Virus record (IMG/VR): IMGVR_UViG_3300025141_000196
Span: 1-44,556 of that record
Direction: 5' to 3' (one strand)
Origin: a virus
Length of the DNA: 44,556 nucleotides
Shown here: positions 1 through 44,556 of the stretch, one piece after another
How positions within the stretch are numbered: the stretch's first letter is position 1
Layout of the letters: every line of letters begins with the position of its first letter
The notes under the pieces: model-generated
Seen by the model: the letters and a program-made list of their open reading frames with translations, nothing else
Told to the model about the DNA's origin: nothing
The model's database searches: none
Translations under genes and position numbers: made by a program

Positions 1-2
1 TG

Positions 3-944
3 GAAGAATGGAGACAGAGAGTAGATAGAACTGATAGTAGGTTTACTGCAGAAGAGATGAAAAAGCTCGTAGAAGGCTGTTATACTGGACATAATGGTAA
101 AGGTTATAGATGGGGATGTCAAGATCCTATAATGGATGCACACTGCTCTGATATGTGTAGTTTGTATAAGACTAAGAAGTCTACATCTGTTATGGAAGCA
201 TCAGAAATGGAGAAAACATTAGTTGATTTCTTGATTAATAATATAAATCCTGTTAACTTAGGAAAGCTGTACAATCAAGATTTTCCTATATATCCTGGTG
301 AAGTAGTGATAGTGCAAGCTCCACCTAAGTCTATGAAAACCATGCTCTTACAGAACTGGGTTAACTCCTTTAAGAAGGAAACATACTTCATGGAAATGGA
401 GATGTCTCCAAGACAGATATGGTCTCGGTTTGTAATGATAGAAAATGATTGGTCAGAAGAACAGTTATTAGAACATTATAAGAATAGTAGAAATGGTATG
501 GATAAAAGGTTTAAATGGCTTACAGTGGACTATAATGCCCCTTACGCTAATGAACTGGAAAAAAGGATAACAATGTTGCCTAGAAGGCCAGAAGTCGTTG
601 TAGTGGATCATATGGGACTATTTAAGAGTAATCATAAGGATAACAACATGAAGGTTGAAGAAGTATCTCAAGCAATTATGGAAATAGCTGTTAAGTATGG
701 TATAATCATCTTTGCTGTAAGTGAGATTACAAAGCAAGCCTTTCATGAGGGAATGAACATAGCATCTGGTAAAGGTTCTTTCAGGACTGCATATAATGCT
801 AATAAAGTATTGTCTGTAGCACCACTTAAAGACAGTGATGGTCTGATAAAGATGTTACATGTCAAATGTGAAGCTAATAGAGAGCGTGAGAACTTGGATG
901 TTAAACTATCAGTAAACAATGTTAATATAGGAGTGTTAGAATGA
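3..944 (+). CDS. Primase-helicase, C-terminal RecA/DnaB-like helicase part (5' truncated)
   Basis: Probable replicative helicase half of a phage primase-helicase. The first ATG in frame is at 57, but the frame is open back to base 3 with protein-like sequence (EEWRQRVDRT...) and there is no good ribosome site before 57, so the gene most likely begins left of the window. Numbering from the 57 ATG, four cysteines (8, 21, 30, 34) form a metal-binding-like cluster. A PGE-type strand leads into a Walker A-like loop, APPKSMKT (88-95), which lacks the usual glycine. PEVVVVDHMGL (179-189) fits Walker B, and SEITKQ follows as a sensor-like segment. In phages such cysteine clusters commonly link primase and helicase halves; that link is inference here. 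The stop overlaps the next gene by 4 bases. The RecA-fold ATPase assignment is fairly safe; the primase half is assumed and lies outside the window. Confidence 0.72.
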   Translation, partial: EEWRQRVDRTDSRFTAEEMKKLVEGCYTGHNGKGYRWGCQDPIMDAHCSDMCSLYKTKKSTSVMEASEMEKTLVDFLINNINPVNLGKLYNQDFPIYPGEVVIVQAPPKSMKTMLLQNWVNSFKKETYFMEMEMSPRQIWSRFVMIENDWSEEQLLEHYKNSRNGMDKRFKWLTVDYNAPYANELEKRITMLPRRPEVVVVDHMGLFKSNHKDNNMKVEEVSQAIMEIAVKYGIIIFAVSEITKQAFHEGMNIASGKGSFRTAYNANKVLSVAPLKDSDGLIKMLHVKCEANRERENLDVKLSVNNVNIGVLE

Positions 945-1432
945 GTAGAGCTTTAATAGAAATTACTCGAAATCTAATAACTGCAAGTGAAGACTATGAG
1001 ATATTTGATGACGAGGCAGTAAAAGAAAGAATAAATGATCTTATCAAGGAACGTACTCAGAAAGAGAACGGTATCCAGTATTTATATGGAGAGATGGATG
1101 GTGAGCTATCATTATTCACTAAACAAATGAATAAGATGAAATCATATATTAAGTTTATAAAGAATAGTCAAGAAAGGTTAAAGGCATATGTTATTGAAAA
1201 TTACCAAGCAACTGGGGAACTCCCTAAGCATGATATATTTAATCCCATTAAGATATCTGAATCTGCTGGGGCAGTGGATGTTATTGATGAATCTAAGATT
1301 CCTGACCACTATTGGGTCGAGGTTATTACCAAGAAATTGGACAAGAAAAGAATTCTCAATGACCTTAAATCAGGCGAAGTCATACCTGGAACTAGACTAG
1401 TCAAGAACCCTTATGTGAGAGGAGTAAAATGA
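941..1432 (+). CDS. Siphovirus Gp157-like protein
   Basis: This 163-aa, mostly helical, highly charged protein has the layout of the Gp157 family: a short N-terminal helix, a long coiled-coil hairpin (roughly residues 20-90), then a beta region. The beta region reads IPDHYWVEVITKKLDKKRILNDLKSG and ends with IPGTRLVKNPYVRG, the family's usual ending. Gp157 proteins lie in phage replication and recombination operons and have been linked to phage resistance, but their biochemical role is unsettled. The ATG overlaps the helicase stop by 4 bases (ATGA), so the two are translationally coupled. The gene sits between the helicase and a run of very small genes ending in a nuclease, which agrees with a DNA-metabolism role. 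Identification rests on fold pattern and context. Confidence 0.72.
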   Translation: MSRALIEITRNLITASEDYEIFDDEAVKERINDLIKERTQKENGIQYLYGEMDGELSLFTKQMNKMKSYIKFIKNSQERLKAYVIENYQATGELPKHDIFNPIKISESAGAVDVIDESKIPDHYWVEVITKKLDKKRILNDLKSGEVIPGTRLVKNPYVRGVK

Positions 1433-1590
1433 AAGCACCAAGAAAAAAGAAAACTGTAAAGGAATTAACTGAAGAAGTTAATGATCTCAAGCACTTGTTT
1501 AATCAACTACTTAGGTACTTTGATAGCTACATGATATGGAAAGGTGATCATACCAAGTTCACACAACATGTGGAGCATACCTATGAGTGA
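1429..1590 (+). CDS. Small basic hypothetical protein (53 aa)
   Basis: I do not recognise this protein. It starts at an ATG overlapping the Gp157-like stop by 4 bases (ATGA), behind the ribosome site GAGAGGAG. It encodes 53 residues beginning MKAPRKKKTVKELTEEV. A lysine/arginine-rich N-terminus is followed by an amphipathic helix (TVKELTEEVNDLKHLFNQLL) and an aromatic middle (YFDSYMIW). There is no signal peptide or membrane segment. It ends at TGA 1588-1590, inside the start of the next gene (ATGAGTGA), so both are probably co-translated. The coupled start and stop positions are the main reason to call it a gene. Confidence 0.55.
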   Translation: MKAPRKKKTVKELTEEVNDLKHLFNQLLRYFDSYMIWKGDHTKFTQHVEHTYE

Positions 1591-1837
1591 TAAATTCAGT
1601 GCAGCAGATTGGAAGAATTCTGTAGAGAAAGATCTCACAGAAATAAAGAAAGCTATATATGATATATATGGTTTTATAAATACACTTGAACAATGGCGTA
1701 GATTGCCATTTAATAAGGAGGCTCAAGATGCCAACCAAAACAACAACAGTACTAAAGGAAGTAAATCTAGAAAAGCCAAGAGAAAGTCAAGTAAAAAGCT
1801 TCATAGACAAGCTGGAAAACAGAATCAACGAGCTTGA
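1583..1837 (+). CDS. Small hypothetical protein with basic tail (84 aa)
   Basis: Unrecognised. The frame is open from 1544, but the ATG at 1583 (MSDKFSAADWKNSV...) is preferred because it overlaps the previous stop in ATGAGTGA and has GGAG 8-10 bases upstream. The first 45 residues look like a helical protein (NSVEKDLTEIKKAIYDIYGF). The last 35 are low-complexity and very basic (KGSKSRKAKRKSSKKLHRQ). That basic part lies over the first 110 bases of the following gene, in another frame. The tail may therefore be real nucleic-acid-binding sequence, or it may be run-on after an indel, because a +1 shift near 1720 would join the helical part to the next reading frame. Confidence 0.5.
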   Translation: MSDKFSAADWKNSVEKDLTEIKKAIYDIYGFINTLEQWRRLPFNKEAQDANQNNNSTKGSKSRKAKRKSSKKLHRQAGKQNQRA

Positions 1838-1898
1838 ACTTAGTGTTGAAGAATTAAGTACTAAATTAAAGCAAGTAGCAGGTAGATTGGGTCTGTAG
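1728..1898 (+). CDS. Small coiled-coil protein (56 aa)
   Basis: Unrecognised. The ATG at 1728 sits 7 bases after a strong ribosome site (AAGGAG, 1715-1720), so it is preferred over the upstream in-frame ATG at 1686. The product starts MPTKTTTVLKEVNLEK, and residues 20-50 form a clear short coiled coil (FIDKLENRINELELSVEELSTKL). Small coiled-coil proteins of this kind are common between replication genes of phages, usually without known function. It overlaps the tail of the upstream gene by 110 bases in another frame, and its TAG shares a base with the GTG start of the next gene (TAGTG). Confidence 0.6.
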   Translation: MPTKTTTVLKEVNLEKPRESQVKSFIDKLENRINELELSVEELSTKLKQVAGRLGL

Positions 1899-2116
1899 TG
1901 ACAGTACACCCTACTGGTAGAAAGATGCCCTATGAATGTGAAATGTGTAGTGAGCGTCAACTTAAGCCACCTGCTTACTTGTGGGTTCCTGATGGAAAAA
2001 AGATCTCAGGTTCAAAAGACCTGCGGATATGTAAAAAGTGTGCTATAAGAGAGCACGGTAGAAAAAACAAGACACCATTAACCGAAATGACAAGAATGGA
2101 GGATAAAGATGGGTAA
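1898..2116 (+). CDS. Small four-cysteine zinc-finger-like protein (72 aa)
   Basis: The start is a GTG overlapping the previous stop by one base (TAGTG); an alternative ATG at 1925 would remove nine residues. Two CxxC pairs, Cys14/Cys17 (YECEMC) and Cys45/Cys48 (RICKKC), are separated by 27 residues. This is the usual geometry of a small treble-clef or zinc-ribbon finger. The C-terminal third is basic (REHGRKNKTP), suggesting nucleic-acid binding. No family name can be given. It lies in the replication operon and overlaps the next gene by 8 bases, whose ribosome site (GGAGG) lies inside its end. Confidence 0.62.
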   Translation: MTVHPTGRKMPYECEMCSERQLKPPAYLWVPDGKKISGSKDLRICKKCAIREHGRKNKTPLTEMTRMEDKDG

Positions 2117-2270
2117 AGTAAAAGAAGCGTTAATTCAAGACATGATGCTAAATCCAGACAAGTATAATCATTATGAAGATTATGAATTTTGGATGCAATG
2201 TCGCAAGGAAGAACTCTTAGAGCGTGAAAAGGAAATCTATCACTCTAAGATAACTAAGAATGGATCCTGA
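2109..2270 (+). CDS. Small hypothetical protein (53 aa)
   Basis: Unrecognised. The ATG at 2109 follows a good GGAGG ribosome site (2099-2103) and overlaps the zinc-finger-like gene by 8 bases. The product (MGKVKEALIQDMMLNPDKYN...) is charged and predicted helical, with the aromatic stretch HYEDYEFWMQCRKEELLER and no membrane segment. It ends at TGA 2268-2270, overlapping the next start. Support is limited to the ribosome site and the tight operon packing. Confidence 0.6.
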   Translation: MGKVKEALIQDMMLNPDKYNHYEDYEFWMQCRKEELLEREKEIYHSKITKNGS

Positions 2271-2448
2271 TTATAAAGCTGCTTATAATATTCTTATGGA
2301 CTATTGGGATTGTATTCCTGAAGAAGAGAGAGGGGAAGTCAGTGAAAAACTTGATCTTGTCCTCTCTCCTCTTGGAGGTCCCAATAATGCCACAATTACT
2401 AGAGCTTTAAGGAGATTAGGTTATGAACGTAAGATCAAACAAAGCTAA
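2260..2448 (+). CDS. Small acidic hypothetical protein (62 aa)
   Basis: Unrecognised. It begins at ATG 2260, overlapping the previous gene by 11 bases, and overlaps the downstream nuclease gene by 26 bases. The first half is acidic and helical (MDPDYKAAYNILMDYWDCIPEEERGEV). The second half is neutral to basic (GGPNNATITRALRRLGYERK) and could form a small helix-turn-helix-sized helical pair. That is only a shape impression. The position directly before a PDDEXK nuclease suggests a role in DNA processing or its control. Confidence 0.55.
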   Translation: MDPDYKAAYNILMDYWDCIPEEERGEVSEKLDLVLSPLGGPNNATITRALRRLGYERKIKQS

Positions 2449-2758
2449 AGGTAGAAAGCTTCAAAATATGGTTCGCGATATTCTAAGAGATTCATTTCCA
2501 AGTCTTGAAGAAGATGATATTAAATCTCAAACTATGGGCATGACAGGGGAGGATATAGTTCTGTCCCCTGCTGCTCGTAAGTTAATACCTTATAGCTTCG
2601 AATGCAAAAATGTAGAAAGGCTACAGTTTTGGGCTGCTGTTGAGCAAGCAGAGTCTAACTCTGATGATAGAGCACCAGCTGTAGTAGTGAAAAAAAATAG
2701 ACGTGAACCTTATATTGCTATCCCTTTAGATAGCTTTATAGAATTAATTAAGGAGTGA
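2423..2758 (+). CDS. PDDEXK-family phage endonuclease / resolvase-like
   Basis: Predicted metal-dependent endonuclease of 111 aa. The N-terminus KAKGRKLQNMVRDIL is the helix that usually opens these small phage nucleases. The active-site pattern is visible as Asp44 in TGEDIVLSPAAR and Glu60-x-Lys62 in SFECKN, the E-x-K half of the PDDEXK signature, with hydrophobic strands around both. RAPAVVVKKNRREPYIAIPL follows as the last strands of the core. Phage proteins of this type resolve branched DNA or nick DNA during replication and packaging; which applies here is inference. It is the last recognisable enzyme of the plus-strand operon and overlaps the preceding small gene by 26 bases. Confidence 0.75.
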   Translation: MNVRSNKAKGRKLQNMVRDILRDSFPSLEEDDIKSQTMGMTGEDIVLSPAARKLIPYSFECKNVERLQFWAAVEQAESNSDDRAPAVVVKKNRREPYIAIPLDSFIELIKE

Positions 2759-2759
2759 A

Positions 2760-2918
2760 ATGCTAGAACAAGAAGAACTTAAAGAAATCGCAAAAAGAAT
2801 AACAGACTGGAAAGATAAGGGAGGAGACTTAGATCCCAGGCTTATCGAGTTTGTAGATGATATCTATGTGCTTGCTTCTAAAATGTATATGATAGTTCAC
2901 AAAGGTGAGAGCAACTAG
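2760..2918 (+). CDS. Small hypothetical protein (52 aa), last gene of the plus operon
   Basis: Unrecognised. The ATG at 2760 is one base after the nuclease stop, behind the ribosome site AAGGAG (2750-2755). The product starts MLEQEELKEIAKRITDWKD and is a predicted helical pair with an acidic middle and the hydrophobic end VLASKMYMIVHKG. Its TAG (2916-2918) lies within a CTAG that also supplies the stop of the converging minus-strand gene (2915-2917 read backwards), so the two operons overlap by 4 bases with no intergenic terminator. Confidence 0.6.
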   Translation: MLEQEELKEIAKRITDWKDKGGDLDPRLIEFVDDIYVLASKMYMIVHKGESN

Positions 2919-5596
2919 CTTCTCATCTTTTCAAGAGCAGACATTATAGCTCTTAGGTCGTCGGGATTCAGATTCTTGTTAGGCTTGCCTTGTAGTGCTC
3001 GCTTATATCCTTTCGCAAGTCTCTGTTTCTCACTCAGTGGCGTGAGGTAATCATCCATGAAACCTGGGGTTACCTTACGTGCATCTGAGAATAACTTATT
3101 ATGTTGTCTCTTTATATTAGATGATCCGTATAAACCAAGTTCACTACCTATAAGTGTTGTAAGCCCAGTACCATTAACCATTTTAGGAACAGTACCATAT
3201 ATAGTACGAGCAAGCTGAGTATTTAAAAGTCTTACAAATTCAAATACCTTCTCATCCTTAGTACGTTCAGCAAAGTCCTGGTATCCTGCCATATAGGACA
3301 TCCAGTCATTTTCCTTCATCTTCATAAAGTTAGTTAGCTGACCAACAGTTATAAGATCAGATACAAATGGACCACCAAATGTACCTATAGCAGGCCCCTT
3401 ACCAAAAAATACCTTCTTTCTTTCAGCTTCAGTACCAGTAAACCATGTATATAACTGATCTAATCTATCTTTAGTATCATGCTGTACTAACTTACCTATA
3501 TCTGTACTGAAAAGTGGTGATATCATACCATCAATAGCAGCATATGTAAGACCAAGTCTAGTCATACGCCATCCATTTTCACCCCATTCACCATGCATAG
3601 CACCTTCAACACCTTCAGATAGGATCTTACGGTTATATTCAAAAAAATTAATACTATAAGTACTAAACTGTCCAAGTATTGACCCAGGAGCCGTTCTAAG
3701 TGCTTTAGGTTTAGCAAAGGGAGAATACTCATAATGAAGCTCTTTAACCATATTAGCTGCGAACCTGCTGCTACGTCTTGTTATCTCTGCATTTACAGCA
3801 TCTTCTATTTTAACACCTTCTTTAAGCCTAGTTGTCTCAAGATTTTTCTGTAATATATCTTTTCTTTGGGTAAGCTCATTATACATCTTGGAAAATGCAA
3901 TCTTAAATGTAAGAGATCTATTAATATTATTCTCTACCCATTGCATAGGTTTACCAGAAAACTTTGCTACACGTTCTAAATAATGAGTGAAATTTTCAGC
4001 TGTTCCTGGAGCAACTTCAACTAACTTACCATCAACCATCTTAGTACTTGGAAGAAACTCTGCTGGCATAGCTAGCTCTTCTAGATTAGTAAAGAAGACT
4101 CCATGTCTCTTCATTTCCTGAGTCATCAAATCTTTCATTGTATCACTAGTAGCAAATCTATTATACTCTCTAATACCCTTATATCCGAAGTATATATAGT
4201 TTTGTAGTGACTGAGTAGCATTACGGGCTGCACCTCTTATATTAAATCCAAGTTTAGACATAAACTGCCATGATGTAATAGCCCTAGCTATCTTACCAAA
4301 CTTAGACTGTTTCATATCCATACCAACAGCAGATGCATGTGTATCTCTAATATAGTCAGCAAGGAATCGAATATGGTCATCCATATCCTCTCCCCTCACT
4401 TTATATCCTTGTAAATCCTGGAGTGCCTTTACTGTATCTTTAGTAACACGAGCTGTATAGTTAAATCTGGTAGCTCCTTTAGCATAAGTATCTATAATAC
4501 TAAGTACATTTTTAGATATATTAGTAGGAGCTTCATTTCCTCGTTCAAATACGTTGCCATCAAGCTTCAAATTATCAGCTATATCTTTAGTCATCTTATT
4601 GATATATTGATCCATATCTTTTACTTTATTACCATATTCACCAGACCATATACTTTCAGTAAGAGTATTGAATGTAGGTATTATATCAAGGACTTGAGTA
4701 GGAAAATAATTATCCTGTTTTGCCATCTCCCACTGACCCTTTTTATTTTTTACAAGTAAGTTCTCTTTAATATTATCAATAGTTTTTTGTTCTATACCAA
4801 GGGCTGTCTGATTACTTTCAAGTACTTTAATATAGTCATTAATGCCTGTATTTAATACTTTCCACAGCTCAGGAGCCATCTTATTATGCCATAAATCTGC
4901 AGCCTGTACAAGGTTAGTACCATATTTACTAGCATTCTCAACTCTATTACCCTTTAATATAGAATTAGGATCAATCATAAGCTTATGTAGGTTCTGCATA
5001 ACGGCAATTTCACTATCCTTGGATAGGTTTTTTATATTCTCATTATGAAATACTATAGCTGCATCTGGATCTGTTTTATTTAGTTTCTGGAACTCAGCTT
5101 CATTTTGTGCCATTTTCTTTTGAGCCTTACTTCTCGTAAGCCCAAGTCTACCCATAAGGGTATTCTCTTTAGTAGACATATTAACAAGCTCTACTATCCT
5201 ATCAAGATTAGAAGTAACTTTATGCATGTTACCCCTATAATAGTTACCAGCAACCACCACATTATCAAAATATGATTTTGTAAGTGGGTTTTTAGACATT
5301 ACATTCTCTGGAAGATAGAACCATTTAGCGAAGCTACCAGGTTTCTTACCCATCTGTCTGGAAAACTTCTTAACCTTACGTTCCAATCTCTTTAAATCTT
5401 TAAGCTTTGGCAATACTCCATAATCAAAGTCAGTCTGCATCTCACCTTCGTAAAACTTCTTCCAATATTTAGTATCCTGCCCAGTAACAGCATGTATATT
5501 ACGACCTACATCACCCTCTTTATCGAACCACATATCATGGATCTCAAGTAGTTTATCTATACGTTTCTTTTTCTCTGGACTACAGCCTGCTGCCAT
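2915..5596 (-). CDS. Large internal virion (ejection) protein, 893 aa
   Basis: Probable DNA-ejection protein and the last gene of the structural operon. It is strongly helical, with many Lys/Asn residues. Two regions look like the conserved core often seen at the end of giant phage virion proteins: SKLGFNIRGAARNATQSLQN (about 445-465) and LGQFSTYSINFFEYNRK (about 637-653). Between them lie long amphipathic helices. No catalytic motif is visible. The start at 5596 is supported by AAAGGAG six bases upstream. It directly follows the 2966-aa putative polymerase protein, apart from a 68-aa reading frame, and shares that frame's phase with a single TAA between them. By position it should be carried in the head and enter with the DNA. 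It could equally be the detached C-terminal domain of a polyprotein. Function is inferred from position and sequence style only. Confidence 0.6.
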   Translation of the reverse strand: MAAGCSPEKKKRIDKLLEIHDMWFDKEGDVGRNIHAVTGQDTKYWKKFYEGEMQTDFDYGVLPKLKDLKRLERKVKKFSRQMGKKPGSFAKWFYLPENVMSKNPLTKSYFDNVVVAGNYYRGNMHKVTSNLDRIVELVNMSTKENTLMGRLGLTRSKAQKKMAQNEAEFQKLNKTDPDAAIVFHNENIKNLSKDSEIAVMQNLHKLMIDPNSILKGNRVENASKYGTNLVQAADLWHNKMAPELWKVLNTGINDYIKVLESNQTALGIEQKTIDNIKENLLVKNKKGQWEMAKQDNYFPTQVLDIIPTFNTLTESIWSGEYGNKVKDMDQYINKMTKDIADNLKLDGNVFERGNEAPTNISKNVLSIIDTYAKGATRFNYTARVTKDTVKALQDLQGYKVRGEDMDDHIRFLADYIRDTHASAVGMDMKQSKFGKIARAITSWQFMSKLGFNIRGAARNATQSLQNYIYFGYKGIREYNRFATSDTMKDLMTQEMKRHGVFFTNLEELAMPAEFLPSTKMVDGKLVEVAPGTAENFTHYLERVAKFSGKPMQWVENNINRSLTFKIAFSKMYNELTQRKDILQKNLETTRLKEGVKIEDAVNAEITRRSSRFAANMVKELHYEYSPFAKPKALRTAPGSILGQFSTYSINFFEYNRKILSEGVEGAMHGEWGENGWRMTRLGLTYAAIDGMISPLFSTDIGKLVQHDTKDRLDQLYTWFTGTEAERKKVFFGKGPAIGTFGGPFVSDLITVGQLTNFMKMKENDWMSYMAGYQDFAERTKDEKVFEFVRLLNTQLARTIYGTVPKMVNGTGLTTLIGSELGLYGSSNIKRQHNKLFSDARKVTPGFMDDYLTPLSEKQRLAKGYKRALQGKPNKNLNPDDLRAIMSALEKMRS

Positions 5597-5803
5597 TTAA
5601 GCTCCTTTTATGTTAAAGTGGTACCTAAGGTCGGAAAAACCGAGAAACGGCCGTAAAACGCATCCTGCACCCCTTTTGCACCCCCATAGTGACCTTATAT
5701 ATGATAGCAAAGGTTTCAAAAATTGATACGCTGGGAGGGGCGACTTTCTAAAAAAAAGTTGAAAATTTTGTATATATGACATGACTTTTTCGTTATTTTT
5801 CAT
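5597..5803 (-). CDS. Possible small protein (68 aa) in a GC-richer gap
   Basis: This stretch between the two giant genes stays open for 68 codons. Its ATG overlaps the upstream TAA (TAATG) and its own TAA directly touches the next ATG, which is how true genes in this operon are packed. The product begins MKNNEKVMSYIQNFQLFF and has the cysteine/glycine/arginine patch GCKRGAGC near residues 42-49. It resembles nothing I know. Base use is richer in G and C than its neighbours. It includes the near-direct repeat GCACCCC/GCACCCC on the plus strand, an 8-base palindrome ACGGCCGT (5647-5654) and a small hairpin, TCGG-AAAAA-CCGA (5631-5643). It may be a gene, a structured RNA or regulatory segment, or both. 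Confidence 0.4.
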   Translation of the reverse strand: MKNNEKVMSYIQNFQLFFRKSPLPAYQFLKPLLSYIRSLWGCKRGAGCVLRPFLGFSDLRYHFNIKGA

Positions 5804-8800
5804 TATAAACAATTCTCATCAAATTCTCTGTTCTTTATAGTTTCTCTTAGTTCTTTCGGTGTCTGCACACCAGTACCCATAGCATCATCAAAATTAGCTC
5901 TAACTCTAGGGTTATGCTTAACATATAATATGTCTTTGCCAAGTGCATCTCCAAAGAATACTTTTGCTTCTCTATATCTAGCATCATTAAAAGAATCCCA
6001 TCCATTTATAGCAGGAAACTTACCACCAGTAAAGTCATGTGGTATGTATCCTGATGGTGAATAGCCATAAGCCTGTGCTTCTTTAGCATACTTGACCCAC
6101 TCAGGGCCAACCAGCCTTGAACTTAAAAGATATCCTGTAGTAAATGATTGATTGTATCCAAATGTAGCTGCTACATCAGGGTTAATCTCACCGAGTATAT
6201 CATTATACTCTTTTGTATCCTTCCACTTCATCTTTAAATTAGAATCAAGTAGTGGTGCAGGTGATTCATACATAGTTTCTCTGTTATATTTGACACTCTC
6301 TTCATATAATAGGTGTCCAAAGTCATTAGCAGGAGCTTGTTGTCCTCTAAATGTCTTGTACAATGTGTTGTAAGAGTCTGCAAATACTTTAAACATAGAA
6401 TCTTTCTGCAACTCTCCCTTCTTATCTGTATTAGCCAGCCATCTAAGACCAAACTTAATATATGTAGGACTATCAGACTGAAAACTCTCAACAAACTTAC
6501 CATTAAAGTATGTCATAGAACCTATATCTTTAGTAGGACTCATGATTTTAATAAGAGCTAGGTTACCAAGCCCTTCCTTATGACCTTCCCATTTATTATA
6601 TAGCTCATCAAACATACCTTTGGCCTGTTCCATAATCATACTCTCACCAAGCCATGGCTCTCTCTTGTTAGCCTTACGCTTCTTGTCATCAAAAAGCTGC
6701 TTCCACATCTTAGAGTAAGCTTTCTTAAAATTATAGATATCATTTTCAAAATCATAAGATGCCTGTCCTTGTAGCTTATCAAAGTCTGGCATAATGTATA
6801 TGTCTTTCCACTTATGGAGCATCTCATTCCATATAATCATATCCATTTGCTCTGAAGTACTGATACCTTTGATCTTTAAAGGCTCTGCCCTAGCCCACTT
6901 TGTTATAGTAGATGTATTTTCTCCCACCCATTTCATAGCTTCACCATAAGTTTGGAAGTTCTTATCTCTAGTCCACTTATTAGTTTTAAAATTACTAGTT
7001 ATCTCATAAGCAATCCTTCTCTGTGCCTGACTAAGAACCATCTTAAGCACCTCTGTATCAGTCATGATAGCTTCTTGTACCTTGTTTCTCTTATCAGTAA
7101 GTCTTGCTACATCATGCTCTACAGCTTCAGCAAGAGAAGTATTATTCTGACGCTTTTGTTCCCACATAATACGACTCTGCTTTTTAATACGCCAGTCTAA
7201 ATAATTAAGGTATCCAAAGTTCTTTGAATCAGATCTTATCTGTTTTATGATTTGTGAGATAGCTTCTGTTGAACCCTCATCACCACTAGCAATCCATTCA
7301 TTACTCCATCTCTCAAAGTTACCAAGCTTCTCACCAAACATCTTGACAGGAGCGGACACTTTCATACCATCATTTCTACCTATCTCCCTGATAGTTCTTT
7401 CAAATGGGAGTAGATTATCACCAGTAATGTTGGCTACAACAGCCCCGAATGGATTGTGCCACTCTTTATTCTTCTTGAATATATTATTAAGAAATGTTGG
7501 ATCTATACCCTGTTTTATTAGTTTATTATAAGCATTCTTACTTGCAAACCTCATTCTGGTTTCAAATCTACTACTAGCATCTATAAGATCTTCATACCTT
7601 GTGCTTCTCCTCTTGCCATCCTCAAACATACCTGTACCTACCTGAAGGAGTCCTCTATATGGAGCTATGAGTTCATTAATAGCAGTCTTTGCCACCTCTC
7701 CATAACTGTGTCCATCCAGCGTACCAGGAGCATCCTCAAATACCTTTTCCTTTCCATTATATTCTTGCCATGTAAAGATACCTTCATACCTTTCACCACC
7801 CTTTTCTCCGTAAAGAAATTTGTTAGACCATACATTATCTTTAAATAGATCTGTATCATAACCTGTCTTAGAGTCAACTATAGTTTGGATATCTTCTGCA
7901 AGAACTTTCTTAGCTCTTCTAAGTTTGTCAGCATCAAGTATTAAACGACCTTTAATCCCACCAGCATCCATGATTACTTTTCTTTCACCAAACTTTCCCT
8001 TCTTCCCATCATATCCTACTATCTCTTGTATAGTCTGGCTATAATTATCAAAGAATTGTAGCATCCTACTCATCTTAACTATCCGACCACGCATGAAAGA
8101 TGCATTAGCTTGGTCTTTATTAAACTTCTCTATCATACCAGGCTTTAAAAAGTCAAGACCTTCCCATGACTTAGGATTTTTAGGAGGATTAACAGCTCCC
8201 ACCTCACCAGACAGAGCATCCCATTTATTAAATAAATCTTCAGGAGTATCCCACCAATAGTTAACCTTATCTACATCAAAGTCACCTTCCATACGCATCT
8301 TAAGATCATGTGCATTAATACGAGCTTGGTTTCCCACCTCTCCATCTAGAAAGCCTCTAAGTCCAGAGATAATAATATCTCCTGGTCTAGTTCTTGGATT
8401 TCTATAAGAGGTAATAGCAATCTCATATCCAGTATCTTTGATAGCATCAAATGCCTGTCCAAGATTCATACTCTTTTTAATAAGACCAGCTTGATCACCT
8501 TTATTAAATTCTTTAAAAGATAATGTGTTATCCTTACCAGTATCATTATGTTTTATAAACCGTAGCTTGTCAAGAATAATAGCTTTATTCCTATTATGAT
8601 TACTAATCTCTATCTGTCCATAGGTATATATTTGACGCTCACCATCTTTAGGTGTGAAGAATGTAGTGTTTCTAAGACTCTTATCTATAAGTGGTAAGTT
8701 AGGAACAAGCACAGACTGAGAGCCATGAGGTGTTGTCATTGTAAGGAGACCACCATTATCTATCATAACTTTCTTTACATTATTCTTCATAGTCTGTATG

Positions 8801-11800
8801 AATGGACTGGTAAATGGAATACCATTATGTTTTAACCATCTAGTATAAGCACCCATACCATCATATGTCTCAGGAATACTGTTGTGATGCTTTGCAAACG
8901 CTATAGCCTCTGTTGGATCGTGCTCATTAAAAGCCTTGCCAACTGTAGCTATATATTTCTTTAATCTATCTGAGATATAACTACTATATAAACTCTGTCC
9001 TTCAATAGCAGTAAGCTCATTAGCTATCTGTTGTGATATTGTAGCATCATGATCAGGCTTAACAACTGCACCAAGCTCTATGTCTTTAAAATCTAACTTA
9101 TGTACAAACTCTCCACCAATAATCTTTGTATCAAGAGAGCCAAGTGTCTCACCTTCTTTAAAATCAAATCTACTTACAGTAGGATCCTTCATCTTCTCTG
9201 CACTATCAAACATAATAGCATGTATATTCTTATTATTACTAAAGAAACTATCAAACTCCTTACTATATACAAACACAGTCTTACCAAGTATAACACCCCT
9301 GCCATTAGCACCAGCATACTTATGAACGATAGGTTTAATACCTCCTATACCAGAAGTATTACCTGCAGCTCCAAGAGCCTCTAAGGCACGCATAACTTGT
9401 TTATTAACAGGCATATAAGAGTCAACCATACTAGCGTCATCAGCACTATCCCAATTTTTATCTTTAAGATCCTGTAGACCACTAAGTTCTGTATTAGCAT
9501 CTAACTCAGCTTGCATTTGTCTTCTTATGTTTTCATAGGCAGAAAACTCTTTCTTGCCAAGACCAGATTCATCAGCAGCAATCATTATATTCATACCATC
9601 ATTCTTAGAAAGTATCTTTAATCCTTTTACCTGATCTGTATCTCCATCTATATCTTTAAAATGCTTTAGAGCCATATCTGTAAGCTTCTTATCCATACCA
9701 TACATACTTACATTAGACATGAGTTTAAACCTGGTAGCTAGCTTAGTGAATGCTTTAGGATCACTACCATCTATGCCCTTATTAATAACATCCCACCAGT
9801 TTTTACCAATAGCTTTGTCCATCCATATGTGAGTGAGCATAGCAGTAGCATAGTGACCATCCTGTTCTGCAGTACTATTCTTAAACTTATAAGTAGTATC
9901 ATCAACGGTAGTGGATTTAGTATAGTCAGTCCCAGACTCTCTACCTTTTGAATCTGGCTTTAATCCATCTGGAATATTAGGATCTCCCTCTACATAAATA
10001 TGTTTATGATCCCCTCTTTCTGTGCCATCTTTTAAAATCTTTTTATCTCTAAGTATATGGTGACCTTCATGTGCATCTATAGTATCTGCAAAATTCTTAG
10101 CACCTCCAAGACCATCCTTCATATTCATTAGCTGTCGTTGTGCTGCTTCAAGATTTTTAACAATCCATACATCTCTAGCAGCTCCATCACCCTCAATAAT
10201 GCGAGGATCCTCTAACATACGTACATCAGGATCTACATGGTATATAAATACATCCTCTTTAAAGCCAGCCTTCTTATCAACCTTAACCTTCGTGCCAGTA
10301 AGAGCTTCTAATACTTTATAAGCTTGACCATAAGTATCTTTACCATACTTCTTCTTAGCTGCAGCAGTAACATCAATAAACTTCTTTGAAATCTCTGATA
10401 GGTTCTCTTTAGGTATAGCTATTGCCCATGATCCTTCGGGAAGAGTAACCAGAACAGACTCTTGAGTGAATGAGAAACGTGCTCCCATAATCTCATTACT
10501 TTGTTTGAAATCTTTATTAACCCCCATACTTGTATCATATAGGACACCTCTTAAGAAGTTCTCTGCATTAATATCCCTACGAGAATCAATAACACCAGCT
10601 GAAGTCATAGTATTGTAATCAACTATAGAAAAGTTACCTTCCCCTACTATATCTGTTATAGATTTAAATAGAGAGTTGTTAGTCATAGTATTATCATTGT
10701 CTACTATAGCCCCCACTCCTTCACCAGCCATAATCCTAGATATATTTACAGTATTGATATGATTTCTATACAGTCCTATAGTATCAGAAATAACCTGTCT
10801 CTTCTGATCGGCAGATAGTTTATTATATTCAGCTCCCTCAAACTTAACCTCTTTAAATACAGTCTCAAAGGGATCAAGATCCTTATCATTATCAAAAATC
10901 TCTCTTACCTTATCATACTCTACACCATATTTATCTCTAAAATCATTAGGAGTGATGATCTTAAAGTCATCAGTATGGTCATACTTCATGTCATGATTGT
11001 CCATATGCTCATTGATTCTCTGCTCAACCCTGGATGCAGTATCACTGAAAGGTATAATCCTATTAATCTTACTCATAGCTGTCTTTATAGAACTAATAGG
11101 ATCTGTAGGAGCATCAAGCTCAAGCTCTTGTCTATTCCTATTCCATAAACCAGACTCAGATAGAATATTAAGCAGCTGTCTAGTATCTCTTTGACGATTC
11201 CAGAACCTATGATATATAGCTGTTATAAATTTCTGATCAGCACTTTCTGGAGAACCTTCAGTTCTAATCCTTTCAATAGATTCCATTAACTTGGTATGGC
11301 TCTGTCCTTCAGCCTTCATATCTATCATGTCCATACGATGAACCATCTCACTTAAGTATGGAGCATCAACCTGTGCTTCAAGATTGCTGGGAGTTAAGAG
11401 GCCTTTACCCTCTTCAGTTTTCATTAAGGGTTCTACATGTCTCTCATAGTTATCTATTATCTTCCTAGCATAGTCTAAAGGCTCCATATCGTTGATCCTA
11501 GCCGCGTTTGATAGAACCTGGTACAATCCCTCATTACCAAGATAAAGTCCCTCTATGGGCATATCTTCACCCCCAAGAGCCTTTTCTAATCTAAACTTAG
11601 AAGATGTAATAGCAGGTATAGCAGACTTTAAGGCACCAACTACTCCCTTGATATTAACTATATTAAATTGTGGATCTACTATACCACTCTCCATCATGTA
11701 TTTAATTTTAGATCTCTGACCATCATTTAAAAGCTTACCTTTAGAATCTCTGGCTCTGGATAACTGTTTGTCCATAGTATATCTATTCATATCATGAACA

Positions 11801-14703
11801 AATCTTTCAAGGTGTCCCTGGTTTTCAACACCAAATCCACCCATACCATTCTTACTTAATAGATCACGTAGTTTCTTAACATCATTATAGGAAGCCTTTT
11901 GACTGGTTGTTTCTGTTGTCAATCCAAATGGAGCTTTGTAGTTAGGATGTGTTGCCAGTACCTGTTTCAAAGCATCTGCAAATAATTGCATTTTCTCAGG
12001 CCCCTGTTTACCACCACTAACATCAATACTATTTGCTAGCAATCCAACACCTCGTCCTTTCCCTTTAACAAAGATAGTATTTATAAGCCTATTTATCTCC
12101 TTTGCATCATCAGCATTCTTGCCCCATACTCCAGAAGTATTATCTAAATCACTGATCTTATCATAGATATCACGAACACCTTTATAGTAGCTTTGCGATT
12201 CCATCCAAGTACCAAGAAGTTCCTCTCCAAGTTTAACTCCACCTTCTATTGGTGGACCTTCTTTATAAATAAGCTTATTAGCCTGATCCTCTAATCTTTT
12301 AGCAATCTCAGAAAGTCCTTTAAAACTTTCAGTAGTAGCTTCAAGATAATTTTTTTCACTAGGATTAATTTTTACTTTCTGACTACCACCAGCCCTTCCA
12401 AGTACATTTAATACTCTAAGATAACTATCAAAAGCTCTTTGATCTGCATCTGATATTTTATGACCAGCTGCTGGTTTTATCATTCTAATCTCTACAGTGC
12501 CATCACTAGCAACATCCCATACTCCACCCATCTTTTCAAAACCCTGTTTAGCATAGTCATAGTATATCTGATACATCTCTTTGAGCTTTGGTTCAGCAGC
12601 ACTATACATTATTTTATCAACATCTGCTTTACTTTCTATAACACCAGACTCACTATTAGAAAACTCTGTATCCTGCAATAAGCGTTCTAACTTAACTATC
12701 TTCTTCTTGGAAAGCTCATCAACTCTGAGCATTCTTTGATGACTACCTGTAAGAGGGCCATCTGCAAGCATCATTATATGCTCATACAATGAGTGATATC
12801 CTGCTGTACCTTGTCTTTTTCTCTTTACTTTAGTTGTTCTCTCATAGTCTTGATCTACTATAAGCCCCTCATCATTAAGTATCTTAACAAGTTTCTTTAC
12901 ATCATCATTAGTTTCATCTATTGCAAAGTATTCTTCTCTAAGTTTATAATCATTTACAAGCTGTTGGAATCTAAGAGCCTTATGATCCATGCCCATCTTG
13001 TCAAGATACATAGCTGCATCTTTAATCCTATCACCATATGTAAAGGGTCTCTCGGTAAACTTAATAGATTTCATACTACCATCACTACCAGTATACTCAA
13101 TAGTCCTACCTTGTTTGGTCATATATGCACCAACAAGTACATTAAATATCTTATCTTCCAGGGGAACATAGTCATCAAATATTATATCATGGTTAAAAGC
13201 CATAGCACCTGCAATCATACGACCACTAGATTCAGCTAAGTCTTTACCTGATTCCTTGAGCCATTCCTTAGCCCAGATCTTACCCCAATCATTCTCAACA
13301 CTCATCATTACCTGCTTTAGTTTAGCAGCTCCTTCAGCAGTCTCACCAAGTTTAGCAATATCATCCATTGAACCAGTAAACATTCCAATATTCTTTTCAT
13401 CTATCTTAGTTAAACCCTTGTCTGAAAATATCTTACCAGCATTGCCTGTCTTCCATAGACTCTGAGAGTATCTTGTTAAAGCTTTCCTATCAGCAGCACT
13501 CTTAACATCATACTGAGAGAATGGTCTCTTGTTACTTAAGATACCTTTATGAGCATAACCAAATTCATCTGTATAACCGAAGGCTCTTCTCCATCCCTCT
13601 CTCATTATACCCTGTCCCTTACCACCAGGTATCATTCTAATAAGACCAAGAGCACTACCAAGAGTAAAGGCATGGCCGAGTGTACCTGTATAATTAGCAG
13701 GTCTATCTTCTTCTAAACTATTAAAGAGTTCCATTGGAGTCTCTACTGCTCCGAATATAAGTGCTTCCTCAAGAGCGTGAGAGGCTATATTAGCCACTTT
13801 TCCTGCTCCAGCACTCCTACCTAAGGCTATAGCTATTCGTTGCTGCAATGTGGTGATAGGAAGACTACTTCCCTTAAATCCACCAACGTTACGCATAACT
13901 ATCTCTTCAATAGCCTTTAGTTTTTCTTTACTACGAACATTAATACCAGCATTCTTTAGCTGATCTCTAAGAACATTTGGAAAGGTTTCATTAACTATTT
14001 TAGTATAGGCTTCCCTACCTTTAGCACTATGTAAAGCTCCAGACTTTGCATGATGTTCTAAGGTTTCTACAAATGGTTTAAATACATTATCTTTCTGGGT
14101 TTGGGTAAGCTTGTTAAAAGTCTTCATCTTCCCAAGAAGCTCACCAGCACCAGCTTCTTTAAGCATTGCCCGTCCTGCTGCCGCTGTGCCATGAGAACTT
14201 AAGCCTTTAACAGCCATACCAGCACCCTTCTTAGCAATACCCATTGGAGTCATAAATCCAATAAGACCACCAATACCTGCACCAGCTCTACCAGCAAATC
14301 CAGATGGTCCTTCCTCCCCAGTCATAAACTCTTCACCCTGTCCTTCCATTAGCTTCTCATCAGCCAATCCTAATAAACCAAAGCTAGTGACATCAGCAGC
14401 TTCCCATAGCATGTTGCCTACAAAATCTAACGCAGCATTTCTAGGTTCTATGGTTGGACCAGGTTGTATTAAAGGTCTACCCCATCTACGACCAGCATCA
14501 AGGTCAGGGATATCTTCTGGCTCTGTAGATCGACCTACTATTCTAGATGAAGGTAGCTGTTGATAGCCAGATAAAGACTTATCTACTGCCTTATTTGTTG
14601 CTTGTTGAGAATCAATAAAGGAATTGATCTGATCATCATCCCACTCTACACCTTTAGCTAAGAGTCTAGCTCTTAATCTTTCTCTATCAAAAGAACTTGC
14701 CAT
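5803..14703 (-). CDS. Giant virion protein with putative two-barrel RNA polymerase and zincin-like motif (2966 aa)
   Basis: This single gene takes a fifth of the window. The N-terminus has a glycine-rich hydrophobic stretch (about 138-168) that could insert in a membrane. HEGHH at 1545-1549 is an HExxH zincin-like motif, with a possible glutamate ligand downstream in the segment STAEQDGHYATAM. FDSAEK (1832-1837) and, about 300 residues later, YRNPRTRPGD (from 2100) leading to GDFDVDKVNYWW (2140-2151) match the order of signature segments in double-psi-barrel RNA polymerases. These are the lysine-bearing SAxK loop of the first barrel and the DxDxD magnesium-binding loop of the second, as in crAss-like phage virion polymerases. 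Its length and position among ejection genes fit a polymerase packaged in the head and injected to transcribe early genes. The start has AAGGAA five bases upstream. The polymerase call rests on motifs, not an alignment. No T7/N4-type polymerase motifs were noticed. Confidence 0.68.
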   Translation of the reverse strand: MASSFDRERLRARLLAKGVEWDDDQINSFIDSQQATNKAVDKSLSGYQQLPSSRIVGRSTEPEDIPDLDAGRRWGRPLIQPGPTIEPRNAALDFVGNMLWEAADVTSFGLLGLADEKLMEGQGEEFMTGEEGPSGFAGRAGAGIGGLIGFMTPMGIAKKGAGMAVKGLSSHGTAAAGRAMLKEAGAGELLGKMKTFNKLTQTQKDNVFKPFVETLEHHAKSGALHSAKGREAYTKIVNETFPNVLRDQLKNAGINVRSKEKLKAIEEIVMRNVGGFKGSSLPITTLQQRIAIALGRSAGAGKVANIASHALEEALIFGAVETPMELFNSLEEDRPANYTGTLGHAFTLGSALGLIRMIPGGKGQGIMREGWRRAFGYTDEFGYAHKGILSNKRPFSQYDVKSAADRKALTRYSQSLWKTGNAGKIFSDKGLTKIDEKNIGMFTGSMDDIAKLGETAEGAAKLKQVMMSVENDWGKIWAKEWLKESGKDLAESSGRMIAGAMAFNHDIIFDDYVPLEDKIFNVLVGAYMTKQGRTIEYTGSDGSMKSIKFTERPFTYGDRIKDAAMYLDKMGMDHKALRFQQLVNDYKLREEYFAIDETNDDVKKLVKILNDEGLIVDQDYERTTKVKRKRQGTAGYHSLYEHIMMLADGPLTGSHQRMLRVDELSKKKIVKLERLLQDTEFSNSESGVIESKADVDKIMYSAAEPKLKEMYQIYYDYAKQGFEKMGGVWDVASDGTVEIRMIKPAAGHKISDADQRAFDSYLRVLNVLGRAGGSQKVKINPSEKNYLEATTESFKGLSEIAKRLEDQANKLIYKEGPPIEGGVKLGEELLGTWMESQSYYKGVRDIYDKISDLDNTSGVWGKNADDAKEINRLINTIFVKGKGRGVGLLANSIDVSGGKQGPEKMQLFADALKQVLATHPNYKAPFGLTTETTSQKASYNDVKKLRDLLSKNGMGGFGVENQGHLERFVHDMNRYTMDKQLSRARDSKGKLLNDGQRSKIKYMMESGIVDPQFNIVNIKGVVGALKSAIPAITSSKFRLEKALGGEDMPIEGLYLGNEGLYQVLSNAARINDMEPLDYARKIIDNYERHVEPLMKTEEGKGLLTPSNLEAQVDAPYLSEMVHRMDMIDMKAEGQSHTKLMESIERIRTEGSPESADQKFITAIYHRFWNRQRDTRQLLNILSESGLWNRNRQELELDAPTDPISSIKTAMSKINRIIPFSDTASRVEQRINEHMDNHDMKYDHTDDFKIITPNDFRDKYGVEYDKVREIFDNDKDLDPFETVFKEVKFEGAEYNKLSADQKRQVISDTIGLYRNHINTVNISRIMAGEGVGAIVDNDNTMTNNSLFKSITDIVGEGNFSIVDYNTMTSAGVIDSRRDINAENFLRGVLYDTSMGVNKDFKQSNEIMGARFSFTQESVLVTLPEGSWAIAIPKENLSEISKKFIDVTAAAKKKYGKDTYGQAYKVLEALTGTKVKVDKKAGFKEDVFIYHVDPDVRMLEDPRIIEGDGAARDVWIVKNLEAAQRQLMNMKDGLGGAKNFADTIDAHEGHHILRDKKILKDGTERGDHKHIYVEGDPNIPDGLKPDSKGRESGTDYTKSTTVDDTTYKFKNSTAEQDGHYATAMLTHIWMDKAIGKNWWDVINKGIDGSDPKAFTKLATRFKLMSNVSMYGMDKKLTDMALKHFKDIDGDTDQVKGLKILSKNDGMNIMIAADESGLGKKEFSAYENIRRQMQAELDANTELSGLQDLKDKNWDSADDASMVDSYMPVNKQVMRALEALGAAGNTSGIGGIKPIVHKYAGANGRGVILGKTVFVYSKEFDSFFSNNKNIHAIMFDSAEKMKDPTVSRFDFKEGETLGSLDTKIIGGEFVHKLDFKDIELGAVVKPDHDATISQQIANELTAIEGQSLYSSYISDRLKKYIATVGKAFNEHDPTEAIAFAKHHNSIPETYDGMGAYTRWLKHNGIPFTSPFIQTMKNNVKKVMIDNGGLLTMTTPHGSQSVLVPNLPLIDKSLRNTTFFTPKDGERQIYTYGQIEISNHNRNKAIILDKLRFIKHNDTGKDNTLSFKEFNKGDQAGLIKKSMNLGQAFDAIKDTGYEIAITSYRNPRTRPGDIIISGLRGFLDGEVGNQARINAHDLKMRMEGDFDVDKVNYWWDTPEDLFNKWDALSGEVGAVNPPKNPKSWEGLDFLKPGMIEKFNKDQANASFMRGRIVKMSRMLQFFDNYSQTIQEIVGYDGKKGKFGERKVIMDAGGIKGRLILDADKLRRAKKVLAEDIQTIVDSKTGYDTDLFKDNVWSNKFLYGEKGGERYEGIFTWQEYNGKEKVFEDAPGTLDGHSYGEVAKTAINELIAPYRGLLQVGTGMFEDGKRRSTRYEDLIDASSRFETRMRFASKNAYNKLIKQGIDPTFLNNIFKKNKEWHNPFGAVVANITGDNLLPFERTIREIGRNDGMKVSAPVKMFGEKLGNFERWSNEWIASGDEGSTEAISQIIKQIRSDSKNFGYLNYLDWRIKKQSRIMWEQKRQNNTSLAEAVEHDVARLTDKRNKVQEAIMTDTEVLKMVLSQAQRRIAYEITSNFKTNKWTRDKNFQTYGEAMKWVGENTSTITKWARAEPLKIKGISTSEQMDMIIWNEMLHKWKDIYIMPDFDKLQGQASYDFENDIYNFKKAYSKMWKQLFDDKKRKANKREPWLGESMIMEQAKGMFDELYNKWEGHKEGLGNLALIKIMSPTKDIGSMTYFNGKFVESFQSDSPTYIKFGLRWLANTDKKGELQKDSMFKVFADSYNTLYKTFRGQQAPANDFGHLLYEESVKYNRETMYESPAPLLDSNLKMKWKDTKEYNDILGEINPDVAATFGYNQSFTTGYLLSSRLVGPEWVKYAKEAQAYGYSPSGYIPHDFTGGKFPAINGWDSFNDARYREAKVFFGDALGKDILYVKHNPRVRANFDDAMGTGVQTPKELRETIKNREFDENCL

Positions 14704-14711
14704 TTAATTCC

Positions 14712-16745
14712 TTATGGTTGTTGTAAGCTTCTTTGAAGTTCGTCCCATTCTTCTGGAGTTAGTGCTCCACGTGCTCCCGTACCCCTTGTTTGCTTAGGAA
14801 CAGAAGAAGGATCTAGATATCGTAAAACATCTTCAGAAATATCTGCTCGTCTCTCACCCCTAGTAGAGTATCTTTCAAAGTTACTCAATAAAGCTTCCTT
14901 ATATTCATCCCAAGCTTGAAGAAGTTTAACAGCAGTTTCTTGATTACCACCACTACCAGTTAAACCCAAGAAACCATACCCTGATTTTGAAACATATCGT
15001 GATGCTTGACGTTTAACCTCTGCTTCCATGGTAGCTATATCTTCAAGTAATAATTTCTCATCCTTTGCAAAATAGGCAACGTCTCCACCAGGATGACCTC
15101 TATGTGCCTGACCAGACGCTATAACTGATGGAAGATCTTTCCATTTATTTGAATAGAAACCCTGATAATAACGTGAAAGGTTCTGCTGAGCAGTTACTAA
15201 GTTTCTATTAGATAATTTATCAGCATCCTTGTCTGCATAGATTGCATTTTGAGATTCTATTAGATCATTCAATTCCACTGTACCTAAATTGTCGTCACCT
15301 CCAGCTCCTTGAAGATCAATCCATTCACTATGGGCTAACATAATCTCATCTATTGTACTCTCTTCATAGCCTGGTTCATACTTACCTTCAAGCATTAATG
15401 CCAGATCCTCTTCATCAATAGGAAGACCTTCACGATAGTATGTATCAATGTTCTTGCCACTTGCATTGCTTAAGAAGTTTAGCTCTGTAGTAGTTAAAAA
15501 TTCAGCTGTATTATTTAAAGTTAAAGCATGTTTTAAATCATCTTCATTAGGCATTAGACCAGATCCAATAAACTGCTCATATCTCTTGTACAATCTATAA
15601 TACTCTCTAGCATCTTTTTCAATAGCAGGATCCATACCTCTAAATCTACCTTTCTTGGCATTCCTTATAAGATCTATACCAGGGCCTACTGGAGTTACTC
15701 CATCAGCTCCCATTGTGGGAGGCATATCAGCAAGCCATCTATCTTCCATAGCCAGTCTATTTTCAAACTCTTCATATATATTACCAAGAGTATTTATAAC
15801 AGGATATGGATTATCTGCATTATATGCTTGTAGCATTGTACCTATCTCATCATGTATTAAACTATAATTTTGATTAGTATTAATCTGATCCATATATTTA
15901 TTAAAGCTCTCTGTATCACCAGCTGTAAGAGCAAGATTAATCATTTGGGGAGCCATTCCACCTATCTTTATTTGAGATTTTAAATCAGAGGTAAGTTTAA
16001 TGCCTCTTTCCTTAAGAATATCTTGGTACTTATCAATATTGCTAAAAACCTGTTCTTTCTTCTGATTTAGTATTTCATTAGACAACTGCTCTGTCTGAAG
16101 GTATTCTATATTCTTTTGAACTGCTATATCTCTAGTATTACCAGCTTGAAATCCTTCTCTAAATTGTGTACTGGTTTCATATAAAGTTTTCTGTTCTGGT
16201 GTAAGCTGTGCAAAAAGCTGTGCCATCTCACTACCAGGTTGATCTTCATATAAAATCTCATTATAAGGAGTTCCACCTTTTATACCGCTATAAACACTTT
16301 CACCAACATCATCTATATCACCTTCAACCATATAGTTTCTATAAGCATCTGGTCCATATTGATCTACAGCATCAAGACCAGCATAAGTGTCACTAAGTTC
16401 TCCCATTAAAGCCTGACCTTGGTTGAACTCATTTAAAGCTGTTTCCAAACTATCTACTTGCCCTTGTGAATACTTCACCATACCTTCCATGTTACGAAGA
16501 TTGTCTCCAACAAAAGCTATTGGTATATTCTTAGCCTTTTCAAAATCACTAGAACTAGATGTCTCTGGAACTGTAGCACCAACATTAAGTAGTCTATCCT
16601 TCAAACTCCTAGCTTCTTCATAGAGATTCTGTTGTTGATTAGAAAGTATTTTTAACTGTTGATTTTTCTGCTCAATCATCGCATCCCATATGCCACCCAT
16701 ATTCTGATCAACTATAGCCGAAATTATTCTATTACTTATTGCCAT
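14712..16745 (-). CDS. Internal virion / ejection protein (677 aa)
   Basis: A mostly helical, acidic, glutamine-rich protein with no recognised enzyme motif. The N-terminal 60 residues form an amphipathic, coiled-coil-like segment (WDAMIEQKNQQLKILSNQQQ). Long helices continue through the middle. The C-terminus is polar with Arg/Gly and Pro/Glu stretches (TRGTGARGALTPEEWDEL). It has no signal peptide and no clear membrane helix. It lies between the 1169-aa membrane-anchored protein and the 2966-aa giant, with a TAATG overlap upstream and 8 bases to the next gene. That position matches the ejection proteins of short-tailed phages, which leave the head before or with the DNA. GGGAG upstream of the ATG supports the start. 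The role is inferred from context. Confidence 0.55.
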   Translation of the reverse strand: MAISNRIISAIVDQNMGGIWDAMIEQKNQQLKILSNQQQNLYEEARSLKDRLLNVGATVPETSSSSDFEKAKNIPIAFVGDNLRNMEGMVKYSQGQVDSLETALNEFNQGQALMGELSDTYAGLDAVDQYGPDAYRNYMVEGDIDDVGESVYSGIKGGTPYNEILYEDQPGSEMAQLFAQLTPEQKTLYETSTQFREGFQAGNTRDIAVQKNIEYLQTEQLSNEILNQKKEQVFSNIDKYQDILKERGIKLTSDLKSQIKIGGMAPQMINLALTAGDTESFNKYMDQINTNQNYSLIHDEIGTMLQAYNADNPYPVINTLGNIYEEFENRLAMEDRWLADMPPTMGADGVTPVGPGIDLIRNAKKGRFRGMDPAIEKDAREYYRLYKRYEQFIGSGLMPNEDDLKHALTLNNTAEFLTTTELNFLSNASGKNIDTYYREGLPIDEEDLALMLEGKYEPGYEESTIDEIMLAHSEWIDLQGAGGDDNLGTVELNDLIESQNAIYADKDADKLSNRNLVTAQQNLSRYYQGFYSNKWKDLPSVIASGQAHRGHPGGDVAYFAKDEKLLLEDIATMEAEVKRQASRYVSKSGYGFLGLTGSGGNQETAVKLLQAWDEYKEALLSNFERYSTRGERRADISEDVLRYLDPSSVPKQTRGTGARGALTPEEWDELQRSLQQP

Positions 16746-19700
16746 TATAAACTCCCTAATACTTTAAAATAGTTTACCATCTTATAATTACCATTCTTAA
16801 TAACTGCCTCTGGAACAACCTTCTCAACTTCATCAGCCATGAATCCAGTATGTTTTTTATCATCCCATAAGTAGCTGAATGTGTAGACATTAAGACCTTT
16901 ATAGGTACCAGTCTTTTTAATATTCTTTTTAAGCTTTCTATCACTACCAGAAGCTAGAGCACAAATCCAAGGTTGAGCAGTACAAACAATAGCTACAGCA
17001 ACAGCAGTAAGGATTATTGTTCCTATAGGAGGTATAGGAGTTCCTTCGTTATTATTATCATTAGGATCATTAACAACCCTTGCAACCCCTGCTTCATCAT
17101 ACAAAGACCAATCTTTTGCAAATAATTTTGTAAATACATTAGTAGGAGAAGGATCATTTAGTTCCTCTTGAATAAAGTTTACATAATTATGAGCCGCACC
17201 ACCTACAGAACCTCTTAATAATTCTAGTTGTGCAGGTATACTTTGAGCTCCAGCAGTCTTCCACATCTTTGCCCATTCAGCCATAGTTGCATTCTCTGCA
17301 TCAGTATTGTCAGCTTGAAAGGCTGCTATCTTTGCTTTCTCTCCTTCAGAACCTGGGCCAAAAGTTTTTTGTATATTAGTTGCACCTGTAAAAAACTTAT
17401 TATAGACTGATTCACCAGGCTCATCTTCTATACCAGTAAGCTCACTTTGCATTATACCTTCTTGACCTATGGCAGTCTCTAAATCTGTAAAAGCTCCTGC
17501 TGCCCCTGATTCTAGATCAGCTTTACCAAGGTTATAAAGTCTAAGTTCCTCTGCCTTATCAGTTGAGACATCTCCAAATGCACCTTCAGTAACTCCTGCA
17601 TATTTTACAGCCTCAGTTGCTGAACCTGGAGATGCTGTTTCCAAGGCAGTTATCTCATCCTCCGTTAATAAACCTGCTTCAGTAGTAGTAGCAGCCCCTA
17701 GATCTCCTGTAAAAGTACCAACCCAATCTCTAAGTCCTGTACCAAATATACCACCAGTTGGATAAGCTTCCATATCTGAAGTAACAGCAGTTGGAAGATC
17801 TACACCAGCATAAAGCTCTTTTGATATTGCACCTGTCTCCCATCCTGTATCTACACTAGTATATGAAGGCAACTTACCTGCTGCAACATTCCCAGCACCA
17901 ACAAATGTTTCATCATCAGCTGTACCAAATTTCTTATCTGGTCCTGGAGAATATCCTGATAAAAGAGCTGGATCTGTCTTACCAAAGAGTCCTAACTTAG
18001 TTGTTTTATGAGTGTCAAATGCATCTCCATAATCACCTTTAGTATTTGTAATAATATTAGTAGACACCCCATCTATCATCATAGTTTGAGTTCCTCCAGC
18101 AACAAAACCATTCTGCATAACTTCAAGTATTGATTCTGCTGTATGTGGTTCTGTTACTTGGGTAGTAACACCATCTACATCTGTAACAGTGTAAGTATAA
18201 GTACCAAATATATTACCAAGAGAAGTATCCATTATAACCTCTTGTTGATCTAGAGTTCCTGCATCACCAAACCCAAGCTCCCATGCAGCAACAAGATTGT
18301 TGGAAATAAGCTCTACATTATTATCAAAATTTATCTTTTCCTGTTCATTGAATTCTTCCCATGTTAATTTATCCTCACCATAAGCCTCTGCTATACCTTG
18401 TTCTAACTTTTCCTTAACACGAGCTGTAGAGCCTGATCTAAGTCCTTTTTGTTTAGCAACCTTATCCTTTAATCCTACTTGACCTTGTGCAAATTCACTA
18501 GCAGTAGATTCAAAGTCAGTTTGAAAATCTTCATGAGCCTGTTCTAAATTATCTATTTTATCCTCTGTATACTTATCATAAGTATTTTGATATGTACCAA
18601 TAGCACCTTCTTCATTTTCTCCACCAAGCATCTTCCTTAGTTCATAAGCTAGTTCTGATTCATTTTCTAAAGCATTATTCTCAGTCGCACTACCAGCTGT
18701 AGCATCAAATAGAAGATTATAATCATCATCCATAAACCCTGCACTAATTAAGTCAGACTTATTATAGTCACCTACTCCAAAAAAGCTCTTAGAAGCACCC
18801 TCCATGGCTGTATTCCAAGCTACTGCAGCTGCATTGTCATCATCTGAAGTTTTTGCTATTGCAGTAGATAAAGCATTCTCTCCAAAATTAGGATTTACAT
18901 AGAAATTCTCAGCTACTGTACTTATATTCTCACGAGCTGTAGCAAGTGGGCTACCAAGATCTGGAGTAACATAATCACCTTCTCCAAACAATCCTTTAAG
19001 AATAGTTTCCTGCCCCTCATATAGTCCAGCATACTTACCCGACTCAATGGGTGCAAATTCTTTCTGCCCTCCATAAAATGCCTCCCACTGTTCACCTTCC
19101 CTAGCCGATCCTGTTACAATATTTCCAGCTTCATCAACAAATTCACCATATGTAGCACTTTCAGGATCAGAGTCTATACCCCATTGACCAAGTCCTGCTC
19201 GCTGATCTAAAATATCTTGTTGTTTTATACCTATAGCTATATTCTTAGCATCTCTCCTTGATTTAGTTCCCTCCATAGATTCTATATGAGCAGCCATTGC
19301 AGATCCTGGACTATACTTTTGTTTAGCCGCTGCAAAAGCAGCCTCATCAGAATCAATAGTTAACTCTACCTGCGTACCACCAACATCTATCATTGGAGCT
19401 ATATTATAAGGATCTGCAGGATCCCAACCTGCTAAGGCACCAGTTTCTGATCCAAAGAATGGTGTTACTGCTGCTTGTCTGTTTTCGAAATAAGCCTTAA
19501 CTTTATCACCTGGTGAGGCAGGAGCTGAAAGAGTACCAGCTTGTAATTGATGATAAACAGATGGAGTCTCATCACCTGTTCCTCCAGTTTGATCATATGC
19601 TGCTGCAGTTATGTCACCATATTTAGCCCACTGCTGATAATGTTTTCCAAGTTCTCCCTGTCCTCTAATAGGAGTATTGTAACCTTCCCAATCATAAGTT

Positions 19701-20254
19701 GCAGGGTCTGGCAACCATGTCCCTGGACCAGTAGCATCTCCAACTACCTCACTAGAAAATTGACCGCCTGTAAGACCGCCATAATATGTATCAAAAATTT
19801 CTTCAATTGCTCCTTTATAATTAGTCATTGCAGTCTTTACACTATCTTCCCATAAAGGCTCACCTGAATAACCTCCTTTAAATGCCAATCCAGCCCATGG
19901 ATCATCTACCATTCCTTCCTCAAATATATTAGTAAGATAGTCTCCACCTGCAAAAACTCCTGCAGTAGGATCATATTGCCATTTACTAGAATATTCACTA
20001 AGTGCATCAGCACCTTTTCCAAACACCTTTTCTGGGTCCCAAGAAGTCTCCCTATCGTACATCGGACCTGTTGTTCCAAATGGTGCAGCTTCATTCCAAT
20101 TAAAACCTCCAACCATTGATTCAAATGCTCCTGGCATCATATCACCAAGACTCCACGAAGGAATATCAACTGTTGGTGGGGTTGCACCTCCAAAAGTAGT
20201 TGCACCTTGATATGTCTCAGGTGCTACTTTAAAAGTTTGTGTAGACTTTGCCAT
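16745..20254 (-). CDS. Ejection/structural protein with C-terminal membrane helix and S74-like module (1169 aa)
   Basis: Most of the protein is acidic, alanine/glycine/aspartate-rich and repetitive (many FG, YDP and GTGD-type turns). The ending is distinctive. A strongly hydrophobic stretch (about 1077-1100, IILTAVAVAIVC...) is followed at once by SDRKLKKNIKKTG from residue 1104, then GLNVYTFSY, KHTGFMADEV and PEAV. This is the Peptidase_S74 intramolecular chaperone pattern: SDxRxK with the reactive serine, then the G-x-x-A-x-E-V block. S74 modules usually trim tail fibres and spikes by self-cleavage before that serine. Here, cleavage would leave a mature protein ending in a membrane helix. 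Its place between the 186-aa and 677-aa proteins suggests an ejection-channel component. It starts behind GGAG in a TAATG overlap. S74 homology is clear by pattern; activity is inferred. Confidence 0.65.
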   Translation of the reverse strand: MAKSTQTFKVAPETYQGATTFGGATPPTVDIPSWSLGDMMPGAFESMVGGFNWNEAAPFGTTGPMYDRETSWDPEKVFGKGADALSEYSSKWQYDPTAGVFAGGDYLTNIFEEGMVDDPWAGLAFKGGYSGEPLWEDSVKTAMTNYKGAIEEIFDTYYGGLTGGQFSSEVVGDATGPGTWLPDPATYDWEGYNTPIRGQGELGKHYQQWAKYGDITAAAYDQTGGTGDETPSVYHQLQAGTLSAPASPGDKVKAYFENRQAAVTPFFGSETGALAGWDPADPYNIAPMIDVGGTQVELTIDSDEAAFAAAKQKYSPGSAMAAHIESMEGTKSRRDAKNIAIGIKQQDILDQRAGLGQWGIDSDPESATYGEFVDEAGNIVTGSAREGEQWEAFYGGQKEFAPIESGKYAGLYEGQETILKGLFGEGDYVTPDLGSPLATARENISTVAENFYVNPNFGENALSTAIAKTSDDDNAAAVAWNTAMEGASKSFFGVGDYNKSDLISAGFMDDDYNLLFDATAGSATENNALENESELAYELRKMLGGENEEGAIGTYQNTYDKYTEDKIDNLEQAHEDFQTDFESTASEFAQGQVGLKDKVAKQKGLRSGSTARVKEKLEQGIAEAYGEDKLTWEEFNEQEKINFDNNVELISNNLVAAWELGFGDAGTLDQQEVIMDTSLGNIFGTYTYTVTDVDGVTTQVTEPHTAESILEVMQNGFVAGGTQTMMIDGVSTNIITNTKGDYGDAFDTHKTTKLGLFGKTDPALLSGYSPGPDKKFGTADDETFVGAGNVAAGKLPSYTSVDTGWETGAISKELYAGVDLPTAVTSDMEAYPTGGIFGTGLRDWVGTFTGDLGAATTTEAGLLTEDEITALETASPGSATEAVKYAGVTEGAFGDVSTDKAEELRLYNLGKADLESGAAGAFTDLETAIGQEGIMQSELTGIEDEPGESVYNKFFTGATNIQKTFGPGSEGEKAKIAAFQADNTDAENATMAEWAKMWKTAGAQSIPAQLELLRGSVGGAAHNYVNFIQEELNDPSPTNVFTKLFAKDWSLYDEAGVARVVNDPNDNNNEGTPIPPIGTIILTAVAVAIVCTAQPWICALASGSDRKLKKNIKKTGTYKGLNVYTFSYLWDDKKHTGFMADEVEKVVPEAVIKNGNYKMVNYFKVLGSL

Positions 20255-20814
20255 TAGTATTGATCTCCTGGATTACGAAGTCCTGGAGGCCACATATCTG
20301 GAAACCAATCAGGTCTTGGAAGAGTAGGTCTATCAGGTCTATTTGGAAGTAGGTCACCTGGGTTAGGTATAAAATCAGCTGGATTAGGTATATTAGGTAT
20401 TTTATCTAATAAATTTCCACCAAACTCCCCAATATTTCCAAATGCATCTTTAAATCCACCTATACCATGAAGTTGAGCTGACTTTCCAAGATGACCCATA
20501 AGACTACTCCACATGCCAGCCTCTAGTTCAAGAAGAGAGTCTTTAGATCCTTCATGATATTCTCTATCCTTATCCATAGATGTATAAAGATAGTTTGATT
20601 CAAATTCATCAGGCATATTATGCTTTTGATATGTTCTATTTATAGTATCTAATCCAAAGCCAATAACTGGATTCCACATACTTACAAGCTGTGTTAAGCC
20701 ACTAATATTATCATGCTTAGCTGCAAAGCCCTGCATATCCTCCCACCAATCTTGATATTTAGCAGCCTGCTGTTGCTCAGAAATTCCTCTTGATATATTA
20801 CCTGTTCTTAACAT
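20254..20814 (-). CDS. Small ejection-module protein with Pro/Asn repeats (186 aa)
   Basis: Unrecognised family. The first 120 residues are mixed helical with Trp/Gln-rich segments (YQDWWEDMQGF, LVSMWNPVIGFGLDTI). Residues about 120-145 are glycine-rich and moderately hydrophobic (GIGGFKDAFGNIGEFGGN). The last 45 are an imperfect proline repeat built from PN.PNP and PRPD units (IPNPADFIPNPGDLLPN). Such a proline-rich tail is often extended and unstructured. It is the first gene of the ejection block and overlaps the 1169-aa gene by one base. A small first member is common in podovirus ejection sets; that role is inferred. The ATG follows AGAGG. Confidence 0.5.
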   Translation of the reverse strand: MLRTGNISRGISEQQQAAKYQDWWEDMQGFAAKHDNISGLTQLVSMWNPVIGFGLDTINRTYQKHNMPDEFESNYLYTSMDKDREYHEGSKDSLLELEAGMWSSLMGHLGKSAQLHGIGGFKDAFGNIGEFGGNLLDKIPNIPNPADFIPNPGDLLPNRPDRPTLPRPDWFPDMWPPGLRNPGDQY

Positions 20815-20867
20815 AACAATACCTCTTATCTAAAATTAATTGGTATAAACCATTATAATATAATACA

Positions 20868-21092
20868 TTAAGATAGTTCAACGCTATACCATTTTCGTCT
20901 AAATTTCGCATATAATTTAATCTTACCTTCCACCAGCCTAAGTGTGAACTCCCCCTCTTTACCCTCTTTATTTGTCGGAACTCCATCTGCAACACGAGTT
21001 TTAGATGCTCTCCTTTTTAATCCAGCCTTGATCTCCTTATCTGGTTTTTTCTTCTTACTTATCTTACTTTTTAATAATCTACGTGGAGGCAT
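20868..21092 (-). CDS. Small basic protein with RKWYSV end (74 aa)
   Basis: A very basic N-terminus (PPRRLLKSKISKKKKPDKE) is followed by a compact beta unit in which the order GEFTLRLVEGKIKLYAKFRRKWYSVEL is conspicuous. Short 'LR...G...LY.K...KWY' units recur beside tail genes of many environmental phages, without a known role. I infer a small virion or head-closure accessory. It overlaps the 939-aa gene stop as TAATG, so translation is coupled to it. A second open frame over its end (20798-20995) is a shadow. Confidence 0.6.
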   Translation of the reverse strand: MPPRRLLKSKISKKKKPDKEIKAGLKRRASKTRVADGVPTNKEGKEGEFTLRLVEGKIKLYAKFRRKWYSVELS

Positions 21093-23911
21093 TATTTCTG
21101 ACTCTTCTCTCTGTAAACCACAGTAATATCATTAATTTCAAATGTAGCTGGTACTGTATCATTACTAATCATTGCAAACTGAAATGTATATATATTATTG
21201 ATAGCTGCAGCTGGCTTCAAATATGCAGTTCTCCATGCACTTGCAGTAGTCTTAAATGTTTTATCTGCAGACTCAAGAGCAGCAGACTTGTCTCCATCTA
21301 TGAAAAGACTTGTAGTAGAGTTAAATTTTAATGCACCACTCCAATCAGTAGGCCTTGAAGAATCCACTGCATAAACAGGTATTACATTAGTTGTAGCACC
21401 AGCCTTATATGTTACATATACTCCAATTACCTTCTTCCTTGTAGTTGGATTACCAAAAGACATATCTTTAGTTACATATAGGAATTTAGCAGCAGTACCT
21501 GTACCAGTACCTGAAGATACAGGACCATTATCATAGTGAAACATATCCATATTCTCACTACCATTTGATTGGCTCCCATATAATAAATAAGTTTTATTAG
21601 ATCCAATAGAAGTTGAATTTACAAAATTGCTTTGATTACAACCTGAGCCTCCATAGACTCCATATAATGGATGGAAAGTTTCAGTTTTAAAATCATATAT
21701 CATACAGTTTCTATTATCACTGCCTGTAGAATAAACCAACTTCTTATCTTCAATATCATAACCTATAGCTATACCCAAAGACTCATCTAAACTATCAAAA
21801 GTATTGTCATCTTTTATACGAAGAGTACCCTCTGTCATTTGTGTTTCTGATAAATTTGAGACATCTCCATCATAAAGATATAATCCAGCTCCATTGATCC
21901 AGGCTATACCCTTCTCAGTTTCACAGGCTTGAGATGCTTGCTGTATTCCAAGTCCAGGATAATCAGATTCAAGAGATATTTCTGAAACATCTGCAGTATC
22001 AGCTCCACTTAAAACATACATTGTTCTCTTTTTAAATACTATAAGCTCTTCACCAAAAGACATTAAAGAAACTATTTCATCACCATCATTAGGAGCTACT
22101 TCTATAAAGTTATTTGAAGGGAATATATCATGGCTTAAAACATCAGACTTTATTATTTGATCTTCATAAGTAACACCTGCTTGTGTAAAATTACCTAGAT
22201 ATCTATTAGCACCCACTATTGCTGATGTTTTACCAGTAGCATATATAGCCTCAGATGCAAGATACCCTTTTAGCTCACTAAACTTAATTGCAGGCAATGT
22301 ATCAAGTTGTACTGCAGTATCTCCAGCAATATTTGGCTTTAAATGATTTATTCTTTCACCAGCCATAGCTAAACTATAGTTCAAATGGCTTGAACCATAT
22401 ATAGAGTATGTCATATTAATAAAATTACATTCTATTAGCTGTAATGGATCACCACCACCTGCGGATGTTTCAGACATCCATATTCTAAAACCAGTTACCC
22501 TTGGATCCCACATTTCCCTACCATGAAAAGGAGCATACCTTATAAGCATTTTAACATCAGGCATATAACTCCCACTTACAGTTAAATAATTACTTTCCCA
22601 TACTATTTCAGTTTCCTGCATTTCATCATCAAGAAGAAGAGATGCTCCAAGATACCATGTTTTTGTTATTGATCCATCTGCTAGTATAGCAGTCCCACCA
22701 GCACCATTATTAAATTCAACTTCAACTCCATAACTTGGATTCGAATTTGTATAGTGAATATTATTACTTGGATCTCCTAAAAATTTAGGATTCAATAATG
22801 TAGTAACTCCACTGGTATTAGCCTTGTCAACTGGACTATCTGTAGTAAATTTAGGAAAATCCATTGCATATGTACCACTAATAGTATATCCAGAGCCAGA
22901 TCCATAATTTACTTGCTCTATATTTCTAACAGTAGAAGTTCCTCCAACTAATGTTCTAGTTCTATCTACCTGTGCCCATTGCATTATTTCATTTTTATTT
23001 TGAACCTTTAAGATACCATTATCAAAAGATATATCTACTTTTGGATCATTAAATGTAGACCCCATAATACCATTACTAGTTTTAAATTCAGCAAATCGAG
23101 AAGATCCATCATATAACGCATCATTTATAGCTGAAGCTAAAACAACCTTTCCAGTCCCAGTACAAATTGCAGTATTATTAGACCCTGTTGTTGGTATCTT
23201 TTTAATTGAAAAATTGTCTATAGTTATTGTTTTGCTCAAAGTCCCACCACCATTATAGTATCTAATAGTTATATAATCGTCATCAGAACCCCACTTGGCA
23301 ACAAATTGAATAGCAGTATTACTACTTGCCCAGTTTTCAGGATTCATATTAGGACTAACAAATGCTTGGCTCCCTCCAAGATCTATAAATATTTTACCCA
23401 ATTCAGTATCAGTATGATCAGTAGATGCATCTGTTATACCAAGGTATACGTAGCATAAATCTCCATCCGCAAACAGTGATGGTTTATTTATCCTAATACC
23501 TCCATAGTTAGTACTACCTGTACCTGTTGCCAAAACATAATTATCATCACCAGAACTATACCCAGATTTACCAACTCCACCTGAAGTAGAATCATCCCAA
23601 TCATCAGTATCAAAGTCATCGTCAAAATAAACTTTAATCTCATCCATCCATGCAGTGTCCATATTAAATGACATTAAACCATATCCCTGATTGTGATGGG
23701 AACTGTCATCTGTATCTTGAGCTGTAAAAGCATTTGTAGAAGAGGGAATAAAAGAAGTTCCATGCAAACTTCCAGATTGTGTTAACTTTCCACCTGCTAC
23801 ATTAGATATATTCCTGGCTTCAGCAAACTGATTGTCCTCAAGGTCTTTAGCATCAGATCTAAGATTTAGACCTCCACTAAAATCATCAAGTGTTTTTACA
23901 GATTTAGCCAC
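21092..23911 (-). CDS. Tail/head-closure stabilisation protein, P22 gp10-like (939 aa)
   Basis: The N-terminus (FSGGLNLRSDAKDLEDNQFAEARNIS...GGKL) is the hallmark of the large beta-rich proteins that seal the portal and connector of short-tailed phages (P22 gp10-like stabilisation or tail-tube proteins). The rest is beta-rich with many 'lyDGd', 'iaWinGaGlYlYDGd' and 'evWesnyl' strands, as in a propeller. Residues roughly 95-245 look like an inserted jelly-roll, carbohydrate-binding-like domain (FDTDDWDDSTSGG ... ITIDNFSIKKI). It starts at GTG 23911, since the codon before AKSVK is GTG, with only a weak ribosome site, and overlaps the preceding small gene by 8 bases. It lies between the lysis genes and the ejection module. 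The family assignment rests mainly on the N-terminal motif and size. Confidence 0.6.
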   Translation of the reverse strand: MAKSVKTLDDFSGGLNLRSDAKDLEDNQFAEARNISNVAGGKLTQSGSLHGTSFIPSSTNAFTAQDTDDSSHHNQGYGLMSFNMDTAWMDEIKVYFDDDFDTDDWDDSTSGGVGKSGYSSGDDNYVLATGTGSTNYGGIRINKPSLFADGDLCYVYLGITDASTDHTDTELGKIFIDLGGSQAFVSPNMNPENWASSNTAIQFVAKWGSDDDYITIRYYNGGGTLSKTITIDNFSIKKIPTTGSNNTAICTGTGKVVLASAINDALYDGSSRFAEFKTSNGIMGSTFNDPKVDISFDNGILKVQNKNEIMQWAQVDRTRTLVGGTSTVRNIEQVNYGSGSGYTISGTYAMDFPKFTTDSPVDKANTSGVTTLLNPKFLGDPSNNIHYTNSNPSYGVEVEFNNGAGGTAILADGSITKTWYLGASLLLDDEMQETEIVWESNYLTVSGSYMPDVKMLIRYAPFHGREMWDPRVTGFRIWMSETSAGGGDPLQLIECNFINMTYSIYGSSHLNYSLAMAGERINHLKPNIAGDTAVQLDTLPAIKFSELKGYLASEAIYATGKTSAIVGANRYLGNFTQAGVTYEDQIIKSDVLSHDIFPSNNFIEVAPNDGDEIVSLMSFGEELIVFKKRTMYVLSGADTADVSEISLESDYPGLGIQQASQACETEKGIAWINGAGLYLYDGDVSNLSETQMTEGTLRIKDDNTFDSLDESLGIAIGYDIEDKKLVYSTGSDNRNCMIYDFKTETFHPLYGVYGGSGCNQSNFVNSTSIGSNKTYLLYGSQSNGSENMDMFHYDNGPVSSGTGTGTAAKFLYVTKDMSFGNPTTRKKVIGVYVTYKAGATTNVIPVYAVDSSRPTDWSGALKFNSTTSLFIDGDKSAALESADKTFKTTASAWRTAYLKPAAAINNIYTFQFAMISNDTVPATFEINDITVVYREKSQK

Positions 23912-24059
23912 TAAACTTCTTTATCTCTTTCTTAATCTTTCTCCATACTACATCATCTGCTTTACTTGGAGTTATCTTTGTAGCAATATCTCCTACAAGA
24001 ATAAGTAATCCTTTTACTCCATGTTTCTTTACCAACTTCTTTATAAATACTTTAAACAT
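23904..24059 (-). CDS. Small basic protein, paralogue of its upstream neighbour (51 aa)
   Basis: Translated from the gap, it starts MFKVFIKKLVKKHGVKGLLI. A hydrophobic stretch (GLLILVGDIA) leads into ITPSKADDVVWRKIKKEIKKF. That second half matches the end of the upstream 47-aa protein (LTPNTWDDLIWTSIKKAIFK) in pattern TP...DD..W..IKK.I.K, so the two are probably duplicated. Length and layout suggest a membrane-surface protein of the lysis region, but its function is unknown. It starts one base after the previous stop and ends inside the next gene's start (8-base overlap). Confidence 0.55.
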   Translation of the reverse strand: MFKVFIKKLVKKHGVKGLLILVGDIATKITPSKADDVVWRKIKKEIKKFSG

Positions 24060-24060
24060 A

Positions 24061-24204
24061 TTATTTCCCCACCACTTTAAAGATTGCTTTTTTTATACTA
24101 GTCCATATAAGGTCATCCCACGTATTTGGAGTAAGTGCTACGACCTTATCTATAGAGAGTATTACTATTAAAATATACTCCCAATTTTCAATTATTATTT
24201 CCAT
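24061..24204 (-). CDS. Small membrane protein, holin-like (47 aa)
   Basis: The ATG at 24204 follows AAGGAG with 7-base spacing. It encodes one membrane segment (WEYILIVILSIDKVVAL) followed by TPNTWDDLIWTSIKKAIFKVVGK, an amphipathic basic tail. This one-helix form with a 'TP..WDD' turn is often seen next to endolysins in phages and may be a holin accessory or antiholin. The tail is shared with the downstream 51-aa protein. Too short for firm family assignment; the ribosome site and the close packing make it a likely gene. Confidence 0.6.
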   Translation of the reverse strand: MEIIIENWEYILIVILSIDKVVALTPNTWDDLIWTSIKKAIFKVVGK

Positions 24205-24216
24205 TATCTATCTCCT

Positions 24217-24360
24217 TTATTTCTTCTTTGAATTCCATAGATCAAAAAGTGTTTTAACCTTGTCCTTAAGTACATCTATATCTACTCTCATACGAGTTAA
24301 TACAGTTACTAAAAGAACAAACGCTGTAAGCTGTTCCCAATACTCTGTTATAAAGTTCAT
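24217..24360 (-). CDS. Small one-helix membrane protein (47 aa)
   Basis: It starts immediately after the metallophosphoesterase stop (TAA then ATG). The product, MNFITEYWEQLTAFVLLVTV..., has one membrane segment near residues 8-23, then a short coiled coil (RVDIDVLKDKVKTLFDLW) and a basic end (NSKKK). This layout is like small lysis accessories such as XhlA-type or i-spanin-like peptides, but no family signature is present. It is the first of three tiny genes between the phosphoesterase and the stabilisation protein. Confidence 0.55.
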   Translation of the reverse strand: MNFITEYWEQLTAFVLLVTVLTRMRVDIDVLKDKVKTLFDLWNSKKK

Positions 24361-25251
24361 TTAGTTCGTCCACGCCTCTATCTTATCTTTTCCAAATTCC
24401 ATTGTTACCCACCCAGTTCTTATCATAGGATAAAAGCTGTATCGTGCATAGTCTGCATAACTGAGAAAACTACCACCCCTACAGTACCATCTCCTATGTA
24501 ATCTTTCCTCTTTATTATCAACCCTCAAACTATCTATAGGCTTACAATATAGTTGATGATTATGTCCTAAAAAGAATACATCCCCATCACTATATACTGC
24601 TGCCATCTTATCAAGTTCCAAATCTCCATTCTTTCCACCACCCTTACCATGTCCACTAACTAAAAACCATCTCTGATCTCCAATCATTATCTGAGTGTAT
24701 CCTGGTAATCTAAAATAAGGAACTTGAAGCATATCAGACATGACCCTGCACACATCAAACCCAAGTATATTAACAGACCTTATCATATCATGGTTACCAC
24801 CTCTTATAAAAAGTAGCTTATCCACTATAGGCTCTATCTTCTTTATAAAGTGAATATGTTGCTCGTCTGGCTCCATATTCTGTCCTCTTTGACTAATCTT
24901 ATACCCAGGAGGAATAAGCTCTATATTGTCACCATTTAGAAACCATCTTGCATTTGGATCTGCCTTCACCTCTTCAATGAGATTATCAAACTTAGAGTCA
25001 TGGAACTCATTAGCTCCAAAATGAACATCAGTTGCTCCATGTATCTTTACAGGTTTCTTGAAGTTAAGTTCAAGTATTTTCCCTGGTTCCACATCTCTGT
25101 TAATTAGTAAATCACCATTCTCCTTTTCAATTGGAGCACTAAAATATTTAGAACACTTAGTACACATATATTCTTGTACTGCATCTTTAGTCATCCTGAT
25201 TCTAGTACCGTTCTTAGATATCTTAGCTGAACTACAGTGAGGACAAATCAT
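24361..25251 (-). CDS. Zinc-ribbon metallophosphoesterase (296 aa)
   Basis: A calcineurin-like phosphoesterase preceded by a small zinc ribbon. The ribbon has CPHC (Cys3/Cys6) and CTKC (Cys30/Cys33), like the DNA-binding ribbons of IS1 InsA-type proteins. The catalytic domain shows all metal-binding blocks in order: D75-x-H77 (ATDVHFG), GD108N, GGNHD (151-155), H201 (SGHGKG) and GHNH (229-232). The enzyme should hydrolyse a phosphoester with two metal ions; the substrate is unknown (DNA end, nucleotide, phospholipid or protein). The ribbon suggests nucleic acid. It starts behind AAGGAG. It lies between the holin and three tiny membrane genes, an odd site for a DNA enzyme, so a lysis-linked or anti-defence role is possible but only inferred. 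Confidence 0.85.
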   Translation of the reverse strand: MICPHCSSAKISKNGTRIRMTKDAVQEYMCTKCSKYFSAPIEKENGDLLINRDVEPGKILELNFKKPVKIHGATDVHFGANEFHDSKFDNLIEEVKADPNARWFLNGDNIELIPPGYKISQRGQNMEPDEQHIHFIKKIEPIVDKLLFIRGGNHDMIRSVNILGFDVCRVMSDMLQVPYFRLPGYTQIMIGDQRWFLVSGHGKGGGKNGDLELDKMAAVYSDGDVFFLGHNHQLYCKPIDSLRVDNKEERLHRRWYCRGGSFLSYADYARYSFYPMIRTGWVTMEFGKDKIEAWTN

Positions 25252-25260
25252 ATAGTCTCC

Positions 25261-25407
25261 TTATTTAAGTTCTTTAGTAATTTTGATAACAAGATATATT
25301 AAGGTAGCTACACCCACACATAAACTTATCACCTCTGGAAGCCATCCACTTACCGATAACCACCATCCACCCATTCCTGCTCCTGTTGTTTTTAATGTGT
25401 CAATCAT
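25261..25407 (-). CDS. Putative holin (48 aa)
   Basis: The product, MIDTLKTTGAGMGGWWLSVS..., has a glycine/tryptophan-rich N-terminus, one hydrophobic helix (LPEVISLCVGVATLIYLVI, about 23-41) and a basic end (KITKELK). This is the profile of tiny single-helix phage holins, which open the inner membrane so the endolysin reaches the cell wall. The ATG overlaps the endolysin stop in TAATG, and the gene lies directly downstream of the M15 endolysin, the usual partner. Identification rests on topology and neighbours. Confidence 0.68.
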   Translation of the reverse strand: MIDTLKTTGAGMGGWWLSVSGWLPEVISLCVGVATLIYLVIKITKELK

Positions 25408-25763
25408 TAGTATACACCCACTCCATTTTTTATATTTCCTTTCCCAAGATGAATAAATGTCTTGGATACTGCTATATCTTTAAAATACCCAGACTCTATA
25501 GCCTCTTTAAGTAGTTTAAATCTTTTATACCTGTCCTTCATACTAATATCAACTGCCTGCCCTGTGACATGCTGTCCTCTAGTATTCTTAGATACTTTAT
25601 TATTATACTCTTCACATCTGTAAGCAGAGTTGACCCTAAAGCCAAAGCCACATCTACTGCGGACATCCTGAAGAGATATCATGAAACTCTCATCCATGTC
25701 ACACTCTCCACAACAAGGACATTGCATTTCTTTTACTGAAAAGTTCTTAGTTAGTTTAGCCAT
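25407..25763 (-). CDS. Endolysin, M15-type D-Ala-D-Ala peptidase (118 aa)
   Basis: A single-domain peptidoglycan peptidase of the M15 (VanY-like, Peptidase_M15_3) family, cutting peptide cross-links to release progeny. The N-terminal NFSVKEMQCPCCGECD is the family's usual cysteine-bearing lead (NFS..E..C.CG). VNSAYRCEEYN follows. The zinc ligands are His65 and Asp72 in GQHVTGQAVDI and His105 in TFIHLG. Its length is normal for the minimal form. The ATG at 25763 is preferred over an upstream TTG at 25781, because GGAG lies 8 bases before it and it forms TAATG with the preceding stop. The holin follows with another TAATG. It has no signal peptide, so export should depend on the holin. Confidence 0.88.
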   Translation of the reverse strand: MAKLTKNFSVKEMQCPCCGECDMDESFMISLQDVRSRCGFGFRVNSAYRCEEYNNKVSKNTRGQHVTGQAVDISMKDRYKRFKLLKEAIESGYFKDIAVSKTFIHLGKGNIKNGVGVY

Positions 25764-26326
25764 TAGTCTTTCTCCGCACAAATTGTCATAGTTAAAGTTC
25801 CGTCATCATTTGTTGCACTACGAGGTATATAAGTACCAGCAAAGATAGCATCACCAGCAGTTAATGAACAAGATGGACTGGAATCATGCCAAGCCCATCC
25901 ACTAAGGTATCCATTATCTAGATAAACACCTGTAGTTATATATTTCAATACAAATGTTTGAGTACTTGTATTACCTCCTGGAGTAGAGCCAGCAGTAGAA
26001 AATCCTTCAATTGCCCAGATTCCAGCATAATTAAGTGGTGAAGATGGATGAGTTGTCATATCATCATCCTGAAAAGCACCAGATACATTGGTTACTGTCA
26101 TATCAAAAGGAGCAATAAACCATATTCTTGCCATAATCCCAGACGCAGTAGAACCAAGAGTAGCTGTTTCAGTATCACCAGCAGTTAAGTCTCCATCTCC
26201 TCCAAGTTTAAATACAGCATCATTGTTTCCTATAACCCAATCAGTATCATGATCAAAGGCTCTACTATAAACATTCATAGTAGATGTAAAACTCTGTTTA
26301 ACAATAGGTGGGTTATTAACAATCAT
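25763..26326 (-). CDS. Beta-rich virion protein (187 aa), function unknown
   Basis: Unrecognised. Composition is rich in Gly/Ser/Thr/Asp with alternating hydrophobics (LGGDGDLTAGDTETATLG, MARIWFIAPFDMTVTNVSGAF, TQTFVLKYITTGVYL), the look of a beta-sandwich. It is neither membrane nor secreted. It lies between the 224-aa appendage-like protein (4-base ATGA overlap) and the endolysin (1-base overlap), downstream of the fibres. A minor virion or host-adhesion protein is the simplest guess. Confidence 0.5.
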   Translation of the reverse strand: MIVNNPPIVKQSFTSTMNVYSRAFDHDTDWVIGNNDAVFKLGGDGDLTAGDTETATLGSTASGIMARIWFIAPFDMTVTNVSGAFQDDDMTTHPSSPLNYAGIWAIEGFSTAGSTPGGNTSTQTFVLKYITTGVYLDNGYLSGWAWHDSSPSCSLTAGDAIFAGTYIPRSATNDDGTLTMTICAEKD

Positions 26327-26997
26327 GGAGAAACTTCCGTAACAGTGACATTTTTAGAACCACTTGCACATATACCATTTATAACTCCCTGATATATCTC
26401 TGTATAAAATGAGCCTCCATCTGCATTTAGTCTAATGCCTCTATTTAGAATAGCACTAGCACCAAGCATGAGATATATAGTCTCATTGCTATCATTCACA
26501 ATAATAATAGCCATTCTATCACCTAAAGCATCAACTATTTCAGTTGTACTACTACCTACTGATACTTGATGACCTGTATCAATCGTGCCAGCTATAGCTT
26601 TAGTTCTTGCAGCACTATTTTGAGTGACGGTTGCAAGTAAATTACCAGCAGTATCACATGTCACCGTTCTAGCAGTAGACTGTTGGGTGACAGTAGCTGT
26701 CAAATCTCCTGGAGTATCCTGTACTACCTCTACAGTATCAGCAATACTCTTTATATATAAAAGACCAGATGAATCTACTTTAAGCTTTTGATTAGCTGGA
26801 GATCCTTCATAATCATTACCATACATAAGAATATCATCAGTAGCTTCTGATAAATGAATTTCAAGCTCATCAGCAACAACAGTAATTTCTACATCAGTAT
26901 CTACAAGTTTTACCTTTAATGCATTATCATCAGGAGAATCCATAGGATCCCCTTGAGAATCAATAAGCTGTACTCTTGGATTACTTGTTGAGGACAT
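26323..26997 (-). CDS. Beta-rich appendage-like protein (224 aa)
   Basis: Unrecognised family. It contains an internal near-repeat around residues 100-132 (TATVTQQSTARTVTCDTAGN then LATVTQNSAARTKAI). The C-terminal beta domain reads GTIDTGHQVSVGSSTTEIVD...MAIIIVNDSNETIYLMLGASAI, the style of small virion surface or appendage domains in marine phage clusters. The start overlaps the coiled-coil gene by 17 bases with only a weak ribosome site, so a later start cannot be excluded. The function is inferred to be structural. Confidence 0.52.
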   Translation of the reverse strand: MSSTSNPRVQLIDSQGDPMDSPDDNALKVKLVDTDVEITVVADELEIHLSEATDDILMYGNDYEGSPANQKLKVDSSGLLYIKSIADTVEVVQDTPGDLTATVTQQSTARTVTCDTAGNLLATVTQNSAARTKAIAGTIDTGHQVSVGSSTTEIVDALGDRMAIIIVNDSNETIYLMLGASAILNRGIRLNADGGSFYTEIYQGVINGICASGSKNVTVTEVSP

Positions 26998-27946
26998 CAG
27001 ACAAACCTGCCTTATCTATTCTTTCTAGTTTACCTTTTAACTTCATACTAGCAACCTCATCTAGGGTACTAATCCTCCAATCCTCATACCTCTTTCTAGC
27101 TTTTGCAAGGTCCTTTTCAGCCTTTTTAGATAGTTCCTGCATAACTTCTACCTGTTTAGCCCTAGTATCGGCTATATTGGCCAGCTTACCGATCTTCTCA
27201 CTCTCATCGTTAATCTTATCCCTCATAGCCCTTTGAAGCTCTAGAATGTCATCTTTGAGCTTAATTCTCTCAGCCTCCATAGAAGCAATACTAGACATCT
27301 TACTAGAAGATAGTTCTTGAGATTCCTCTTTTAAAGATTTATTATCGTCAGTAAGGGTTTCAATTTCCTTATTAAGCTTACTAATTTGAGCCTTCAACTT
27401 TCTCTTAATACTTGTAGCTTCAAGGTTTTGCTTTACAGTATTATCTCCAAACTCTTTACGAATATCTTCAAGAGCCTTCTCAGAGGCCTTTATATCAAGC
27501 TTAACATCTTTAAGTTCCTGCTTAGCCTTACTGATACGAGATTGAATACCTGTATATTCTTTCTTCTTGCTCTCAAGATGCTCTATACGATTTTCAATCT
27601 TATTAAGCTCCTTCTCAGCAGAATCAAGGATCTTATCAGAGGCTTGTACTTGAGATATGATATCCTGTACTTCCATCTCTGCAAGTCTTTTTTCAGTAGA
27701 AAGGCTGGTGATCTTCTCTCCAAGTAGAGACTTCATTTCATTGTCTTTATCTAACGACTTTTGAAGGGAAACTTTATCTTTTTGAATGGATTTAAGTTCC
27801 TTATCAATAGATTTAATCTCTTTTTTCTTACCTTCAATAGTTTTAGATAATGTAGAGTTTTCACAACTTAAACGTTTATTCTCTTCTATTACCTTTTTCT
27901 TAAGAAGACTTTTATCAACTATTTCCCTCTTCTTCCCAAATTCCAT
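26981..27946 (-). CDS. Long coiled-coil protein (321 aa)
   Basis: Nearly the whole chain (about residues 10-290) is a charged heptad pattern rich in Lys, Glu, Ser and Leu, with no globular domain, Walker motif, signal peptide or membrane helix. That pattern suggests a rod of roughly 250-280 residues, likely dimeric or trimeric. Being next to fibre genes it could be a fibre shaft or assembly chaperone, and despite its SMC-like look it lacks ATPase heads. It ends inside the next gene's start. The coiled coil is directly visible; its role is unknown. Confidence 0.55.
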   Translation of the reverse strand: MEFGKKREIVDKSLLKKKVIEENKRLSCENSTLSKTIEGKKKEIKSIDKELKSIQKDKVSLQKSLDKDNEMKSLLGEKITSLSTEKRLAEMEVQDIISQVQASDKILDSAEKELNKIENRIEHLESKKKEYTGIQSRISKAKQELKDVKLDIKASEKALEDIRKEFGDNTVKQNLEATSIKRKLKAQISKLNKEIETLTDDNKSLKEESQELSSSKMSSIASMEAERIKLKDDILELQRAMRDKINDESEKIGKLANIADTRAKQVEVMQELSKKAEKDLAKARKRYEDWRISTLDEVASMKLKGKLERIDKAGLSDVLNK

Positions 27947-27947
27947 A

Positions 27948-28340
27948 CTACCTCCAAGCTGTTATTCCAAGTGTATCAGTAGCTCCAGCAGTTTTAATCT
28001 TCATATCAGTAATGTCGTAACCTGTAAAAGTAATGGGAGATAATCCTGCAGTAACATATATAGCATCTCCTAAAGCACCACCTTTATCAGCTAATTGTAC
28101 TGAGAATGCAGCATCACAATCTACAGTTACTTTACTATAAACAAACTTATTTCCATTATCATCAACATCTCCAAATATACTCGCTACACCACCAAGTGCA
28201 GTTGGAAATGTTACACTAGATGCTAAGGCTGCAGTTGTAAGATCTATACTATCATCATATACTGCCGCATATGTAGTATAATGCTCTTTGTTCAATGCTT
28301 CCTGAACAGTCCATTTAGTTAAATGTCTTGGTTTTGCCAT
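27948..28340 (-). CDS. Small beta-rich virion protein (130 aa)
   Basis: Unrecognised. The N-terminus is MAKPRHLTKWTVQEALNKEHY, followed by alanine/threonine-rich beta strands (DLTTAALASSVTFPTALGG, SKVTVDCDAAFSVQLADKGG, GYDITDMKIKTAGATDT). Ribosome site AAGGAG precedes the ATG. One base separates it from the coiled-coil gene. The style matches decoration or appendage domains, but no family can be named. Confidence 0.5.
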   Translation of the reverse strand: MAKPRHLTKWTVQEALNKEHYTTYAAVYDDSIDLTTAALASSVTFPTALGGVASIFGDVDDNGNKFVYSKVTVDCDAAFSVQLADKGGALGDAIYVTAGLSPITFTGYDITDMKIKTAGATDTLGITAWR

Positions 28341-28369
28341 GTTTATTCTCCTTATAGAGTGTGCTTAAA

Positions 28370-28383
28370 GCTCTTGGCAGAGC
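28370..28383 (-). terminator. Small hairpin, weak terminator-like
   Basis: A perfect 5-base stem GCTCT/AGAGC with a 4-base loop. On the minus strand it is followed by TTTAA, just after the 78-aa gene and before the 130-aa gene. The stem is short and the T-run poor, so it may only attenuate transcription. Confidence 0.3.
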
Positions 28384-28395
28384 GTGAATGCACTA

Positions 28396-28632
28396 TTATT
28401 GTTTAGTTTCTTCCTGAGGATGCATTTGAGTTACTATCTCCAAAGCACCTCTGGCTTTTATTCTCATTGTCCTATGATGTTCTTCCTGCTCTGCATGATG
28501 CTTTTCTTGTATCATGAGATCCTGGATAACTTGTTTAGGATCCAATTCTTGTTTTGTTTCTACAGTACCATTGTCTGTGTTCTCTAATACTGCTTCTTTT
28601 ACTTTCTTGTCTTCTACTTTATTATTACTCAT
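28396..28632 (-). CDS. Small charged helical protein (78 aa)
   Basis: Unrecognised. It starts behind a strong GAGGAG. The first 30 residues are charged and probably unfolded (MSNNKVEDKKVKEAVLENTD). A helix rich in His/Glu/Gln follows (DLMIQEKHHAEQEEHHRTM) and could bind metal or form a coiled coil. Placed directly after the 697-aa fibre, it may be a fibre-assembly helper, though nothing in the sequence proves that. Confidence 0.55.
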   Translation of the reverse strand: MSNNKVEDKKVKEAVLENTDNGTVETKQELDPKQVIQDLMIQEKHHAEQEEHHRTMRIKARGALEIVTQMHPQEETKQ

Positions 28633-28652
28633 TTGAGTCTCCTCGTTGTTTG

Positions 28653-30746
28653 TTATGCGTTTTCTAAGGCTTCTACCTTAGCTGATAATTCTTGTATTGC
28701 TTTTACTAGATAGGCTAAAAAATGTGCATTTCCTTTACGACCCCAAGCCACTTCCTGAATATCAACCCAATCATTAGTATTATATATTTCTCCATCATAA
28801 GAGATATTGTCATTTTGTACCATATGTGGCGTGGTTTGCACAATGTCGGGGAAAACTGAACCTATTTCTTGAGCAATAAAACCAACTTGAGTTTTTTTCT
28901 GCCACTCCTTAATAGTATGAGTCTGGAAGTTCTGGTTTAAAAATTCATCAGAATAATTAAATGTTCTAGGTTTTAGAGCATTGATTTTACTTAAAGCAGA
29001 ACCTAAGTCGGCAATATCTGTCTTTATTCTTGAATCTGAATACGTATCCTCTGCCTCCCCTGTAAATCTTATACCCCCAGCACCATCTCCTTCTATACTA
29101 TCAAGAGTACCATCCAGATCTGCAAAGGTTATATATTTATTGCCAGTTGTAGGATCGCCTCCATGCTTATTTGTTAATTCTAATATTTTTGTTGCACTAC
29201 CAGTATGATCAGCATATATACGAGCAACAAAATCTGTTTCATGGCTATCTATGCAGTTTAATTTATATCCCCCACTAGTACCTCCTATAGTAAAATCTCC
29301 TGTCTTTATATATGAAGCACCACTATCCTGTCCAGACAGATATATGTTTGTAGTTCCACTACTATTATTTAAAGTTAAATCTCCATCTTCACTGCCATCC
29401 CCTTCAAGCTTTGCTATTACTGTAGAACCATCACTCTTATATAATCTAATACCACTACTAGCAGCTCCCTTGACATTAAAGACTGTATCAGGAGACATTC
29501 CAATACCGACATTGCCAGTTCCATTGTAGTTAACAATCATTGGAGTTGTTAGACCGCCAGTAACATTTGTTTGGAACGACCAATCAGTAGATCCTTCGTT
29601 CCACCTTATCCTTGAATATATATCATCAGAACTATTTAAATAATAATCAATGTCATAATCTGTTGCATTAGTGGCACATTGAAATCCTAGAGTCGTACCA
29701 CCAGATGCTGTTTTTATATGCAAATTGCTAGGAGGAGCAGCATCTCCAATACCGACATTGCCACTTTCAAGTATTGTAAGTCTTTCTTGCTTAGTACCAT
29801 CGGAACTGTCGGCTAACAAGAATCGCATATCAACTCCAACATTATTTTCATCACGTTCCACTTCAATACTAGCCTCTTGGTCATAAACTTCAAATAATAT
29901 ACCAGTTCGTGCACCAGCAGTCTGATTAGGGTTCCCTACCATAAGTGGATATTCTATTGTACTAGAATCATGTGCTATATGAAGTTTCTTTTCTGGTTCA
30001 GTAGTTCCAATACCGACTTTAACTGCTGATATAAGAAGATCAGTATCAGTAGTAATAGTAAGATCAGTATTATCAGTTGCAATATGTTGAGCACCATCTC
30101 CAAACTTTAATTGTTTATTTACAGCAACCGTAGCATGATCATTTAATACAACAGTACTATTTGCAGTAACTGTACCTGTAACAGTTAGATTATCATTAAC
30201 AGTAGTCTCTGATGTAGTATGCCCTATAAATACCTTACCACCATCTGTATTTACACCAACCTTAACTCCATTGGTAGTATTAGTATTATCTATCTCACAG
30301 GCTGTACTAGCATTGATATCTATAGTTGGAGCTCCAAGTTCCAATTCTGTACCTGCATCTATATCTAATTGTCCGCTTGTAGAAGAACTTATAGCAAGTC
30401 CTGCCTCTCTAATCTGTAGTACAGGAATACTACCAGAGCCATCTTGTGAAAGTAAAAGTCCAGTATTGTGAACATGAGTTAGCTTAACATCATTATGAGC
30501 TCCAAAGTTAAGAACTGAAGCATCACTTAAAAGTTTCACATCATTAGCAAAAGAAGCATCTTGAGAAGAGTCTGTAGTAAGTACAGCCTCATCATCTACA
30601 TTCTTTAGAGTGGTTAATTGCAGAGCAGTTACCTTAGTATCATCTCCCCCTATACCACCAGTATAGTAGAACTCACTTCTTGTAGATCCAGTAAACACGA
30701 ATCTATCATATATTGAACTTAGAGCACTATTTAAAGTCTTAGCCAT
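28653..30746 (-). CDS. Tail fibre with C-terminal S74 chaperone (697 aa)
   Basis: Receptor-binding fibre. The N-terminus (about 1-70) resembles that of the upstream fibre (YD..xF.G), suggesting a common attachment. The shaft is beta-rich with 'VGIG..xP...LHI' repeats (KVGIGTTEPEKKLHIAH, NVGIGDAAPPSNLHIKT, NVGIGMSPDTVFNV). From residue 570, SDSRIKTDI begins an S74 intramolecular chaperone with VGFIAQEIG and a C-terminal helix (AIQELSAKVEALENA). S74 domains trimerise the fibre and then cut themselves off before the serine. The start overlaps the previous fibre by 8 bases behind GGAG. Confidence 0.85.
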   Translation of the reverse strand: MAKTLNSALSSIYDRFVFTGSTRSEFYYTGGIGGDDTKVTALQLTTLKNVDDEAVLTTDSSQDASFANDVKLLSDASVLNFGAHNDVKLTHVHNTGLLLSQDGSGSIPVLQIREAGLAISSSTSGQLDIDAGTELELGAPTIDINASTACEIDNTNTTNGVKVGVNTDGGKVFIGHTTSETTVNDNLTVTGTVTANSTVVLNDHATVAVNKQLKFGDGAQHIATDNTDLTITTDTDLLISAVKVGIGTTEPEKKLHIAHDSSTIEYPLMVGNPNQTAGARTGILFEVYDQEASIEVERDENNVGVDMRFLLADSSDGTKQERLTILESGNVGIGDAAPPSNLHIKTASGGTTLGFQCATNATDYDIDYYLNSSDDIYSRIRWNEGSTDWSFQTNVTGGLTTPMIVNYNGTGNVGIGMSPDTVFNVKGAASSGIRLYKSDGSTVIAKLEGDGSEDGDLTLNNSSGTTNIYLSGQDSGASYIKTGDFTIGGTSGGYKLNCIDSHETDFVARIYADHTGSATKILELTNKHGGDPTTGNKYITFADLDGTLDSIEGDGAGGIRFTGEAEDTYSDSRIKTDIADLGSALSKINALKPRTFNYSDEFLNQNFQTHTIKEWQKKTQVGFIAQEIGSVFPDIVQTTPHMVQNDNISYDGEIYNTNDWVDIQEVAWGRKGNAHFLAYLVKAIQELSAKVEALENA

Positions 30747-33605
30747 TCTTTAACTTCTCCACTTCTGCTGATAATTCTTGTATTGCCTTTATAAGTATTG
30801 GAATAACTTGATAGTACTTCATGGAAAGCTTAGTATCAGACTCATCACCAATAGCTTCATGTTCCCAAACTAGATTCCCTTTACCATCATCCTTCTTAAC
30901 TTTTTTATACCCGTCTATACATTGACCTGAATCTCCAACAAGTTCTGGGACTATTTTCTTAGAGGTCTGTGCCCCAAGTCCAAGCCTATTCTTGGTATTA
31001 CTACTATCTTTTAAAGTATAAGAGATTGGCTTTAATTCCAATATTTCTTTCAATCCATATGGAAAGTCTTCACTACTTATATTCTTCAATCTTTCATCTG
31101 ACATAACTTCATCAGTGTCCTGTCCAGTTGTAGTTCCAATATTTCCTATGGAAGAACTTGCTCTAAATTCATCACCATCATCAAGCCAGAAGTACATCGG
31201 CTGATTGTCTGACGATTCTAGCTTTATAAAAGATACTCCAGTAGCATTTGTATCAAATTGAGTAGCGTGATAATACACGCCTATGTCAGTTGAAGTGCTA
31301 TCAGCATCTGTATCCTGCTCAGTCCTTATCTGGGTTAAACTTCCACTTGTAGTTCCAATATCCTTATATATATGAAGATTAGTAGCTGGTGCAGCAGCCC
31401 CAATCCCGACATCGCCAGAAGAATCTATAACCATAAGCTGGTCGCTTGCAGCTTCAGTAACGCCATTACTGGCATCGTAAAGAAATGCTAATTTATTTGC
31501 ACCCCTATCAAGTCCAATACCCCAATCTAGGTCAGTTACAGCTGCTGTTGATGTGTCATTCCTTCCTCCAAACCTTATAACTGGGTCACCTGATACACTG
31601 TTTTGACACCAAATATTAAGGAAAGCATGTCCACCTGACGCTGACCATATTTCCAAAGGACTTATTGGTGAAGCAGTCCCAATACCGACTTTGCCAGCAT
31701 CTAATGTCATAACAAGCGTTTCTGTAGCATTTATTGTATTATAAAAATCTAAAGTACCATCTTCAGTATCACTTGATGCATCATTGATATTAGCTCGTAT
31801 ACTTGCCCATTCCTGGATAGTTGGAGTACCATCATCTGGGCCATTAAATTGTATTACACCCAATTTACCATTATCAACTCCATCGCCATTATAACTTCTT
31901 TCTAAAATTAAAGTTGGGCCAGCAGTATTTGTTGTTCCATTTACACACTCAAGTTGCATTATTTGACCAGTTGCAACTTGTTTGACGTGTAGCGATGTAT
32001 CTGGTGAATCAGTCCCAATACCGACATTGCCAGCATTGTCTATTGATACTGTCTTATCATTGTTAGTTGTAAAAGTCATCTTATTGGCACTATGGTCATA
32101 TTGAATCCTACCTATATTAGAATCATCCTCAAAACCAAAGAATATTGAACCCGTTGCATTGTTATTCCCTAAGATTGTCATACCTGGAGTAGTAGTATTT
32201 TCTATACAAAAGTCATCTGCTTCTGTATCTAGGGTTACAGCACCAACATTTGCCCCAATTACATGTAAAGGTGCTTCAGGTGATTCAGTCCCAATACCGA
32301 CATTGCCAGCTTTGTCAATCATCATAGAAGTGGTAGAAGTACCTGATGCATTTCTTCTACCAAAATGAAGTTCTGCCTCATGTTCTCCCGCAACAGACAT
32401 TCCAGCTATATATGCAGTACAATTAATACCGCCTCCACCACCTTCTTTGGCTACAAGTTCTAAAGCAGAGTATCCACCAGTTGTTGCCGATGTATTTGCA
32501 ATTCTTAAAACATTCCCTGCACCAGCTAAACTTGCTGAAGCTCCTTGCCTTGAAGATAATGTTGTACTACTAGAACCCTCTATATCTAATTGACTATCTG
32601 GTGAAGAAGTCCCAATACCGACCTTGGCATCTTCATCTATAGTCATTGCTGCTACCATAGTATTCTCACCTGATGCAGCAACTCTTTGAGCAAAATATAC
32701 TTTTGGGGAATAAGTTCCTCTCAAACTAGTTCCTGCAGTTGTAGCTTGACTAATTATTGCAAAACTCTGCCAATTACTAGCCTCCTTAGCGTTCATCTGC
32801 ATACTAGAAAATGTATCTGCCGTATTAGTGCTATTGGCTATAAGAAGGCTTGGAGTAGTACTAGATATAACTGCATGGTCATCCCAATCAGTATCACTGG
32901 AAGTCCCCGATATATGTAATAAGGAGTCTGGTGAAGTAGTCCCAATCCCGACATTGCCAGTATCTTGCAATATTGTAATCCAAGTATCACCATCCTTGTC
33001 GTTTAGTTTTAATTTGTCACTATCACTTCCATCATTATATAGATTCCACTTATTTGTTCCAGCTTCTGCAAGTAAAATACCAGCATCTGAAGTACTATCA
33101 TCAGAATCTGTAGTATTAACTCTTATATAAGCATTTGAACCAGTAACAGATTTCACTTCTAAATTATTACCTGGTGTATCAGTCCCAATACCGACTTTAC
33201 CATCCTCATTTATCGTTAAAGCATCAAAAGCTACAGCCCCATGTTTACGGACTTGAAGAGTCATAGTACTATCTAAATCTCCATCACCAGTGTTAGATTT
33301 AGTTACCTTAATCCCACCCATAATTGCCTGCGAACCAGTAGTATGTTCATTAATGAATATAATTCCAGCGTCAGGTGTAGAGCCATAAACTGTAGAAGAC
33401 TGTATTGCTAATTGTCCTAATGCAGTACCTTCTCCAGTTTCAACTCCCTTTATGTGGGTTAGATAAGCTGGTGTAGCAGTCCCAATACCAACTCTATCTG
33501 TATATCCTACAGCATTAACAACCAAAGTCGTACTATCTACCTTCATAGCACCAACTACATCAAGCTCTACTGTAGGACTAGATGTACCTATTCCAATCCT
33601 AGCAG
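29510..33605 (-). repeat. Dispersed ~20-base repeat in the two fibre genes (about 12 copies)
   Basis: A near-identical plus-strand word CCCAATACCGACATTGCCAG (minus strand encodes (N/K)VGIGT) recurs at about 33589, 33481, 33184, 32941, 32611, 32290, 32014, 31678 and 31399 in the first fibre, and at about 30007, 29745 and 29510 in the second. The copies at 32290 and 32014 are identical over 20 bases. Spacing is mostly 250-350 bases. The repeats encode shaft turns and are conserved at DNA level more than the intervening sequence. Confidence 0.8.
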
Positions 33606-33759
33606 TACCTAAATAAAGAGGAGTTGCTAAATCATCAGTACCATCATTTTCTGTTGTCAGTACCTGAACTGCATTATCAGTAGCCCCTGGCTCTGTAGCA
33701 CCTCTAAACCATAATTGATCATATGTATTCGCAACTGTTTTATCTGTTAAAGTAGCCAT
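30739..33759 (-). CDS. Long tail fibre with GIGT repeats and S74 chaperone (1006 aa)
   Basis: Receptor-binding fibre. The ATG at 33759 (MATLTDKTV...) is chosen because it forms TAATG with the preceding stop; an upstream GTG at 33780 would add seven residues. The shaft contains nine copies of a VGIGT.SP...L.I.G unit, for example RIGIGTSSPTVELDVVG and NVGIGTDSPDTSLHVKQ, separated by 70-110 residues of variable beta sequence. This is typical of trimeric beta-helical or segmented fibres. From residue 887, SDERLKNIS starts an S74 module, but the middle block is less regular (LGLGAQTSKKIVPELV instead of GfiAQE). It ends with AIQELSAEVEKLKNG, nearly the same as the second fibre. Confidence 0.83.
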   Translation of the reverse strand: MATLTDKTVANTYDQLWFRGATEPGATDNAVQVLTTENDGTDDLATPLYLGTARIGIGTSSPTVELDVVGAMKVDSTTLVVNAVGYTDRVGIGTATPAYLTHIKGVETGEGTALGQLAIQSSTVYGSTPDAGIIFINEHTTGSQAIMGGIKVTKSNTGDGDLDSTMTLQVRKHGAVAFDALTINEDGKVGIGTDTPGNNLEVKSVTGSNAYIRVNTTDSDDSTSDAGILLAEAGTNKWNLYNDGSDSDKLKLNDKDGDTWITILQDTGNVGIGTTSPDSLLHISGTSSDTDWDDHAVISSTTPSLLIANSTNTADTFSSMQMNAKEASNWQSFAIISQATTAGTSLRGTYSPKVYFAQRVAASGENTMVAAMTIDEDAKVGIGTSSPDSQLDIEGSSSTTLSSRQGASASLAGAGNVLRIANTSATTGGYSALELVAKEGGGGGINCTAYIAGMSVAGEHEAELHFGRRNASGTSTTSMMIDKAGNVGIGTESPEAPLHVIGANVGAVTLDTEADDFCIENTTTPGMTILGNNNATGSIFFGFEDDSNIGRIQYDHSANKMTFTTNNDKTVSIDNAGNVGIGTDSPDTSLHVKQVATGQIMQLECVNGTTNTAGPTLILERSYNGDGVDNGKLGVIQFNGPDDGTPTIQEWASIRANINDASSDTEDGTLDFYNTINATETLVMTLDAGKVGIGTASPISPLEIWSASGGHAFLNIWCQNSVSGDPVIRFGGRNDTSTAAVTDLDWGIGLDRGANKLAFLYDASNGVTEAASDQLMVIDSSGDVGIGAAAPATNLHIYKDIGTTSGSLTQIRTEQDTDADSTSTDIGVYYHATQFDTNATGVSFIKLESSDNQPMYFWLDDGDEFRASSSIGNIGTTTGQDTDEVMSDERLKNISSEDFPYGLKEILELKPISYTLKDSSNTKNRLGLGAQTSKKIVPELVGDSGQCIDGYKKVKKDDGKGNLVWEHEAIGDESDTKLSMKYYQVIPILIKAIQELSAEVEKLKNG

Positions 33760-34157
33760 TAGAGACCTATGTCCTCCCACTTACGATCTTCTTCATCCCA
33801 TTTATCAAGAATCATCCTATTCCATATAAGCCCATTAACCCCAACTGGAGGAACTGTACCAGGGTCTGTAAGATGTGCATTATTTGTAACCTTTCCTGCT
33901 AAACCTCTTCTATTTTTAACAAGATCAGCAACATTACCTGTTTGATAAAGCTTACTTGGAGATTTTACTCTCTCCATCTGATTAAATTTGTGATTAGATT
34001 TTGTAAATTTTTGGGTTGATATTTCAATGAATGAGGATCCTCCTCCAAAGTTTACAATATCAAAACTAACAGCAGTTATTGCAGTTGAAATAGCTGGCAT
34101 AGCTATATGCAAATTACTAAGCACTGCAATGTCTTTACCGAGTACAATCTTTCTCAC
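33759..34157 (-). CDS. Head-tail or fibre-base hypothetical protein (132 aa)
   Basis: Unrecognised. It starts in a TAATG overlap with the 240-aa gene. The first half is beta-rich (IVLGKDIAVLSNLHIAMPAI, SFDIVNFGGGSSFIEI). The second is polar and ends in a Trp/Asp/Glu-rich tail (ILDKWDEEDRKWEDIGL). It lies between connector genes and the first fibre, so a fibre-attachment or neck role is reasonable, but only context supports it. Confidence 0.5.
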   Translation of the reverse strand: MRKIVLGKDIAVLSNLHIAMPAISTAITAVSFDIVNFGGGSSFIEISTQKFTKSNHKFNQMERVKSPSKLYQTGNVADLVKNRRGLAGKVTNNAHLTDPGTVPPVGVNGLIWNRMILDKWDEEDRKWEDIGL

Positions 34158-34879
34158 TATATTATTCCTATAGTTGGATTAACCATAACCTTCCTAGATC
34201 CATACACTTGATTATTATCAGCAAAAGCCTTGCCTTTCTTTAAGAACTCAAAATATTTAGCATACCAATATGCAGCGGCAGTAAAGGATTCTTTAGATGG
34301 AATCATTTCATATCCTTTAGCAATAGCATTATGTACTAAAGCTTCATGGAATTGTTCTGGAAACTCTGGTTCATCATCTAAACTTGATGTAATAAATTGT
34401 CCACTAGACTCAAATTCTGAAGACTTATCTAAAACTTCAGCCCTCTTAGTAACATACATTCTAACAGTAACACCAGTACCAGATACAATAGCTACCTGTT
34501 CTCCAGCAGATTCAGTTGAGTTTAGTGTTGCATCAGCCATAGTTATCTGTCCAGCTGTAACTGCTGTTATAGTTCCTGTAATATTATTACTAGCACTCCC
34601 AGATACAGTTATCTCCTGAAGAGCTTCAAAGCCAGCATTTAAAAAGTTATTATTAGCATCAGTTATAAGATCTGTTCCACCTCCACCTCCACCATCATTA
34701 AAAGCTATACTGGTATCAACAATCTTTGCATCATAACCTACTATTGGAGATAGAAACTCTCCATTATAACCACTATTACCATCGTCTAAATCGTGATAGG
34801 CAATTGCAATCTGTCTACGATCTACCCACCATACATAAAGTTTTGTTATATCATGTGGATAGGTTGGTTGTACAGCCAT
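34157..34879 (-). CDS. Head-tail connector-like structural protein with inserted beta domain (240 aa)
   Basis: The two ends look like one structural protein: TKLYVWWVDRRQIAIAYHDL at the start, and EFPEQFHEALVHNAIAKGYE with YAKYFEFLKKGKAFAD near the end, the pattern seen in neck proteins of phage operons. Between them (about 60-145) is a separate beta domain opened by a run of six glycines and rich in Thr/Ala/Val (NNITGTITAVTAGQITMADA). It probably folds independently and may face outward. It has TAATG overlaps on both sides. Neck function is inferred from position after the 95-aa connector. Confidence 0.55.
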   Translation of the reverse strand: MAVQPTYPHDITKLYVWWVDRRQIAIAYHDLDDGNSGYNGEFLSPIVGYDAKIVDTSIAFNDGGGGGGTDLITDANNNFLNAGFEALQEITVSGSASNNITGTITAVTAGQITMADATLNSTESAGEQVAIVSGTGVTVRMYVTKRAEVLDKSSEFESSGQFITSSLDDEPEFPEQFHEALVHNAIAKGYEMIPSKESFTAAAYWYAKYFEFLKKGKAFADNNQVYGSRKVMVNPTIGII

Positions 34880-35166
34880 TACGTTATATCCTTTTCTACT
34901 GGTCTACCACCAGTTAGCATTGGTATTTTTTTACCTTTAGCACTACCAGAATCATAATGTACTTCAGTTATCTCTATAATATTAGGATTTAACTTATAAT
35001 ACCTCTGGTTTTTTACTAAATCAAATTCATATAAATCTTTTACTATTCTTGTCTCGTGAGAAAAATCATCCATAGCTCTATTTAAAAGTTTTGCTATCTC
35101 AGTATTACCCATACCAGGATGATGTTGTTTTACAAGTTCTATCATCTCCTTAAGCTTCACCTTCAC
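34879..35166 (-). CDS. Small head-tail connector / completion protein (95 aa)
   Basis: A short protein with an N-terminal helical part (LKEMIELVKQHHPGMGNTEIAKLLNRAMDDFS) followed by beta strands (YEFDLVKNQRYYKLNPNIIEITEVHYDSG). Helices first with 'lN.A..dF', then 'f....vG..Y.L...i..I..V', is how gp4/gp15-type head completion proteins look. They stack under the portal and prepare it for tail attachment. It overlaps the 321-aa gene by 17 bases. Assignment is by pattern and place. Confidence 0.55.
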   Translation of the reverse strand: MKVKLKEMIELVKQHHPGMGNTEIAKLLNRAMDDFSHETRIVKDLYEFDLVKNQRYYKLNPNIIEITEVHYDSGSAKGKKIPMLTGGRPVEKDIT

Positions 35167-36115
35167 CTCCCTTTTCCTCTTTTTTGAAAAATGCCATATA
35201 CTCTCCTTGAAGTGAAGAAGCTACAGTTAAAATACCCTGAATAGCCTTTATTAAAATATCAACAGTTTCTGTGTAACTTTTTGTTATACCAGTCTTTTTA
35301 TCCATAGCAGACATTATTGTGCTGGCTCTAGATATTTCCTGAGCTGCAACACTAACTGTTGAGCTAACCATATCTGTGTCCTCATCTAAAAGCCAATATT
35401 GTGCTGTTTGTGGCACAGAATCACCACCAACTGCAGCAGTATCAATTAATTTCTCAGCCTTATCTAAGGCATCTTGAATATCAGCTAAATCAGCTGCATT
35501 TGCAGTAGCACTTGATAATTCACCTATTTTAGTTACTGCAGTAGCAATATTAGTAGAAGCATCTTTAGCTTTAGTAGCTGCTATATACTGTAATACTTTA
35601 ATAGCCCCATATATAGCAAGAAGATAATGTAGATCTGTTGGAAAATTACTTGGATTACTTGTACCTGTAGCAGCATCAGCATCCACAGTTCCTGCGGTTA
35701 CCTGTGTAAATTTATAATTAGTAGCATCAGCTGGAAGTACTGTAACAATACTATCTAATACACTCCAAACAGGGTCTTCTGAAGTAGCTGCGTGAATACT
35801 ACCAGATATTGCTGCTTTCACCATCTCTTCAGAGCTAACATATCTTGCAAAGTACTCCACACTACTAGTTGTAGCTGTAACTCTTAATATATCTATATTA
35901 GTTGTAGATGGATATGTATTATCGCCAGCCTGAGTTGTAGTAGCTGTAAATAGAGGAAGTAATTGAGGTTTGTATGTTCTACATTGCTCAATTATATCCT
36001 TCACCCCATCATTTAGAAACATATCTACACCAGTAGCATCAGCTATTGCACCAGCATCTGCAGCTATTGTAAAGGTACCTAATCTATCATTTATTAGGTC
36101 ATTCCAAGTTGCCAT
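35150..36115 (-). CDS. Putative head-tail adaptor / neck protein (321 aa)
   Basis: The N-terminus (WNDLINDRL...ATGVDMFLNDGVKDIIEQCRTYKP) is a helix pair typical of adaptor proteins that bind the portal ('Wl.dgv.dii'). The middle is beta-rich, with a VSSEEMVKA helix. The last 150 residues are alanine-rich helices (KAKDASTNIATAVTKIGELSSATANAADLADIQDALDKAEKLI), including a stretch common in Ala/Asp coiled coils. An acidic/basic tail follows. The gene is preceded by an 80-base gap that holds an interrupted palindrome (36138-36172). A connector role is inferred. Confidence 0.5.
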   Translation of the reverse strand: MATWNDLINDRLGTFTIAADAGAIADATGVDMFLNDGVKDIIEQCRTYKPQLLPLFTATTTQAGDNTYPSTTNIDILRVTATTSSVEYFARYVSSEEMVKAAISGSIHAATSEDPVWSVLDSIVTVLPADATNYKFTQVTAGTVDADAATGTSNPSNFPTDLHYLLAIYGAIKVLQYIAATKAKDASTNIATAVTKIGELSSATANAADLADIQDALDKAEKLIDTAAVGGDSVPQTAQYWLLDEDTDMVSSTVSVAAQEISRASTIMSAMDKKTGITKSYTETVDILIKAIQGILTVASSLQGEYMAFFKKEEKGGEGEA

Positions 36116-36137
36116 TAAATCTCCCTAATCATAACCC

Positions 36138-36172
36138 ACCCCCAGATTGAACCTAAGGTAGAATCCAGGGGT
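36138..36172. promoter_or_regulatory. Interrupted 35-base palindrome in an intergenic gap
   Basis: Symmetric arms ACCCC/GGGGT, GATT/AATC and ACC/GGT surround a TAA centre, separated by matching two-base internal loops (CA/CA and GA/AG). It lies in the 77-base gap between the decoration gene and the adaptor gene, one of the few gaps in the operon. It may act as a terminator-like or RNA-processing hairpin controlling the level of head proteins. Its core ACCTAAGGT also occurs at 5623-5631. Confidence 0.4.
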
Positions 36173-36192
36173 AGATTAATCAGCTTTGCAGT

Positions 36193-36714
36193 TTAACTAA
36201 ATGGAGTAGCTAAAGCAGCAGTTCCAACAAGAAAACCTTCTACATTCCAATAACCATCTTTATTGACCTGTAGGAAAAGTTTACTTCCTATCTTGCCGCC
36301 TGTAGTTCCACCATTAAGAGTTATTATTAGGTCGTCACTTCCATCAGCCGCAAAATACACAGGTGTTGTTGCACCATCTGCATCAGGCTTTAAGAAAACA
36401 CTTCCCACTAACAAATCTCCAGTAGCTGCAGTTATTATACTAGAAGCACCGCTAGAAGTAGCACCAAATGCGACTTTCAACCACATTCCTGCATCTGAAG
36501 CAGAAACTGCTGGAAGAAACAAATCGATACCATTAGCGTGACCACTAACAATAGTTCTGTTAAGGTCTGATTTACTCATAGGATTAGCAGCAATACCATA
36601 TTGCTCATTATCCCCAGCAACTTCTACTGTACCAAAAGCATCACCACTGCATGCATTCTTCGCCCAATCAACTGCATCGTCTGCTTTATTCTGTCCATAA
36701 AATGGATTAGCCAT
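36193..36714 (-). CDS. Capsid decoration / head-associated protein (173 aa)
   Basis: Directly downstream of the capsid gene. It is a glycine/alanine-rich beta protein (DLFLPAVSASDAGMWLKVAFGA, DLLVGSVFLKPDADGATT, DDLIITLNGGTTGGKIG). Its ending, KLFLQVNKDGYWNVEGFLVG, resembles the small jelly-roll proteins that bind capsid surfaces in environmental phages. It has no membrane or signal segment. The start is supported by ribosome-like AAGGGGGTTAAG. Decoration is inferred from its place after the capsid gene. Confidence 0.58.
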   Translation of the reverse strand: MANPFYGQNKADDAVDWAKNACSGDAFGTVEVAGDNEQYGIAANPMSKSDLNRTIVSGHANGIDLFLPAVSASDAGMWLKVAFGATSSGASSIITAATGDLLVGSVFLKPDADGATTPVYFAADGSDDLIITLNGGTTGGKIGSKLFLQVNKDGYWNVEGFLVGTAALATPFS

Positions 36715-36726
36715 AACTTAACCCCC

Positions 36727-38340
36727 TTATTTCCAGATAGCGTGGCATTCAGGCATTGACCATTCCATACCAGCTTCTGTTAAGATTTGATCAACTCGAC
36801 GGTCAACACCGCTGTTTTCTAACGTCTGAACTCCGACGTAAACAGAAGTGTCTCTGTTGATACCGTTGCCTGCTAGAGGACGATACTTACAATAGTTCAT
36901 GTTTATACCAAGGATCTTAACACTGGTACCATCTAAGTGGATATTACGCACTACATTGATATCACCGTGAACGGTGTTAACAGTTGTAGAATCCAAACCT
37001 AGAACTTTCTTACGTCCAGCTACAGCTAAATCAGATGTATAGTATTTACCAACAGAAGCTCCAAGACCATCAGTCTTTAAGTTCTGCAAGGCATATCCAC
37101 CTAATTTATGGAACCAGTTATAAACATCAGTTGAACAGAAATAAACTGTTGCACTTGAGTTATTATAACGTGGATCCAAGTAGTTTGACATATCATCTAG
37201 AAAGTCATCTGTGTTTTTAGACGTAGACCAACTAAAGATATTACCATTGTTAACGATGTAGTCAACTGCACCCTGAGTATGTCCAACACCATCTGAATCT
37301 GAGTATTGTGAGCCGAACAATAAAGACTGTTCAATATCCCACTTGTGCTCAATCAGCTTTTCTTTCCAGATACGTTGCCATTCATTTGGCTCGTAACGGA
37401 GCTGTGTAGCACGAGCAGTATTACTCATTGCCATACTAGTTTTCCAGATCTGTGTTTGTCCATAGCCAGTGATAAAGGGTTGGTCTTTCCAAGTTTCTGG
37501 ATAACCAGTTCCTTCACCAAATGAGCTACCTACAATGTATGATCTCATACTATCCAAAACAGACTGAGCTGCACCAACGCCCTCATTTGTCTGAGTAGTT
37601 ACAGCACCTGCTAGATAATGGGTAGCAATACCAAATGTATTTTCAGCAGACCCAGCAGCAGCTACACGAGGAGCAAAATAATTGCCCGTTGCAGTTGATG
37701 CAGGTTTGATTACCTTACATTTTAGTTTTGCATACTCATGTCCAGCTTGAGTAGCGGCACTATAAGCACCAGATAGTGTTACAGTTGAGATTTTAGCGAT
37801 ACAATAATCAACAGGAGCACTACTAACAACATTTGCTATTGGTAGTTTGATCAATTGCCCTTCCATATAGAAGTTGGGCTGTGTTCCAGCACCACCGATA
37901 ATTGCATCGGTATTAGTCTGATTAAACACATTTGATACATTTCCTTCTGTTAAGTAATCGCCTGCCATTTTCACATAAAACGTGTCTCCTGCAGTATCCA
38001 TAGCACCTTTTACATCACTTGATAATGCACCATCTACATCATATGTAGTATCATCATGTGAGTAAGCTGTTGGATAAGCATAACGCTTTGACCAGGAGCC
38101 TCGCCTTTCAGTGAACTTAAAACGCGGATCATCGGTTGGTTTCTTCGAAACTTTACTAACAAACCGAAAGAATGGGTCTTGTGCTAATGCTAGCTCAGAA
38201 ACTCGATCACCGAAATTAAACTTTCGTCTTAAATCGCCAGTATCGAGATCTGGCCCATATCTTGGGTTACTATAGTTAGTAGAATCGGAAGAACCTATAC
38301 CTTGATCCGTATACGTACTTAGATTAAACGAATCAGCCAT
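36727..38340 (-). CDS. Major capsid protein (537 aa)
   Basis: Placed between scaffold and decoration genes, downstream of the portal, this is the expected coat protein of the HK97 fold. The N-terminal arm (DSFNLSTYTDQGIGSSDSTN) is polar. DPFFRFVSKVSKKPTDDPRFKF and later QRIWKEKLIEHKWDIEQSLLFG form the expected spine region, and the C-terminal beta block ends NSGVDRRVDQILTEAGMEWS. The long-helix-then-beta order is like SU10-type capsid proteins, but I cannot prove that subfamily. It is long for a coat protein (about 300-450 is usual), implying an extra surface domain, perhaps near residues 110-250. The gene is preceded by GGAAGG. Its base use seems slightly richer in G and C than neighbouring genes, as highly expressed coat genes can be. 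Confidence 0.85.
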   Translation of the reverse strand: MADSFNLSTYTDQGIGSSDSTNYSNPRYGPDLDTGDLRRKFNFGDRVSELALAQDPFFRFVSKVSKKPTDDPRFKFTERRGSWSKRYAYPTAYSHDDTTYDVDGALSSDVKGAMDTAGDTFYVKMAGDYLTEGNVSNVFNQTNTDAIIGGAGTQPNFYMEGQLIKLPIANVVSSAPVDYCIAKISTVTLSGAYSAATQAGHEYAKLKCKVIKPASTATGNYFAPRVAAAGSAENTFGIATHYLAGAVTTQTNEGVGAAQSVLDSMRSYIVGSSFGEGTGYPETWKDQPFITGYGQTQIWKTSMAMSNTARATQLRYEPNEWQRIWKEKLIEHKWDIEQSLLFGSQYSDSDGVGHTQGAVDYIVNNGNIFSWSTSKNTDDFLDDMSNYLDPRYNNSSATVYFCSTDVYNWFHKLGGYALQNLKTDGLGASVGKYYTSDLAVAGRKKVLGLDSTTVNTVHGDINVVRNIHLDGTSVKILGINMNYCKYRPLAGNGINRDTSVYVGVQTLENSGVDRRVDQILTEAGMEWSMPECHAIWK

Positions 38341-38377
38341 AAAGCTAACCTTCCTTTCTTATTTATCCGTATGGCCT

Positions 38378-38390
38378 GTTAGTATCTAAC
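38378..38390. promoter_or_regulatory. Small hairpin between scaffold and capsid genes
   Basis: GTTAG-TAT-CTAAC is a perfect 5-base stem with a 3-base loop, flanked by GGC and GCC that could extend it. It lies at the scaffold stop and just upstream of the capsid gene in the direction of transcription. It could be a transcript-processing or stabilising element that raises capsid expression. A chance match is possible for so short a stem. Confidence 0.3.
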
Positions 38391-39268
38391 TAGCCAAACA
38401 GGTTATCTAACTCCGAATCAGTGCCTAACAGCGAATCAAAGATTCCATCATCTGGATTTTGATTATCTGGTGCACTGTTCGCCCCACTTGCGGTAGTTGG
38501 CATGTTCCTAACATTCTTCATCTGATTTAACATATCCTGCTTGGTTGCATCTGCTACGTTAGCATTAGCCTGGTCACGATTAACTAAGACATTAATATCA
38601 TCTAAAGTTAATTTGTAATCCTTGGCTTTTTTAACCATTTCAGCATAGTTTTCGTCAGACATTTGATGTTTTTCTTTAAACTCTCTTTCTTCACGTATTT
38701 TCTGTGCAGTAGCTATTCGTTGTTGTGTAGCTTGGTTTTGACGATTAGCCGCCTCACCAACACGATGTTTAACCATCCTGTCAATGTATGCATTAAATAC
38801 TTTACCAGAATCAGAGGTTGGATTTTCCATCGCATCATTAGCATCAAATACAAAATCTTCATCCAAATTGAATGCTTCCTTCATAGTTTTAGCTTTTTGT
38901 CCGCCTTGTTGGAAATAATCCCTAACATGATCAACTAGTCCGCCATCTTTACGCATTGCATTGAGTACAGGAGCAAATGGTCTCAGCTGCTTTAATTCAC
39001 CAGCCATTCTTTGAGCTTCTCTGCTTGAGTCCTTATATCTCGTTTCCCAATCAATCGCTTTTTGAACGTCTTGATTTTCCTGCTGATAGGTTGCCTGATT
39101 AGGGCTACCAACATTACTCACCTGACTGTTCTCCTGAGCAGGTCCATCATAGACCTGTCCATTAACCTCTTGTTCGAGGTCGTCGAAGAATGTGTCTTGG
39201 GAGTCAAATACACCAGCTACAGCATCTTGCTGTGTGTCTGGTGTTGAGTTACCCGTATTTTCTTCCAT
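38390..39268 (-). CDS. Scaffolding protein (292 aa)
   Basis: Acidic, helical and low in aromatic residues, between the portal and capsid genes: the standard profile of a phage scaffold that guides capsid assembly and then leaves. The first 65 residues are disordered and rich in Gln/Asn/Asp. A coiled coil follows around 70-100 (IDWETRYKDSSREAQRMAGELKQL). A helical middle (ARFVFD-like DEDFVFDANDA) and a charged region (IREEREFKEKHQMSDENYAEM) precede an acidic end (DSLLGTDSELDNLF). No protease motif is present. Identification is by position and composition. Confidence 0.75.
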   Translation of the reverse strand: MEENTGNSTPDTQQDAVAGVFDSQDTFFDDLEQEVNGQVYDGPAQENSQVSNVGSPNQATYQQENQDVQKAIDWETRYKDSSREAQRMAGELKQLRPFAPVLNAMRKDGGLVDHVRDYFQQGGQKAKTMKEAFNLDEDFVFDANDAMENPTSDSGKVFNAYIDRMVKHRVGEAANRQNQATQQRIATAQKIREEREFKEKHQMSDENYAEMVKKAKDYKLTLDDINVLVNRDQANANVADATKQDMLNQMKNVRNMPTTASGANSAPDNQNPDDGIFDSLLGTDSELDNLFG

Positions 39269-39305
39269 GTTTATTCCTTATATTTAATAATAACAACTAC
39301 TTATA

Positions 39306-41618
39306 TTAAGAAGACTCTTCAGTACTTTGCAAACCATTTTGTTTGATTTGGTTATCAGCAGCCATTTTAACTCTAGCTTTCTGATTGTCAGCACTATTAG
39401 CCATTGCATTTCTTAATAATTTTTGTTTTCCTTCAGTTTCATTATAGGTATCTTGAAGCTGGCTCTTAAGTTCATTCTTCTTTTTAGCTATCTCTACACC
39501 AGCTTCCTGAATTTTTCCTTTAATTCCTGCCTGAACAACCTGCCTCTGAAGAGTTTCAATTGTTCCTTCTTTATCCTTAAGTGATTCCTCCATTTGCTGT
39601 ATCTGAGACTGCATTTGAGCATACTGGCTCTTTCTTTGTGCTATACCAGGCTTATTTCTAAGATCTGTTTCAGCCAAGACTGCAATATCATCTACAACTC
39701 CTAGTTGTAATAATTGTTTTAATTCCTCTAAATATGCCCATCTATTAACTGGCATTGTAGAACCAGCTACTACTCTTATATCATATTTATGAGCGTTTAT
39801 ATCCATAGACTTACCAATAGCCTGCCCCATATCGTTATATATAGGTATATTAATTTGAACTTCTCTTTGTTCCTGGAGTCCTGAAGGTTGTACAATTCTA
39901 AATCTCTTTTCTGCTGTGTATACAGTTTGAGAAAACTCCATAATAACCCTACCAATCTGTCTAAGAGCAGGTTCTATAGAATTCTTAAGCCATTGTTTCA
40001 CACGCCTAGTTCCATATTCGTCCAGGGCCATCATCCCCCTATATGTTTCTGCTGCCTGACTTGCATCACCCTGCATAGAGGAATAAATCCCAGCAAGGTA
40101 TTCCATATCAGTCTTACCCTCTTGTACTACGCCAAAAAAGGCGTTACTTAGTGGGGCAGGCATGACTGGGGTCGGAGGAGTAGACCCTGGCCGTATTGGT
40201 AATAGGGCTCCAGGAGCACTAGAATAACGCTCCCAATATTCAGCATCAATTGAACCCTCTTCATGCAACCATCTTAAGCTACTACCAAGAGAGGCATTAT
40301 GAACCATTAATTGATGTGCTTTATTAATTTCTCTTTGTTTTCCTATAAGTGGAGCAACTGCAGATAGGGGAAGGCAAGTACCAGTCCATTTATAATGAAA
40401 AGGTACAATTGGATATTCTGTAATAGAATCTGGCATAACTGTTTCAAACAGAACTTGATCACCAGCTACAACGGTTTGTTTTATCCTTGTATTAAAAAAT
40501 TGTATAGTATCTACTACATTTTCAGAAAATCTCTTCTCTTTAATAAGAAGTTTAAATTCTTCTTCCGATATAATTAAATTTTCTATTCTCTCTACTTGAG
40601 CTTGAAGGTTGGAAGTAATTTCCTGCTCTCCAGACTTTAGCTGTTCCTGCATATTCTTTTGAGCTTTTTGTACTTCAAGTTGAAATCTTGACTCTAATAT
40701 CTCGCCACTTTGCATTCCCATTTGAAGTCTTGTAACCTCTTCCTCATAAAGAACTTGCAACTCCTGTTGGAGTTCTTGTAGCATTACTTCAGTTTGTTGT
40801 TTAATTTGTTGTAGTTGCTCGCTATTAGGTGGAACTTTATGATAGACATTTATATAGGATACCTTTACTTTCTCATAAACTTCAAAAAGTTCTACAAGAT
40901 CATCCTGCGTTCCATCAGACTTATAAGCATCCCCTGCATTAAAATCTTTATAATGAAAATCCTTTTGATCCATCTTTCCAAGAGACTTTTCTGAATAGCC
41001 AAAATTCTCATTATACTCACCTTGAGCTTTACTTATCTTGGTCTTATACTCTGGGAATAAACTAAGTAATTGAGTTTTAGATAATATCTTCCTAATTAAA
41101 ATATAAGCAGCATCTCTAAACAAGAGATCCCTTGATTTATTATCTACATATATATCAAATGGATCTGGTTGACTTACTGTAACATCTCCCATTCCATTAT
41201 CAGAATCTGGACTAACAGATACTAATAGAAAGCCTAAGCTCTTTGTAATAGCATCATTTACTGCATTTGCGTATAAAGAAGTACCATCAGAGCCATACCA
41301 TACATAATCCATAAGATCAGCCATAACAGCAGCAACATCACTATCACTACCTTCTACTCCAACTGCCTGCCATCTAGGAGTATTAGCAGTTGCATAAAAG
41401 TTTAACATCTCTACAACAGGAGCAATCCTATTAATAGTAAATGTAGGCATACCCTGACTTTCTAAAGCATCTCTCTCATTATCTGTAAGCTGATTATCAT
41501 TAGAAAAATCAAAACCTTTCTGATTTATATACTCCCACTGACGCCTGAAAGCATTATTAGAATTCTGATATAGCTGCTTTACCTGTTCAGATCTTTTCTT
41601 TTTAGTAACTTTAGCCAT
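39306..41618 (-). CDS. Portal protein, P22-type (770 aa)
   Basis: Forms the DNA gate at the capsid vertex. The N-terminal FRRQWEYINQKGFDFSNDNQ and GMPTFTINRIAPVVEMLNFYATANTPRWQ are the opening pattern of P22-like portals, and DPFDIYVDNKSRDL and YPIVPFHYKWTGTCLPLSAV follow in the expected order. An unusual Gln/Glu-rich coiled coil interrupts the core at about 265-348. The C-terminal 120 residues (MEESLKDKEGTIETLQRQV...) form a second long helix with Lys/Gln, probably the barrel. It overlaps the 118-aa gene by one base. At 770 residues it is slightly longer than P22 gp1, which the insertion explains. Confidence 0.82.
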   Translation of the reverse strand: MAKVTKKKRSEQVKQLYQNSNNAFRRQWEYINQKGFDFSNDNQLTDNERDALESQGMPTFTINRIAPVVEMLNFYATANTPRWQAVGVEGSDSDVAAVMADLMDYVWYGSDGTSLYANAVNDAITKSLGFLLVSVSPDSDNGMGDVTVSQPDPFDIYVDNKSRDLLFRDAAYILIRKILSKTQLLSLFPEYKTKISKAQGEYNENFGYSEKSLGKMDQKDFHYKDFNAGDAYKSDGTQDDLVELFEVYEKVKVSYINVYHKVPPNSEQLQQIKQQTEVMLQELQQELQVLYEEEVTRLQMGMQSGEILESRFQLEVQKAQKNMQEQLKSGEQEITSNLQAQVERIENLIISEEEFKLLIKEKRFSENVVDTIQFFNTRIKQTVVAGDQVLFETVMPDSITEYPIVPFHYKWTGTCLPLSAVAPLIGKQREINKAHQLMVHNASLGSSLRWLHEEGSIDAEYWERYSSAPGALLPIRPGSTPPTPVMPAPLSNAFFGVVQEGKTDMEYLAGIYSSMQGDASQAAETYRGMMALDEYGTRRVKQWLKNSIEPALRQIGRVIMEFSQTVYTAEKRFRIVQPSGLQEQREVQINIPIYNDMGQAIGKSMDINAHKYDIRVVAGSTMPVNRWAYLEELKQLLQLGVVDDIAVLAETDLRNKPGIAQRKSQYAQMQSQIQQMEESLKDKEGTIETLQRQVVQAGIKGKIQEAGVEIAKKKNELKSQLQDTYNETEGKQKLLRNAMANSADNQKARVKMAADNQIKQNGLQSTEESS

Positions 41619-41974
41619 TAAAATGCTCCCATATCACCCATACCTTCTCCAAGATCTTCTGGATACCCTTCTCCTCCTGGAGTCTGTTGGCCAAAAGCAC
41701 CTTGAAGCTTCTTCATAGCTTCTGGATTTGATTTCAACATTTTAGTCATTTCCTTTATATCTGCATCGTATTTTGTAGGATTTTCTTTAGCTTTTTCAAA
41801 AAAATCACTAATCATCCCAAGAGGGAATCCCATTTCTATCATCTGTTCTTTCATAATATCTATATCAGCAAACTCTCCACCTGGAACTTCAATATCTTCC
41901 ATAAGTCCACCAACCCTAGTTTTATCCTGTACTGCTGGTGCTATATCTAATATACTTGGTCTATTCTTTGCCAT
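41618..41974 (-). CDS. Small acidic hypothetical protein (118 aa)
   Basis: Unrecognised. It is acidic and methionine/glycine-rich. Residues 40-95 are predicted helical (KEQMIEMGFPLGMISDFFEK, IKEMTKMLKSNPEAMKKLQG), and the end is a disordered Gly/Glu tail (TPGGEGYPEDLGEGMGDMG). The gene starts behind GGAGG and lies between terminase and portal. A packaging accessory or portal-assembly helper is possible, but there is no motif to support either. Confidence 0.55.
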   Translation of the reverse strand: MAKNRPSILDIAPAVQDKTRVGGLMEDIEVPGGEFADIDIMKEQMIEMGFPLGMISDFFEKAKENPTKYDADIKEMTKMLKSNPEAMKKLQGAFGQQTPGGEGYPEDLGEGMGDMGAF

Positions 41975-41983
41975 ATCTACCTC

Positions 41984-43540
41984 CTAAGCTACAACCCAGC
42001 TTTTTACTTTAGGTTGTTTTTTATAATAGTTTCCTTTTTCATCCTGTCCAAAATGTTTTGGTGGATGTGCATACTTACAAGCATATGCAAGAGCGTCAAT
42101 TGCATCATCATGTCCCATACGAGGACCGAATGTTATAATCTCATGTTGTAAGTCATAATGTTCTTTCTTTAAATACATACTTCTTATTGCGAACCTTTGT
42201 GCCAAGATCTCTTGTATTCTATCACGCTTCGACATACGCGTACCAGGCTTTTCCGCAATATGCTTAACACTGAAGTCATTCCTTCTACGCATTTCCGATA
42301 CCAAAGCTTGAAAGATTGGTTTCGACATAGTAGTGTCTTCAACCGTATAAAGACTGGGGTGGTATATTCCATTATAGTCGAACATGTAGTCAACAATACC
42401 TTTCTTACTCTCTCCTGGTATACCGAGTACAGGTAGCGACCGCTTGCGAACATAATCAAGGACATAGCAATTGTTGTCAGCGTCAACAGCCACAAAGATG
42501 AGAACGCTATAATCGCTATCCCTCCTAACAGAATCCGTAGCAGGGTCAACTCCTGCGAAAACGTTGACTGGTTTAACGTCACCTTCGATGGTTGTAATAT
42601 ATGATAGCCCTGTTTCATCGTCATGTGTAAAAGTTCCATCCCAATATTTTATATGCTCTCTAGTGAAGATTGCATCTTCTGCACTTTGTACTTCCATCAT
42701 ATATTCTTGGAAGAACTTTTGTGGCTGTCCAGAATCTATATAAAACTTTTTCTTTCTTTCCATTTCCTCTTTGCCGAACCAATCAGGCCAAAGTGGCGTT
42801 CCATCACCCTGGAGAGCCTTATAACTTATAACTTTCCAACTATATTCTGCACCTTCTTTTTTTGCCCTATCGTGACCAACCAAAATATTATTGATAAAGG
42901 AGTCATAATGAACAGGAGTACCATTGATGCGAAGACGACCCGTACTAGGTTCCAAGGCAGGGAAGACAACAGCCGTAACAAGATTGGAGATTTTAGAACG
43001 AGACTCTGGCGTAATGGTATTATTCTCGTCTTCAAAATCGTCAAGAACAATAAGATCGTATCTCTTATGGAGCTTAGCCCCTCCCCTAATACCTGATAAG
43101 TTTGATTTAGAAATGAGTTTGCAGCCATTCTTAAGTTCAATGTCGTCCTCCGTCCATTTTTTACCTTTTAAATCACCAAAGTAATAACGAACCTTATCGT
43201 TAAACTCTATATGATATTTAATATAATCTAAGTTTGGTACTGAAATTTTACTGGATGCTGCCACCCATCCATAGAATAGTGGATCTGTAGTAAAGCAAAA
43301 ATCATGCATAATACTGCATTTAGTTAATACTGTCTTACCATGACCACGAGGCAATACTATTGCAAGCTGTCTATAATCATAATTCATAACTGCATCCGCT
43401 ACTTCATAATGAAAGAAGGGAGTTTCAGATCGCATAAAGTCATCTGGCAAAAATAACTTACCAAATGCAATCATATCATATTTAGCAAGCTGTAATGCCT
43501 CCTCAGCTTTGGAGACATCTTGAGTATTAATATTAGCCAC
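41984..43540 (-). CDS. terL: Terminase large subunit (518 aa)
   Basis: The DNA-packaging motor and headful nuclease. Walker A LPRGHGKT (63-70) and Walker B YDLIVLDD (161-168), followed by a catalytic glutamate in FEDE, form the ATPase. The nuclease has VDPATDS (Asp332), the strand DYSVLIFVAVD and MGHDDAIDALAYA with its acidic pair near 478-479. Motif order and length fit a full TerL. No separate small terminase is recognisable in the window, so it may lie to the right. The gene ends 10 bases before the 118-aa gene and overlaps the upstream gene by one base. Base use in the middle of the gene looks richer in G and C than around it. Confidence 0.93.
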   Translation of the reverse strand: MANINTQDVSKAEEALQLAKYDMIAFGKLFLPDDFMRSETPFFHYEVADAVMNYDYRQLAIVLPRGHGKTVLTKCSIMHDFCFTTDPLFYGWVAASSKISVPNLDYIKYHIEFNDKVRYYFGDLKGKKWTEDDIELKNGCKLISKSNLSGIRGGAKLHKRYDLIVLDDFEDENNTITPESRSKISNLVTAVVFPALEPSTGRLRINGTPVHYDSFINNILVGHDRAKKEGAEYSWKVISYKALQGDGTPLWPDWFGKEEMERKKKFYIDSGQPQKFFQEYMMEVQSAEDAIFTREHIKYWDGTFTHDDETGLSYITTIEGDVKPVNVFAGVDPATDSVRRDSDYSVLIFVAVDADNNCYVLDYVRKRSLPVLGIPGESKKGIVDYMFDYNGIYHPSLYTVEDTTMSKPIFQALVSEMRRRNDFSVKHIAEKPGTRMSKRDRIQEILAQRFAIRSMYLKKEHYDLQHEIITFGPRMGHDDAIDALAYACKYAHPPKHFGQDEKGNYYKKQPKVKSWVVA

Positions 43541-43908
43541 TAAACCTTTCGATTGCGACCAAGATACATATCTGCAGTACCGCGAGTCTTTGGACCCATC
43601 TGACCATCCACTTTAAGTGGAGTATAACCAGGACGACCTTTATTTAGAAAATTAAGACCACTCTGCAATTTAGATACATCTTGCTGATTAGGATTCATAT
43701 TTCCACCATCTGCAAGATCACCAATAGCATTCTGGTTCATAAAATTATTTACTGCCCCTTGATTTGGACTTGCATTCGGGTCAACGCCACCTTGATAATT
43801 AGGTTGCTGTTGTTGTACCATTGGTTTGCCTGTCGCATTTGATTCCCTTCTTGCTTTGGACATTCCTACTGGATCATAGTTAAACTTCTTCTCACCTACT
43901 GTTGGCAT
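43540..43908 (-). CDS. Peptidoglycan-binding-domain protein (122 aa)
   Basis: The C-terminal 50 residues match the PG_binding_1 repeat: VSKLQSGLNFLNKGRPGYTPLKVDG followed by QMGPKTRGTADMYLG, including the 'L..LG/..vDG.fGp.T' signature. The N-terminal 70 residues are disordered and rich in Asn/Gln/Pro (QQQQPNYQGGVDPNASPNQG). Such a tiny binding unit beside the terminase is unusual. It could be a virion protein that contacts the cell wall during infection, rather than a lysin, since no catalytic domain is present. The ATG has AAGGAG upstream, and the stop overlaps terL by one base. Confidence 0.6.
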   Translation of the reverse strand: MPTVGEKKFNYDPVGMSKARRESNATGKPMVQQQQPNYQGGVDPNASPNQGAVNNFMNQNAIGDLADGGNMNPNQQDVSKLQSGLNFLNKGRPGYTPLKVDGQMGPKTRGTADMYLGRNRKV

Positions 43909-43923
43909 TTTATTCTCCTTATT

Positions 43924-44556
43924 CTAAGGGGCATCAAAAGCACCCCAATTTACTTCATCTATATTAAATTTATTTTCTTGGTTAGACCAAAAAGGTCTAT
44001 ATGCATATTTTTCATATGGTGCATTTTCTACAAAAAATCTGGATTCTATAGATGCATTTGGGTCTCTAAGACTATCTGGATCTATTGCTCCAGTTCCCCA
44101 ATTATAAGATCCCTCCCTCCAATCTCCCTCAATAGGTCCTTGACCTTCAACTACAGTCCCATCAAATGCTTCAGATAGATTCATACAAGCAATAGGGTTT
44201 GATCCCATATTACAAGATCCAAGTAGAACTTTGTTAAATTTATCTTCTATCGTATTATCTCTTAAAACTTCTCCTAATTCTTCTGGATTAACCCCTCCAT
44301 ACATACCTATACCTGAAGAGTGTCCCATCATTAAAGCAGTGACATCTCCTTCATCTAAAAATCCACTTTCTACAAGTTCTTTAATTTTATGATCAAGCTC
44401 TTCCTTTGTAGCAAAATTTATAATTTCAGTATCTATATCAGGAGTTTGTTGTGCCCACCATCTTGCCTGACCTGGGAAAACATCCTCTCTATTTTTATAT
44501 TTATCAGGAAGAGTTTTCCATTCTTCTGGAGTTAACATTTCAATATCATCCCCCAT
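43924..44556 (-). CDS. Possible clan-CD (caspase-like) cysteine peptidase (210 aa, may be 5' truncated)
   Basis: The ATG is the last three bases of the window, so the gene could extend to the right. A central part shows the order expected in clan-CD peptidases: strand DVTALMMGHSSG with His79, about 35 residues later a strand FNKVLLGSCNMGSN with Cys115, then a loop to GTVVEGQGPIEGDW. In caspases, gingipains and C80-type proteins, a strand-GH.x.G and a strand-x(A/S)C form the dyad. The glycine after the His is a serine here, a deviation. A cysteine peptidase beside the terminase might be a prohead protease, a defence-blocking enzyme or an effector; none is proven. It could also be an inactive relative. 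The tail is Asn/Trp-rich. Confidence 0.45.
   Translation of the reverse strand: MGDDIEMLTPEEWKTLPDKYKNREDVFPGQARWWAQQTPDIDTEIINFATKEELDHKIKELVESGFLDEGDVTALMMGHSSGIGMYGGVNPEELGEVLRDNTIEDKFNKVLLGSCNMGSNPIACMNLSEAFDGTVVEGQGPIEGDWREGSYNWGTGAIDPDSLRDPNASIESRFFVENAPYEKYAYRPFWSNQENKFNIDEVNWGAFDAP

Follow-up and report, generated by a model that had tools for sequence, protein, structure and literature searches.

In two-barrel RNA polymerases, an RxP motif together with DxDxD is the signature of the β′-type barrel, and paired lysines are the signature of the β-type barrel. In crAss-like phages, a polymerase homologous to the one described below is present in virions (PMC10172136), and in phi14:2 this enzyme is responsible for early-gene transcription (PMC7886860). 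Virion two-barrel polymerases have also been described outside the crAss-like and N4-like phages, in jumbo phages (PMC7598289) and in the Thermus phage P23-45, whose virion polymerase, gp96, is fused to the tail tape measure, and which encodes a non-virion enzyme, gp64, in addition (PMC10770324). Coupling of transcription to DNA entry was proposed for P23-45, and large-protein fusions in crAss-like and N4-related phages may do likewise (PMC10770324). Because these P23-45 and jumbo-phage enzymes are published, the kind of enzyme considered here was already known, and the view taken in an initial sequence-only reading of our locus, that it would extend virion polymerases beyond the known crAss-like and N4-like phages, is outdated in that wording.

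The DNA analysed (hereafter, the window) is a 44,556-nucleotide stretch, IMG/VR virus record IMGVR_UViG_3300025141_000196, which is presumably of marine origin, judging by IMG metagenome numbers. Its minus strand contains an uninterrupted ORF of 2966 codons (14703 to 5803) that starts with ATG and is preceded, at a distance of a few bases, by AAGGA. The gene and its parts are as follows:

5803–14703, minus strand: giant polymerase gene, 2966 aa (ORF, family alignment, fold)
7024–9783, minus strand: modelled polymerase core, residues 1641–2560 (AlphaFold2 and Foldseek)
9049–9348, minus strand: first barrel region, DPBB-A, residues ~1786–1885, boundaries approximate (invariant K1790, K1808, and K1837; model strands; alignment with crAss DPBB-A)
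9193–9210, minus strand: FDSAEK, residues 1832–1837, with K1837 last (counterpart of crAss FDSAVK and phi14:2 LDGVK)
8254–8427, minus strand: second barrel segment, DPBB-B, residues 2093–2150, with RxP, GN, and DxDxD (model strands; protein-wide conservation maximum)
8377–8403, minus strand: RNPRTRPGD, residues 2101–2109 (invariant R2101 and P2103; counterpart of crAss YRIP and cellular β′ RxP)
8269–8283, minus strand: DFDVD, residues 2141–2145, predicted Asp triad for metal binding (conserved without exception, 32 of 32 relatives)
8041–8136, minus strand: long helix after DPBB-B, residues 2190–2221 (model; invariant G2206, near-invariant K2210)

Both barrels are located within one ORF, unlike those of the multisubunit virion polymerase of jumbo phages, which are encoded by separate genes. 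In the model, the helix at residues 2190–2221 is a candidate bridge helix. Outside the core, the N-terminal ~1,640 and the C-terminal ~400 amino acids, or ~2,000 residues, are without an assigned function.

The sequence-only reading had placed DFDVD at residue 2141 (DNA 8269–8283), RNPRTRPGD at 2101, and FDSAEK at 1832–1837, and all of these positions were found to be correct. Within a single sequence such a motif pair is weak evidence, because shuffling the giant protein 2000 times produced an RxP followed 25–60 residues later by DxDxD in 115 cases (~6%). No match to the giant protein or to three of its divergent relatives was found by sequence in Pfam, PHROGs, or PDB. Both the shuffling result and the lack of database matches would be compatible with chance occurrence of the motifs in an unrelated giant virion protein. 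A motif scan of the polymerase-bearing contigs revealed no further two-barrel polymerase.

Relatives were gathered from IMG/VR in successive scans, the alignment being enlarged from step to step. There is one close relative (69% identity), followed by contigs at 37% and ~30%, and then by some twenty lineages at ~20–30% identity. Where complete, the corresponding ORFs are ~2700–3050 amino acids long, with one of 3759 amino acids. The latter belongs to the most divergent relative (L099, contig 3300037041_000905), in which the second-barrel motifs read RSP...DYDYD; no other contig of the set matches the P22 portal and the SU10 capsid as strongly. No family members were detected among phage records by tblastn, and no relatives were found in bacterial or archaeal genomes; because of their absence from bacterial genomes, no link to a host could be made.

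Conservation was evaluated in an alignment of 32 members (19–68% identity in the core), with invariance judged over the members covering each column. Invariant positions include K1790, K1808, T1809, K1837, R2101, P2103, G2124, N2125, D2133, E2139, D2141, D2143, and D2145, as well as G2206, G2233, Q2273, D2277, and L2297. Among thirteen full-length proteins, the conservation maximum falls at residues 2101–2200. As judged from the aligned sequences, conservation of the motifs across relatives down to ~19% identity is far beyond chance. The same data bear on the possibility that the protein descends from a polymerase whose active site has died, leaving it with a role only in ejection or as an internal virion protein, as its ejection-protein position and the ~2,000 residues outside the core might suggest. 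A dead enzyme would lose its invariant catalytic residues, whereas here the expected ones are all invariant over very large divergence, with the remaining protein being variable; we consider this possibility very unlikely. In an active polymerase, the Asp triad 2141/2143/2145 would hold the catalytic Mg ion, while K1808 and K1837 of the first barrel and R2101 of the second would contact the nucleotide and nucleic acid.

An AlphaFold2 model of residues 1641–2560 built with 32 sequences had a pLDDT of 80.1 and a pTM of 0.78; a first model, based on only 14 relatives, had a pLDDT of 51.6 and gave meaningless fold matches, and was discarded. In the DPBB-A region, strands are formed by residues 1789–1797, 1803–1808, 1811–1813, and 1829–1832, and K1790 and K1808 are within strands. 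In DPBB-B, strands are formed by residues 2093–2100, 2111–2118, 2126–2129, and 2146–2150; R2101 directly follows the first of these, and DFDVD is in a loop ahead of the last. The modelled placement of K1790, K1808, R2101, and DFDVD is as expected for two barrels.

A Foldseek search with the model against 350,542 PDB chains returned the phi14:2 virion polymerase (6vr4_A) as the best match (E 2.2e-9), followed by QDE-1 (1.0e-6 and 1.8e-6), maize RDR2 (9.4e-6), and then the large subunits of RNA polymerases II, III, and I. The remainder of the first fifty matches were likewise polymerase subunits. Because the global TM-scores against experimental polymerase structures are low (0.27, with an rmsd of >20 Å along the whole alignment), the match concerns the local fold and order of elements and does not extend to the overall arrangement. 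In a viral library, the best matches were unnamed UniProt viral proteins (E 1e-60 and weaker), and crAss polymerases and phi14:2 gp66 came next. The core has thus passed the structure-prediction check proposed at the outset, with the phi14:2 virion polymerase as its best PDB match at the level of local fold and order only.

Homology to crAss-like enzymes was established by profile–profile comparison with a set of twelve crAss-like and related polymerases, including phi14:2 gp66 (annotated as gp077 in KC821624). The 32-member profile matched this set in hhalign with a probability of 95.2%, a P value of 2.6e-8, and a score of 82.3; 100 column shuffles scored at most 27.8, and the reversed profile 17.6. 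Shuffles that included gappy columns had given a few absurd scores above 130, and the control was redone on match columns only (<28). An earlier 12-member profile scored 64.6, versus 24.7 for shuffles, and with 9 close relatives the match was weak (P 0.005), becoming strong only after more diverse relatives were added. The alignment, at ~12% identity, covers both barrels in order: FDSAEK and K1837 fall on the crAss Lys motif, YRIP is the counterpart of RNP, and DFDID that of DFDVD. HMMER comparison of the family profile with single crAss proteins again picked out both blocks, in unchanged order, with an E value of 7.4e-6 for L018 (whole-sequence, small set); one example is the NQIDVVQFDSAVKVG region of L018. 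In whole crAss genomes the family profile remained below significance, and the single sequences of YonO, P23-45 gp64, and P23-45 gp96 did not match it; because of these results, kinship to known polymerases must be remote. In an unrooted tree, the family and the crAss group (Crassvirales and Fipvunavirus enzymes) form two separate clades with 100/100 support, i.e., the family is homologous to the crAss group over both barrels and is placed outside its clade.

The invariance in 32 relatives, the profile–profile match, and a confident model with only two-barrel RNA polymerases as significant PDB matches leave a negligibly small probability that the motifs arose by chance in an unrelated giant virion protein. 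The original suggestion of a two-barrel RNA polymerase whose catalytic halves contain K1837 and DFDVD is now backed by conservation, profile–profile comparison, and structure prediction with fold search, and sequence and model together strongly support the assignment of the core as a single-chain two-barrel RNA polymerase. Catalytic activity, with DNA as the template, is a probable property of this core.

The surroundings of the polymerase gene define the phage lineage. The relevant genes of the window are as follows:

39306–41618, minus strand: portal, P22-type (PF16510, E 5.2e-54; phrog_156)
36727–38340, minus strand: major capsid protein, SU10-type (PF17236, SU10_MCP, E 9.8e-19)
41984–43540, minus strand: terminase large subunit (phrog_38, E 6.8e-72)
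14712–16745, minus strand: 677-aa protein of the late block, immediately upstream of the polymerase gene (position)
2915–5596, minus strand: 893-aa protein, encoded next after the polymerase (12 of 13 contigs tested have a homologue)

The terminase is ~25% identical to those of marine and enteric podoviruses. Among 33 polymerase-bearing contigs, a P22-type portal was found in 16 and an SU10-type capsid in 16, the remainder being mostly short. The crassvirus capsid (PF23898) was found in none of the 33, while the control phages phi14:2 and crAss001 matched it at 664 and 757 bits; the portal and terminase of phi14:2 belong to other families (phrog_6547 and phrog_6681, respectively), and its capsid is Crass_capsid. 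By the protein families they carry (a P22-type portal, an SU10-type capsid, another terminase family, and no crAss capsid), the polymerase-bearing phages are not Crassvirales. The P22-like portal noticed in the sequence-only reading is confirmed by the PF16510 match (E 5e-54), and the claim that this is a P22-portal lineage and not a crAss-like one agrees with the portal, capsid, and terminase families and with the absent crassvirus capsid.

Roseobacter phage CRP-810 and a Desulfofustis phage, which have similar capsid proteins, were considered as carriers of a polymerase in the corresponding location and rejected: they encode large proteins, but these contain no DxDxD and have no profile match. 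In CRP-810 (L100), the giant late protein at the comparable position (16362–22412; 2016 aa) has no DxDxD, and this phage may be an example of such a phage devoid of the polymerase. The contigs of two relatives, L049 (G013, 111 kb) and L071 (G032, 104 kb), each have two P22-type portals that differ from one another and a pair of SU10-type capsid genes, ~57–60 kb apart, but only one polymerase match; either two related phage genomes were joined by assembly, or the contig is a concatemer whose second unit lacks the polymerase gene.

The recurrent gene order in contigs of 54–57 kb is terminase, portal, capsid, tail, proteins of ~300–600 amino acids, polymerase, and a protein of ~550–940 amino acids, and this late block adjoins early genes of the opposite strand. 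In all 16 informative contigs (the window and 15 others), the polymerase gene is on the same strand as the portal or capsid gene. The polymerase gene is in the ejection-protein position of the late block. By its position, the 677-aa protein is a candidate internal virion protein. The only contig of 13 that lacks a homologue of the 893-aa protein ends inside the polymerase gene; a search for known homologues of this protein revealed none, and it is a candidate second ejection protein or polymerase-associated protein. Long stretches of it, e.g., SKLGLNLRGAARNATQSLQNY, are conserved among relatives. Elsewhere in the window, two tail-fibre genes (28653–33780, minus strand; 697 and 1013 aa) match the same fibre families, and a 1169-aa protein (16745–20254, minus strand) ends in an endosialidase-type chaperone domain. 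The early region (1–2758, plus strand), which is cut by the contig end, contains genes for a DnaB-like helicase and a Gp157/Mu Gam-like protein, and small ORFs. A search for repeated early promoter elements in the early regions (the contig is linear and incomplete) returned nothing convincing, mostly repeats resembling ribosome-binding sites.

The late-block position also bears on the possibility that the polymerase is made in the cell for the transcription of middle or late genes and is no component of the virion, as in the case of P23-45 gp64 and SPβ YonO. Activity and packaging are separate questions, and P23-45 has polymerases of both kinds (PMC10770324). A non-virion role is, however, difficult to reconcile with ~2,000 residues beyond the core, with a gene located in the late structural block, right behind those for tail and internal proteins, and running in the direction of the portal or capsid gene in 16 of 16 contigs, and with the fact that crAss polymerases, the nearest relatives of known biology, are virion proteins. 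We consider it improbable.

Our preferred reading, in which we have considerable confidence, is that the giant protein combines a long N-terminal extension with a DNA-dependent RNA polymerase of the phi14:2 gp66 (crAss-like) type, that it is the product of a late gene of a podovirus-like phage outside the crassviruses, and that it is most likely packaged, ejected, and engaged in transcription of the first phage genes. Packaging, ejection, and the early-gene role are suggested by analogy, from homology and gene position; the host-independent early transcription proposed in the sequence-only reading is, like packaging, plausible. According to this reading, the polymerase would be packed in the capsid alongside other internal proteins, would cross the portal and tail partly unfolded, ahead of or with the DNA, and would refold inside the cell and then transcribe the first phage genes. 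A further-reaching scenario, possible though rather doubtful, is that the giant protein is a DNA-entry channel and a polymerase at once: the conserved N-terminal 1,640 residues would be located in the envelope while the core transcribes the entering genome, this podovirus-type lineage would begin infection without recourse to host RNA polymerase, and the enzyme would have been exchanged with Crassvirales or inherited from before the split.

The family and the phage lineage appear to be undescribed: no description was found in the open-licence literature, a scope outside which the supplementary survey of viral two-barrel polymerases in PMC10770324 falls. The novelty lies in the radiation of a crAss-type enzyme, as a deeply separate family, within a phage lineage distinct from the crAss-like one. 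Since some twenty lineages with a different capsid and portal carry a relative, the start of infection by a phage's own polymerase is probably more widespread than described. If the enzymes are active, early transcription by an imported phage enzyme would be a common strategy and no speciality of crAss-like phages. About thirty divergent sequences are now available for locating the minimal active core, and the family is a test case for the movement of such enzymes between unrelated phage lineages.

Among known systems, YonO of SPβ (PMC5467207) is likewise a single-chain two-barrel polymerase in a phage, but it is not giant (839 aa), has DNDGD, and shows no detectable profile match to the family. 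QDE-1 and RDR2, the second to fourth best PDB matches, share the single-chain two-barrel fold; unlike the window protein, they are eukaryotic, cellular RNA-dependent enzymes that function in RNA interference on RNA templates. In its way of working, the window protein, for which packaging is presumed, resembles the N4 virion RNA polymerase (Schitoviridae), a giant virion-packaged enzyme of early transcription. The N4 enzyme is of a different, T7-like class; the T7-like RNA polymerase domain PF00940 had no match in the window and 15 relatives in a search whose positive control was also silent. P23-45 gp96 is similar in being a two-barrel polymerase within a giant protein outside the crAss-like and N4-like phages. 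In gp96, it is the N-terminus of a siphovirus tape measure that carries the polymerase, with DFDGD, whereas in the window it occupies residues ~1650–2600 of a podovirus-type late protein and has DFDVD.

Compared with phi14:2 and the crAss-like phages, the window polymerase is only ~12% identical, belongs to a separate clade, and is encoded with a P22-type portal, an SU10-type capsid, and another terminase family; the genome of the window phage is probably near 55 kb, as opposed to ~100 kb for crAss, and an 893-aa partner is encoded after the window polymerase. Yet it is the phi14:2/crAss polymerase that comes closest to the window enzyme: both are single chains in which a Lys barrel precedes a DxDxD barrel of the DFD[VI]D type, with the RxP ~40 residues and the FDSAxK/LDGVK lysine ~300 residues before DxDxD, and both are giant proteins that close the late gene block, the phi14:2 enzyme being the best structural match.
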